The position numbers and the translations under genes were made by a program. From NCBI RefSeq assembly GCF_963678975.1, contig NC_089273.1, forward strand, positions 9,424,614 to 9,488,613: 64,000 nucleotides of DNA. The letters are read 5' to 3'. A model generated the notes under the pieces. It was not told the origin of the DNA. It did not search any database and saw only the letters and a program-made list of their open reading frames with translations. This document shows, one piece after another, positions 1-64,000 of the stretch. The stretch is from Dysidea avara (taxonomy: Eukaryota > Porifera > Demospongiae > Dictyoceratida > Dysideidae). Each line of letters starts with the position of its first letter. Positions within the stretch are counted from its first letter, which is position 1.

Positions 1-2025
1 TAACAGCTGGTGCAGTGGACTAATGCCGTATTCTCAATAGTGAGCTGATTTTATCTGTTGCACAATTCAAGGATGTGTCTGACTGCTAGCCTTGAATGAG
101 GCTAAATGTCAAAACTCCAAGATCAGTCAAATCTCTATTATAAGCCGCATGTGAAACCATGCCCGTAGCCACCAGGCAAATGTGATTTGGACCAGGATGT
201 GTGTGTAATTTCAATGTATCTAGTCAGACCTGAAATGGAACACACATTAATTTCATACCACCTAAGAATCCTAGGATTTCTTAAGTGTAACATTTCACAT
301 GCTTCACTTCAAACTAAACAGGTTAAATTTGTTCGTCTATTTTCAAGTGATTCCCAGTCCAGCTGGTCCATGAAATTACAATGGGATCACATGTATTTGT
401 TACAGTGCGGGCTGTCCTGTGTTGGATCTACTCTAGAGTTGAAATTTCAAGGTAGACTCACTGCCAATGTACTGACACTAGTACTGTTGTAGCATGTTTA
501 AGTGGAGGACAAATGAAATAGTAATGCTAGATTATTTATGTATACAAATTTTTCATAATGAAATTGATATCCCATTTTGATTTGAACTTCCACTTTGCAA
601 CATATTCAAGAACAAGAAGCTACCACACTTAATCTCCAACCACTGTCATTAATTAACCAAGATCTCACTAGTCTGTAATTCACCTTACTGTAGTGATTTT
701 ATTGATTCATCTGTATGTTTTCTTCATTTTCCTTTGAAGTTGTACCAAGAGTTCATAATAAGGTGGAGAGTGTCTAACTTGAATGCATTCACCAAACACC
801 CTGCTTAAAGTAACACCTCGGCCTTATTACAGAACAAAGGCTTTACCTTCTTCAGCAACACTAATCAACAGTTTTCTACCCCCCAGTAAAGGTGTTGATT
901 TGATGAAAGGTGAACTTTACGCAGGGTGTTTGTACAGGCCATACTGAGAGTTAGACACTCTCCCCCATACAAATCAGTATTACGAACTCTTGGTTGTACA
1001 GTATAGGTAAACAAAGATAAGTTTCTCTCCCATCTTATTCTAGGATTTCTATTGACAAGGAAAATTCAATTATTTGTATACAGGCTCAAAATTGAGAAAA
1101 TATAAAGAAAGTGAATTAATATTATACAGTCAGTTTGCTTTTGGATATTTAATGTCTCCAACCACAACAAAAATTCGATGAATCCATGCATCTCATCACT
1201 GGTCGTCTGAACTTTCTGAAAGTGATACCTCACTCAATCAACCATATATTCTGTTTATTAGACTGAATAAAGTCATGATTACCTAAACAATCACTTAATT
1301 AATGTTTTATAATTATCCTATTCCATTTTCCTGGAGGTTCCACTGATAAAATGCAATTTCAGCAATGATAGCAGCTAGCCAAGCTGCAAGTTGATTCAGA
1401 AAGAATTCCATTCTGTAAAATAGACCCCATCCAGAATTCAACTCAGTACTCAGGCTGAGATATCTGACAATAGTCCACTACTCTGTTAATGAATCATTGA
1501 TGTTCACACAATATAGCCTCCTTGAGGTATCTGAATGTTTGCTCCTCACACACTGCACAAAATTCCTTTAGATTCTGCTTAGACTGAGCTGATTCAGCTT
1601 GTCACCATACTTGTTTCCTTTGTAGTGTAGCTATACACATACTGATTTATGCCGATTAGAAAGGCTGGGCCTCAGACTGTACATTCTAATGTCAAGTAAG
1701 TAAAAATAATTCACATACTAGTAAAAACAAGTCATGCATTAAGTTCCCTACTTGATATATCCGAAGATGAACACAATGAATCAGCTATTCCCACAATTAG
1801 TACTTCGTTACTAATAACAACCAACAAGAACCCACAATCGATCCTTAAATTCGTTTTATCTTTCTTGGGGTACGTTTGATTACCTGCTGGAAGTGCCACT
1901 GATAACTTGTACAGCAATGGTAAGCTGCAAGCTTCAATCTGAGAAAGCATTCCGTTCCGCAGTTTAGTCCATCATTCCGTTCCGTTCCGTTCCGTTCCGT
2001 TCCGTTCCGTAGAATAGTCCCCACC
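1..2025 (-). mobile_element. Foldback DNA transposon, copy A (cut by window start)
   Basis: This is the reverse complement of most of the complete copy at 47324-50487. Position 1 corresponds to about 49975 there, so roughly 0.5 kb of one arm lies outside the window. The two long arms meet near 870 and fold back on each other. The end at 2025 reads AGTCCCCACC preceded by a run of TTCCG pentamers (1975-2010), as in the other copies. The next nine bases (2026-2034) should be one half of a 9-bp duplication, but the partner is out of view. No open reading frame is conserved between copies, so the element is non-autonomous. Confidence 0.85.
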
Positions 2026-2061
2026 GCTAACGGTCTGTCACTATCAAATGCATGAAGTTTA

Positions 2062-2226
2062 GGGAGTTTGTAAAAGACGGAATAAGGAATAGCGGAATAA
2101 CTCGCATCACAACGAATGGGCATTTATATAGCTTATGCAATGTTAGGGTAATTGTACTGTTACAGTTGTGAACTCATCCCTCGTAGATATCTTTACAATG
2201 TAGGGTGATTGCGTGTACTGTTACAG
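2062..2226 (+). repeat. Left terminal inverted repeat of the HIRAN transposon
   Basis: It pairs with 8192-8364 over about 165 bp with few mismatches. The outer part holds CGGAATAAGGAATAGCGGAAT, a run of GGAAT-like pentamers. The inner part carries the string GTACTGTTACAG twice (about 2155 and 2215), each next to an AGGGT(A/G)ATTG block. Repeated subterminal motifs of this kind are usual transposase binding sites; that role is inferred. Confidence 0.85.
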
Positions 2227-2298
2227 CCAGAGGAGGAAGGCAACGGTTTAAGCGCCCTTAAAAATAATCCATTATAATTACATATTTTGCATTCCATC

Positions 2299-3272
2299 AT
2301 GGCGGAAACTGATGCTGACGTCCACTCAGAAGGCGATGAACAACGATGCTATGGTGAAGAGTCTGCTGGTAACCTTTGTGAAACTGAAGAAGTGCACTAT
2401 GAAATTTTAACGATGTTGGCCAGAGGCAATGTCATTAATTATATCGTCCCAAGCTTCCCGATTTTTAACACAGATATCGTCGAAGTGAAGTTGCAATGGG
2501 AGGAAATATGCGAGGATGGTAGCAGCAAGCTCCACGTTTTTGATAGGTTCACTAGATATTGTGAAAATTTGGACCACCCTCTTCCAGCCGCAATGTGTAT
2601 AGAGCAGCGCTACGTCTGTGCATTTATGATTGAAGTGAGTGCAAAAATAAAGTTACACAAAATTTAATTGTTGTATACACACAGGCAACTGAGTTCAGTA
2701 GATCTGTTGATATCACCCCATATAAGTTTTATAATGGCCACGAAGTCTTTGTGTTGTGGAAGTGGACTTGGTTGGATGACACTGTCACGTCAGATTCAGA
2801 TCCATCACTTTCGCCATGCTTGAGCCCCACTGCTGATATTTCATCAAATACAGAGGAAGATGATAGTGTTCCAGAGATAACTCACAGTGTTGTTTTTAAG
2901 TGCATTGGTGTGCACAAAGATATGGAATATCAAGACACACTAGCTCTAGCCAGCAGAAATAAAAATGACGGAAAAACAGTCTCAGTGAAGTTAAAACCAG
3001 AGCCAGATAACCCACATGACACCAATGCCGTAGCATTTATGTGCCAAGCAGATGAAGGTGCAGAATGGAAAAGGATCGGCTATGTGGTTCGAGAAGCAGC
3101 ATCTGAAGTGCTAGGTGTAATAAATGCCAAAAAAATTATCAACGTGAGATTCAGATGGATTAAGTTTTTACCATACTTCAAGAACAGAGGTTGGTATGCT
3201 GGAATAATAATCACAAGGAATGGTGAATGGTCCCGGCAAGTTCTTCGAAGTCGTGCAACTGATTATGATTGA
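2299..3272 (+). CDS. HIRAN-domain protein carried by the transposon
   Basis: Two exons, 2299-2634 and 2685-3272, flank a 50-bp intron with GTGAGT donor and ACACAG acceptor; the join keeps the frame and gives 307 residues. The ATG at 2299 follows non-coding DNA and opens a frame with normal codon use. Residues 1-30 are acidic. Residues about 178-295 match the HIRAN domain, with NPHDTNAV at 221-228 and RIGYV at 242-246, the usual core of this fold. HIRAN domains in Rad5/HLTF bind free 3-prime DNA ends. Here there is no helicase or RING partner in the same protein. The gene faces the transposase gene tail to tail inside shared inverted repeats, so it is probably an accessory transposition factor; this is inference. 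Confidence 0.8.
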
Positions 3273-3313
3273 CTATAATTTATTATTATTGTTTTAATTG
3301 ATTTTGATCACAT

Positions 3314-6300
3314 TTATTTGTTGCAAGCATAAGAATGTTCATATAAAACTGCATTAGATGTCCCAGGTGGTGGTGGAAGACTTAATGGTGCACTATGAAA
3401 CTTCGTGTGAATGGAAGTATTGCCACGCAGTGACATTGTGACTCTACTGGAATTATCTCCAAGCATCTCAAACCGAGGAAGACGTTTTGTTTTCTTGTTA
3501 GCAAGTTTATGACTAAAATCTGGCATCAGTCCCTCATAGTATCTGCATTTTGAAGAAGTATGGTAATAGAATGGCAAGTCGGGATCCATTCTTTTGACAA
3601 ACTCCTCTGTCACTTTTCTCCAACCATAATAAACCTACATTACCAAAAAGATGAGCTATCATATATCTAGATAGAACATTTTCATTTAAGCATACCTCTT
3701 TGAGAGTGAAATCCTTTCCCACAGTGTCACGTAGCATGCTAAAAAAGCATTCTACATCATCGGTAGAGCTAGCTCGAGGGTTTTCAGCAGGAATTCTATT
3801 TCTGGTATTAAACTGTCTTCTCCACTCCCTTGATTCTATGTTAGCTGCTAGAGCTATCAACGTCTCCCTGGTGAAGCCTCTTATGGTGGTGATGTTTCTG
3901 GGTACAATATTTATTTGGATACATAAAACAAATACAGGACTTAAACAAACCGGTTTACTTCCAAACGGCTGAAATCACACTGACCATCTTTATGCCATGG
4001 CATGAGATCATCCAATATATAATCCAAAAACTCTTGGTTGAATGTACTGCGTTGGTCATCAGTCAGTCCTCGTTCATCGCAAGCACGTCTCCAGTTACGA
4101 ACAACTCTGAGATACATAGACTCATTACTGTACCCTTTCTTTTCCATCCACTGTATTAGAGGAAGACCAAATAACCTCTCTACATCTTCCACACTCTGTT
4201 TTCGAACACCAGAGAGTGCACAATAAGTGAGCCCAGCTGTTGTGTCATAAAGTGCTTCTTCAAAGCGCTCCAATTGAAGGTTACATGGTCCACCCTGTCT
4301 GAGACTGGTGCCGATTCGCTAAAAGAGATATCATGATTATACATCCATATTTTCAAATGCATGTACTTTAAAGATGTGTCCTTCATCCTCTCGCTCACAG
4401 AATTCCTCCCCTGTGATAGGATGAACCTCTGGCACGTACAGGTGATCCTTAAAAAGGACCCCTTTAGAATGAAGGAGATTGACAGAGTGTGTATATTCCA
4501 ATTGTGCCAATATGGAACGCAGCTTTTCAGCTTTAGTTTCATCTTTTCCTACACAACTAAGTATCATATAGTGGCTATTTATCTATAGTAACGTACCTTC
4601 TATCCAATTGTGTATCTTGTAACCTGGTGGCACTGTACGCAGTCTTAATCTTTCAATTACATCATCCTCTTCAGCCCCATTTGAATACCACTTCTGAATT
4701 TCAGCTATGAGCACTGGAGATACTGCTTCATAAGGTAGCATTGCAGTAAGAGTCCCATTCTTCCCTTAATAAGAAACAAAAGGACATTGTGGGTATGTGG
4801 ATAAGCAATAAAAACTTTTTGAATATTGCTGTAATACGAGTGACATACACACTTTCAAAGTATTTAATTTAGTGGATTAACAAATTTTACAATTTTGTTT
4901 TTGAAGATCGCTCATTTTTCACTCGGGTTACCTGTTGTAAACCAGAGGCAACCATGATAGTGAATAAATTTTCAAGGCTGAAAAAGCAGTCCAGCAAACC
5001 ATGAAAACAGTATAGTATTTAAAGCTCTATTTGCAATCTCCAGTTACATAAATTTTTTTGTCTTTTGGTACAGGCTATACAAAAATTATTTTAAACCTCC
5101 TTTCCTTCCCTGTGTGCACAATAAACACTTGCATACATACACTGCATACTTACACTGGGGTGTAATCATTGCAAGCATTCTCTTCAGACCCATCCGACTG
5201 AACTTAGACCTTGCTTCAGCACGGATTTGAAAGATAGAAAGGGGTCTTGAATACCCCTTTGCACGTAAGGAGTTCCATTCACCGTCTGTTGTGAATCCTA
5301 TGTAGTAATAAATAACAAACTTATTATAATTTCACAATGTCTACCTGCAACGTGCATCTTTCGCTTGACCATTTCACAAATTATTCTGTTTGTAAGCTCA
5401 CGCACCATTCCATCACCTATTCCCTTGTATGGCAGACACTGAATGGGCAGTGCATATGGTTTTTTCCGCCTATCTTCAGTGCTGATCATAAAAACCAGTA
5501 TGTGAGTAGCAGCAGTGCGTCGATGTCGCGTAACACCTTTAATGAAGTTAACCAGCTTCTGTTTGGACACAGCTAACTGTCTCGGGATGTTCTCCTCTGG
5601 AAGTGCATCTTGCTTGCAAATCTCAGTGATCAAGACATTGATGGTGCGAAAAAGATTTCTTCCAATCTCATTGAGTTCATTTAACTCCTTGACCTTCCAA
5701 GCTAAAGACATCATCTCCTTTTCATTCTGCTTACATAACTGGAGTTTCTCTGTGTACTCGTTATTAGATTTTACTAGTTCTGCAAGTACCTAATGATAAG
5801 TATTTCATTATGCAGCACACACATACCTGTCTGAATAAATTCTAAATCTTCACTTACACTGCTCAACACTGCTCTCAAGCCGTCTGCTGCACTAGCAGAT
5901 AGTTCGTTCACCTTCTGTAAACGCAACTTGTATGATTGATACTGCTTTTGTAGAGCCCCATCACCCAAGTCTACATCCCCACTCCATTGTAACTTAGTGG
6001 TTTCCTTCAGTCCTTTATTAATGTCGCAACCATCAGCTTTCAACCACCACCATGCTCCTGGATTGGACTTGGCTGCTTCATCGAGCACATTTAGCTATGC
6101 ATACACGATACAATAATAACAAAATAAGATACTGGGCTATCTGTACCTGTATCTGAGCATCCAGAGTGATTTCACTAGATGCAAAATCATACCGCAGGGA
6201 CCTTTCTGCTACTGCAGGAACATTAACTAAGGCCTACAATAAATGTGCATACATACAACCAAATAAGGAAATCTATGTATGTGTACCTCCATGGTTTTCT

Positions 6301-7491
6301 GAGTGCGAGAGGCACTGGTACTAGCTTCTTGTGTTGACATGACTGTGCACCACATAGGCCCACGGTGAAGCTTAATCCATTTCTGTCCAAAATGAGCATA
6401 CAGAGTTTGTAGCCACTGACGATAGTCTGTTGGACATGATACCTATATAATGGCTTATGAATTTACAGTATGTAAACATACATGTGATTTACCTGCTGCA
6501 AATTGTCAGCTGCAAAAAACTGTGCAATGTATTCAACAAGTCCTAAAGGCATTCGTTTGATGGGAAGACGTGAGTCACTCTGATCAGGCCGCATTGTGCC
6601 AATACCTTTGGCAAGATTGTACAGTACATTTGTGCGACCACCATCTGATAACCTCAACATTGCACTGGCAGCATTGTTCAAAAAGTCATTAGGAACTATA
6701 AGAGATAACTGGTCACTCAAATAAGCTGAAAACAATATGGAAAGTGCCAACAACCGAGATTCTGCTGGTAATTGATTTAGGGCAAACTCCACTAAGCAAG
6801 ATTCCACTGGGCTGGTTTGTGTTGCAGTTGTATTTAGACCATGACAAACTGTTGAGAGGCTTGGAGCATTTGCTGTTACATTTACAGCCTGTCCATTGTA
6901 CCATGCTTCTGCATCCTTTGGTGTCTTAAATCTATACACGTATATAGAGGAAGTTATATTGAACAACATTAAAGGCGTACCTCTTAGCTAGATGACCTGT
7001 AACTCTCCACCGACAAGCCTCAGCTAAAAGTAAACCATGTATTTATATTATATACCTTTAATTAATGCCATACCACTTCTACGGACTACTGTTGACTCCA
7101 CTCGTTGTTCCACAAATTCACTAGCACTTGTCCAAAAGGCACTCTGCTTATGTGATGGCCACTTATCCCCAGGTGTGTGGAAGAGAACGAACTCAGCCAA
7201 AGCTTTGACTTCTTCTTCACTCCATTTCTCCTTTGAATGGCTAGTAGTGATGTTTTCGTTAAGGTTAATCAATCTTCTTGGAGCCAGATTAAACATTGGT
7301 TGTGGATCCTCTTGCACTCCCTCCTCGTGATTAACCTCGTGGTTTACCAGCTCTCTTAAAGCTACTCTCTTCTCTTGTCTGTGGGGAGTATATAACGTTG
7401 GAGAACCCCTTGGACGTTTGCTAGTTGCAGTCTCGTGGCATAAATCGCTCTCGCGATCCCTCTCTGTTCTCGCGCAATCCTGTTCCGCCAT
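3314..7491 (-). CDS. Putative 13-exon transposase with SANT-like N-terminus
   Basis: Exons read 7491-7074, 7023-6981, 6931-6493, 6442-6287, 6233-6147, 6094-5827, 5779-5345, 5297-5154, 4764-4597, 4548-4367, 4318-3951, 3897-3696 and 3634-3314. All junctions are GT-AG, most introns are 40-70 bp, and the frame closes to about 1076 residues. Residues 86-160 look Myb/SANT-like (tryptophans at 90, 111 and 120). Residues 471-515 are charged and helical. Three acidic motifs could form an RNase H-like triad: STED (D573), FTTDGEW (D620) and STDDVECFF (E952). The last resembles the P-element NQDxLENFF motif. Exon 11's donor (GTTTGT) is weak, so that boundary is less sure. The family is not one I can name. 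Its place inside inverted repeats makes a transposase the simplest reading. Confidence 0.7.
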
Positions 7492-7692
7492 TCAGCGTTG
7501 CTCACGTGAACCTATATCTTTTAAACAATTGATAAAACTAGCATAACGCATGGGGTCGATGGGGGTGATTTCATCAATCGTTTCAATATGTTATAATCTT
7601 ATCGCCTGTAGTATTTTCGGATTTCGTTTACCCTTATTTCAGAAAACAGTGTATTCGTATGGGGCACGTGATAGCGCTGCCGACCTCCTCTG

Positions 7693-8201
7693 TGTTACAG
7701 CTGTGAACTACACTGCTTCGTCACTCATAGATATCCTAGCGAAATGATTACTATACGCTCTTACTACTACTGTATGTAGCTAAGCTAGAATATACAGTAG
7801 TTAGCTATTAGTTTCGTTTTCGAGTCTTCATCCTTCCAGTGGAAGGATGAAACGAAACGACTGTCACGCCCCCTTTGCTCATGACGTTGGTACCATACTT
7901 AACATACAGTACCCGCTTACGAAGTGCAAAATTACATTTGATTATAGCTCTTACTAGCTACTACTGTATGTAAAGTATGGTATCAATGTCGCGAGCAAAA
8001 GGGGGTGTGACAGCCGTTTCGTTTCATCCCTCCACTGGAAGGATGAAGACTTAAAACGAAACTAATAGCTAACTACTGTATATTCTAGCTGTACTAGCGC
8101 AATGATACTTAGCTACATACAGTAGTAGTAAGAGCGTATAGTAATCACTTCGCTAGGACGGCTATGAGCGACGAAGCAGTGTAGTTCACAACTGTAACAG
8201 T
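7693..8201. repeat. Internal 0.5-kb palindrome beside the right end
   Basis: Arms of about 200-230 bp (7693-7905 and about 7970-8201) are inverted copies around a short loop. Each arm ends in GTTACAGCTGTGAACTACAC or a close variant. The outer rim shares the CTGTTACAG motif with the terminal repeats, so the terminus has a chain of the same motif in several orientations. It lies upstream of the transposase start (7491) and may hold its promoter. It could instead be a nested MITE; no target duplication was seen. Confidence 0.75.
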
Positions 8202-8364
8202 ACACGCAATCACCCTACATTGTAAGGATATCTACGAGGGAGGAGTTCACAGCTGTAACAGTACAATCACCCTAACATTACATAAGCCATATAAATGCCC
8301 ATTCGTTGTGATGCGAGTTATTCCGTTATTCCGCTATTCCTTATTCCGCCTTTTACAAACTCCC
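8192..8364 (-). repeat. Right terminal inverted repeat of the HIRAN transposon
   Basis: It is the inverted partner of 2062-2226. It differs mainly by one extra GGAATAAC unit in the pentamer run, which suggests slippage or unequal exchange within that run. Confidence 0.85.
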
Positions 8365-8373
8365 TGAATTTTA

Positions 8374-9172
8374 GTAGGCACAATCAAAGTTTGGTAATTG
8401 TAAGGTTTCAACCAGGGTTGATGCTCAGTTGCTGTTGCTGTTTCTTTGAGCAAGAAAGGTTACTCACATTGCTCTGGTTTACCCAGTTGTTAAATAGGGA
8501 CCTTTCTTAAATGGTGACTTTTTTGGTAGCCCTACTTTTAAATGCTTTTGGTTGAATACATATTAAACTATAACATTACTTTGTTCTGTTGTAAATGAAT
8601 TTCTAGTCACCTGTTAGCAACTATTGTGTGCACTATAATACATATCTACATGTCAGGAACATGCATTAAGCATGTAGCAAAGTAAGTTTCAATCACAGAG
8701 GCTCTTAAGATGGAATGCAATCCATCTATGCACATGTGTCCTGCTAATGGTGGTAGCTAGCTTTTTCTATATTAAAACTAACTTAAAAGTGCCAAGTGTT
8801 CACAATAATCTCCACAGTGATGTGTGAAGCATATTGAGCAAAAGCTCTTCGAAGCAGGCAGTGATGTGTAGTACAAAAAATTCTATGAATTTGCATAGTG
8901 GGAATCCACCACAGCACATTATTTCATTAGTGTTAATGGTTGTATTCATTTTAATGGCTTGAAGGAACAGCTGTTAGTCTGTGTGCCAATAGTTTGAAAG
9001 GACTTATACTTTGCTATTGCTTTTTTGACTCATGCATGCATGCAAGCACGGACATTATAAATCACAAAAAATTCTGTAGCTGCTAACAGTCTGTCACTAT
9101 CAAATCCATTACCTTTGGTTGGCACAATCAGTGCTTTGATACATGGAAAAATTTAATGTTGTGTAGTAGCTA

Positions 9173-9173
<1 letters not shown>
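8374..9173. other. Non-coding DNA with a SINE-like fragment
   Basis: No gene seen. The stretch at about 8390-8515 (TTTGGTAATTG..., then TTTGAGCAAGAAAGG and TTACTCACATTGCTC) is partly repeated at 9286-9330. The TTGAGCAAG...TTGCTC block resembles the conserved part of V-type SINEs. It could also be chance similarity in a low-copy repeat. Confidence 0.35.

Positions 9174-9253
<80 letters not shown>
9174..9253. repeat. Compound microsatellite (GT)n(GA)n
   Basis: About 35 bases of GT dinucleotides run directly into about 40 bases of GA dinucleotides. The tract interrupts a low-copy repeat that is also seen at 2026-2050 and 8374-8430. Confidence 0.95.
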
Positions 9254-9255
<2 letters not shown>

Positions 9256-11254
9256 AATGAGTCAGTTAAGATAAGTGGTCTGAGTTTGGTAATTGAAAGG
9301 TTTCAGCCAGGTTTGATGCCCAGTACAGCTATCCAGGTGTTAAGTGGCAACCTAGTGACAACTGGGGAGGCAGACCATCCATAGCTCTGATATAACATAT
9401 GTAGTGGGTGAAGGTACAGGTGATACTTAATTGGGCTGCCATGCCCACACATTCACATGAGATACTGTATGGTACACCTTTCTGTGAGTTACATATAATA
9501 CTAGTCCTGCCCTCGAAGGATTATGCTTACGATGACTCTTAGCACCAGCCTACATGAGTAGCTAGCACACAGATGCAGTCAGATAGGCAAGTGGTAGCTG
9601 AAGGTATTGTCTTTTGTGTGTGTTTGTATATGTGTGTGTGTGTTGGGCTTTGCTCTGTTAGTGTAGGCTAAGGCTGACTAAGAAGTTGACAGGAATGCAT
9701 TCAAGTACATGAATATTTTTACTAATCAGTGTGGACAATCTAATTAGCCACAGTGCATCCACCGCACTAGCTATATGGCTGCGCATGGATGAGGTCACTG
9801 CTCTATTATGCTCGTATATACCAACAGCATGCATGCATGCACAGATTGCACACAATCACCTTCGCTGCATGTTTCTTCTGATTGTTCTAGTCGCAGTTAA
9901 TAATGAGGCTCTAGCATTGATGCAGCTTGTTGTCATCCAGAACTAGAACAGTGCTTGTGCTCCATGGCAGACTTACCTGCAGGTATAGCTATAAAGACTG
10001 TCACAGCATTTATGATCTTTCATAGATATCGCCTCTTCCATCCTTTTCCGCCAGTTTCTAGCGACGCCACAATTGTATACCTTTGCTACAGTAGCTAGCT
10101 ACAGTGCTACACGCATTTGGCAGCTACAAAATCGCATGTTGCCTGCTGGCAAAAGGAGTAGAGGATAACACCCCCTGGGTCGAGAGACAACTGGGTGCAT
10201 TCCACAAGCACTCATCATCTCTAGTACAACTACCTCACAGTGAATTGGTTAAGTCTACTTTATAGATGACTGCAAGTGCAAGCTACCCTGACATAGGGAA
10301 CTTTGCAGAAAGACAATAGGAAGAGCTGCATTTGTAGCAATTGTGAGGTAAGAAGATGTGGCTAATTCATGATTCATTATTAATTTGTTATCTATCATTG
10401 CATGGTAGTGGGATCTGCCATCAACATCACCTAGCTACGTAAAGTTGTCAAAAGAAGTTACAAAGTAGTTACTGATGCTTTCAAAACTTGGACTGCTGAT
10501 GAATTACATAGTAAGTTCTGCTATAGTTCTTGGAAATGAGTATTTTGTGGTCTATTGAAGTTAGGCAGTGGAGAAACCTGTGATCATGGCTGGATCTTGT
10601 GAAAGCTATGAATGACACTGTACAAGGAATAGTATACATTAATTCAAGGTTTGTCACAGAAAAAAAATTGCCATAGCAATATTTTTATTGTAACAACATT
10701 TTTACAGATGCTACCTATAAGAACTATATATAACTAGTGATGAAACAGATTAGGAGAAGAAAGCTGCACTCAACAGACAGAAGTAAAAGAGCAAATCTAC
10801 ATTAATTTTAGTGATGTAACATCCCTCAGAAAAAAAGAATCCAGAAGGTGTCAAGAACTTCAATTTGTGAACAGAAAATTATAGTTGCTGTACAAATGAT
10901 GTGCTTTTTTACTTATTAATGAAATACGTATTGTGGGTAGTAAATACAACACAGAAGCGAGACATTGCTAGCTATATTACTAGCGCAGTATAAAGCAGAT
11001 GCACAATATAGAAAATGTTGATTTCAGCTACAGGATTTTTTACATCCTGTATGCATTTCACAGTGTTAAAATGTACATTTCTTCACTGCCTCATTTCCAG
11101 CACCATTCTAGATGCAGTAAATCTTTCTCTATCCTCTGTATGAAACTTTACTGAAATCTATTAATGTTCTAAGTATGAAATGTGGCTGAAATGACAAATT
11201 TCATGGCCATTTTATACTCATTACCTACAAGCAGACATGGAACTTTTCGCCCAG
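9254..11254. other. Two kb without a recognised gene
   Basis: Only short stop-rich frames occur. One weak exon candidate on the plus strand ends at about 10510 before a GTAAGT, but it has no recognisable partner exons. A GTGTGT-rich stretch lies at 9613-9642. Confidence 0.5.
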
Positions 11255-13719
11255 TGTAAATACTGCAAGTAGACATTCACATTATCACGTTTGCAAGTCA
11301 TGTGTGTGAATTGTTCAAAAGCAATCTGAAATCAACTGTACTAGTACTACCTGACTGTGTACTGGAGTCTGTTCTGACAGTGTTGTCACAGTGCTTGCTG
11401 CAATTTGTAACCACAAACAAAGTAATTACATATAGTTGCTTATTTTAAGTTCATCAATTCCAGGGGTGTATCCAGGATATTTCCAAAGTGGCTTCCAGAT
11501 TTAGCAGTGAGGTACAGAGGTCTGGGGCTGTGCTCCCAGCCACTGACAGATTTAGTAGGTGCTTCAAATTTATTAGATTTTTTGATTTCATGAATAGTAA
11601 CTATTTCAATTTGTACTTGGTTCTTCATGATTTGTGGCTGGTCAGGTATATATTGTAGTTGCCAAATACATTTCCAATTAAAATGATTTAGGTAATTTAA
11701 ATTTCAACATTTTTAACACCCTTTTTAAAAATTGTATTCTGTTATGAATGTTGTATTAGAGTACGTTTGACTGCTCTATTAGAGTACATCAGACTTTTCT
11801 ATTAGAGTATCTCGATTTTCTCTAAAGGTTTTTCAATACATAGCCTTAATCTACGTTTGATGGCTAATTGTAAGATTCCTATTAAACTGTAGCTATACTG
11901 CATGTTCATTAACACATTGGTAACTATTAAAATGCGTGCGTGCGTGCGTGCGTGCGTGCATGTGTGGTTCACTACTGATAGGCTGGAGTGCTGCACCAGC
12001 ATAATGCTAGCATATTAGGTGGATGTTATGAATACTACTGATACTCTCTAATAGAGCAATCAGTGGAAACTGCAATAGAGTGCTCCAATGCATTGTCCAA
12101 AGCTCCTTAGATCGATACTCTCTTATAAAACAGTCACTTTGTAGTCAATTACTCTAATTGAGCATTCACTTATTAAAACTTTCTAAGATAATTGTAAGAA
12201 ATGTTTTTGAGTACATTGGGAACACTGAAGAGCATAACAGGCAAAAATTTCATGAACTTTTACCCAGCTCTCAATCCAGGTCAGTCCATAAAACAGGTCA
12301 GATCTGGATTACCTGCTCAAGTGACCCACTGAGCCCAGACAAAATGTGACATAGATGACCTTATTTCAACCATGTGTGTATGTGCTGTGCACGCGTGTGT
12401 GCATGTGTGTAGTATGTAGAACTGAGCCAATAATTTCCAAAACATTTGTTGATTATGTGTCATACACTGTTCCTAATCAGGGACGAAACTAGCACTTTAG
12501 TGATCCTAGTATGCCCAAAGTATCCTAATTTTAGAGGTCTAAACAACTACAAATGAAACCATTGATGGTGTCAAGGTATATGTCCTGATTTCAAGTTCTG
12601 TATCATCAATTATGGCCCGGACACTTATTATGTTCAGGAAAGTGTTTACCCTAGCCACAAAACTGGTGACTATAATTTACAAGACCAAAAATCATATTCC
12701 TTGGGATCAACTTCACATAGATTTCAAGTTTAAAGGAATGCTGTAAAATGCTTTTGCTTCACTGTTTTGTACTAGGAGTTCCTGTGAAACCAGGCATTTA
12801 TTTCTGTTGTACGACTCTATACCATATCTAGTAACTACAGTGTGTATGATATAATTATATGGGACTGGTCGTAGTGTACCATTAGGAAAAATATGAGTAT
12901 TATTTTATCATTAAATTTCATGATTTACTTTCTTGTTTGTTTAGCGTCAAATTATGTCAGCCAATGTAATAGCACCGAGAGAGGTATGTGGACTATTTTG
13001 TATATTTCTGGAATTAAAATGTATATTTTCTTATTCACAGGCAATCTGAGAAACTGAAATCAAGATATTGGGCCAGGGGCTGAGGGGTGCATAGAACTGT
13101 GAAGGAAGAGAACATTTAAGTAATATCCAACTGTCACTAGATGATAAATAATACTCCATAATGTGTCCGTGGTTGGACAAAAGTTGTGATAATGTATGTG
13201 CTTATCATCTGCAAGGCAGATGGATGTGTAGACTATAACTGACCAAACATGCATGTTATATTACAGTACATTGTCAAGCAACATCTGATGAATTATTTAC
13301 ATACACAAAGTGTGGAACTTGCAAGTTGTTCGTAGATCACCACTAATTCCCTTTAGGAATTGTATTTACGAAAGGTATTGCTAGTATACCAAATAGCCCC
13401 TTGGTTGTTGAAATACAAACACAAATCAAGTACAAGTAACACAAACACTAGTTATGCTATAACATTGTGATCACAAGTAATGTTGTTCATTGAATTGTGC
13501 AATAATATTTCAGTTGAGTTCCTTGCTTGTGAATAGTTTTTACAACTGCTTGACATGTAGCTGATGAGTTACAAACTTTGATCAGACTCTAGAGTTAGGT
13601 ATGTTCAATCCAGTTGGTAGTAACAGGCTGTTCATTGGGATTCATGCCTCATTTACCCTGTAACAATTATAAACAGTTCACCCTGCAACACTACTAAGTA
13701 TACAAGTACACAAATATTG
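11255..13719 (+). repeat. 2.45-kb dispersed repeat, copy 1
   Basis: It matches 27505-29956 in the same orientation across its whole length, at what looks like about 93-95% identity with small indels. It has no coding capacity. It contains several copies of the CTCTAATAGAG / CTCTATTAGAG motif (11742-11815, 12040-12060, 12113-12130) and a GTGC-rich microsatellite (11936-11960). The type of element is unknown. Confidence 0.9.
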
Positions 13720-15077
13720 GCTTTCACAGATAGTGAGGAAGATAATATAAATGATATGCTTTTAGTAATGTTTGACATTATTTGTATTTTGTACAAACAA
13801 TGCTTCCTTTTTATCATGTCACCTTGCAGGACGTACACAGTAATTTTGAAAAGTTTTCTCTACAGCTAACTGACTGTAATATTTGAGTATTATAATTACC
13901 TGACTGCTTTATTAGAGTATCTCACCAAAAACTATTCTTCAGAACAAGCATTGCTATTGCATGACAAACACTATTTACAAGGTTAAGGCTCCTGTTTCAT
14001 GAAAGATCCCATGATTTCTGTATACCTGCGGTTTGAAGTTATGTAAAAGGAGTTCCTGAAACTTTCCCTTGCCTTGGAAGTACAAAACTCATGTAACCTA
14101 GTAGATATTTTCTGTTGCATACAAGATTGTGTGTAAGAAATTAAAAGTATGCACTAGTCACTCTGAACTGCTTAGCTTTATTTCACTTTTAAACCGATCA
14201 TACATGTATATGCAAGGGAGTATCATGCTGGCCTGTGTTGCACACTACATTTGAACCCTTCATATGCCTCGAGATTTTGACTGTTACTAGTAACAATTAT
14301 AATTGTGTAGTCTCAAGTCTCGTCTTGATTGCATATTGACTTTGGTAGACCGTGCAGCAAGTTAGTTTCGTGCCATCCATCCCTTCGCAAAAGTAAAACA
14401 GGTACTAAATAATCTCAAAAGGAATTCAATTAGGCAGTAAGTGTATGTAATTGCTAGTTATGTCAGATGATTACCCTTCAAAAGCATTGCATTGCCAAGG
14501 TGATTTGTGTGTGAACGTGATTGGCACACACTACTAAATCTGAGTGGTAGAATCATTTAGTATTTGTATTTCACTTTTTGCGAAGGAGCAGGCTGTGGCA
14601 CCTCCTTGTACAATGTGTATGTACATGTATGCAAAGTTTTAATAGTTGTCCCACTCACTTTTACATTAATCAAAATATTACTCCATTTTATAGATGGCAC
14701 AAAATTTCACAGATGTAAATCTCCAGGAGTAATATAATGTACAATTGTGAAGTACCATGTTTCTACCGCTTTTAATCCTCTTACATCTGTTCCCAGTGAT
14801 CCGAGGCGATCCATGGGCAGCTGGGTACCCGGGCAGCTGACAAACCACTTAGATGACCCGTATTTGTTGGTGTTCCACCTTATCTCTCTGTACTTGAGTC
14901 CATTCCAGATCATTATATAAGTAGATAAATCGTGACACTGGTCCACCAAAGCACCCATACGGCAGCATATATAGTAACGAATCATATAATAAGCGCCGCA
15001 TAAAGATGACGCGCTGCGCTTTAGATTGAAATACGTAGTAAATGCACGGAAGAAAACGGAATAAGGGCATCACGAAG
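13720..15077. other. Non-coding DNA with one doubtful exon
   Basis: No clear gene. The minus-strand frame 14985-14707 (92 residues) has a slightly raised GC content and protein-like composition, but no family match that I know and no clear splice partners. A CTTTATTAGAGTATC motif occurs at 13908-13922. Confidence 0.3.
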
Positions 15078-15806
15078 GTATAAACGTTATACCTGTGAAG
15101 TTTTATACCAACTTGTAGGGATTACCTTCATCCCATATAGTATAACCTTCATACCAAGTGTTTTTTATACCAACAAGGTAGGGATAACCGTCATACTCCA
15201 TGGTATAACCTTCAAACTTCATTTTTAACAGTGTAAGCACCTTTAGGTGTGCTGAAGTATGGAAATGATTGCTCAGAGCTAGTATAAACCTACAGCGATG
15301 GCTTAATTACTGATGGTAAATTTTACGGTTAGCCTATAACGCAATTTATTGTGCAAAACTAAAACTGAAAGTTTTACGGAACTCGGCATAATATTTGCTG
15401 ACTTGATATGATTATAAATCACTGTGAGCACATAAGATGATCATTTCTGTAGCAAGGATGGAGCCCAGAGGTCTTGAGTGCATGGCCAGATCTATATAGC
15501 TATAGTTATGCAGGTCATACAGCATAGTTATAATCATGCTCACCTTTTTGATAGTTAAATCAGAGCTTATAATTATCTGATCATCTATTTTCATGTGATA
15601 CTCAGATGCAATAGCATGCAAGGTCAGATGGTACACTGTTGAAACAGTTGGTTGGAAGGTTATCCCAAAACAGGGATAAAGTGGCTGACACATATAGCAT
15701 ACCAAATCCAGGGATAACGGTTATCCCAACTCTCAATAGTATGACCTTTATCCCATATAGGTAGGATGAAGATTATCCCTATGTTAGTATAAAGGTTATC
15801 CCCAAT
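15078..15806. repeat. Repeat block with GGTATAACC / GGGATAACC motifs
   Basis: Two clusters (15078-15234 and 15655-15806) contain many copies of GGTATAAC, GGATAACC and their complements, each next to CTTCAT or CTTTATCCC. The first cluster ends in CATTTTTAACAGTG at 15234, the same terminus as the MITE at 31972-32221. This suggests decayed members of that CACTG-ended family. Confidence 0.6.
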
Positions 15807-16165
15807 TGTATTTAGTATTTATTAATGTATTTCAATTACAGAAATTAAATGCTGTTCAAATAGTCAACTCCAACTTCTGAAGTGCTCGTGAGTTGTTAGG
15901 ACCAGCATGATCTGCAGCATTGACAAGCAATATAGTTACAGTTCTTATTCACCATACCTTAATATTGTAAACAGCTAACAACACTTCATATGCAGCCCAC
16001 AGAACCTGCCTAAACGTTATATTTACATAACAATCTGGTACACTCTATGCTTACAATTTGTCATTGATCTGCATTGCAGCAGGGAATTCCACCTGACAGT
16101 AGGGGCGTTAACAGCAAGACAGATGCTACTATAATTTTCAAGTAGCAGGAATAGCTGCAGGGCAA
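15807..16165. other. Downstream flank of the small host gene
   Basis: No independent gene was identified. A short minus-strand open stretch near 15930-15870 follows a CTGCAG acceptor-like site and could be a further exon or a decayed ankyrin-like fragment, but support is thin. Confidence 0.3.
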
Positions 16166-17804
16166 TCAATATCCATCACAGTGTGTTATCAAATGGCAAC
16201 ACCACTAGAATGTCAAGTCATATTATTAGTATCACAATTGCTGTAATACTTACATTTTGTATACAACATGATGGAGATGAAATATCAGGGGCATACACAC
16301 TACAAACCTGTAATAATAGTAACATGTGAGATGACGGCAATTCTTATTCAACTATCTACCATACCTTGGCTAATAGTCAAGACTCAGTACAGAAAAGCAT
16401 GTTGGTGTTACAACAAGCAGTCAACAAGCCAGTCATTAATCAATTACCAGACACAATACCTGCATGGTGGGGAAGGTATAAAAGCTGGAACGGAATGGAA
16501 CCGGAACGGAACGCACCCCCTCCTTTAATTATTTTTTTTTAATTGTCATAATTACATTTTGTGTTCATTTTCTACATGTATAGCTACATGATTTCACTCC
16601 GTTCAATACAAACAAGACTGAATTAACAGTGATGACAGCTACCTTATCGACGAGTATGATGATTCATCGTATCCTCCTTTTCCCGATTGTGGCCATAGAC
16701 AACATATACCATACGTACCTTTAATATGGCTAGTCTATGGCGGTAGCAATACGACATCATTTCATAGCTATGAATGTACGAGACTCGATACATCATTGTA
16801 TTTCGCTATTGCACTGTTCAGGCTAAATTAAATTAGATAAACTGCACAGCACTGCATACAAGTGTGTGATTTATACAATTAATAACATTGGAGGTACAGT
16901 ACTGAACTTGGGTTCGCTTGCACGAGGCTGGCGGCTACTTCTACAATCTCCACTTAAGTTGTAGCTATTCAGCAGACTTTGTTGCTTTAAGTTTGTATCT
17001 TCACTTAAGTACGTCAAAGTCTATCACCGCTGTTCTCTATCCGTCGTCACCAAAACGCAACTGAGCAGGGCAGAACGTGCTACGGTCACGTGCTATTAAC
17101 AGTGCACTATTTGGAGATGATAAATTATCGCTGATGCAGTTGGTAGAGAAGTCAACGATAGGATTCAGCTGAGGTGAAATCATGTAGCTACATGTAGAAA
17201 ATGAACACAAAATGTAATTATGACAATAAAAAAAATAATTAAAGGAGTGGGTGCGTTCCGGTTCCATTCCGTTCCGGCTTTTATACCTTCCCTGCATGGT
17301 GTACCTGCATGTATGTAACTGATAACAGGAATGTGTAACTAACCTGCCGGGCTGTCTCCAAGGTTAATTGGTTGCCACCATGCACATTGCAGAACGTACC
17401 CATATCAGCATGCACAAAACACTCAGCTGGTAGGATTGGCATGATGTCAGCTGTTCTGTAAAGGGTAGATAATGGCAGCTATCCACTGTAAACACTCACA
17501 CTTTTCTGTAACAGCTGGCAAACTGAGGTTAGATACGTAGCTTCGTCACTTGGCTGAGTTAGGCATTAAACTCAGCATTAAAGAGATTAAACTGTCTGAA
17601 ATTTCACTTTTCAATGTACCAGTCATTTTGAAGCAGCCATGAGACTGCAACTTTAGCACCGCCTTGCCAGTCCTCAGCCAGTGGTTCCACAGCACTGTAG
17701 ATAAATTGTTTGCTGCACTTTCCATATCTAAATGACAAATTACTGTACACCAAGCTGAATATTGCTAGTAGAAACGTCACCTTCGTATTCTTCAGCCGTT
17801 TCAT
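16166..17804 (-). CDS. Small secreted protein, possibly CBM2-like
   Basis: Five exons can be built on the minus strand: 17804-17608, 17522-17502, 17455-17344, 16307-16254 and 16204-16166. They are joined by GT-AG introns in consistent phase and give 140 residues. Residues 8-22 (VTFLLAIFSLVYS region) form a signal peptide. Residues about 30-65 contain WQGGAKVAVSW and NDWYI, which recall the start of family 2 carbohydrate-binding modules in animal GH9 cellulases. The tail is cysteine-rich (CC at two places). The third intron holds the MITE at 16470-17292. The 21-base second exon and the short last exon are the weakest parts. It may be a fragment of a longer gene. Confidence 0.4.
16470..17292. 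mobile_element. 823-bp MITE with GGAAC-rich termini and 9-bp duplication
   Basis: The ends read GGGAAGGTATAAAAGC and its complement, with inverted repeats of about 140 bp. Each arm carries a run of GGAAC/GGAAT pentamers followed by GCACCC and an A/T tract. The flanks are TGCATGGTG at 16461-16469 and 17293-17301, a perfect 9-bp target-site duplication. It has no coding capacity and lies in an intron of the small secreted-protein gene. The termini and duplication length link it to the elements at 2062-8364 and 47324-50487. Confidence 0.9.
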
Positions 17805-18162
17805 ATGGCTGTTTCAGTCAGTTGCGAACGGCCTTCCTGTTTAACGCATTGCAAAACCCTCCCGCTTAGTCAAGCTGCCTGTCCTTGTAGACACGATAAC
17901 TCACAAAATTTCAAACATCTTTGCCAAAACCAGTTTATTTTATGAACAAACTGAACGAACTTTCTGAGGAATTTTCAGCAATGGCCTGCGGATCAAGTCA
18001 CAATGGGGTTGGCTTTTTTTCACCCCTTCTGGGTATTTGTCCCTTTTCACTTTAGGATATTTAGCTCAAAGATTTTCGCTTAGGCTTCTAGGCTATGGGT
18101 AAACACCTCGAACAGGCTCTGCCTTCTGTGTACACCCTCCAGTGCCTAACTGGTAAAGTAGA
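17805..18162. other. Upstream flank of the small secreted-protein gene
   Basis: No other gene seen. This stretch would hold the promoter of the minus-strand gene that starts at 17804. I could not recognise a specific promoter element. Confidence 0.4.
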
Positions 18163-18789
18163 TCCCATCCAAAAACAGCTTATAGCTGTAAAAAAAGTGC
18201 GCGTCCAAGTAAAGCAGAGTTAACTGCGACAAAAAGTAATGATATCATAATGCGGCCATGTGCGAGGTGTGCAAGTTGTAAAATTAATATTAGCTAATCA
18301 GATAATACAATGTTATTGTTAAAGTGTTAATGAGAACTATGTGATGCTGCTATTTTTAAGTGTGTGAGCATCTTCATAAATGCCACACAAATTTAATTCT
18401 CAATAAAGCAATGTGTATAGATTCTCTGATAGCAATAAATAGTTTGAGTTTGGCCACCTTTCCTTTGTTCGTAGCATTGCCATATACAGGAAAGACGGCC
18501 AAACTCAAACTATTTATTGCTATCAGAGAATCTATACACATTGCTTTATTGAGAATTAAATTTGTGTGGCATTTATGAAGATGCTCACACACTTAAAAAT
18601 AGCAGCATCACATAGTTCTCATTAACACTTTAACAATAACATTGTATTATCTGATTAGCTAATATTAATTTTACAACTTGCACACCTCGCACATGGCCGC
18701 ATTATGATATCATTACTTTTTGTCGCAGTTAACTCTGCTTTACTTGGACGAGCCCTTTTTTACAGCTATAAGCTGTTTTTGGATGGGAT
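18163..18789. mobile_element. Near-perfect 627-bp hairpin MITE
   Basis: Arms of 293 bp (18163-18455 and 18497-18789) are almost identical inverted copies around a 41-bp loop. The only differences I saw are in a short A/G-rich spot near the outer ends. Both ends begin ATCCCATCCAAAAACAGC and then ATAGCTGTAAAAAA. The same end style (TAATCCAAAACAGC...GCTGTAAAAAAA) occurs in the hairpins at 36958-37281 and 54984-55305. No clear target duplication was seen. Confidence 0.9.
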
Positions 18790-18912
18790 TTCAATACTTT
18801 TTGTTAGAATAAGCAATGCACTGTTGATAACAGTAAGTGAGTTTCCATGTTTTTGACAGAAACCCCAGATTACAATGACAGAATATTAAAATATAACTGT
18901 AATTTTAGTGAC

Positions 18913-19115
18913 CAGGGCCGCCCACATGGGGGGGGGGGGGGGGGGCAACTGGGGTATTTTTCCCCCTGCCCCAGCCCGAAAGGAGCCCCTTGAATACCTG
19001 TTTAAAGAAAGATCGATATACTCTAATAGAGCAGTCAGGATCTAGACTCTTCCTTGCCCCTGGGCCCCTCTTTAACTCTTTTCCCTGGGCTCTCTAATTT
19101 CTCTGGACGGCCCTG
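18913..19115. mobile_element. hAT-like MITE with CAGGGCCG ends
   Basis: The ends are CAGGGCCGCCCA and the inverse of CAGGGCCGTCCA. The flanks TTAGTGAC (18905-18912) and TTAGTGGC (19116-19123) form an 8-bp target duplication with one mismatch, which fits hAT. A run of 18 G residues (18928-18945) lies just inside the left end, and a CTCTAATAGAGCAGTC motif lies at 19021-19037. Confidence 0.75.
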
Positions 19116-20736
19116 TTAGTGGCATGCAACTGCAGTCAACTACCACCCATTTTAACTAGTAAACCCTTAATAACACTTTGCCTTTCATCTTGTACTGCAT
19201 TAAAACGATCAAGATACTCTATTAGAGCAGTCACAAAACAGCTGTAATACAGCAATCAATATTTAGCATAGTTACAACGTCTGCCATCGGATTGTATAGT
19301 TTAAATTACTAGCTACTTACAGACTTTACAATATAAAAATATGGCACTTGTAGAAATGTGACTGTTCTATTAGAGTATCTCGATCTACTTCAAGCATTGA
19401 CTGATTCAAGTGAAGAAGCTACGCCCCTGCAAAGAGATCTTGTGAAATGAAATGAGAATAGTAAAGAAAAGGCAAGTATGTACAGAGACAATAGAAGGGC
19501 GCGTAATTATGTCCTGTTGTAAATAAACGCCTTTAAAATGTATATTACTACTAAATAAGCGCACAAGAATAGGCTTGTGAGGCTGTTGTCTCCAAGGTTG
19601 TCTCATTACTTGTCTTTTCGTGTTGAAGGGATTTAGTCACAATTGGTGAGTTTAACTATACATGTATTTGTGTTGTAAAACTTAATTGTAAAAAGGCGAT
19701 TAGTACATATCACGATAAACATGTATTTGTCACAGTAGAGTCTCTCACAATTATTACGAGACATTGGACCAGGGTAAAAAAATTTACTGCTATATTTAGA
19801 GGTTGTAGCGTTTGTATATCTTAGTATCTTAATAAATAATCCTCCATGATCACTAATCATTAATAGTACAGTGAAAACTGATCATTATTCAGGCCATAGG
19901 GACAAAAAATTTCTGACCTAGCTTTTTAAGAGGTGGCTGCATTTTGCGGCCTTAAAAAAGGTAAGAAGCATGCTGTTCTAACTGGCTATAGAGATGGATT
20001 TAGTGTGTGACAGCGTATGAGACAGTGAGTGCTGGCAGCAAGGGGGCAGCCAATCTGTTAGAGCACCAAAGGCACTGCTTAAGACTTAGGCAGTTGGCTG
20101 TCAGCCCAAAGTGTAAAAGTTTCACTATTGGTCCTTATAAGCTCCTGATGAAGAAAGTGATGAAGTCATTATCCATAGGATATATTTTTCAGAGTATCCA
20201 TTTCAGTTCTACAATACAGTAGCCAAGCATAAGATGAACATAGCACAGCATTCCGGTGGTTTAGTGGTGACCACAACACTGCCTGAGGTAAACTGTGGTG
20301 AGATTTGAGACTACCGGAAGCCCTGGAATGCCTTCAACACTTAAAATACTAAATATCTAATGCCTGGCTTTCATCCACAGTGGACCTGTCTTGGTGGCCA
20401 CTTGTACAGAAGGAAAACAGCTACCACACGGTCTTTCGAGCGAACAGCTAGTTTCCACACCTTTTAATTATCAATTTGTAAAATCTTGATCGAAATTGTG
20501 TGTGCGAGCAAGTGTGATGTTGTGCATTGGCAGTGCCGTGTGTATGGTTGCTGCCTAGCATTGACACATCACGAGTATTGAAGTCACAATGTGTTACTGT
20601 ATCATCCATCTAAATACAATCTCTGAATGTGTCATTTAGTGTAGAGAGCAATCTTCCACAAGAAGTGACCTGCAGGTTTCAGTGTATATTGTTAACCATT
20701 AATATTGTTCACCATTGTGATTGTGAACTGTATGTA
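19116..20736. other. Non-coding DNA with repeat fragments
   Basis: No gene recognised. CTCTATTAGAG-type motifs occur at 19209-19232 and 19358-19386. Pieces starting CAGTGAAAACTG (19869) and TGGTGGCCACTTG (20392) look like remnants of the pogo-like family whose complete copy is at 20737-20913. Confidence 0.5.
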
Positions 20737-20913
20737 CAGTGAAACCTCACTTAGTGGCCACCTCTTTAATAAGACCACCTCATTATATTGGCCACCTCTA
20801 GTAGATCCCAAATATAGCTAAGCAGTACTTTATGACCTCATTAATAAGGCCACCTTGTTATTCAGGCCAAATATTTTGGTTCCACAGCTGGCCATACTAA
20901 TGAGGCTTCATTG
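20737..20913. mobile_element. Tc1/pogo (Tigger-like) MITE
   Basis: The 177-bp unit starts CAGTGAAACCTCACTTAG and ends with the inverse CTAATGAGGCTTCATTG. It has TA on both sides (20735-20736 and 20914-20915), as expected for Tc1/mariner. CAGTKRAACCTC-type ends are typical of the pogo/Tigger group. Confidence 0.75.
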
Positions 20914-21240
20914 TACTTATGTGAATTTTTATTTTTCGTAACTTTTCTTTAGGCTTACTGATGGGCACTATGAAGCATTGTTGACTGGTCCGTACATAAT
21001 TTGGTGACTTGAATTGCTAAAACAGTACGTAGCATGTCTTGTATGTACATGTAATGTGTTGTAATGTGTCCACACATCCACACATCCACACATCCACACA
21101 TCTTAGAAATAAATATAATTGTATTCTCTATACTCAGTTCCATTGTGCCACTGGGTCATAAGTGGGTTGAGTATGGATCATCCAGGACATTTGGGTCACA
21201 TTTTGTCCTGGCCAAGTGGATCTCATCCACTGACAGAATA

Positions 21241-21491
21241 TGTGACTGGGCCTGCGATAATAGGGCATGTGGGCACATGATTTTTGCCTACTTTTTCACA
21301 CGTTAATCACCCATAACTTTTTGTACCATTATGCTATGGCACTGCAATTTTCAGCTCTTAGTAAGCATTTAATTGGCAGCATGATGCAAGTTACAGAATG
21401 CAAGAATACCATTCCAGTACTGAGATATGACCGGTAGAGTGATGGGTTGTACTTTGTGCCCACATTCCCTATTTTCGCAGGCCCGGTCACA
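21241..21491. mobile_element. TGTGAC-ended MITE, GGCCTGCGAAAATAGGG subfamily, copy 1
   Basis: Inverted ends read TGTGAC(T/C)GGGCCTGCG and extend about 40 bp. TA lies on both sides (21239-21240 and 21492-21493). Copies also occur at 59059-59306 and, without full ends, at 60999-61240. Confidence 0.85.
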
Positions 21492-21493
21492 TA

Positions 21494-22134
21494 TACAGGA
21501 TCACATCACGTGTATAAATTACGGTGGAACTTGTTTATTGCCACCTTCACTCAATAAACAGGTAACAGTGTATAAATTCTCAATTGGAATTGGCTTTTCA
21601 AGAGAGGTTGTCTTTCTATGCTGGTGGCCATTAAGACAGGTTGTACTGATAGAGTGTACATACTAGAGATGCAACAATATCCTCCACTTAGTGTCGTTTG
21701 ATAGTGATGCAATGGAGACTATGCATTGTTGCATTTAAATACTATACTATTATATTGCAACTCTAGCACGTATTTATAACAGGAATGTTTGTTAACTGCT
21801 TAGACATACTGGAGCAACACCCACTCATCTGGATTCTACAAATGGAGTCATATCAACTTGTCATCATACTTACTTGTTACTCCCATTGTGTTTGGATGAA
21901 TATACATGCCGTCATGTGAGACTTGCTACCATGGCGGGCCACTGGAAAACATTTTCATAGCAGTTATATTACAGTCATTATTGTACAATTCTTACATTAT
22001 TGTTGTGAAAAGTGTTTGGTATTCATGTGTCCTCTGTATGTTGTAATTACATGTGTAATTTTTGTGTGGGGGTGCTGTAAAATGCAATAATACATGGTGA
22101 CAATTGGCTAGCTACATGTGCTAATTACTCGCAG
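21494..22134. other. Non-coding DNA
   Basis: No gene seen. The part at 21534-21650 (GTGGAACTTGTTTATTGCCACC... and GGTGGCCATTAAGACAGG) resembles a decayed pogo-like MITE related to 20737-20913. Confidence 0.45.
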
Positions 22135-22455
22135 CTTGTGTCAACAACTGGTAACCACAGTTGTACTCTGTCATTCTTTAAGCCGCGCCCTTAGAGGACA
22201 AATTACGTCACGGTGGGGGCGACTAAATTCAAATTTAAAAACGAACGATGGTATGTAGCACCATAGATTATATCTGTGGACTATAATCTATGGCAGCACA
22301 CTTCTTTGTGGCTATATGCACTGATTAACTACATAGAGCGCCAGTTCATCAATACCCAGTGACCGCAGTTGTGCTTTGCGTCATTCTTTAAATTCCGAGT
22401 AAAATTCTTAGAGAGCAAATTACGTGGGGGCGACTAAATTCAAATTTCAAACTAG
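22135..22455 (+). repeat. Imperfect direct duplication of about 100 bp
   Basis: 22135-22240 and 22350-22455 share the blocks CACAGTTGT / CGCAGTTGT, GTCATTCTTTAA, AGCAAATTACGT and GTGGGGGCGACTAAATTC, separated by about 110 bp of unrelated DNA. The function is unknown; the shared blocks may mark an old promoter-like or terminal repeat. Confidence 0.7.
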
Positions 22456-23018
22456 CCATTCTCGAAAACATATGTTTCAATCTGAACGAAACTTTTAGAA
22501 CAGTTTAAAGAAACATTGCCCTACATGCCAAGCGTCTATTGCGGAAAACAACAATCTGGGATTTGTATTTGGCCTCTAGGTCGACTGAGGACGACTGAAA
22601 CTTCGTTTGTTGCTGAAGTTAAGACTGTAGGGTAATCATGTATGGTGAAATCGATGATGTGAATCTTGAGGCGATTGAGTGAATACTGAAGCGATAGCAG
22701 GGCAATCAATGTTTGGAATGCACAAAGGAACGCAAGGCATACACAAGCGGTTGCGTCTAACCGCATGCGATAAAAAAAAAATAATAATAAAAAATGAAAC
22801 TTCCCCTTTGATGTCGGCAATCTCGATCACGAAACAATCGGCATGGATTTGCTTCACTGCTTGTGTGGTAGTTACTAGTGACACGATGAGTTCAACCCTA
22901 GAGTTTCAGAGGGATAGCGTAAGTGGCGGGTGAGTTACAGGAAGGCCGAATTTGACAACGTTCGTTCCTGTAAAATCCTCACGTAGTGGTCGCGTCATTT
23001 ATTGTCTGCGGCGCGCGT
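22456..23018. other. Flank downstream of the SAND retroelement
   Basis: Short frames exist on both strands, but none has a recognisable family or splice partners. GC content is higher near 22930-23020. Confidence 0.4.
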
Positions 23019-23089
23019 TTTTTTTTTTTTGTTTGTTTTTAAAGATATAAAGAAATTAAGATTAGAACATACAAATAACAGTTAAACGA

Positions 23090-24034
23090 TTAAATCAAAA
23101 ACTGAGTCTCTGATTGCACCAAGGCCACAGGAGCACTTTTGATGTAACGACCTTGTGAAGATCGTACTCCTCTAATGCATTGGATTGCTGAACGCAGTAA
23201 ACAAAATGACAATCTACATCTAATCCATCCTAGTACTGTGGCATAAGGGTCATTCCATTTGTCAGACAATAAACTCGCCAATCGCTTGTAAAAAACACTG
23301 GCTTCATGGCCCATTCCCCCGGAAGCAGAGAACACTAGAGGGGTAAAAGAACTGTGTTCCACTTCACGGATTCGCAACTCATAAGCTCTCTTCTTTGTTA
23401 TTTCGTGTTTCCTGTAACATAACTGAAGGGTGGTTCCACTGTTGGATGGTGCAAGTGGGTTAAAAACTCTGACGTCCGTATAACATTTTTCATAACGACC
23501 ACCCCAAAATCCATTCATGGCAATGTCCAAGCGTGCGCCATCCTGAGTGTTGGCTGTCTTCTGTTGAAATCTTTCATCACTTAGAGGCTGCAAATGAGGC
23601 TCAACCTCCACATCATGGCACACTTCAGATAACAATTCAGCTGTGATATCCCTCACTTCGTTGTGGCGTATTGAAGGGAATCCACCCTTTGGACAAGATA
23701 GGGCATGATCAACAGAAAAGTTGGTACCACACGCACAGTGGGAAGGTATACGAGAGGGCATCCAGCCATACCTCAAAGCAAGGGCATCTTGAAAGACAGT
23801 CTTGTGTAGGGAGAAACCATGTTCCTGCACAGGTAGGGCAGTAAGCCAGCTAGAAGCACCCTTTTCCTGTGCTAAAGTAACAGCCCTCTGAAGAGTGGGA
23901 GTAAGCTTAGAGAACAGTTCCTTAGAAAGAGTGGACAAATTGATAGTCTTGGATTGTTTAATTTCAAGCTTACGGGAGTACAGACTACAACGAGTATCGG
24001 CAGTATAGCCAAAATTCTGTGATAAAATGAGTGA
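23090..24034 (-). CDS. Retroelement C-terminal part: zinc knuckle and restriction-like nuclease
   Basis: This continues the frame of the reverse transcriptase part after one in-frame TGA at 24035-24037, so the ATG at 23938 need not be a true start. It holds a CACG...H...C knuckle-like motif (about 23690-23750), then RHNEVRD, GARLD and TDVRVFNP, which fit the acidic core of a restriction-like endonuclease of R2-type elements. A basic, conserved-looking tail (RKHEITKKRAYE, LVFSASGGMG, GWIRCRLSF) follows. The nuclease would nick target DNA to prime reverse transcription; the exact family is inferred from order and motifs. Confidence 0.7.
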   Translation of the reverse strand, partial: SLILSQNFGYTADTRCSLYSRKLEIKQSKTINLSTLSKELFSKLTPTLQRAVTLAQEKGASSWLTALPVQEHGFSLHKTVFQDALALRYGWMPSRIPSHCACGTNFSVDHALSCPKGGFPSIRHNEVRDITAELLSEVCHDVEVEPHLQPLSDERFQQKTANTQDGARLDIAMNGFWGGRYEKCYTDVRVFNPLAPSNSGTTLQLCYRKHEITKKRAYELRIREVEHSSFTPLVFSASGGMGHEASVFYKRLASLLSDKWNDPYATVLGWIRCRLSFCLLRSAIQCIRGVRSSQGRYIKSAPVALVQSETQFLI

Positions 24035-25395
24035 TCATAAGGGTGCTGTGACATACATTGAAGCAGAAAACTCAATAGATGATAAAGAATCAGGTGCAAC
24101 AATGCCTAGACCACCAAATCTAGTTGGAAGGGCAAAGAGTGAACGTTGAAGAGCACCAGGAAGGTCAAGGGCAGTCAAGGCTGGAATAAACTTTGTCAAT
24201 AAGGCTTTCTCGAGTGACTGGAAACTAGAAGATGTATCAGGGACTGTACGTGTTACATACAGCCAACGGCTAAATAGTCCATGAGTAAAACATGTATAAG
24301 CAGCATGAGGTTGGGAGATAGCGATGGAGGAGAGTGTATTAACTTCAGAAACCCACTGGCTAATCTTATCAAAAGTAAATCTTTCCACATACTCAGAGGT
24401 GCCAACTGGGGCACCAAGGTGAGGCCTGCCATCAGATGTAACATTTACAGCTGTGTCATGAAACAATTCCTTACCAACAGAGCAAAACTGAGTCTTAGTA
24501 ACAAGCCATGTCTTCTTTGCATTAGGGAAGTAACCAAAGCTAGGGCCCAGTGAGGAAACTTGGTCCCACCACATACGAAGAGCAGAAATTTTACCACAGG
24601 CAGCAGCATCATCTGCATACCACACCTGAGTGACAGGTACAGTGAGTTTCTGAATTAAAGGTACAGTGGCTAGAGCATAAAATGGCATTGCAAGTGGGTC
24701 ACCTTGAGTTGTCCCTTCCTCAGAGTAGAGAACATTACCATCAACAAAGAGGCAAGCAGGGTGTCGGTAAGTATTTATTAGAATGGTGGAAAATGATGGA
24801 CAGAGACGCTGGATGTTGTACAAAGCCACGGCTCTATTAAGAGAGTTGAAAGCATTAGTAGCGTCAATTAGTAGCATACCCTCAGTATCATCATCATTAA
24901 AAGCTTCCCTCATAGCATGAACAGTGGCTTCCCCTCCTGATGGTTGTCCTGCACACAGTTGCAAAGAGCCCGCAGCAAACTGAACATCTTCACCAATCAC
25001 ACACAAAACAGCTTTAGCAATAATACGTCTAACTGTTTCACCAATGCCAATAGGTCGTACACCTGGTCTCTTGTCTAAAGCTATCAGCTGACAAGCCATC
25101 AGGGGGGAAATCATCACAGGATCAACAAACATGGTACACAAACGACGGGCTAATAAAGCGATGACAGAACAAAGTTCATCCGAAGCAGAGCGGAAGGAGG
25201 AACACAGTCTTCGCCAACTGTGAGCATCAATTCCAGAAGGTCCGGCAGCACCTGAAGTTCGTAGGGCAGTAGCTTTTATAGCTGGACCATTCAATGCATC
25301 AAAGATAACAGGATGCACAGGATTTGTAGTAACACTGTCAGGTAGTAAAGCTTCATAATGTAATGGGGCAGCAGCAGGATGTTTTGACTTGAGAA
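24035..25395 (-). CDS. Reverse transcriptase part of the SAND retroelement
   Basis: Open from the MITE edge at 25395 to the TGA at 24035. RT motifs appear in order: GAAGPSGIDAHSW, ALDKRPGVRPIGIG, LLIDATNAFNSLNR, TTQGDPLAMPFYAL and the catalytic WYADDAA (about 24605-24625). The thumb-side RFGGLGI follows. This order and the TQGDP form fit non-LTR retrotransposons. The first Met at 25318 is internal to the domain; the true start is in the SAND part upstream. Confidence 0.85.
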
Positions 25396-25632
25396 CACTG
25401 CTTGAAGTATCTTAGTTTACTACAGTGGTATATCCCCAGTACATGGAACAGTTAATTGTTTGTTATTTTAGTAGTTTTTCAGTAAACCCGCATTCACTGA
25501 TGTTTTACTGAGAGTTTAAAACTTAGTAAAATAATTATGTTCCATATACTTAAGTCTACTGACACTTTACTATCAGTATATCTACAGTAAGGCATCTTAA
25601 CAAATTAGTAAACTAAGAACCTTCAAGCAGTG
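25396..25632. mobile_element. CACTA-type MITE, copy 1, inside the retroelement ORF
   Basis: The 237-bp unit has inverted ends CACTGCTTGAAG with GAA on both sides (25393-25395 and 25633-25635), a 3-bp duplication that fits CACTA/EnSpm. It differs from copy 2 (26155-26390) at about five positions and has the same orientation. Taking out the unit and one GAA restores a continuous retroelement frame. Confidence 0.9.
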
Positions 25633-26154
25633 GAATATCATATACTTTACCAGATCCAGGTATGGTATCATCTAAACGCAGAACTCCTCCTCTCCCACGT
25701 TCAGAGGCTAACAGCTGCATAGCAGCTGCAGTCTTACCTGAGAACATCAATTTAGCAAAGGACTGTGATAATGAATTATTATTAGAAGCACGATTGCTGG
25801 TCTTAAGACGATTTTGAATAGCTCTGCCTTCTAGAATCAGCTCATTTAGATTGCCATCACTCCACAAAAGCATCCGTCGTTCAAGACAAGATATGTGGTC
25901 TTTTGATTTTGAAGTACGTGTTGGCTTCTGAGTCACTAAGGTGCAAAATGTGAAAGCAGCCTTCAAAGCAATGGACTCCAAACTGGATCCTTCCCCAGCT
26001 GAACGAAAGAGTCTGGCCAGCTCCAGCACAAATTTCTTACCAACGTTTCCAGAAGGTATTTTAAAACTGTTGTTTCTCCAGTGAACAACTTCACTACAAC
26101 TTGCTTCAAGCGAATGACAGAAAGTGTCTGAGTCAACAGATCCCCAGTTAAATA
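25633..26154 (-). CDS. Linker part of the SAND retroelement ORF
   Basis: This open stretch between the two MITEs encodes a helical, weakly conserved linker that leads into the RT. Recognisable pieces are FNWGSVD at its start, then VLELARLF and LDDTIPGSGKVYDI near its end. In related retroelements this part precedes the RT domain. It has no catalytic motif that I can name. Confidence 0.65.
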
Positions 26155-26390
26155 CACTGCTTGAAGTATCTTAGTTTACTACAGTGGTATATCCCCAGTA
26201 TATGGAACAGTTAATTGTTTTTTATTTTAGTAGTTTTTCAGTAAACCCGCATTCACTGATGTTTTACTGAGAGTTTAAACTTAGTAAAATAATTATGTTC
26301 CATATACTTAAGTTTACTGACACTTTACTATCAGTATAACTACAGTAAGGCATCTTAACAAATTAGTAAACTAAGAACCTTCAAGCAGTG
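26155..26390. mobile_element. CACTA-type MITE, copy 2, inside the retroelement ORF
   Basis: The 236-bp unit is about 98% identical to copy 1, with ATA on both sides (26152-26154 and 26391-26393). Both copies lie in coding sequence of the same retroelement, 759 bp apart, in the same orientation. Confidence 0.9.
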
Positions 26391-26913
26391 ATACAGGAAT
26401 AGATGAAGGCTCAAAGTCCGGTAGGGAACAGCGTTGGTCTTGAGTAGAACTATCAATGTTATCAGATATTGAAATAGGTAGCGAAGAAACGTCAGTCGAC
26501 TTGATATCAATAGCATTATTTAAGTCCGCTGGTACTGACGCTTGAGTCGTATCGGCTAAAGCACTAGCAGTAGAAGGTGGAGAGTTGGGCTGAGAGTTTG
26601 CGCCAGCTTGCAATTGAACACTTGGAGGGTACGGCACACCAATAAACCGGCAACAACGTTTACCAAAGCAATCCACGAAAGAGTCCAAGTTTCGGGAGAG
26701 GGGTTGATCTTGATAGCGGATAGTATTCTTCCAGTTTTTAGCAGAGGCTTTACCCGCTTCGCGCTGAAACTCACAGGGTGTCAGGGTTCGAGAGCCAAAC
26801 TCGATGCAACGGCTAGACCCACAAGATAAGTCTCTGGTAAGCAACTTCGCTCGCAAAGTTCCACAGACTATATCCACTGTCAAGGCCGAGTTCGAGGTAG
26901 CTTCTGTAGCCAT
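26391..26913 (-). CDS. SAND-domain N-terminal part of the retroelement
   Basis: An ATG at 26913 opens a frame whose residues about 15-75 match the SAND fold: CGTLRAKLL, SSRCIEF, LTPCEFQREAGK and KNWKNTIR are the expected blocks (TPxEF, then aGK, then KxWKxxIR). SAND domains bind DNA in chromatin proteins such as Sp100 and AIRE. A Ser/Thr/Asn-rich segment follows. An upstream in-frame Met (27015) would add 34 residues. Here SAND may help target integration; this is inference. Confidence 0.7.
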
Positions 26914-27015
26914 GCAGGTTACCGTGAAGAAACAAAAGTATGCATTACACGCTAACTGGCCGCGCGACTCACTACCGTGAGTCTTGATAATAATAACAAT
27001 AATATTCGTTACCAC

Positions 27016-27504
27016 GGTAACTTTCGTCGTTAAGTAACATACGTAAACGTTACGTCATGGGCAGTGAGTATTAAATGGAAAAATGAGATTATCTCGTTGC
27101 ATCATCGGTTACATGCTGCCAGCGGGAGACTCTAAGCAAAGTAAGGTTATAAATACTCTAGAGCATTATCTCATCCTGTACTTTTGTAGATCACAATCAT
27201 CCAAAATGTTTAGTTGAGTATATGGATAGTCAAGCCACCGTTCCTCAACTTCTTCCTCTAGTCCAACTCCATTAGTAATCTACTGTGACTAATGCAAAGT
27301 GAGACAAATACTATATTAGTGTTTTGTGATCATGTAGTCGATTTCAGATTACTTTTTGCATGCAATTGAACAATTTGCAATGTGATTGTTCGAACATATG
27401 AGCTAATTGTTTGCAATCTAGCTCCTTTACTTGTACAACTAAATACTAGTACTAGCACAATAAATACTCACCTGTTTACTGTCAAACAATGCCAGGAGTA
27501 TACA
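27016..27504. other. Flank of the SAND retroelement, no gene seen
   Basis: AT-rich non-coding DNA between the retroelement 5-prime side and the 2.45-kb repeat. The 5-prime UTR or promoter of the retroelement may lie in its left part. Confidence 0.4.
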
Positions 27505-29956
27505 TGTAAATACTGCAAGTAGACATTCACATTATCACGTTCGCAAGTCATGTGTGTGAATTGTTCAAAAGAAATCTGAAATCAACTGTACTAGTACTAC
27601 CTGAGTATGTACTGGAGTCTGTCCTGACAGTGTTGTCACAGTGCTTGCTGCAATTTGTAACCACAAACAAAGTAATTAAAATAGTTGCTTATGTTAAGTT
27701 CATCAATTCCAGGGGCGTATCCAGGATATTTCCAAAGTGGCTTCCAGATTTAGCAGTGAGGTACAGAGATCTGGTGCTGTGCTCCCAGCTACTGACAGAT
27801 TTAGAAAGTGCTTCAAATTTACTAGATTTTTGATTTCATGAATAGTAACTATTTCTTGGTTCCTCATGATTTCTGCTGGTCAGGTATATATTGTAGTGAC
27901 CAAATACATTTCCAATTAAAATGATTTAGGTACTTTAAATTTTAACACCCATTTTTAAAATTGTATCCTGTTGTGAATGTTGTATTAGAGTGCTTTTGAC
28001 TGCTCTATTAAAGTACGTCAGACTTTTCTATTAGAGTATCTCGATCTTCTTTAAAGGTTTTTAATACATAGCCTTAATCCACATTTGAGGGCTAATTGTA
28101 AGTTTCCTATTAAACTGTAGCTATACTGCATGTTCATTAACACATTGGAAACTATTAAACTGTGTGCATGCGTGTGTGTACATGCGTGTGTGTATGTGTG
28201 GCTCACTACTGATAGACTGGAGTGCTGCACCAGCATAATGCTAGCATATTAGGTGGATGTTATGAATACTACTGATACTCTCTAATAGAGTAGTCACTGG
28301 AAACTGCAATAGAGCATTGTCCAAAGCTCCTTAGATCGATACTCTCTAATAGAACAGTCACTTTGTAGTCAATTACTCTAATTGAGCATTCACTGATTAA
28401 AAATTTCAAAAGATATAATTGTAAGAAATGTTTGAGCACATTGGGAACACCAAAGAGCATAATAGACAAAAATTTCATGAAAGTGTACCCAGGCCTTGAT
28501 CCAGGTCAGTCCATAAAACGGGTCAGAATTACCTGCTCAGGTGACCCACTGAGCCCAGACAAAATGTGACACAGATGACCTTGTTTCAACCATATTTGTG
28601 CATGCACACATGTGTGTGCATGTGTGTAGTATGTAGAACTGAGCCAATAATTTCCTAAACATTTGTTGATTATGTGTCATACATTGTTCCTAATCAGGGA
28701 CGAAACTACCATTTTAGTGATGCTAGTATACCCAAATGTCCTAATTTGAGAGGTCTAAACAACTACAAATGAAACCAATAATGGTGTCAAGGTACATGTC
28801 CTGCAGCTGATTTCAAGTACTGTATCATCAATTATGGCCCGGGCACTTATTACTTTCAGGCAAGTGTTTACCCTAGCCACAAGACTGGTGACTATAATTT
28901 ACAAGACCAAAAATCATATTCCTTGGGATCAACTTGAAATATTATCTTCTTGATATATTCCACATAGATTAAACGTTTAAAGGAATGTTATAAAATGCTT
29001 TTGTTTCACTGTTTTGTACTAGGAGTTCCTGTGAAACCGGGCATTTGTTTCTGTTGTACAGCTCTATACCATATCTAGCAACTACAGTGTGTATGATATA
29101 ATTATATGGGACTGGCCGTAGTGTACCATTAGGAAAATATGTGTATTATTTTATCATTAAATTTCATGATTTACTTTCTTGTTTGTTTAGCATCAAATTA
29201 TGTTCAGCCAATCTAATAGCACTGAGAGAGGTATGTGGACTATTTCGTATATTTCTTGAATTAAAATGTACATTTTCTTAATCACAGGCATTCTGAGAAA
29301 CTGAAATCAGAGCATTATTATCATCTAGTGACAGTTGGACATTACTTAAATGTTCTCTTCCTTCACAGTTCTTATGCAGCCCCTGGCCCAATATCTTTTA
29401 CGCTCCATAATGTGTTCGTGGTTGGACAAAAGTTGTGATAATGTATGTGCTTATCGTCTGCAAGGCACATGGATGTGTAGACTATAACTGACCGAACATG
29501 TTATATTACAGTACATTGTAAAGCAGTATCACGATGAATTATTTACATACACAAAGTGTGGAACTCTCAAGATGTTCGTAGGTCACCACTAGTTCCCTTT
29601 AGGAATTGTATTTACGAAAGGTATTGCTAGTATACCAAATAGCCCTTGGTCGTTGAAATACAAACACAAATCAAGTACAAGTAACACAAACACTAGTTAT
29701 GCTATAACATTGTGATCACGAGTAATGCTGTTCATTGAATTATGCAATAATATTTCAGTTGAGTTCCTTGCTTGTGAATAGTTTTCACAACTGCTTGACA
29801 CGTAGCTGATGAGTTACAAACTTTAATCAGGCTCTATGTTCAAACTAGTTGGTAGTAACAGGCTGCTCATTGGGATTCATGCCTCATTTACCCTGCAACA
29901 ATTATAAACAGTTCACCCTGCAACACTACTAACAAGTATATACAAGTACACAAATG
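27505..29956 (+). repeat. 2.45-kb dispersed repeat, copy 2
   Basis: It aligns with 11255-13719. The block 29314-29397 is inverted relative to 13063-13152 in copy 1. The right end stops abruptly where half a foldback element (29957-31320) begins. Confidence 0.9.
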
Positions 29957-31320
29957 TTGATTAGTGTTGCTGAAGAAGGTAAAGCCTTTGTTCTGAAATA
30001 AGGCCGAGGTGTTACTTTAAGCAGGGTGTTTGGTGAATGCGCTCAAGTTAGACACTCTCCACCTTATTATGAACTCTTGGTACAACTTCAAAGGAAAATG
30101 AAGAAAACATACAGATGAATCAATAAAATCACTACAGTAAGGTGAATTACAGACTAGTGAGATCTTGGTTAATTAATGACAGTGGTTGGAGATTAAGTGT
30201 GGTAGCTTCTTGCTCTTGAATATGTTGCAAAGTGGAAATACAAATCAAAATGGGATATCAATTTCATTATGAAAAATTTGTATACATAAATAATCTAGCA
30301 TTACTATTTCATTTGTCCTCCACTTAAACATGCTACAACAGTACATTGGCAGTGAGTCTACCTTGAAATCTCAACTCTAGAGTAGATCCAACACAGGACA
30401 GCCCGCACTGTAACAAATACATGTGATCCCATTGTAATTTCATGGACCAGCTGGACTGGGAATCACTTGAAAATAGACGAACAAATTTAACCTGTTTTGT
30501 TTGAAGTGAAGCATGTGAAATGTTACACTTAAGAAATCCTAGGATTCTTAGGTGGTATGTAATTAATGTGAGTGTTCCATTTCAGGTCTGACTAGATACA
30601 TTGAAATTACACACACATCCTGGTCCAAATCACGTTTGCCTGGTGGCTACGGGCATGGTTTCACATGCGGCTTATAATAGAGATTTGGCTGATCTTGGAG
30701 TTTTGGCATTTAGCCTGATTCAAGGCTAGCAGTCAGACACATCCTTGAATTGTGCAACAGATAAAATCAGCTCACTATTGAATACGGCATTAGTCCACTG
30801 CACCAGCTGTTAATATATAAATAACTCCATGCATACACTTCAGTGATGTTTGCAGAATATACCCTCCTTGCGGTCTGCCAAAATATTTGCTCCTCACACA
30901 CTGCACAAAATTCTTCAAGTTTTAATTCAGCTGGCTCTTTCCTGTTACCAGTATCTTCCTGCTTGCTTTATTTATACACTGACTTATGACTTGAAAGACC
31001 GGCCCAGACTGTTTTCTAAAGTCTAAATAAGAAAAACAGCTCACATAAAGTTCCCTTCCGTATGGATGAACATCACTGATACAGCCCATCCCACAATAAT
31101 ACTTCGTTACTAATGACAACCAACAAAAACCCACAATCGATCCGTTAATTCTTTTTATCTTATGTTTAATCACCCACTGGAGATGCCACTGCTAACTTAT
31201 AAGGGAAGTTTCAGCAATGGTAAGTTGCAAGCTTCAATTTTAGAAAGCGTTCCGTTCCGTGGTTTAGTCCATCATTCCGTTCCGTTCCGTTCCGTTCCGT
31301 TCCATAGAATAGTCCCCACC
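29957..31320 (+). mobile_element. Foldback DNA transposon, copy B (one arm only)
   Basis: It matches the right half of the complete copy (48466-50487, without its nested insert) and ends in AGTCCCCACC at 31320 after a TTCCG pentamer run (31275-31303). It starts almost exactly at the fold centre of the element, so one whole arm is missing. The following bases (31321-31329) have no partner on the left, which agrees with truncation. Confidence 0.85.
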
Positions 31321-31446
31321 TATATTTTGTACCATACGCGTATGGTACATACCATATGCGTATACGCGTACGGTACAACCATACGCGTATGGTACGGAAA
31401 ATCGTACCATATGAGTATAGCTAACCTGGTATGCGTATAATATCAA
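31321..31446. repeat. Cluster of GTACGCG palindromes, copy 1
   Basis: The cluster repeats variants of ACCATACGCGTATGGTAC, each an inverted repeat of its neighbour, around a short spacer CGGAAAATCG (31398-31407). The same organisation is found at 35110-35268. The whole block can fold into several hairpins. Confidence 0.85.
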
Positions 31447-31971
31447 GCAGAAGGTTTTTGCACTGCCGTACCTATTGACTCAGTACGCCGGATGGCACTC
31501 TGCTTTCATTTCATGTTCGGGGAAGAGGGAGGGGGGAGGAGCTAGTCTCGCTTAGCGGTTTCTGTTCAGTGAAGATCGAGATACTCTAATAGAGCAATGA
31601 TATTTGGTTCTGATTAGCTATTCTATTCTCTAGAGCTGAGATGAATTTAGCTTTTAAATAAAATTACTGCGATTAAGATATAATTTGCTTTACTGCATGA
31701 TGCAAACCTATTTAAAATAAAGTATTCCTTAAAAGAATAGCATGATATCTCGCATGACTATATATAAGTGATGAAACTGACATCTTGATTTAGGACAATA
31801 TATGATATATAAAAACAATCATGAATTCATCACACTGTTGGCAGATCCAGTCCTGAATTGTGTTAAGTCCTGCTGATCTGGTAGGATCTGATGGAATTCT
31901 ACATAGTCAAAATTAATAAAGGTCAATCGTCTGGGTTGGAAGCTTTACGAAAAGCATAACACCTAGCTGCA
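31447..31971. other. Non-coding DNA
   Basis: No gene recognised. It contains one GATACTCTAATAGAGCAA motif at 31568-31585. Confidence 0.45.
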
Positions 31972-32221
31972 CACTGTTAAAAATAAAGAGTAACCACCAC
32001 TCTGAAGAGTTCCCAGTGTAGAGAAGATTTAACACCCCGTGGAGAGTAACCAACACTCTGAAGAGAATAACCATTACTCTGAAGAGTAAGTGACACCACC
32101 TTCAGAGCATGTGTTACTCCCCAGTTACTCCTTTAGAGCAATGGTTACTCTCCAGGGGTGTTAAATCCTCCCTACACTGGGAACTCCTTGAGAGTTATGG
32201 TTACTCTTCATTTTAACAGTG
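31972..32221. mobile_element. MITE with CACTGTTAAAA ends
   Basis: The 250-bp unit has imperfect inverted ends CACTGTTAAAAATAAAGAG and CACTGTTAAAATGAAGAG. Its body is built from inverted copies of GAGTAACC and GGTTACTC. The target duplication is ambiguous (CA or GCA). CACTG ends fit the CACTA/EnSpm group. Confidence 0.75.
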
Positions 32222-32616
32222 CATACAGTATAAATCAAAGGAATGGGATTAAATATAATATGTCTTGATTTATATATAGTCATTGGTGTATAGCTAATCT
32301 ATAACAATGTATCTTGTTGTCTGTTTAACATTTCATTTCATCAAAGTATCTGATAGTTCCACAAAATACAATAGTGCCATCACCCATATAATTATGATGG
32401 TTTATGTAAAGCGCCAATAGATTATTTTCTTGATGTATTCTGACTTTTGTACATATTGATTTATTGGCTCGTCCTGCTGTCTACTGCCTTATTTGTCATG
32501 GATTTCCATCTTGCATTTTATAACAAATGACTTCATTTCTTCACAGTGGAAATGCTATTGATTTGAAAGTACACAAGCTGGTATACTGTATGTTCTTTAG
32601 AATAGTTGAGTTAAAA

Positions 32617-32875
32617 TGACCAGATTTGTGAAAAGGTACCTTTTCCACACATTTACATATCAGCAAACAAAATGGTGTAACACTTGACTTCTTACACTGA
32701 TAAACTTGCTCTTAGTATCAAAATGCAGCTAGATACTAGTAGCTACTGTACAGTTATGGATAATTGCAGGAAGTTATAAAGTATATGTTCAAAAATTTAT
32801 GAAACCTCGAAGTTCAAAATATGCATGGGTCAATATTGTGTGTGAAAAAGGTACCTTTTTGCAAATCTGGTCACA
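32617..32875. mobile_element. TGTGAC-ended MITE, GAAAAGGTACC subfamily
   Basis: The ends TGACCAGATTTGTGAAAAGG and the inverse of TGTGACCAGATTTGCAAAAA enclose about 260 bp. It is related to the unit at 56867-57040, which has clear TA flanks. The left tip here is slightly degraded. Confidence 0.7.
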
Positions 32876-35109
32876 AATTATCTAGCTTTTGCATGGCAAC
32901 TGCACACACTGACAATGTATGGTAAATTTAATTTTTGTTTCTTCTTCCACACAGTATATTGTCCATGGCTGCAATTGCTACACATATATTGCTTCCTATT
33001 GGATTCATGGTCCATTGTTTAATTGATACAATGAAAATTCAAAAACTAGGTCATTATTACATAATGCTACTCCTCCTTCATATCTGTAATAGAGTTAATG
33101 ATGTAATGTAATGATGTGACATGATGTAATATAATGTAATTATGCATATATATATAATACCTGTAATATTAATATTGTGTACTGTAGTTGTAAAAGTTAA
33201 TTGTTATTGTGTACTTTCAGTTATTGATTAATAATATTATATACAGTGGTCTGTTTTGCCTATAAACAGTTTGCCCAAGAGCCTACACTTCCCTACAATT
33301 AGAACAATGCCCACACATATGTGTTTATACAAATACATCTGAAGATTAGTACAATAATTAAAAGCTATAGAGCGATATTACCCAAAAACTCTACTAGGGG
33401 CTTCTCTATACTTGTATATATGAATTTTGTTAAAATGTGTTTGGGTTTAAAGGTGCCCAATTATCCTTTCAACATAAAACAAGAGCAGTATGCTCCTTGC
33501 CTTACTCAGAAACTGAAATTTGAAGTTTGATCTTCTAAAGCATTATTTAGGACTAAAGACATTGATTTCTGTTAGGCTGTAGAATTGTGCCAGCATATTA
33601 ATTGATATTCATGATTTTTCAATGAATACAACTGGAATGCATAATAGTGATGTAAACGCTAAGCCAGTAGAGGTAGCATTGTAGCTAAATATAAACATAA
33701 GATTTTGATATAATTATCCATATAAATACACATTAAAATACTGCATTCTGGTTAAAAACATAGCAACCATATTAAATAATTTGCATCCATTGGCAAATGG
33801 AGCCAATTTTTTCAGGCATATATATATATATGTATATTATTTCATGAAATATTTTATTCTATTGTTGCTACATATAATCTATTGTTTATACCTTTAATTT
33901 GTTAGTACACTTCCACTTTAAAATGGATATGTATGCCTGGTGGCACTAAAGGAGTGTTGAGCAGACAATTTCAATCAGATGAGCTTGAGAAGTACAATGT
34001 ATATAATGGTCACTCAAACAGAGGAAGACCTGGAGAATGCTGATACAATAACATTGAGGGAGGTAGCAAAGAGATATAACTGTAGAGAAAGTAATGTTTC
34101 AGTTTGCGAATAATTGTAAATCTGCATGGCTGTAGCTTATAGTAATATTATACGTGCTATTCTCTAAGACTGATGTGCATAGTAATTAATTGTGCAATAA
34201 TTTTTTTTAAACTGTATAGTTTGCTGAATCTTTGCTATTGAATGAGGCATGTGCATTGCCTACTGAGATGAAGTAGGAAAACATAACATGGCGGAGATTT
34301 TATGGTGAGTTTATGAGTTCTAATGTATAACTCAGTAATGAATGTATATTATCTAGTATTGTGTAATTGTTAAGTGTGTTGTATAGCCACTCGCTACTTA
34401 CATGTCATGTTCAGTTGTGGATGGGAAGACAATGTGTTGTTTAGCTACTCTTATCTGAATGTACTCTTTAAAGTTAATAACATTCACATTAATTTGTGCT
34501 GTAGGTCCAGTGTGATGTGGTACTATTTACAGTATGTATAAACAAGAAAAGTACGTAAACAAGAAATTGGATCCTCAAAAGAAGAAGAGTGTACATAGTA
34601 TATAAAAATAAAATACAGTGAGGAGCCATGTTGCACAAATGATGACACTTATGGAGTTCATTTTTCAAGTTATTAGCTTTGCACAAGCAGTATATGTATA
34701 ATTCAGTTAGAACTCACTAGCTACCATGCACATTGTAATTGCTCTCCTTGCTTATGTATCCAATTGTGTTGTAAATTGTCAGTTATATCCACATTTATAA
34801 CTGAGTCTATAAGACCATCTGCATGTTTCTGATAGCTATAAAGTAGCATACATGCACAGTACCATCATGTGCAGTTCTGCAGAAAAAGTGAGATCATGTA
34901 TATAAGATTTAGGTACATCAGTATAGGACTAGCTATAGTGGGAAATGCATGGGCATGGCAAGGATAAAATGCATGTGTATACTGATGAATAAATTTATAA
35001 TTACAGCTCAGTAGTAAGCAGATTATTATGCTAAGTTCACTCAGCTAGAAATGCTTGTAAAGACAACCCATTGTAGCTAGGTGATGGCAAGGCTAGAAGA
35101 CACTGAGAA
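32876..35109. other. 2.2 kb without a recognised gene
   Basis: AT-rich, with (TA)n tracts near 33150 and 33815-33835. A short plus-strand stretch at 33935-34110 is protein-like in two frames but has no recognisable family and no splice partners. Confidence 0.45.
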
Positions 35110-35268
35110 AAGGCATAATACGCATATGGTACGTACCATACGCGCGTATGTCTGTACCGTACGCGTATGGTACGGAAAATCGTACCGTACGCGTATGGTA
35201 TGTACCATACGCGTATGGTACATACCATACGCGTACGGTACAAAATACGCATATGGTATAGAACAAAA
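35110..35268. repeat. Cluster of GTACGCG palindromes, copy 2
   Basis: At least seven near-copies of CGTATGGTACxTACCATACG-like palindromes surround the same CGGAAAATCGTACC spacer (35173-35186) as at 31321-31446. The minisatellite begins immediately to the right. Confidence 0.85.
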
Positions 35269-36775
35269 CCATCATGTAGAGAGTTCAGCTACCAACAAAT
35301 TTCCCTGTAGAAAGATCAGCTAGAAGAAGTAACCTAGTAGAGAGTTCAGTTACAAAGAAACCACCATGTATAGAGTTCAGCTACAAACTAGTGACCTTGT
35401 AGAGACATCAGCTAGTAGAAGTTACCTTGTAGAGAGTTCAGCTACAAACAATTCACCCTGTTCAGAGATCAGTTAGAAGGAGTTTTCTTGTAGAGAGTTC
35501 AGCTACAAACAAATCACCCTGTAGAAAGATCAGCTAGAAGAAGTTACCTTGTGGAGAGTTGGTTGCAAAGAAATCACGATGTAGAGAATTCAGCTACAAA
35601 CTAGTTACCCTATGGAGACATCAGTTATCTTGTAGAAACTTCAGCTACAAAGAAACCATTCTGTAAAGAGCTCAGCTGCAAACAAATCACCTATACAGAA
35701 TTCAGCTTCAAACAAATCACCTTGTAGAGAGATCAGCTAGAAGAAGTTACCTTGTAGATAGTTCAGCTACAAACAAATCACCCTGTGGAGAGATCAGCTA
35801 GAAGAAGTCACCTTGTAGAGAGTTCAGCTACAAAGAAACCACCATGTAGCGAGTTCAGCTGCAAACAAATCACCCTGTAAAAAATTCAGCTACAAAGTAA
35901 TCACCCTGTAGAAAGATCAGCTAGAAGAAGTCACTTTGTAGAGAGTTCAGTTACAAAGAAACCACCATGTAGAGAGTTCAGCTACAAACTAGTGACCTTG
36001 TAGAGACATCAGCTAGTAGAAGTTACCTTGTAGAAAATTCAGCTACAAAGAAACCATTCTGTAAAGAGCTCAGCTGCAAGCAAATCACATATACAGAATC
36101 CAGCTACAAACAAATCACCCTATAGAGAGATCAGCTAGATGAAGTCACTTTGTAGAGAGTTCAGCTACAAAGAAACCACCATGTAGAGAGTTCAGCTACA
36201 AACAAATCACTCTGTAGAGAGATCAGCTAGAAGAAGTTACCTTGTAGAGAGTCAGCTACAAAGAAACCATTCTGTAAAGAGCTCAGCTGCAAACAAATCA
36301 CCTGTACAGAATTCATCTACAAACAAATCACCCTGTAGAGAGATCAGCTAGAAGAAATTACCTTGTAGATAGTTCAGCTACAAGCAGATCACTCTGTAGA
36401 AAGATCAGCTAGAAGAAGTCATCTTGTAGATAGTTCAGCTACAAACAATTCACCCTGTACAGAGTTCAGTTAGAAGAAGTTTCCTTGTAGAGAGTTCAGC
36501 TACAAGCAGATCACTCTGTGGAAAGATCAGCTAGAAGAAGTCACCTTGTAGAGAGTTCAGCTACAAAGAAACCACTATGTAGAGAGTTCAGCTGCAAACA
36601 AATTACCTTGTAGAAAATTCAGCCACAAACAAATCACCCTGTAGAAAGATCAGCTAGAAGAAGTTATCTTGTAGATCGTTCAGCTACAAACAATTCACCC
36701 TGTAGAAAGAGCAGTTAGAAGAAGTCACCTTGTAGAGTGTTCAGTTACAAAGAAACCACCATGGAGAGTTCTGTA
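35269..36775 (+). repeat. Minisatellite array, about 48 units of 30-31 bp
   Basis: The unit is GTAGAGAGTTCAGCTACAAA or GTAGAGAGATCAGCTAGAAG, each with CAAATCACCCT, GAAACCACCAT or AAGTCACCTT after it. The two types often alternate to give a 61-bp higher-order period. TAG and TGA stops occur in every frame, so it is non-coding. The same array occurs at 51690-54785, also followed by a 180-bp tail and a hairpin. Confidence 0.9.
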
Positions 36776-36957
36776 ATAAATATACGTATTAATATTATAA
36801 ATTTTACATTTACTGATAAAATCAGAAATATTTAAAGTGTTTAAAATCTGCTTCATCTTTTCTTCTTCCTGTGGTAAAGAAAAAAGATAGGTTAAAAAAG
36901 TCCCAAAGCCGGCCATAGGCCAGTTTTGGGGTATACAAATACAAAAAGAAGTGAAAT
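36776..36957 (+). repeat. Tail segment between minisatellite and hairpin
   Basis: This 180-bp segment (including TCTTCTTCCTG and a GCCGGCCATAGGCCAG stem) is shared with 54786-54983, where it again joins the minisatellite to the hairpin. The constant order shows that array, tail and hairpin move as one unit. Confidence 0.8.
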
Positions 36958-37281
36958 CTAATCCAAAACAGCCAAGCTGTAAAAAAAGAGTGCGGCCCTC
37001 AAAAAGGCTATGGTGAAAAAAGATGTGAAATCCAAGGTGGCGGCCAAGAAATGGCTGTGATGGTAGGTTAATGGTAAAAAGTTTAATAACGACAATTCAG
37101 GTGAATTTTGTGCCAAGACCAAGCGGCACAATAATTCACCTGAATTGTCGTTATTAAAATTTTTACCATTAACCTACCATCACAGCCATTTCTTGGCCGC
37201 CACCTTGGATTTCACATCTTTTTTCACCATAGCCTTTTTGAGGGCCGCATTCTTTTTTTACAGCTGGCTGTTTTGGATTAG
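36958..37281. mobile_element. 324-bp hairpin, copy 1
   Basis: Inverted arms of about 155-170 bp start CTAATCCAAAACAGC and meet at a short loop near 37130. About 90% identical to 54984-55305. The ends resemble those of the 18163-18789 hairpin. Confidence 0.9.
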
Positions 37282-38632
37282 ATATATATTACTGATACAT
37301 TATTTGATACAATTTTACAGTTTGGTATAGCTAAATACTCCATTAAAGATATGTCCAGGAAATATCACATTATGCATGTCATGGCTAATTCCATTTGAAA
37401 GTGCACCATGCATGCATGTTTTGAATTCATGACTTCCGTAAAGTAAAGACTTTGTCTGGCATACAGTTTTACTGACATTTCCAGTAGCCGTAGCTAGGCT
37501 TTGTCTGAATAATTTTATAGCTTAGCTATACTGTCTCAGGACACCTATGATATTGTGCATGGAAAGCTATACAAATTCTGTTCAATTTTAAGAGACTATC
37601 ACATATGCTGTACAGCTAATGAGATAATATAGGCACCAGATACAAGAGCTAGCTATTTAAAATAAGCCCACATCCAGCTTCTTGTTAACAGACGACCTCG
37701 TACCAAAACTGACAGCTCTTGGTCTATTGCTTGTGAGCTTCCAAAGTCTCCTCTAGATTCGTTACAAGTCCGGTGTAATAGTTAGGCCCAGAACTAGCCA
37801 GACCATCACTCCACCGGTACATTTCTACGGAGAAACTGAACCCTCACCAAGATTCGCGCCAAAACGGTATTGGGAAGAACGCGCAGTGCTTTAATTTCTA
37901 TGCATTACATCATTTCCGGACTTCAAATCGAGTGAATATAGCGAACCCCTACTAACCATTACGAACGGCGTCACGCAGCTGGTGAAAACCTCAGTAAAGT
38001 AGCTTCACCCGCCTGCCGCGCCCCGCCTAAACTGCCGGATTTCCGTATTGTCAGAGGGGGTTCCAACGCAACCCCCCTGTATCTACCACTGAATACTATA
38101 CCATTATTACCATATGTTGGTTGAAAAGGACATTAGACTATAGTGTTTTCATTGCTGAGTCAGGCAACGTAGCTATTAGCTAATTCGTATGGTGAAGTAG
38201 TAACTCGTGACTTGCCAGCTAATTGGTTCTCGAACAGTGTATTTGGCTGGTAAAACTCTTTAAAGTCGAAGTCAACGTCGATAGTACGCGTCGAGTTCTT
38301 ATATTGACTTTGTATCACTGATTCAGCGCTGAAGCTGTGTACAAGCAACGAGTGACAGTACCTAGGTCCTAATTAATAAGTTCTTACAACAGTGTCTAGC
38401 TAGCTAACAACTCACTATCAAGCAGCTGAGATCACCGCTTTGTGTGAACTAGCTGGCAGAATTGACTACAGTAATTGAAATATCAGCCGCTAGCTCAGCA
38501 CTCACTTGTGGCCTGTAATTACTCGGTTGGAATTCTTCGGGTGTTGCTAATTCAAGTTCTAATTAGGCTACTGTGCTAGCTAACGGTGAACACAGCTAGC
38601 CACCAAGGTAAACATAATCATCAAGTGCACAA
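37282..38632. other. Intergenic DNA left of the BEL/Pao element
   Basis: No complete gene seen. The part at 37760-38100 is richer in GC and CpG (CGCCTGCCGCGCCCCGCC at about 38009-38026), unlike its surroundings, and may be a promoter region or a piece of another repeat. The rest is AT-rich with short frames only. Confidence 0.4.
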
Positions 38633-38837
38633 TGTTGCGGGGCTGACGATAGTAGGTTCGATCGAAGGTGATAACAAGAGCGATAACTAGTGACAATCCC
38701 TTCACGCTACTGAAGCCATAACTATATAGTACACACGTGAGATAATTACAAGAAACGGAAGAATACTAAGGCCTAACCTAGAGTACATAGTACAGTGTTA
38801 TACAAAGTGTATGCATGTTCAAGTTCAGTTCCCAACA
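38633..38837 (-). repeat. BEL/Pao LTR (3-prime copy on the coding strand)
   Basis: 205 bp, TGTTGCGG...CCCAACA. It matches 44536-44740 except at one base. Confidence 0.95.
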
Positions 38838-41800
38838 TCCTCCGGGGGGGCCAAGAGAGAGTCCGCCCACTCTGCAAACTTGCCCATTGCTTTCCTTGCT
38901 GAAGTACGTATTGGGCGAGGGTTAGTAGCTGTATTACTGTCATCTGAGGAGGTAATATCTGGTTGAGCTAATGGTATAGCATGATCGTCAGGGATGTGAG
39001 ATATCTGTTCAGAAGTAATATCACTGGAACTAACTTCAAGGGGGAATAGCTTCACAATTGGTCTATTGGTCTTACCGTTGCTAGTTCTTATATTGGCAGC
39101 TCGAACAAGACCATCACCACCAACAATAAGTTCTTCAACCACAGCAAGTTTCCAGTCCAGCCTTGGCCCTTCATTGTGTATCAGAACAACATCTCCCACC
39201 TTGATCTCTCGTTTGTTGTTTCCTGGCTTCTGATAGTACTCCCTTAAAGAAGTTAGGTACTCACGCTTCCACCGTGTAGCAAAGTGATTTAGCAACAATG
39301 ATTGTACTTTTGCAGCCTTGCTCAGTCTGTTGCTCTCATTGTAGGATGGATCTTGTAAATCCTCCGCCGCCACAAGATGGTGTGGTAATGTAGCCAAACT
39401 TCTTCCATGCAGCAAATGTGAAGGAGTAAGTGGTTGTGGGTCTCTTACATCATCTGAAATATAAGTGAGTGATCTGTTGTTCAATGTTAGTTCTACCTCT
39501 ACCACTATTGTCTGTAGCACTTGCAGGCTCACATGTGCTCTTCCAAGAGTCTTCTTAATGGCAGCCTTGGTTAATCCAATCAGGCGTTCCCAGAAGCCAC
39601 CAAACCATGGAGCCTTCTTTGGTATAAATTGCCAAGTTGTTCCTTGTCTGTTAATGGTTGCGATGACTTCTGAAGTAAAAAGGTTCTTAAGTTCACTTGC
39701 AGCTGCTTCATAAGTTGAAGCGTTGTCAGAGATCATGAGGTGTGGTAGTGATCGACGACCCACAAATCTACGAAAGGCTAACAAAAAGGTCTCAGTTGAC
39801 AAGTCTTCCACAATTTCCAAATGGACTGCTCTACTGGTGGCACAAGTAAATAAGCACAAGTATGCCTTAATTTCTTCACTGCCTCTCTTAACATAGAGTG
39901 CCCCAGTAAAATCTACACCAGTCACTGTGAAAGGTCTAACATCTTGTAGTCGAGATTTGGGTAAAGGAGCAGGATCAGGTGGTTTGTATGGCTTACCACT
40001 GTGTCGACGGCAGATTGTACAACGGTGTAGGATACTCCTTACAAACTGTCTGGCAGTAGGGACCCAGTATGTCTGTCGAAGAGCAGTTACTGTGCTTCCT
40101 AATCCACAGTGACATAGTTTCACATGTATGTCATGAACAATTAATCTTGTGAATGGGTGCTTGGCTGGAAGCAAGTAGGGGAACTTAGCAAGCTGACTGA
40201 TTGGGGCATTGTGGATTCTGCCTCCACAACGGATGAATCCATCTTAGTCCAAGAAAAGTCTTAACTGACGGACAAGTAGAGGTCTCTTCTTCTTAGAGTT
40301 GTGACACTTAAGGCTGTCTTGTTCTAACCAGTACACTTCCTTCTGACAGTCAGCAATCCAAGCCATTCTAGCAGTACGTAGCTCTTCAGCTGAAAGAGTA
40401 CCCTTCTTGAGTGATTGTTGGTGACAACAATTAAAGACAAATCTAAGTACATATGCAGTCACAGCCAAAAGTTTGAACAATGTACTATATTTAGTGACTG
40501 ATATGATGTAGTGCAAACCTGTGTTGGGTGGTTTCAGTCCATCTGCTGGTATGAAGTCATCAACTGTTCCAGCTAGAGCACAGAGGTAGAAAGCCGGTGA
40601 ATGCTCCCACTTTGGCCATTTGTCTTTATGTGGCAGCCATGGTGGTCCGTGTCTCCAGAACTGTGAGGAGGCAAACTGATCAAAGGAGAGTCCACGAGTG
40701 AGTAAGTCAGCAGGGTTGTCATTGGTCGGGCAGTAGTGCCAGGAAGCGGTTGGAACCAGTTGGTGAATCTCCCCAATACGGTGAGCAACAAATGGTGGTA
40801 AATGTTTGGTACTGTGTATCCAGTACATGACAATCTGGCTATCAGTCCAGAGATGAATTGGGATGGATGTCAGCTCAAGTGATGTCATAACAAAGTGGGT
40901 GATTCTTACTCCAATGACGGCAGCCATTAACTCCAGTCTGGGTAATGTGGTGATCTTCAGTGGAGCAACACGGCATTTAGCCATAATAAATGATATACAG
41001 CCTCCTGAATTACAGAATGTAACGGCTCCATATGCTTTTGTACTAGCATCAGTATATGTGTGTAGCTCAACTTGTGTAGGGTCAAAGGTGGTGGAAGTGT
41101 ACCGTCGGTTGATGGAAACAGATGGGAGATTGTGCAGATCTTTCAAAATCTCTTGCCATTCTCTGTTTAGATCGGTCTCCAAGGGTTCATCCCATTCAAC
41201 ATGCATCTGCCATAGTCTTTGCAACAAGAGTTTGGAGCGGATGGTCACAGGCACTGTAAATCCAATTGGATCAAAGGTTTTTGATGATTCTTGCAGCACT
41301 TCTCGCTTGGTTGTAAGGTTAAGGTTTCTAGTTGACAGAGCTGTTCTCTTCGGTATCAGGGATATCTGATCTGTTAAGGTGTTCCAATGCAAGCCGAGAA
41401 CATTAGTAGGAATGTTGGATTCGGCTGTGTTGTGTTGCATAGCAATTGTACAAAGCTGTTGACTATTGGAAGCCCATGCTCTTAGATTGAAACCTGCCTC
41501 TGACAGTATTGTCCTGGCCTCATGGTAGTACTGCACAGCTTCAGCTTCAGTTTTGCCACCTGAAATAACATTATCAACATACAGGTTCTGTTGAATATCT
41601 TGTGATAAGGGAGTGTTGTACTGTTGTAAATTGTGGTACAGTGTGGCATACAAAATAAATGGGGAACTCACGGCTCCAAAGAGTACAGTTCTGAAGCGGT
41701 ACACCTGAAGATCTGAGTGAGGGTCTTTTGGATTGGCTAACCAGAAAAAACGTGTGAAATCTCTGTCTTGCTCGTGGAGATAGATGTGCAAAAAAGCCTT

Positions 41801-44374
41801 TTCAATATCAGTTGACACCCCAAAATTATGAGTGCGGAAGCGTAGAAGAATGGAACAGAGATTGTTGAGAAAATCAGGACACTGTGATAAACAGTCATTG
41901 AGAGAAGGATCACTTCTGGATTGACGGCAGCTACAGTCATATACCACTCTGATTGGCGTAGTTGCAGAGTTCTTCTTCACACAATGATGTGGAATATAAT
42001 GGACTTTCCCTGTATTTGGTGTGATCGATATGTCTACCCGTTCAATGAACCCTCTACAGACCTGATCTTGGATGACTCCATCATAAAGTTGTAACATACC
42101 AGGAGTCTGTGCCAGACGCTTGGCAAGAGAGCGAACTCGTTGTAAACAAATGTTGTAGTTCGATGGTAGGGGAGGATGATGTTCCTTCCATGGGAGTTTG
42201 GCACAATATGACTTGTCGTTTAATTGTGTGATGGAATTCTTAGAGTAATGTTTGAGAAACTGTTGGTTTGTACTCAAGACGCTGTCCTTATGAGGTTCTG
42301 TGCCAGTTGTTTCTAGGGTCCAAAACTTCTCCAGATCACAGGTGACATCATCAGTTATTCCAATGTGAAAGGTACTGGTGATCTCGCTTTGAGATTTAGC
42401 TACTGGAAGTGGACCAGAAAGAAGGTACCCTAATTTAGAATTCATTGCTGTAGGACCATTTCCTCTGATAATGTCGTCTTCAACAATGTCCCAATAGTGA
42501 TCCACGCCGATAAGCAATGAAATCTTGAAATTCTCATTACTTGTAACGGGGTGAGCTAGTGGTAGCTCCCTTAAGTATGGCAACTGCACAACTTCTGTGT
42601 TGACTGTATGTGTTAGTGGTACAGCAATACTGGGTACAATGAGGACAGAAAGTGGGACATACCTTCCAGATCTGGTCTTCAACTTGATAGATGCAACATC
42701 TAATTTCTGACTGATAGGGTTATTGGCCCCAAATGTAGAAATACAGATATCCTCTTGTTTGGTTGGGTATAGGGACAGTGCATCTGCAAGGTCACTTGTG
42801 AGAAACGACCGTTGTGACCCCTCATCAAACAGGATGTTTGTCTTAGCTTCAGCATGGCTTGATGACACCGTAGCAACAGCAGTCTTTAAGAGACAAATCT
42901 TGTTTGCGTGTGAAACCATAGAGTGTTGAGTATTTGGGGATGACAGCGTGGTAAGTGAAGCATTAGTGTTAGCAGTAGTGGCGTTAATGGGAGGTTTCAC
43001 ACTTGTATTTCCTGAACTGTTGGGAGGTTGCTCAAGCAGTCGTGACATGTTTCCAGTTGTTGACTTGTCTGGTGGTTTCTCTGTATCAGCACATAAACTT
43101 GTGTGGTGTTTATGAGTACAGATCCGACAGCGGTGTTTAGAATTACACTGTGATACCCTGTGTCGTCCTAGGCAGTTAAAACACAACTTGTGTTGTCTTG
43201 CAATGTCCAACCGTTGCTTTGGATCTTTCACAGTAAGGCAATTTGCAGGAGCATGAGTGCCGTGGCAGTAAACACAGTTTGGGGTTGATACGTTCCGTTC
43301 AGTAATGCCATGTCCACGTTGTGTCTTTCTGTCAATGTTTGTAAGGAAGGTAGCAGTTGGTGGGTATCCAGATTGATGGTACTTGGTGACATCGCTTGTG
43401 CCCATCTCTAAGATGTGAATTTCACAGTGAATAGCCTTTCTAAGGTCAACAAATGTCCACTCATCTGTTCCATGAGCTCTGGCCAGATTACGCCTGATAT
43501 CCATTGGTAGTTTACCCATTATACTTGTAACTAGCATTGCTCCATACTCACTAGTAGGTTTGCCAAGTGATGTGAGAGAACGAGTGTGTGTTTCAATTGC
43601 ATCATAGAATAGTTGCAGCGAGTCGAGCGAGTTAGTTGGACCTGACATATCAATGAGTGCCTTCATGTGAGCACTGATTAGCTTGTGGGGTTGTCCATAC
43701 CTGTCTTGTAGCAGTGTTACTGAGTCATTGTAGCTATCATTGGTGAGTGGGAGGCCAGAAATTACACGTAGAGCTCCAGCCTGCAGCTGGGCACGAAGGT
43801 AGTTCAGTTTCTGCACCCCTGATAATGCAGGGTTATTGTGCACAGCTGTCTCAAAACAATCCCAGAATGATTGCCAGTCTAGAATATACCCAGAGAACAG
43901 TGGAATGCTTAACTTGGGAAGACGAGTGATGTCTTGGGGTTTATGGGTCACTGTTGCAGCAATACGTTCTGGGGAAACCCCTGGGGTAGAGTGCGTCTCG
44001 GTGTGCTCACGTGACTCTGTACTCGGTCGGAGGGAGTGGACCGGTTGAGTTACTTTACTGACTTCTATAAGATGTGTGATTCTGGCGATGTGCGTGGCTA
44101 TGAGAGAGCAATACTCTTCAGAGTCAGTGATTTCTTTCTCTAGCTCCTCCTCGTCGGTGAGTGACGCGGCTATCTTCGTATCTAGCTCTGTTAGAATAGT
44201 CTGCTTCCTTTGCAACTGGTCGCGAAGGTCTGTTAGTGAGGTAGCGTCAGGTTTTGAGGATGCGTCTGAGTTAAATATTTCTACTGTCTCCATAACCTTC
44301 GAAACTAATTTCTTCAGGTGGGATCTGTAGGCGCGACGTGACGTCGTGTTGTGCTTCAGCTCCTCCGTGGACAT
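38838..44374 (-). pseudogene. BEL/Pao gag-pol coding region
   Basis: Parts from the 5-prime side are: gag-like N-terminus with DUF1759 (about 43950-43400), CCHC knuckles (43280-43090), retropepsin-like DUF1758 with FDEGSQ (about 42850-42450), Pao-type RT with a YVDN active-site box (about 42000-41550), RNase H (about 41080-40700), then integrase HHCC and core (about 40130-39450) and DUF5641 (about 39250-39050). The region is close to full family length and is treated here as a young fossil with about one break. Confidence 0.9.
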
Positions 44375-44535
44375 CTCGATGAATCGTCAGCTTGTCTGAA
44401 AATAGAGTCAACAAAAACAACAGTGTCAATATGGCGGCGTGCTTGCCTCTACGGGTACCGTTTCACACCACGGTACCAGGTTGAAACGCTTGCGATGAAG
44501 ACCAGAAAGGTCTAGAGTGGTCACAGCACCAGAAA

Positions 44536-44740
44536 TGTTGCGGGGCTGACGATAGTAGGTTCGATCGAAGGTGATAACAAGAGCGATAACTAGTGACAAT
44601 CCCTTCACGCTACTGAAGCCATAACTATATAGTACACACGTGAGATAATTACAAGAAACGGAAGAATACTAAGGCCTAACCTAGAGTACATAGTACAGTG
44701 TTATGCAAAGTGTATGCATGTTCAAGTTCAGTTCCCAACA
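44536..44740 (-). repeat. BEL/Pao LTR (5-prime copy on the coding strand)
   Basis: 205 bp, the promoter-side repeat of the element, followed on the coding strand by a leader of about 160 bp before the coding region. Confidence 0.95.
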
Positions 44741-44745
44741 CACAA

Positions 44746-45756
44746 TTCAGTGCGGAAAATCCAGTAACAGCTTAGTTACAGCTAAGTACACCACCTGTAG
44801 CTATTTTTCATTCATTTTGTCCCAGCTTTGCTTGTTGCAAGATACGTGGCTACCCAGCAGAGGGAGATCAAGCTACTCAATCAACCTTAACTGTACTTCA
44901 GACATCTATATGGGAGTGATTTGTAGGAACTAACCAGATATAAGACTCGGTCCTGATTCATAGTGATATACGGTAGATAACATCAAGGACAAGTGATCAT
45001 AGCTATCATTGTAGAAGTTGTCCAGTTTGTTGTTTTGAACTAGTTTTAGTTGACTGAAGAAGATCATTTCATTGAACAACTGATTTGTGTTTTAGATAAG
45101 GTAGTTGTACGGCTACACTAGACTAGTTGGTTAGTCACCTAACAACACTGATAACATTTAGTAGCAGTTATCGAAGTACCACTTGTGAGAAATTTCCAGG
45201 TAAGACCATAATCTACATGTGTTATATGTAATACTCAAGTTAGATCCATAAAATAGTTGTATTATTTTGACTTTTGTTAGTGGGCTGGTGTCTCAGTGCA
45301 GAGAGATGGCTTTGTGAAAGTCAAATATACAGTATAATATTGATTACCTGTAGCGTGCCATGTAGTTTCTGATCATTAACAGCATCTATAAGTACATAGC
45401 CCTCCCTATTTTTATTATGTACCCTTGTTATACATAATAGAAGAAAAGCGGTTACTGCATGAACCGAAATATTTTTTCATGGATAACACAAAATAACTGA
45501 CAGTCATCCATGTACACAAGTAGTTGTATGTTACAGTAGGTATGCTCCCAGTATAGCTATCAACTTAAGGGCATGCGTCTGGTAATCTCCCCAAGTATTT
45601 GACTTTAGGGTACACAACAAGTAGTATTAGCATAAGTTGGGTTCTGCTTTGGTTTCTTCTTCATAGTTTTAAGTTATGTTCGTAATAAGTATCGTACAGC
45701 TTACTTCTTGAGTCACATTTATAAGATAGAAAAGCAGGGTAGGTGGGTAGCTATCA
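44746..45756. other. Non-coding DNA right of the BEL/Pao element
   Basis: No gene recognised; AT-rich with short frames only. Confidence 0.5.
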
Positions 45757-45840
45757 GCGATTGCACAGTGGTTAACACATTGGCCTAGCACACCAGTAGT
45801 CCAGGGTTCTAGCGACAGATGAGTTTTGTGTTTTTTTACG
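45757..45840 (+). mobile_element. tRNA-derived SINE head
   Basis: GCGATTGCACAGTGGTTAAC looks like a tRNA 5-prime half with an A-box-like AGTGGTTAACACATTGG. The B-box-like GGGTTCTAGCG follows at about 45804-45814, at tRNA-like spacing. A T-rich stretch follows. Such heads (AGTGGTTAA...GGCCTAGCA...GGGTTC) are common in animal SINEs. The 3-prime part and target duplication were not delimited. It is not a functional tRNA gene. Confidence 0.6.
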
Positions 45841-47314
45841 TTTGCTTTTAATTAGTAACCCTTTCTGTTTAAGTTTTATTGTCTGTTCAACAGATGATAT
45901 GGCTCATTGAACTGGCTTTTACGTAGTTCAGCATCCACTGCCTATAATAAAACACTACAATTTAGTGTTCTAGTTATATTTTCTTGAAAATTGTCTTTCA
46001 AATGAGGTGACTTGTAAAAGGTTACTATACGAACATGTACCCTTGCACCTTTTGAGTTTACCATACTTTTCTGGCCTAGTATTTAATTCAACTGAATCAT
46101 ATTCACCAGCTTTTATCTATACCAACACCATAAGTTAGTCATGTTCCATCCTGTCATGTGATTTCTCCTACATGGTGCCCTTGTATGAGTTGTAAAGATT
46201 GATCTATTTGTTTTGTGCATAGAGTGAAGAGTTCACTGCAGTCCTCCTTTTGTACAATTAGCACTAGAATGGAACTTTAAGTATTATTATCAATAGTGAC
46301 TGTAATGTAATAATTATTTGAAGCTGGTGTAACCAAGTACTTCTAAGTTAGACAGTTCTTTATATAACGATCAGCCAGATAAATGCATGCATAAAGGTAT
46401 CTTACACCTGTACTTCAATTTGCTGAAAGTGCAACTGTGATAGTGCATCGTTGTTTTCCACTGTTGACTGTCACATGTATAATGGGTATAATTTGTATTT
46501 TAAATTTGTAGTGACTAGATTGATTGCAGAGATACTTCTCAAACTGTTCATTTTTTTATAGTGTCATGTATGGGGGTGAAAGCATAGCTGAAAATAAACT
46601 ATAATAGCTGCTTCACTTTTCAGTAATCAATGGTTAGGGACCAACTTAAGGAAAGCATTTGGATGCAAAATTAGTTTTATTATATGTACAAGTGAATGTC
46701 TGGAACAACACTTTGTTTTGATTTGGTATACAAAGATTCACCATGCAGTCATTGGCAAACAAGTGCAAGTAAAAGTCAAGTTTGATTAGGGATCATAGAA
46801 TAAAAACTGTTATGATGCAACATAATAGGTTGCCTGCATCTGCTTATATAAGTAGTAGTTTATGTTTCAGCCTATATTCATTGCTGAATTATTGAGGATT
46901 TGATCTAATGTCCGCTACTTTATCTTTACGTGTAAGCAACTTCCCTTACAACATTTTTGTTTCAAACTTCTAGTTCCTATTTTGTGATACATGCATTGAT
47001 ATTATGCTGTCAATCATGAGACAGACTTATTAAAACATTTGGTGGTCATGGATATACAGCATGATCAACATCTGACTGGTCCATTGTAATTGTGTCAATT
47101 GCTGCTACTTTCATACTTCAGTCACCTGTTGTACAATGAAGTTATGAACTATCTATCCAGCTTGATTCTGATATAGAGATCACCTACAGATGATATTTTG
47201 TAGTACATATATACAATAATATTTGTAACATGGAATGAGGGATTTGCCTGATATGTATGCCGAAAGCCTGAGGGTTGTGGGCATATACATATATTAGGCA
47301 ATCCCAAGTAGCCA
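45841..47314. other. 1.5 kb without a recognised gene
   Basis: AT-rich, stop-rich in all frames. It is the target region of the foldback element to its right. Confidence 0.5.
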
Positions 47315-47323
47315 TGTTACGTA

Positions 47324-50300
47324 GGTGGGGACTATTCTACGGAACGGAACGGAACGGAACGGAACGGAATGATGGACTAAACTGCGGAACGGAATGCTTT
47401 CTCAGATTGAAGCTTGCAGCTTACCATTGCTGTACAAGTTATCAGTGGCACTTCCAGCAGGTAATCAAACGTTACCCCAAGAAAGATAAAACGAATTTAA
47501 GGATCGATTGTGGGTTCTTGTTGGTTGTCATTAGTAACGAAGTACTAATTGTGGGAATAGCTGACTCAGTGTGTTCATCTTCGGATATATCAAGTAGGGA
47601 ACTAATGCATGACTTGTTTTTACTAGTATGTGAGTTATTTTTACTTACTTGACTTTAGAATGTACAGTCTGAGGCCCAGCCTTTCTAATCGGCATAAATC
47701 AGTATGTGTATAGCTACACTACAAAGGAAACAAGTATGGTGACAAGCTGAATCAACTCAGTCTAAGCAGAATCTAAAGGAATTTTGTGCAGTGTGTGAGG
47801 AGCAAACATTCAGATACCTCAAGGAGGCTATATTGTGTGAACATCAATGATTCATTAACAGAGTAGTGGACTATTGTCAGATATCTCAGCCTGAGTACTG
47901 AGTTGAATTCTGGATGGGGTCTATTTTACAGAATGGAATGCTTTCTGAATCAACTTGCAGCTTGGCTAGCTGCTATCATTGCTGAAATTGCATTTTATCA
48001 GTGGAACCTCCAGGAATTCAAAATGGAATAGGATAATTATAAAACATTAATGGATTGTTTAGGTAATCATGACTTTATTCAGTCTAATAAACAGATTATA
48101 TGGTTGATTGAGTGAGGTATCACTTTCAGAATGTTCAGACGACCAGTGATGAGATGCATGGATTCATCGAATTTTTGTTGTGGTTGGAGACATTAAATAT
48201 CCAAAAGCAAACTGACTGTATAATATTAATTCACTTTCTTTATATTTTCTCAATTTTGAGCCTGTATACAAATAATTGAATTTTCCTTGTCAATAGAAAT
48301 CCTAGAATAAGATGGGAGAGAAACTTATCTTTGTTTACCAAGAGTTCGTAATACTGATTTGTATGGGAGAGAGTGTCTAACTCTCAGTATGGCCTGTACA
48401 AACACCCTGCGTAAAGTTCACCTTTCATCAAATCAACACCTTTACTGGGGGATAGAAAACTGTTGATTAGTGTTGCTGAAGAAGGTAAAGCCTTTGTTCT
48501 GAAATAAGGCCGAGGTGTTACTTTAAGCAGGGTGTTTGGTGAATGAATGCGTTCAAGTTAGACACTCCACCTTATTATGAACTCTTGGTACAACTTCAAA
48601 GGAAATTGAAGAAAACATACAGATGAATCAATAAAATCATTACAGTAGGGTGAATTACAGACTAGTGAGATCTTGGTTAATTGTGACTGGATTTTGGAAA
48701 AACGATCCAAATCGCACATTAGAAGTTCCGAGATAAACGGTTTTAAAGAATTGAAGCCAGCATAACTCTCCAAGGATAGCAAGCACGCGTATGAAATTTA
48801 CACAAAAGATGCATCAATCTGTTACCTTTCAAGCCACTTCCAGTACTTGTAGCTGCTTGTACAGTTTCCCGCCAAATAAGATAGAAAATCTGAGCAGTTG
48901 GACGAGCGAAGTAGTATCACGAGTGCTCACAAAGGGGTGGAGGCTGGGGGGTGGCGGGGAGGGCAAAAGTTAGACCTCAAAATGGAGGCAGACCACGATT
49001 GGAGTCCAGACACGAGATTACAGGGCTGTGCTGGCTCCTTAGTGGCTGATATGTAGCAAAGTCAACAGAGAACACGTCTGGCCAACATTATAAGGCTGTC
49101 CACCAGTAAACCACTGACTCTTGCCAGGCCAGGTCCTTCACAAGGCCTGAAACCGCCATTTGAGCACTCCACACCACCCAGAAAAGACGTGTGTAAATAC
49201 CAGCCTCGTGTAGTTTGGGTAGTGCTGAGGGTCAAAACTTGTAGTACGATAGTGTAGCTATCCACTGGTGGTGTTAGTTTGATTTTGCCTGATGTGCGAT
49301 TTGGATCGGTTCTGTAAAATCTGGTCACAATTAATGACAGTGGTTGGAGATTAAGTGTGGTAGCTTCTTGTTCTTGAATATGTTGCAAAGTGGAAGTACA
49401 AATCAAAATGGGATATCAATTTCATTATGAAAAATACATAAATAATCTAGCATTACTATTTCATTTGTCCTCCACTTAAACATGCTACAACAGTACTAGT
49501 GTCAGTACATTGGCAGTGAGTCTACCTTGAAATCTCAACTCTAGAGTAGATCCAACACAGGACAGCCCGCACTGTAACAAATACATGTGATCCCATTGTA
49601 ATTTCATGGACCAGCTGGACTGGGAATCACTTGAAAATAGACGAACAAATTTAACCTGTTTTGTTTGAAGTGAAGCATGTGAAATGTTACACTTAAGAAA
49701 TCCTAGGATTCTTAGGTGGTATGTAATTAATGTGAGTGTTCCATTTCAGGTCTGACTAGATACATTGAAATTACACACACATCCTGGTCCAAATCACGTT
49801 TGCCTGGTGGCTACGGGCATGGTTTCACATGCGGCTTATAATAGAGATTTGGCTGATCTTGGAGTTTTGGCATTTAGCCTGATTCAAGGCTAGCAGTCAG
49901 ACACATCCTTGAATTGTGCAACAGATAAAATCAGCTCACTATTGAATACGGCATTAGTCCACTGCACCAGCTGTTAATATATAAATAACTCCATGCATAC
50001 ACTTCAGTGATGTTTGCAGAATATACCCTCCTTGCGGTCTGCCAAAATATTTGCTCCTCACACACTGCACAAAATTCTTCAAGTTTTAATTCAGCTGGCT
50101 CTTTCCTGTTACAAGTATCTTCCTGCTTGCTTTATTTATACACTGACTTATGGCTTGAAAGACCGGCCCAGACTGTTTTCTACTAAAGTCTAAATAAGAA
50201 AAACAGCTCACATAAAGTTCCCTTCCGTATGGATGAACATCACTGATACAGCTCATCCCACAATAATACTTCGTTACTAATGACAACCAACAAAAACCCA

Positions 50301-50487
50301 CAATCGATCCGTTAATTCTTTTTATCTTATGTTTAATCACCCACTGGAGATGCCACTGCTAACTTATAAGGGAAGTTTCAGCAATGGTAAGTTGCAAGCT
50401 TCAATTTTAGACAGCGTTCCGTTCCGTGGTTTAGTCCATCATTCCGTTCCGTTCCGTTCCGTTCCGTTCCGTAGAATAGTCCCCACC
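47324..50487 (+). mobile_element. Foldback DNA transposon, copy C (complete)
   Basis: The ends are GGTGGGGACTATTCTACGG and its inverse. The flanks are TGTTACGTA at 47315-47323 and 50488-50496, a perfect 9-bp target duplication. The two arms (47324 to about 48465, and about 48466 to 50487) are diverged inverted copies of each other over more than 1 kb, so the whole element folds back. Each tip has five to seven GGAAC pentamers. The right arm contains a 648-bp nested MITE (48682-49329). There is no conserved protein, so it must be moved in trans. Copies A and B lie at 1-2025 and 29957-31320. Confidence 0.95.
48682..49329. mobile_element. 648-bp TGTGAC-ended MITE nested in foldback copy C
   Basis: Inverted ends read TGTGACTGGATTTTGG and TGTGACCAGATTTTAC, then both continue with CGATCCAAATCGCACAT. 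Copies A and B have the uninterrupted sequence GGTTAATTAATGAC at this site, so the borders are known; the duplication is AT. The interior has a GC- and G-rich stretch (48930-48970) and no clear gene. Confidence 0.9.
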
Positions 50488-50718
50488 TGTTACGTACAGT
50501 TAATATGTGTAACATTTATGATTCACGCTGACATTTCCAGTGTTGGGAGTAACGCGTTACTTATGTAATGTAATAATATTACTTTTGTGGTAAAAACTGT
50601 AAGTAATATAACGCAATACGCTATAAAAACAGGTAATACAATTCAAGTTACTTTACTTACAAATAATATAACGTATTACCTAAGTAATATAGTTATTGTA
50701 ACAAGTCTAACATTACAT

Positions 50719-50916
50719 ATCAAGACACACGGTAGTGTGTCGTGCGGCCCAAGAAGCCGGCTCGCCACACCCGTGAGTATATTGACAGGAAGAACGAAAA
50801 CGTCATTTTCACACTTTTCAAGACACACGGTAGTGTGTCGTGCGGCCCAAGAAGCCGGCGCGCCATACCCGTGAGTATATTGACAGGAAGAACGAAAACG
50901 TCATTTTCACACTTTT
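50719..50916 (+). repeat. Tandem pair of 99-bp units
   Basis: TCAAGACACACGGTAGTGTG... begins at 50719 and again at 50818. The copies differ at only a few bases (such as GGCTCGCCACAC versus GGCGCGCCATAC). Each unit contains a small palindrome ACACACGGTAGTGTGT. Confidence 0.95.
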
Positions 50917-51689
50917 GTATCTCGGTGATCACTTATCTGATTGGAACCAAATTTGCTACACAGTTGCCCGCCAGCCGAGGTAGTCTACATTCCAAATTTG
51001 AAGGAAATCGCTCAAGCCATTTCCGAGATACGAGCTGCCAAAGTTTCGTTTTTTTTTCTTCGTTTTTTTTTTCTTCTTCTTCTTCGTCTTTTCGCACACT
51101 TGCAAAAATTGCTATAACAAGCAAACGCGTACTCCGATCGCCTTGAAATTTGGCACACAGAAAGGGAGTCCAAAGGCGAATCCTAGCATCAAATTTGGTA
51201 CAAATCCGATGAATGGTTCAGGAGTTATGACCGATTATTCGCGTAAAACAAGATCGATTTGTTGTCACGCCTACAGGGTAAACCGCTTCATGGAATGAGT
51301 TGAAAATTGCTATGTAGATGGAGTAACCATCGTAGGAGTGCCTTTTGGTAGTTTGAATGGAATCGAGATAAAGACCACGGAGATATGACACAAAACCCAA
51401 CCTGTGTCACAATTACGCGATCGATTTTTATGAATAAAAAAGTATTAGTTTTCACGCCTACTAGGCAAACCGCTTAGAGCAATGAGCTGAAAATTGGTGT
51501 ATAGCTGGAATAATCTTCATAGAAAGTGCTTGCAGTAGTACAGAAGAATTGGATTACAAACCACTGAGTTATGATTCGAAAGCCAACTCCGTGTAGCAAA
51601 TGCGAGATCGAGATACTCTAATAGAACAGTCACCCTAATAGAGCATTCGGCTAATTCATTTATTCCATTATAGAATTTTATTGCATCAC
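50917..51689. other. Unique segment inside the hAT-like element
   Basis: Non-coding. Two related blocks appear, at 51110-51400 and about 51420-51600: both have TTTTCACGCCTA / TTGTCACGCCTA, then GCAAACCGCTT / GTAAACCGCTT and GAGCTGAAAATTG / GAGTTGAAAATTG. It is therefore an old internal duplication of roughly 200 bp. A CTCTAATAGAAC motif lies at 51613-51624. Confidence 0.6.
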
Positions 51690-54600
51690 AAGTTATTCTG
51701 TAGAGAGTTCAGCTGCAAACAGTTAATCTTATAGACAGTTCAGCAAGAAGACAGTCACCATGTGGAGAGTTAAGCAAATATATCACTATAGAGATTCAGA
51801 ACATTACAAGTCACACTGAAGAAAGTTCAGCTATAAACGAGTCATGCACTGTGTAGAGAATTCAACTACAATTAAGTCACTCTCTAGAGAATTCAGTTAC
51901 ACAGAATTCAGCTACACACAAGTCACTGTGGAGAGAGTTCAGCTACAAACAAATTACCCTTTAGAGTGATCAGCTACAAACAAAACACTTTGCAGGGTGT
52001 TCAGCTGCAACAAATCAACCTTTAGAGCGATCAGCATTGAACAAATCAACACAAATCTACCTGTAGAGAGATAAGCTACAAAAAATCACCCTGTAGAGAT
52101 ATCAGCTAGAAACAAATCACCCTGAAGAGAGGTCAGCTACAAAAAATCACCTTGTAGAGAGATCAACTACAAACAAAACATTTTGCAGAGAGTTCAGCTA
52201 CAAACAAATCAACCTTTAGAGCGATCAGCAACAAACAAATCAACCTGTAGAGAGATCATCTAGAAACAAATCAACCTGCAGAGTGATCAGCTACAAACAA
52301 ATTAGCTTGTAGAGAGATCAGTTACACACAAATCAACCTGTACAGAGATAAGCTAAAAACAAATCAGAGTTCAGCTAAAACAAATCAATCTGCAGAGAGA
52401 TTAGCTACAAACAAATCACCTTATAGATAGTTCAGCTACAAATAAATTATCTTGTAGAGAGATCGGCTACAAACAAATCACCCTGCAGAGAGATCAGCTA
52501 CACACAAATCAACTTGTATAGAGATCAGCTACAAACAAATCACCCGTAGAGAGATCAGCTAGAAACTACACACAATGTAAGGAGTTCAGCTACAAACAAA
52601 TCACCCTGTAGAGAGATCAGCTACAAACTAGACACAAAGTAAGGAGTTCAGCTACAAGCAAGTTACCCTGTAGAGAGTTCATCTACAAGCAAATCAACCT
52701 GCAGAGCAATCAGCTAGAAACAAATCACCCTGAAGAGAGGTCAGCTACAAAAAAAATCACCCTGTAGAGAGATCAGCTAGAAACAAATCACCCTGAAGAG
52801 AAGTCAGCTACAAATAAAACACTTTGCAGAGAATTCAGCTACAAACAAATCAGCTTGTAGAGAGATTAGTTACACACAAATCAACCTGTAGAGAGATCAG
52901 CTAGAAACAAATCACCCTGTAGAGAGTTCAGCTACAAGCAAAACACCCTGTAGAGAGTTCAGCAACAAAGAAACCACCATGTAGAGAGTTCAGCTGCAAA
53001 CAAATCACCTTATAGAGAGTTTAGCTACAAACAAATCACCCTGTAGAGAGATCAGCTAGAAACTAGACACAATGTAAGGAGTTCAGCTACAAGCAAATCA
53101 CCCTTTAGTGAGTTCAGCTACAAACAAATCAACCTGCAGTGAGATCACCTACAAAAAAGTACCTTGTACAGAGTTCAGCTACAAACAAATTACCCTGTAG
53201 AGAGATCGGCTACAAACAAATTAACCTGTAGAAAGATCAGCTACACACAAATCAACTTGTAGAGAGATCAGCTACAAACAAATCACCCTGTAGAGAGATT
53301 AGCTAGAAACTAGACACAATGTAAGGAGTTCAGCTACAAGTAAATCACCCTGTAGAGAGTTCAGCTAAAACAAATCAACCTGCAGAGAGATCAGCTACAA
53401 ATAAATCACTTTATAGACAGTTCAGCTACAAACAAATTACCTTGTAGAGAGATCGGCTGCAAATTAATCAACCTGCAGAGAGATCAGCTACACACAAATC
53501 AACTTGTAGAGAGATCAGCTACAAACAAATCACCCTGTAGAGAGATCAGCTAGAAACTAGATACAATGCAAGGAGTTCAGCTACAAGCAAAATCACCCTT
53601 TAGTGAGTTCAGCTACAAACAAATCAACCTGCAGTGAGATCACCCACAAAAACGCACTTGTACAGATTTCAGTTACAAACAAATTACCCTGTAGAGAGAT
53701 CAGGTAGAAGAATTCACCTTGTAGAGAGTTCAGCAACAAAGAAACCACCATGTAGAGAGTTCAGCTGCAAACAAATCACCCAGTAGAAAGATCAGCTAGA
53801 AGAAGTTACCTTGTAGAGAGTTCAGTTACAAAGAAACCATCATATAGAGAGTTCAGCTACAAAGAAATTACCCCATAGAGAGTTCAGCTAGAAGAAGTCA
53901 CCTTGTAAAGAGTTCAGCTACAAAGAAACCATCATATACAGAGTTCAGCTACAAAGAAACCACCTGTACAGAATTCAACTACAAACAAATCACCCTGTAT
54001 AGAGGTCAGCTAGAAGAAGTTACCTTGTAGATAGTTCAGCTACAATAATTCACCCTGTAGAAAGATCAGCTAGAAGAAGTCACCTTGTAGAGTGTTCATT
54101 TACAAAGAAACCATCATGTAGAGAGTTCAGCTGCAAACGAATCACTCTGTAGATAGTTCAGCTACAAAGAAACCGCCATGTAGAGAGTTCAGCCTCATAC
54201 AAACCATGATGTAGAGAATTCAACTACAACAAATCACCCTGTAGAGAAGAAGTTACCTTGTAGAGAGTTCAGCTACAAAGAAACCATCATGTAGGGAGTT
54301 CAGCTACAAAGAAACCACCATGTAGAGAGTTTAGCTGCAAACAAATCACCTGTAGAGAGTTCAGTTAGAAACAAATCACCCCGTAGAGAGATCAGCTGGA
54401 CGAAGTCACCTTGTAGAGAGTTCAGCTACAAAGAAACCATCATGTAGAGAGTTCAGCTGCAAACAAATCACCCTGCAGAGAGTTCAGCTACAAAAAATTC
54501 ACCCTGTAGAGAGTTCAGCTAGACGAAGTCACCTTATAGAGAGTTCAGCTACAAAGAAACCATCATGTAGAGAGTTCGGCTACAAAGACACCACCATGTA

Positions 54601-54785
54601 GAGAGTTTAGCTGCAAACAAATCACCTGTAGAGAGTTCAGCTAGAAAAAAAATACCCTGTATAGAGACCAGCTAGAAGAGGTTACCTTGTAGAGAGTTCA
54701 GCTACAAAGAAACCATCCTGTATATAGTTCAGCTACATTTCAAGTCACCCAGTAGAGAGATCAGCTGCAAAAAAATATCTTGTGG
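51690..54785 (+). repeat. Minisatellite array, about 100 units of 30-31 bp
   Basis: Same unit as at 35269-36775 (GTAGAGAGTTCAGCTACAAACAAATCACCCT class; GATCAGCTA variants alternate). Stops occur in every frame. Units near the left edge are more diverged than those in the middle, as expected when a tandem array is homogenised from its centre. Confidence 0.9.
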
Positions 54786-54983
54786 GGAATAATGGGCATG
54801 TAATAAATATATGTATATAATTTGTATAATTACTAATAAAATCAAAAATAATTGAAGTACTAAAATTCTTCTTTAAGTTCTTTTCTTCTTCCTGTAGTAA
54901 AGAAAAAAACACATGGGTTAAAAAAGCCCCAAAGCCAGCCATAGGCCGGCTTTGCAGTATACAAATACAAAAAGAAGTGATAT
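54786..54983 (+). repeat. Tail segment between minisatellite and hairpin, copy 2
   Basis: Homologous to 36776-36957, with the same TCTTCTTCCTG string and GCCAGCCATAGGCCGGC stem. Confidence 0.8.
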
Positions 54984-55305
54984 CTAATCAAAAACAGCCA
55001 AGCTGTAAAAAAAGGTGCGGCCCCCAACAAGGCCATGGTGAAAAAAGATGTGAAATCCAAGGTGGCGGCCAAGAAATGGCTGTGATGGTAGGTTAATGGT
55101 AAAAATTTTAATAACGACAATTCAGGTGAATTTTGTGCCACTTGGTCTTGGCATCAAATTCACCTGAATTGTCGTTATTAAAATTTTTACCATTAACCTA
55201 CCATCACAGCCATTTCTTGGCCGCCACCTTGGATTTCACATCTTTTTTCACCATGGCCTTGTTGGGGGCCGCACCTTTTTTTACAGCTTGGCTGTTTTTG
55301 ATTAG
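54984..55305. mobile_element. 322-bp hairpin, copy 2
   Basis: Near-perfect inverted arms start CTAATCAAAAACAGCC and meet at a short loop around 55140-55150. It corresponds to 36958-37281. Confidence 0.9.
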
Positions 55306-55637
55306 ATTATTATTACTACAAGTAACGAAGTTACTAATCTCGTTAGTAATCCACTAGGTAACGCCTAGCCACAATGAAGTAATGAAGTCTACTGAATGAA
55401 GGTTATTCACCAGCTCCTTACTTATAACCAATATTTAATCATGTCACGTGACAAGGTGGTAGTTTCACGCATGACAGCTTAAGGCTGTGGACACAAAGTA
55501 ATATAATATGTAATATTATTATAGTTACTTTATTTTATGGGTAATATGTAACTGTAACTAAATAGTTCAGTTGTAAGAAATATGTAATATGTAACTAGAT
55601 ACTTTTAAAAAGGAACTTTCCCAACACTGGATATTTC

Positions 55638-56354
55638 TTTTTCAGACTAATGGCCTGTGCTGGGTGATTAGTCACCCATGGCAATATGAGTGTAACCATT
55701 GGATTCGTTTCATATGCATACCTGAAAATCCAATTATGGAAAGGCAGCACGTAACGTTGTATAGCTACATTTGTTGCGGTAATGAATGGATGAGTCCTAA
55801 GGATATCATAAAATAAAGTTGAGTTGGTGAATCTTGGGGAATTCGCAAGTTTAATGCTATTATGTTGTTTGCAATGTATAGTAAAGGCTTAATGGAAGTT
55901 ATTTCATGTTCTCAGTAATGTATATAGGTGTGATGTGCATTCGAAAACATGCTGAAACGCTTGTGGATGCACTCTATGACTAGTTTTTCAACTTTAAGTA
56001 ACATTTCCCAACTCGTAGAATGTTAAGGATACTGAAACACCTTTCTCTGGGTGCTTTTTGTGGAAAGACTCCAATTCATGATAATAATTATGTAAGCATT
56101 AATTTTATTCCAAGTGGCACAATCAATTTCAGTCTGAGCCTTTATAAAGCAAACAGCATGGTACCACTATACCTCAAGACTACAGTATGCTTGCTTTGGT
56201 AAAAGTGGCTTGCTTTTTTGAAGTGAAACCACCTTCCCTGAATAGATCTCATTGTGTATCCCTGTAAAAGACATAATTATACATGAAAGCCTTACATACA
56301 TGTAAGTACTACAGGCTAGACTCAGTGACAACCTTTCTCATGATATGCCACTAG
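55638..56354. other. Non-coding DNA
   Basis: No gene recognised. The 60-residue plus-strand frame at 56020 has no family match that I know. Confidence 0.45.
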
Positions 56355-57300
56355 TTGAGAGATGTGGCAGCTGTTTCACATGCAAGTATTAAGGGGTGTG
56401 GAAGCCAAATTCCAATACTGAAATAATTATAGATGGAACAAGTACAAGCATATATATATATATATAATTGTATGATTACTATGTTTGCTGTGGCATATTT
56501 GTAGATGATTTTTGCTGCAGTACCTTCCCTATTAGAAAGCTAAAAACATAATCAAATATGATATGATGTCATTGGACAATTAAAGGGAATTATGTGGTGA
56601 TAATGATATGAATAGTAAAAGTGTTATAATGGGATGTATTGTCTTCAGTCATTGGAAGAAAGTATTTAAAAATCATGAATTGTGTTAGTTTCAATACCAC
56701 TAAAATTTATGGCACAGTACATACATACATCCTTACCTCTACAACTCTAATCTTGTAAATGGAATTATAAGTGATCCATACACTTATGCTTTAAAAGTAT
56801 TAGGTGACTATCCATCAGTAATGTTACAAGTTGCTGTTCATCTTTGTGTGTATGTATGTGACCGGATTTCGAAAAGGTACCTTTTTCGCATTTTACATGT
56901 CACCAATAAAGTGTTATACTGGAGCTTAAGTCATAAGATTACTATATTATGTAATGATAAAAAGTTATGAAGCTTCAAAGTTCGAAAAATGGGTCAAATT
57001 TTGTGTGTGAAAAGGGTGTCTTTTTGCAAATCTGGTCACATACGTATGTAACCATAACAGGTGGTGAATTTTGTTATGACATCAACACATATTTTTGAAG
57101 CCTTATTAGGCACACATTTCTCTGAAATATAACAAGGAAATAGTCTATTATAACATTATCTTGTTTAGAAAGTATGTATACTTACTTATTGCTAAAATGG
57201 TCAAACCAAAATAAAATTCACTTTTTGATAAAAGTACCAACTAAACTTGGTTAAAAAATGATTAGTTCATTCCATTTCATAATTATCATTGGTGCCTTTG
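56355..57300 (+). repeat. Dispersed repeat flanking the decayed LINE, copy 1
   Basis: It aligns in the same orientation with 60598-62050, starting at GGCAGCTGTTTCACATGCAA. It contains the MITE at 56867-57040 and a (TA)n tract (56452-56466). Copy 2 holds different MITEs at different places, so the insertions came after duplication. Confidence 0.85.
56867..57040. mobile_element. TGTGAC-ended MITE, GAAAAGGTACC subfamily
   Basis: The 174-bp unit has ends TGTGACCGGATTTCGAAAAG and the inverse of TGTGACCAGATTTGCAAAAA, with TA on both sides (56865-56866 and 57041-57042). Confidence 0.85.
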
Positions 57301-57689
57301 AAATTAAAGAACCTAGCAAATAACAAAATATACAGCTACACTTCAAGTAGATATACATTATAATACAAACTCACGAGAATACGAATATGTGTTATAACAA
57401 GATGCCTCTGTTGCCAAAATTATTTATGTACCACGAATTTATATTATCATAGTAACAAAGTACTAGTCAATCATTTAGGCTGTGCATAGCATCACCATAC
57501 ATTTTGTATGGAAAGCTCCTAAGGAACATTTCCCCTTTGATTTAAGACAGGAAACAGTATAATATGTTTTGCTGACTAAAATATTTGTGACCGGATTTTG
57601 GAAAATCAGTAATACATAGGAATACATCTATACACATGTAGCTATAAGTGTCACCATTAAAACAATTGCATTTTAAAAATATTTCACAT
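57301..57689. other. Non-coding DNA with a MITE end
   Basis: No gene. TGTGACCGGATTTTGGAAAA at 57589-57608 is a lone TGTGAC-type end without a visible partner. Confidence 0.5.
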
Positions 57690-60060
57690 AACTCATTGTA
57701 TTTATTTATTTATTCAAAAACTTTACAGTGCTGCTGGAGCAGTACTGATGGTCCACTGGTAGGATACCAGTGGCCAGAAATTACACTTGATAAGTAATTA
57801 CTTAATTAGCTATACCCTACTAAGTACAAGTGAGAATTACATTGATTATAGCTACAGTGTGTTAAAGAAAGTCAAAGTTTGGAGTTCTCGAGTGCTTGCT
57901 GCAAGTAACACAAGGGCACAATATTACAATAAGGAGTAAGTACAGATGATATCTGAGTTAAAGTTTGATAGAAAATGATTCCAAAGGTAAGTATGTAGTT
58001 TTTGCTTGATGGTAAGAACATTAAGATCCAAATCAATGACAGAGAGGTGATTCCAAATTCTAGGCAGTCTGTTGAAACATAAATTTTTAGTGGTGTTGTC
58101 TGAGGACTTGGTTTGGAAATTTATGATATGTGGCATGTCGAGCGTTGCCAGTAGCAAATGAGATGTATATTGTAATGTCAAAGCCTGGGGTGATTTGTAA
58201 CTCCTGATGAAGAACATAATATCACTTAAATCAAATGTATACATTAATGGTAATAACCGTAATTAGAGAAGACAAATCTTGTAGTTGCTGGTGAAGTCAT
58301 TGAGTGTAAACTTAGTTGCTCGACATTGAACTTGTTCGAAAAGGTGTATGTGTTTGATGAGATGTAGTGTCCGTAAAACTGGGCAGTACAATAACTGAGA
58401 GCGAACAAGGGATATATATAGTTGTTTCTTACTGTTGATAGTGTTATGAGTTGAGAAAGTATGCCTCAATAGACCTAATAACTTAAAAGATTTGGCAATA
58501 ATGTGTTGATAATGTGGCTCCCAGGAAAAGTTGGAGGAAACTAGTAAGATACCAAGATCACAATGAGTGTCAGCTCTAGTAATAGGAATGTTATAGATTG
58601 TTTCTAGCTTGGATTTAAAACTCATGTGTACACACTTGGATAAATTGAATGTAAAAAGGTTCCAGTCAGAACTCCATTTCTATAGTGAGTCAATATCTTT
58701 TTGCAGTTGGTCTGAGTCAAACAACTTTCCTACAGTTTTAAAATATTTGGTATCATGAGCAAATAATAGTATTGTAGAAGAAACAGCACAGTCTGGAATG
58801 TCATTGATGTAGATGAGAAACAGTAAAGGACCTCAGTAATATACTCCCTTGGGGAATTCCAGATAAAATTGGTAATAAGTGGGAATGTATGTTGTTGATT
58901 TTCACACATTGCTGGTAGTTTAATAAGTATGACTTAAACCAAAGCCATAAATTACCTGAGATACCCATTGATCTAGAAGCTCGTTGTGTCATACACTGTC
59001 AAAGGCCTTGTGAAAGTCCAGATGAATTACATCTGTTTGATTTTTGGCATTGGTAATATGTGACTCGGCCTGCGAAAATAGGGCATGTGGGCACATGATT
59101 TTGCCTACTTTTACAAACATTTATTACTCATAATGTTTTGTACCTTTATGCTATGGCAGTGCAATTTTCAGCTAAGCTAGCATTTAATAGGCTTTATGAT
59201 GCAAGGTACAGAATACACATATTCTGTTCCAGTACTGAGATATGACCTGTAGAGTGACGGGGTGTAGTTTGTGCCCACATACCCTATTTTCGCAGGCCCG
59301 GTCACATATGATTAATGTTGATATGTTGTTCAAAAAACCAAACAGGTGTGGTGATAGGCGGGTTGTGATGTGAGAGATAATCTTGTTATAGACCAGATGC
59401 TCCATCATCTTGGATATATTGCACAGTAGTGAGATTGAACAATTAGTTATTTACAAGAGACTTGTCGCCAGATTTGAAAATGGTTAATATGCAGAGACTG
59501 CACCAGTAAGTAGGAATAACGTGTTTTCGTAGACTCAGTGTGAAAAGAAAATGTAAAGGTTTGTGTAATGATAAAGCACAAAGTTTTAGAATTTTAGGCC
59601 CTTTGCCATTGATTCCTGTGGATTTCTGAGGATCAAGGGAGTTGAGTGCCTCAAGCACTTCATCTTTGGATATAGACACAGAAACTAAGTGGTTATCTAT
59701 GGAGGAGTCAATGGTTTTGACGTCATCTGGAAGGTCAAGTCTACTGGTAGTGAATACAGAATGGAGGTATTGGTTAAAAACAGAGGCTTTGCTGAAATCA
59801 TCCTTTGCGCTTAAACTGTGCAGGTGGATTGTTGTAGGAATTATTGGTTATGTTCCATATGTATTAATAAAATAATTTTAGAGTCATTGGTAGAAGCAAA
59901 GTGGTGTATAAGAGTGGATTCATAAGTTGACTTCACTTGGATGAATTCGTTGTTGAGATTAGTTTCTGCTGTGTGTAGTCTTGTCTTGTTGCTTTCAGTG
60001 GGTGATCGAAGATACTTTTCCTTAGCATGCATTTAATATGATGTCTCCAAGTTAGTGTGA
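57690..60060 (-). pseudogene. Decayed CR1/L2-like LINE (RT part)
   Basis: Minus-strand fragments appear in order. 60032-59841 is the linker. 59679-59443 has DEVLEALNSLDPQKSTGI and IFKSGDKSLV (RT fingers). 59408 to about 59315 holds LVYNKIISHI. A palm motif HLDFHKAFDSV lies near 59020, SGIPQGSIL is in 58992-58801, and the C-terminal thumb (LLGLLRHTF, RSQLLYCPV) is in 58625-58263 and 58244-57924. The endonuclease part is absent, so it is 5-prime truncated. The 3-prime end has a short AAAT repeat tail (about 57698-57716), as in CR1/L2 elements. Several frameshifts and stops break it, and a MITE sits at 59059-59306. Confidence 0.8.
59059..59306. mobile_element. TGTGAC-ended MITE, GGCCTGCGAAAATAGGG subfamily, copy 2, in the LINE
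   Basis: The 248-bp unit has ends TGTGACTCGGCCTGCG and the inverse of TGTGACCGGGCCTGCG, with TA on both sides (59057-59058 and 59307-59308). It splits the RT palm region of the decayed LINE. Confidence 0.9.
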
Positions 60061-60597
60061 ATCATCTTGGTTGTTGATTTGGGCTGAGTTTAATCATGGG
60101 GACACATTGCTCTATATAGAAGAAAGTATAACAGATTTTATGGATGTCCAAATGTGTTCGACATCACTGGAATGGTAATAATCTGAGAAGTCAGAACTAC
60201 ATAACACATAAGTACGTACATATTAAGGCTTTCATAATCTCCTCTGGAGTAGTCATAGATATAATAGATAGGTTCTCTTCTTTGGTGATGATCCAAATTA
60301 ATTTATTTAATTTTAAAGGATATCATGTGGTGATCTGATTTGAGAGAGGAGGAAGTTGTATCGTTGGCTGTAATTGAAGATAGCTACTGTAAAATTATAT
60401 TTTAGTTTGAAATGTCTTCTTTTGATCATACATATGACATTAAGGCTGTATTCCATAATCCAGTCATATTTACACTGTACCTTGAAACAATCTCAGGGAG
60501 TTTGCTGTAACTATGAATACTTTAAGGTGTAATTGCCTGGATTGAGCATGCTTGATTTAATCTGGTACCAGTCAAACTCTCTATGTGCAAGTCTGAA
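60061..60597. other. Flank of the decayed LINE
   Basis: No gene and no recognisable LINE endonuclease. Non-coding DNA between the LINE remnant and repeat copy 2. Confidence 0.45.
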
Positions 60598-60998
60598 AGA
60601 GGTCTGGCAGCTGTTTCACATGCAAGTATTAAGGGATGTCGAAGTCAACTCCAATACTGAAATAATTATAAATGGAACAAGTACAAGCATATATATAATT
60701 GTATGTTTGCTGTGGCATATTTGTACATGATTTTTGCTGTGGTACCTTCCCTACATTAGAAAGCTAGAAGTATAATCATATATGACATGATGTATGGCTT
60801 CAGTCATGGGACAGTTAAAGGGAATTATGTGGTGATAAAAATAAAAATAGTAATAGTGTTATAATGGGCTGGAATGTCTTCAGTCATGGGACAGGGAATC
60901 ATTGTGGTGATAATAATATGAATAGTAAGTGTTATTATGGGTTGTATTGTCTTCAGTCATGGGATAGTTTTAGGGAATTATTTGAAAATCATAAATAC

Positions 60999-61240
60999 TG
61001 GGCCTACAAAAATAGGGCGTGTGGGCACATGATTTGCCTACTTGTTCAAACTGCCATCACTCATAAGTTTTTATGCCATTTTGCTATGACAATGGAATTT
61101 TCAGCTCTTAATCAGCAGTTGATTGGCTTTATGATGAAATTTACAGAATGCAAATATTCTGTTCCAGTACTGAGATATGACCTTTATGTGATGGGGTGTA
61201 GTTTGTGCCCACATGCCCTGTTTTCGCAGACCTGGTCGCA
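60999..61240. mobile_element. TGTGAC-type MITE, GGCCTGCGAAAATAGGG subfamily, decayed copy 3
   Basis: GGGCCTACAAAAATAGGGCG and the inverse of CAGGTCTGCGAAAACAGGGC bound it. The outermost TGTGAC tips are lost or altered. Confidence 0.7.
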
Positions 61241-61390
61241 AATGTGCTAGTTTCTTAGTACCTCTACAACTCTTGCCTAGCTTGTAAACAGAATTATTAA
61301 TGTTCCATATACTTGTCCTTCAAAATTTATCATGATGTATTGGGTGATAATCCATCAGTAATGTTACAAGTTCAGTGCTGTTCATCTTTA

Positions 61391-61618
61391 CGTGACTGGA
61401 TTTACCAAAGCCAGGCTTCCATACACATCCAATGCTTCGAATTTAAACAACTGTAACTTGACCACTGAGTATGGTATTGGCCTAAAACTTTCACACTGTT
61501 AAGTCAATTATTCCACAATAGCAGATCAAAATTTCAAACCAATAGCATACTCGTACATTGAGTTATGGTCTTTTAAAGTTACAAATCTGGAAGCCTGGTT
61601 TTGTCAAATCTTGTCACA
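61391..61618. mobile_element. TGTGAC-type MITE, CCAGGCTTCC subfamily
   Basis: The ends are CGTGACTGGATTTACCAAAG and the inverse of TGTGACAAGATTTGACAAAA, with CCAGGCTTCC mirrored inside. TA lies on both sides (61389-61390 and 61619-61620). Confidence 0.8.
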
Positions 61619-61620
61619 TA

Positions 61621-61786
61621 TGTGACTGGATATATAAAGGTATTTTTTTCACTCATTTTACATGCCAGCAAAAAAATTAATGTTATTGCTTTAGTCATGG
61701 AAATTATACCATGAAAAAAGTTGTGAAGCTTCAAAGTTCAAAATATGGGTCAAATCTTGTGTGAGAAAAGGTACTTTGGTCACTAA
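61621..61786. mobile_element. TGTGAC-type MITE abutting the previous one
   Basis: It starts TGTGACTGGATATATAAAGG directly after the TA that ends the preceding MITE and ends near AAAGGTACTTTGGTCACTA. It corresponds to the unit at 56867-57040 in repeat copy 1, so it is an old shared insertion and the 61391-61618 unit is the newcomer. Confidence 0.7.
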
Positions 61787-62050
61787 TACGTGTGTAAACA
61801 TAACAGGTGGTGAATTTTGTTATGACATCAACAGATATTTGTGAAGCCTTATTAGATTTACATTTCTCTGAAATATAAAAAGGAAATAGTCTATATAATA
61901 TAATAAAGTATGTATACTTCCTTATTGCTACTGTAAAACAGTCAAACAAAAACCACTGAATTTCACTTTTTGATAAAAGCACCAAACTTAGTTAATAAAA
62001 TTAATACTGTAATATTATTGTTAGGTTCATACCATTTCATATTATCAGTG

Positions 62051-64000
62051 CTAAATACAATAAAAACAGAGATCAAGTTTATGGATTAGATAGTACAGAT
62101 GTTCTAGCACCAATGCAGAATTGTTATATGCCCTAATTTCTTTTAGCTCCAGAGAATTTCATATTCCATTGCTTAATCACCAAAAATTGTTTGAGTAAAG
62201 ACAGATGAAAACAGACAGAATTTGTAAAATACACTGGAGTTCTGATGCCATAGCTGACCATGAGACGACTAAGCCACCTTACAGAAGTGTTCAGCATCAA
62301 CCCCTTGGTCTATACTGAGTATAATAAATAACAACAAACAGTCCATACCAGCAGGGGGATACCAGCAAACACAGCTCTACATCTTACATGACTCCACAAG
62401 AAGAGAGGTCTGGTTTTCCTGGGCTATTTTCGTTCAAAAATGAAATCGAAAACTTTGATTATTTCAGACACATTCACTAATCCACTCAACAAGCCTTGTA
62501 TATATTCCGAGATTCAGAATCTGTATCTGAAATTAGTTACATGTATGCCTGTGATACAAAATTATCAATCATCAAGTAGACATCCCTTATGATCACATCC
62601 TTCAAATCATTCCTAACTTCAGCCATAGTAGCAGTAGTAGTAAGAATATTTATACTTACCCTCAAAAATTGTTTCCTATCTGAACCGATTTTCCCAGAAC
62701 AATTAGACTGTGAAATTCTCTTCCTGATCATGTTGTAGAACTGACATAATAACACTTTTTAATCTTACCTAAGTTTAGCTATATACTAGATAATCATGTT
62801 TATAGTCGTTATTGAGGTCTTGTAGACTTTTACGTTACACAATATAATAACAACAATATTATGAAAATAATAGCCACATAGGTAAAGTTGACTCCCAATT
62901 TTCACTGGCTCGCATCACTATTATAGCTTATTATTGTAGCTGTAATCATGTGCAAAAGTATTTTGATGTTGAAGAAAACATTCTCATTTAAATGCTAAGA
63001 AAACATTTTTTTCCTGCTTCAAAAAGGTATTTAGAAATCCTTTACTATATGCTTGTAGTGACAGATAGCCTGCTGTTGCTGTCATTTTGGGTACCTACTC
63101 AATAACAAAAACATGACTGCCATTCCACATCAAAACTTGAGAAAGTGGCTGATAAGAAACTGGTGATCTAATTTTAATAAGCTTGATTCTTTTAGCACTG
63201 CTTAAAAGCTTACGAGATTAAAAAAATTGAGCATAATAGGCTGGTGGTGCCAATTATCTGTTTAAAGTTAATCAATTTCATATTGTAGGTAAATATTACA
63301 TAATAACTTGACATGCCTTCAGTTATGAATTGGCTTATGGTTGTGTGCTTTTACTCACTTTTGTGTATCATGTTAGATGCACAAAGAATATTATGTACCA
63401 AAAGTAAATAACTTCTGTCTGCAATTTTGCAAAAACACATTATGAAATTTTTACATGCTTATGTTTTGTACTACAAACATGTAAAAATATCCAAACATTA
63501 ATTATTGTACATGTGGGTTGTCGCCAGCTTTAGCTGAAACTGCGGCAGATGACTAGCCCATTCATGGTTAGCTTTCAACAAAGACTATATACACTGCTCG
63601 TATATAATAGTGTTGTATAACAAGATGTCAACCTTCCAAGTTATCTATGTGTGTGTTTCCCTAAGAAATTTCATTGTATTGACTGTTCTTTGCAACCAAC
63701 TATTACATTATGTAGAATATTTCATGATATTATCTTTGTGATTTGCAATCATTGGTGTCTAATGCAAGAAAAATTCTGAATACTATTTCCCACCTACTAT
63801 ACATGTACAGTATCTTGGACAAAATTTTGCAATAATGCACTTAAATTGATTTCAAATAATAATCAGAGCATGTGGGTCATATAAGCACTGGCCAATTTTG
63901 TCAATTTTTAACTTATTTTCAATGCTCAATAATCAAGCACGTTATGTTCAAAATTATACCTTTTAAATTAAAATCTTCTAGAACGGATTGTTATTAAAGT
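62051..64000. other. 1.9 kb without a recognised gene
   Basis: AT-rich DNA. The 72-residue minus-strand frame at 62755-62537 has no recognisable family. I see no repeat boundaries or RNA genes here. Confidence 0.5.

Follow-up and report, generated by a model that had tools for sequence, protein, structure and literature searches.

The interval 2062-8364 of the 64-kb stretch of Dysidea avara DNA analyzed here (the window) is bounded by terminal inverted repeats that abut a 9-bp duplication, and its interior is filled by two open, convergent spliced genes, one of which encodes a HIRAN domain. On balance, we favor the interpretation that the element is an autonomous two-gene cut-and-paste DNA transposon belonging to a divergent P-like branch, with the HIRAN protein as its probable partner in the handling of DNA ends. 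The central proposal of an initial annotation, a DNA transposon with two genes of which one encodes a HIRAN protein, is well supported by the ends, the duplication, the gene models and the match to PF08797.

Terminal inverted repeats and target-site duplication

The repeat begins GGGAGTTTGTAAAAG at 2062 and finishes at 8364. Its left part (2062-2226) and right part (8364-8192) are identical at 158 of 165 aligned positions, with seven mismatches and one 8-nt gap, in agreement with the inverted ends of about 170 bp described in the initial annotation. Both copies of the 9-bp duplication adjoin the inverted repeats without a gap, which is the class II arrangement of terminal inverted repeats next to a target-site duplication. 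The duplication and its single mismatch had likewise been recognized before, and they hold up against chance: when a 6303-bp span was placed at random 200,000 times in the same window, 12 placements produced 9-bp pairs differing at no more than one position, and 248 satisfied a looser rule (6-7 bp without mismatch, or 8-12 bp with no more than one). Because the element is single-copy here, the case for its mobility rests on one duplication with one mismatch.

2053..2061, no strand: left target-site duplication, TGAAGTTTA
2062..2245, plus strand: left terminal inverted repeat; its partners are 8364-8192 for 2062-2226 and, beyond the foldback, 7692-7675 for 2228-2245
2153..2165, plus strand: subterminal 13-mer TGTACTGTTACAG, first copy, left end
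2214..2226, plus strand: subterminal 13-mer, second copy, left end
7675..7692, minus strand: right terminal inverted repeat, inner 18 nt past the foldback; 83% pair with 2228-2245
7693..8199, no strand: foldback in the right end, forming a long imperfect palindrome; the 8 nt at its right edge overlap the inverted repeat
8192..8364, minus strand: right terminal inverted repeat, outer part
8192..8204, minus strand: subterminal 13-mer, right end
8253..8265, minus strand: subterminal 13-mer, second copy, right end
8365..8373, no strand: right target-site duplication, TGAATTTTA, one mismatch against the left copy

The right repeat is interrupted by the foldback of about 500 bp, on the inner side of which the similarity to the left repeat picks up again. 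A simple nested insertion with a duplication of its own was considered as the source of the foldback and rejected, no direct repeat being visible by eye at its borders. Each end carries two exact copies of the 13-mer 61 bp apart, and the two pairs lie in mirror order; four more places in the window match it with at most two mismatches. We infer that the 13-mer is a candidate transposase-binding site.

Two convergent spliced genes

The gene on the minus strand comprises 13 exons (7491..3314) and encodes 1076 aa; all 12 introns are GT-AG, 11 of them of 47-61 nt and one of 389 nt. An automatic search for spliced ORFs reached a score of 63.4 (1001 aa) on the minus strand versus 9.7 on the plus strand, and 100 first-order Markov resamplings never exceeded 16.9; by hand, two exons were added to the automatic model and one donor was moved, giving 1076 residues. 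The plus-strand gene is open throughout, encodes 307 aa, has one 50-nt intron and starts about 54 bp inward from the inner end of the left repeat, and the stops of the two genes are 41 bp apart. The two convergent spliced genes with open exons that had been annotated initially are thereby borne out, and the annotated length of 1076 residues was reproduced after the hand edits.

2299..2634, plus strand: HIRAN gene exon 1
2685..3272, plus strand: HIRAN gene exon 2, contains the entire HIRAN match
7074..7491, minus strand: transposase exon 1, bulk of the weak Myb/SANT-like match
6981..7023, minus strand: transposase exon 2
6493..6931, minus strand: transposase exon 3
6287..6442, minus strand: transposase exon 4, hand-added
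6147..6233, minus strand: transposase exon 5, hand-added
5827..6094, minus strand: transposase exon 6, WWWLKADGCD with candidate first catalytic D, D402 (alternative D405)
5345..5779, minus strand: transposase exon 7, holds most of the PF21787 match and a large share of the coiled-coil-like insert
5154..5297, minus strand: transposase exon 8, FTTDGEWN with candidate second D, D620
4597..4764, minus strand: transposase exon 9
4367..4548, minus strand: transposase exon 10, DEGH (774-777)
3951..4318, minus strand: transposase exon 11, insertion-domain region
3696..3897, minus strand: transposase exon 12, STDDVECFF with candidate catalytic E, E952
3314..3634, minus strand: transposase exon 13

The putative transposase

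Motifs and profile matches lend some support to reading the 1076-residue protein as a DDE transposase that has a Myb/SANT-like N-terminus, an RNase H core of the P-element type, a coiled-coil-like insert and, after DxxH, an insertion domain. PF21787 (TNP-like RNase H N-terminal, P-element type) matched below threshold, with E 0.0064 for the whole protein, E 9.6e-4 for residues 537-640 and E 9.4e-5 when the coiled-coil-like residues 437-536 were omitted; the best score, 23.2 bits against a cut-off of 24.6, comes from the cut sequence only, and the match spans profile positions 58-129 of 137, missing the region of the first D. The candidate triad is D402/D620/E952, in which the first D (D402 or D405) was assigned by eye. 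DEGH is the only [C/D]xxH between D620 and E952; this signature is found in hAT, P, MuDR, Kolobok and Dada transposases, and the order D, D, [C/D]xxH, E is that of the P superfamily. The coiled-coil-like insert was called by inspection together with a weak Lebercilin match.

The initial annotation spoke of a SANT-like putative transposase and proposed a profile search of the protein. That search returned the sub-threshold P-type match and, in Pfam, no other transposase family; together with the ordered D/D/DxxH/E motifs it favors the transposase part of the description, whereas the SANT part stays weak, with Myb_DNA-bind_4 below threshold in residues 75-175 (E 0.013; 16.3 bits, cut-off 27). 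At E <=10, Pfam listed neither a THAP family for the whole protein nor a MULE family, and for the insertion-domain piece (residues 600-905) it listed no family. PDB sequence searches gave one match for the whole protein (E 0.81) and, for pieces of it, either none or two (E 0.17 and 1.1), all taken as chance. Four pieces searched against NCBIfam yielded one match (E 0.14), and in PHROGs the RNase H piece matched phrog_10031 (E 0.0062) and one other family (E 0.37), both unannotated in function.

The HIRAN protein

The HIRAN match (PF08797, residues 211-263, E 5.9e-7) reaches 29.7 bits and lies above the Pfam gathering cut-off of 24.7. HIRAN-type proteins grip DNA ends in repair enzymes. The likeness of the 307-aa protein to the HIRAN domain of HLTF consists of this match and a common NP-[YH]-D-x-NA core (pairwise BLASTP E 2e-4), the alignment score being equalled by 0 of 1000 shuffles. 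Differences from HLTF are that Pfam listed no SNF2, helicase or RING family for the 307-aa protein, that N90 is replaced by D and Y93 by H, with N91 and D94 kept, and that the region of Y72 does not align. Accordingly, the DNA-pocket residues compared, N90, N91, Y72 and Y93 of HLTF (PMC4666394), appear to be conserved only in part. PDB sequence searches with the HIRAN protein gave 0 matches, and a single-sequence structure prediction of exon 2 had a low mean pLDDT of 36.3. Ten phage families of PHROGs match HIRAN, five with E < 1e-3 and the others at 0.01-0.14, and their function is unannotated.

Copies and relatives

No second copy of the element was found in the 64-kb window. Among viral contigs, 0 of 65 pattern stretches were confirmed by protein scan as transposase relatives and 0 of 7 as relatives of HIRAN exon 2, and the exact inverted-repeat pattern occurred 0 times; among prokaryote genome contigs, 0 of 15 stretches were confirmed for the transposase. 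Degenerate motif patterns gave 0, 57 and 6 stretches, and when all 63 were compared with both proteins by tblastn the best E was 0.89, the five alignments shown being short stretches surrounding the motif demanded by the pattern. One pattern stretch, L003, looked phage-like by eye from its frames. HIRAN had no match in plasmids, and scanning the window against Rfam and for tRNAs returned 0 each. Another family with long ends, at 47324-50487 of the window, likewise has a 9-bp duplication. Despite similar-looking ends (GGG..., ACGGAA runs), it was set aside as a relative, alignments at least as good having been obtained with 28 of 500 shuffles.

A proposed model for transposition

Combining the ends, the gene models and the protein motifs, we suggest a scheme in which (i) the N-terminal domain of the transposase would bind the 13-mers repeated in both ends, (ii) the RNase H core would cut the ends and join them at a 9-bp stagger, and (iii) the HIRAN protein would act as a partner that catches free 3' ends, or gaps or flaps after excision or insertion, and either retains the ends in the complex or recruits fork-repair functions. 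Its part would resemble that of the exonucleases and helicases of some Kolobok and Dada elements, for which such a role is itself only possible, and it may be a counterpart of the second gene in maize MuDR. A more far-reaching version, which we regard as tentative and rather unlikely, is that the element represents a separate eukaryotic DNA-transposon superfamily characterized by 9-bp duplications, by an RNase H transposase with Myb/SANT-like and coiled-coil parts, and by a dedicated HIRAN subunit that holds on to the 3' ends of the transposon or couples insertion to the repair of replication forks.

If the HIRAN protein participates, the transposon would encode a DNA-end receptor of a type so far studied in fork-reversal enzymes, and the handling of 3' ends and gaps by a cut-and-paste element would become testable. 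A two-gene branch with 9-bp duplications would also take its place beside P, hAT, MuDR, Kolobok and Dada. The element would then also bear on the suggestion that eukaryotic HIRAN originated from bacterial restriction-modification systems and other mobile DNA (PMC2292703). The pairing of a transposase with a HIRAN protein was not found in the literature open to search.

Alternative interpretations and comparison with known transposons

The alternatives to this interpretation overlap, and their probabilities do not add up to one. That two host or domesticated genes happen to lie between chance or unrelated inverted repeats is highly improbable: no second copy was found in the window or in the viral and prokaryote collections, a point in its favor, but the repeats terminate exactly at the 9-bp duplication, are nearly identical over 165 positions and share the mirror-ordered pair of 13-mers, and the larger protein carries transposase motifs. 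We consider it unlikely that the element is a divergent P- or MULE-like transposon in which HIRAN is a captured host gene, a passenger that has no role in transposition. A host repair protein also contains HIRAN (PMC4666394), MULEs are able to take up host genes (PMC9168764) and a single copy is available; against this, the open HIRAN gene close to the left repeat and the narrow spacing of the two stops form a compact two-gene layout, not a fragment, and no helicase or RING family accompanies the domain.

A true, diverged member of the P superfamily, in which THAP was swapped for a Myb/SANT-like domain and HIRAN is a lineage-specific addition, is a real possibility short of an even chance. The element is like this superfamily (Drosophila P, Galileo, THAP9/Pdre2) in its sub-threshold PF21787 match, in the order D...D...DxxH...E and in the distance from DxxH to E, which is 178 residues here, compared with 192 for the fly P transposase and 199 for THAP9 (PMC8230255), and its ends recall the long foldback-like ends described for Galileo (PMC4168063). 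It departs from it in having no THAP match and a weak Myb/SANT-like N-terminus, in the coiled-coil-like insert between the first and second D, in the HIRAN gene, and in a duplication of 9 bp at one insertion versus 8 bp in P and 7-8 bp in Galileo (PMC4168063). As to the GTP-binding insertion domain of this superfamily, residues 600-905 gave no Pfam match, but the stretch from DxxH to E is of comparable length. The second D and DxxH are 154 residues apart versus 36 and 40 in the fly P transposase and THAP9 (PMC8230255), an addition of about 115 residues. A Mutator-like (MuDR/MULE) element is improbable, given that Pfam at E <=10 listed the P-type RNase H model and no MULE family. Duplications of 9 bp are nevertheless typical of MULEs, MuDR included, and here one is combined with long inverted repeats, as it is in the other long-ended family of the window. 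We know of no HIRAN domain in MURB. Maize MuDR resembles the element in its two convergent genes, mudrA for the transposase and mudrB for a product of unknown function; the inverted repeats of Mu elements hold promoters, so that convergent transcription of the internal sequence is possible (PMC3276141). The second gene here differs in encoding HIRAN.

Parallels to the two-gene, P-like transposon that we favor are offered by Kolobok and Dada, which belong to the same C/DxxH group and for which accessory proteins or domains that act on DNA have been described (PMC9587614, PMC3706591). Their duplications are of another kind: TTAA in Kolobok (PMC9587614), as against TGAAGTTTA/TGAATTTTA here, and 6-7 bp in Dada, which inserts in small-RNA genes and in the case of Dada-U6 had no inverted repeats found (PMC3706591). 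The accessories that these papers describe are exonucleases, His-Me nucleases or RecQ helicases and do not include HIRAN; in the Dysidea avara element that place would be taken by HIRAN.

Ends and gene content of the HIRAN element

The proposed two-gene DNA transposon, here referred to as the HIRAN element, uses both strands and is laid out as follows:

2062-8364, both strands used: HIRAN element
2299-2634 and 2685-3272, plus strand: exons of the HIRAN-protein gene (307 aa)
7491 to 3314, minus strand: putative transposase gene, 13 exons with 12 GT-AG introns (1076 aa)
7693-8199: foldback of about 500 bp interrupting the right inverted repeat

Each read on its own strand, both ends open with GGGAGTTTGTAAAAG, and the terminal inverted repeats are identical at 158 of 165 aligned positions, with 7 mismatches and one 8-nt gap. 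TGAAGTTTA and TGAATTTTA directly abut the element, one on each side. When a span of the element's length was placed at random within the window, a 9-bp pair differing at no more than one position was obtained in 12 of 200,000 placements; relaxing the rule to exact pairs of 6-7 bp, or pairs of 8-12 bp with one mismatch allowed, gave 248 of 200,000. The 13-mer TGTACTGTTACAG is present in two copies per end, spaced by 61 bp and in mirror order, and in four places elsewhere in the window if up to two mismatches are allowed; we infer that it is a candidate binding site.

The arms of the foldback align with one 19-nt gap and two 1-nt gaps. Because similarity to the left repeat resumes inward of the foldback (2228-2245 against 7692-7675), the inverted repeat was probably about 184 bp long before the foldback arose. 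In places, the foldback resembles the element's own end repeats.

The automatic version of the transposase model encoded 1001 aa; two exons within a predicted 398-nt intron were added and the first donor was shifted by 18 nt, both by hand, and the remaining 389-nt intron (4765-5153) may hide an exon. The automatic spliced-gene score was 63.4 on the transposase strand versus 9.7 on the opposite strand, and 100 first-order Markov resamplings gave a highest score of 16.9 and a longest product of 234 aa. The stop codons of the two genes are separated by 41 bp.

Other repeats in the window

A second family, whose long inverted ends start GGTGGGGACTATTCTACGGAACGG, is represented by three copies:

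47324-50487: complete copy
1-2025: partial copy, cut by the window start
about 29946-31321: partial copy

A 9-bp duplication without mismatch, TGTTACGTA, flanks the complete copy; it becomes 7 bp when the terminal A/T is assigned to the ends. This copy carries a nested insert of about 646 bp (about 48683-49328) with inverted ends GTGACTGG. The copy at 1-2025 provides the uninserted site, and comparison by eye agrees with a duplication of 4 bp (AATT); with the insert removed, the longest open frame of the complete copy is 109 aa. One partial copy stops to the left of the HIRAN element, 27 bp before its duplication.

A BEL/Pao-type retrotransposon (38631-44740) with 207-bp terminal direct repeats that are 99.5% identical, and with long open frames matching Peptidase_A17, DUF1759, RVT_1 and Integrase_H2C2, is apparently a young insertion. 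The region 23090-27054 contains adjoining open frames, one matching RVT_1 below threshold, and a 238-bp direct repeat (25395-25632 and 26154-26390; 97.9% identical). The window also contains two arrays of a satellite unit of about 31 bp (e.g. TGTAGAGAGTTCAGCTACAAAGAAATCACCC; 35275-36768 and 51903-54776) and a 628-bp palindrome (18162-18789) with a 96% match to its own opposite strand.

The HIRAN protein

The HIRAN protein matches Pfam HIRAN with E 5.9e-7 and 29.7 bits, passing the cut-off of 24.7, and its N-terminal 173 residues gave no family match in the profile search. In a crystal of the HLTF HIRAN domain, Y72 and Y93 border a cavity occupied by a single-stranded dinucleotide; fork reversal by HLTF requires N90/N91 (PMC4666394). 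The two domains have an NP-x-D-x-NA core in common (12 identities in 49 positions, pairwise E 2e-4), and none of 1000 shuffles equalled the alignment score. Counting HLTF residues from N90/N91, N91 and D94 are retained in the HIRAN protein, whereas N90 is changed to D and Y93 to H, and the Y72 region is unalignable. Judged from sequence, DNA-end binding by the HIRAN protein is plausible. Kolobok and Dada lineages are reported to have accessory proteins or domains of the exonuclease, helicase or His-Me nuclease type (PMC9587614, PMC3706591), and HIRAN would be a further tool for the same need.

Putative transposase and classification

PF21787 (TNP-like RNase H N-terminal) is the sole transposase family listed for the large protein at E<=10. 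Its matches span profile positions 58-129 of 137 and all lie below the curated cut-off: E is 0.0064 for the whole protein, residues 537-640 alone give 9.6e-4, and residues 393-640 minus the coiled-coil-like stretch 437-536 give 9.4e-5. Myb_DNA-bind_4 weakly matches residues 75-175 (E 0.013). Profile matches to DUF2895 (E 0.013), Lebercilin (E 0.12) and FAM186A-B_C (E 0.089) were judged to be chance or coiled-coil matches. HMMER filters discard most matches beyond about E 0.1 and, therefore, a family missing from the lists is not proven absent.

Candidate catalytic residues were chosen by eye: D402 (alternatively D405) in WWWLKADGCD as first D, D620 in FTTDGEWN as second D and E952 in STDDVECFF as E. 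Between D620 and E952, [C/D]xxH, a motif characteristic of hAT, P, MuDR, Kolobok and Dada transposases (PMC3706591), occurs once, as DEGH at 774-777. The corresponding residues are D230, D303, D339 (within the D(2)H motif) and E531 for fly P transposase and D304, D374, D414 and E613 for THAP9 (PMC8230255). The distance from DxxH to E is 178 in the large protein versus 192 and 199 in fly P transposase and THAP9, respectively; in contrast, first to second D (from D402) is 218 versus 73 and 70, and second D to DxxH is 154 versus 36 and 40.

In assigning the element, we considered the P superfamily and MuDR/MULE. Galileo, a P-superfamily element, has long, foldback-like ends (PMC4168063), a feature common to it and the HIRAN element; the HIRAN element departs from P in three of the features tested, namely the THAP domain, the length of the duplication and the motif spacing. 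No MULE domain was recovered in the profile lists at E<=10. Because of these results we file the element in neither and regard it as a divergent, P-like representative of the C/DxxH group. Among titles and abstract beginnings of the searchable literature joining the HIRAN domain with transposition or transposase, to which Repbase, Dfam and most subscription journals do not belong, no eukaryotic transposon with a HIRAN protein was found, a silence that is weak evidence of absence. MuDR makes a 9-bp duplication. The two-gene layout of the HIRAN element resembles that of maize MuDR, which is described as having a transposase gene and a second gene of unknown function, with promoters within the repeats (PMC3276141).
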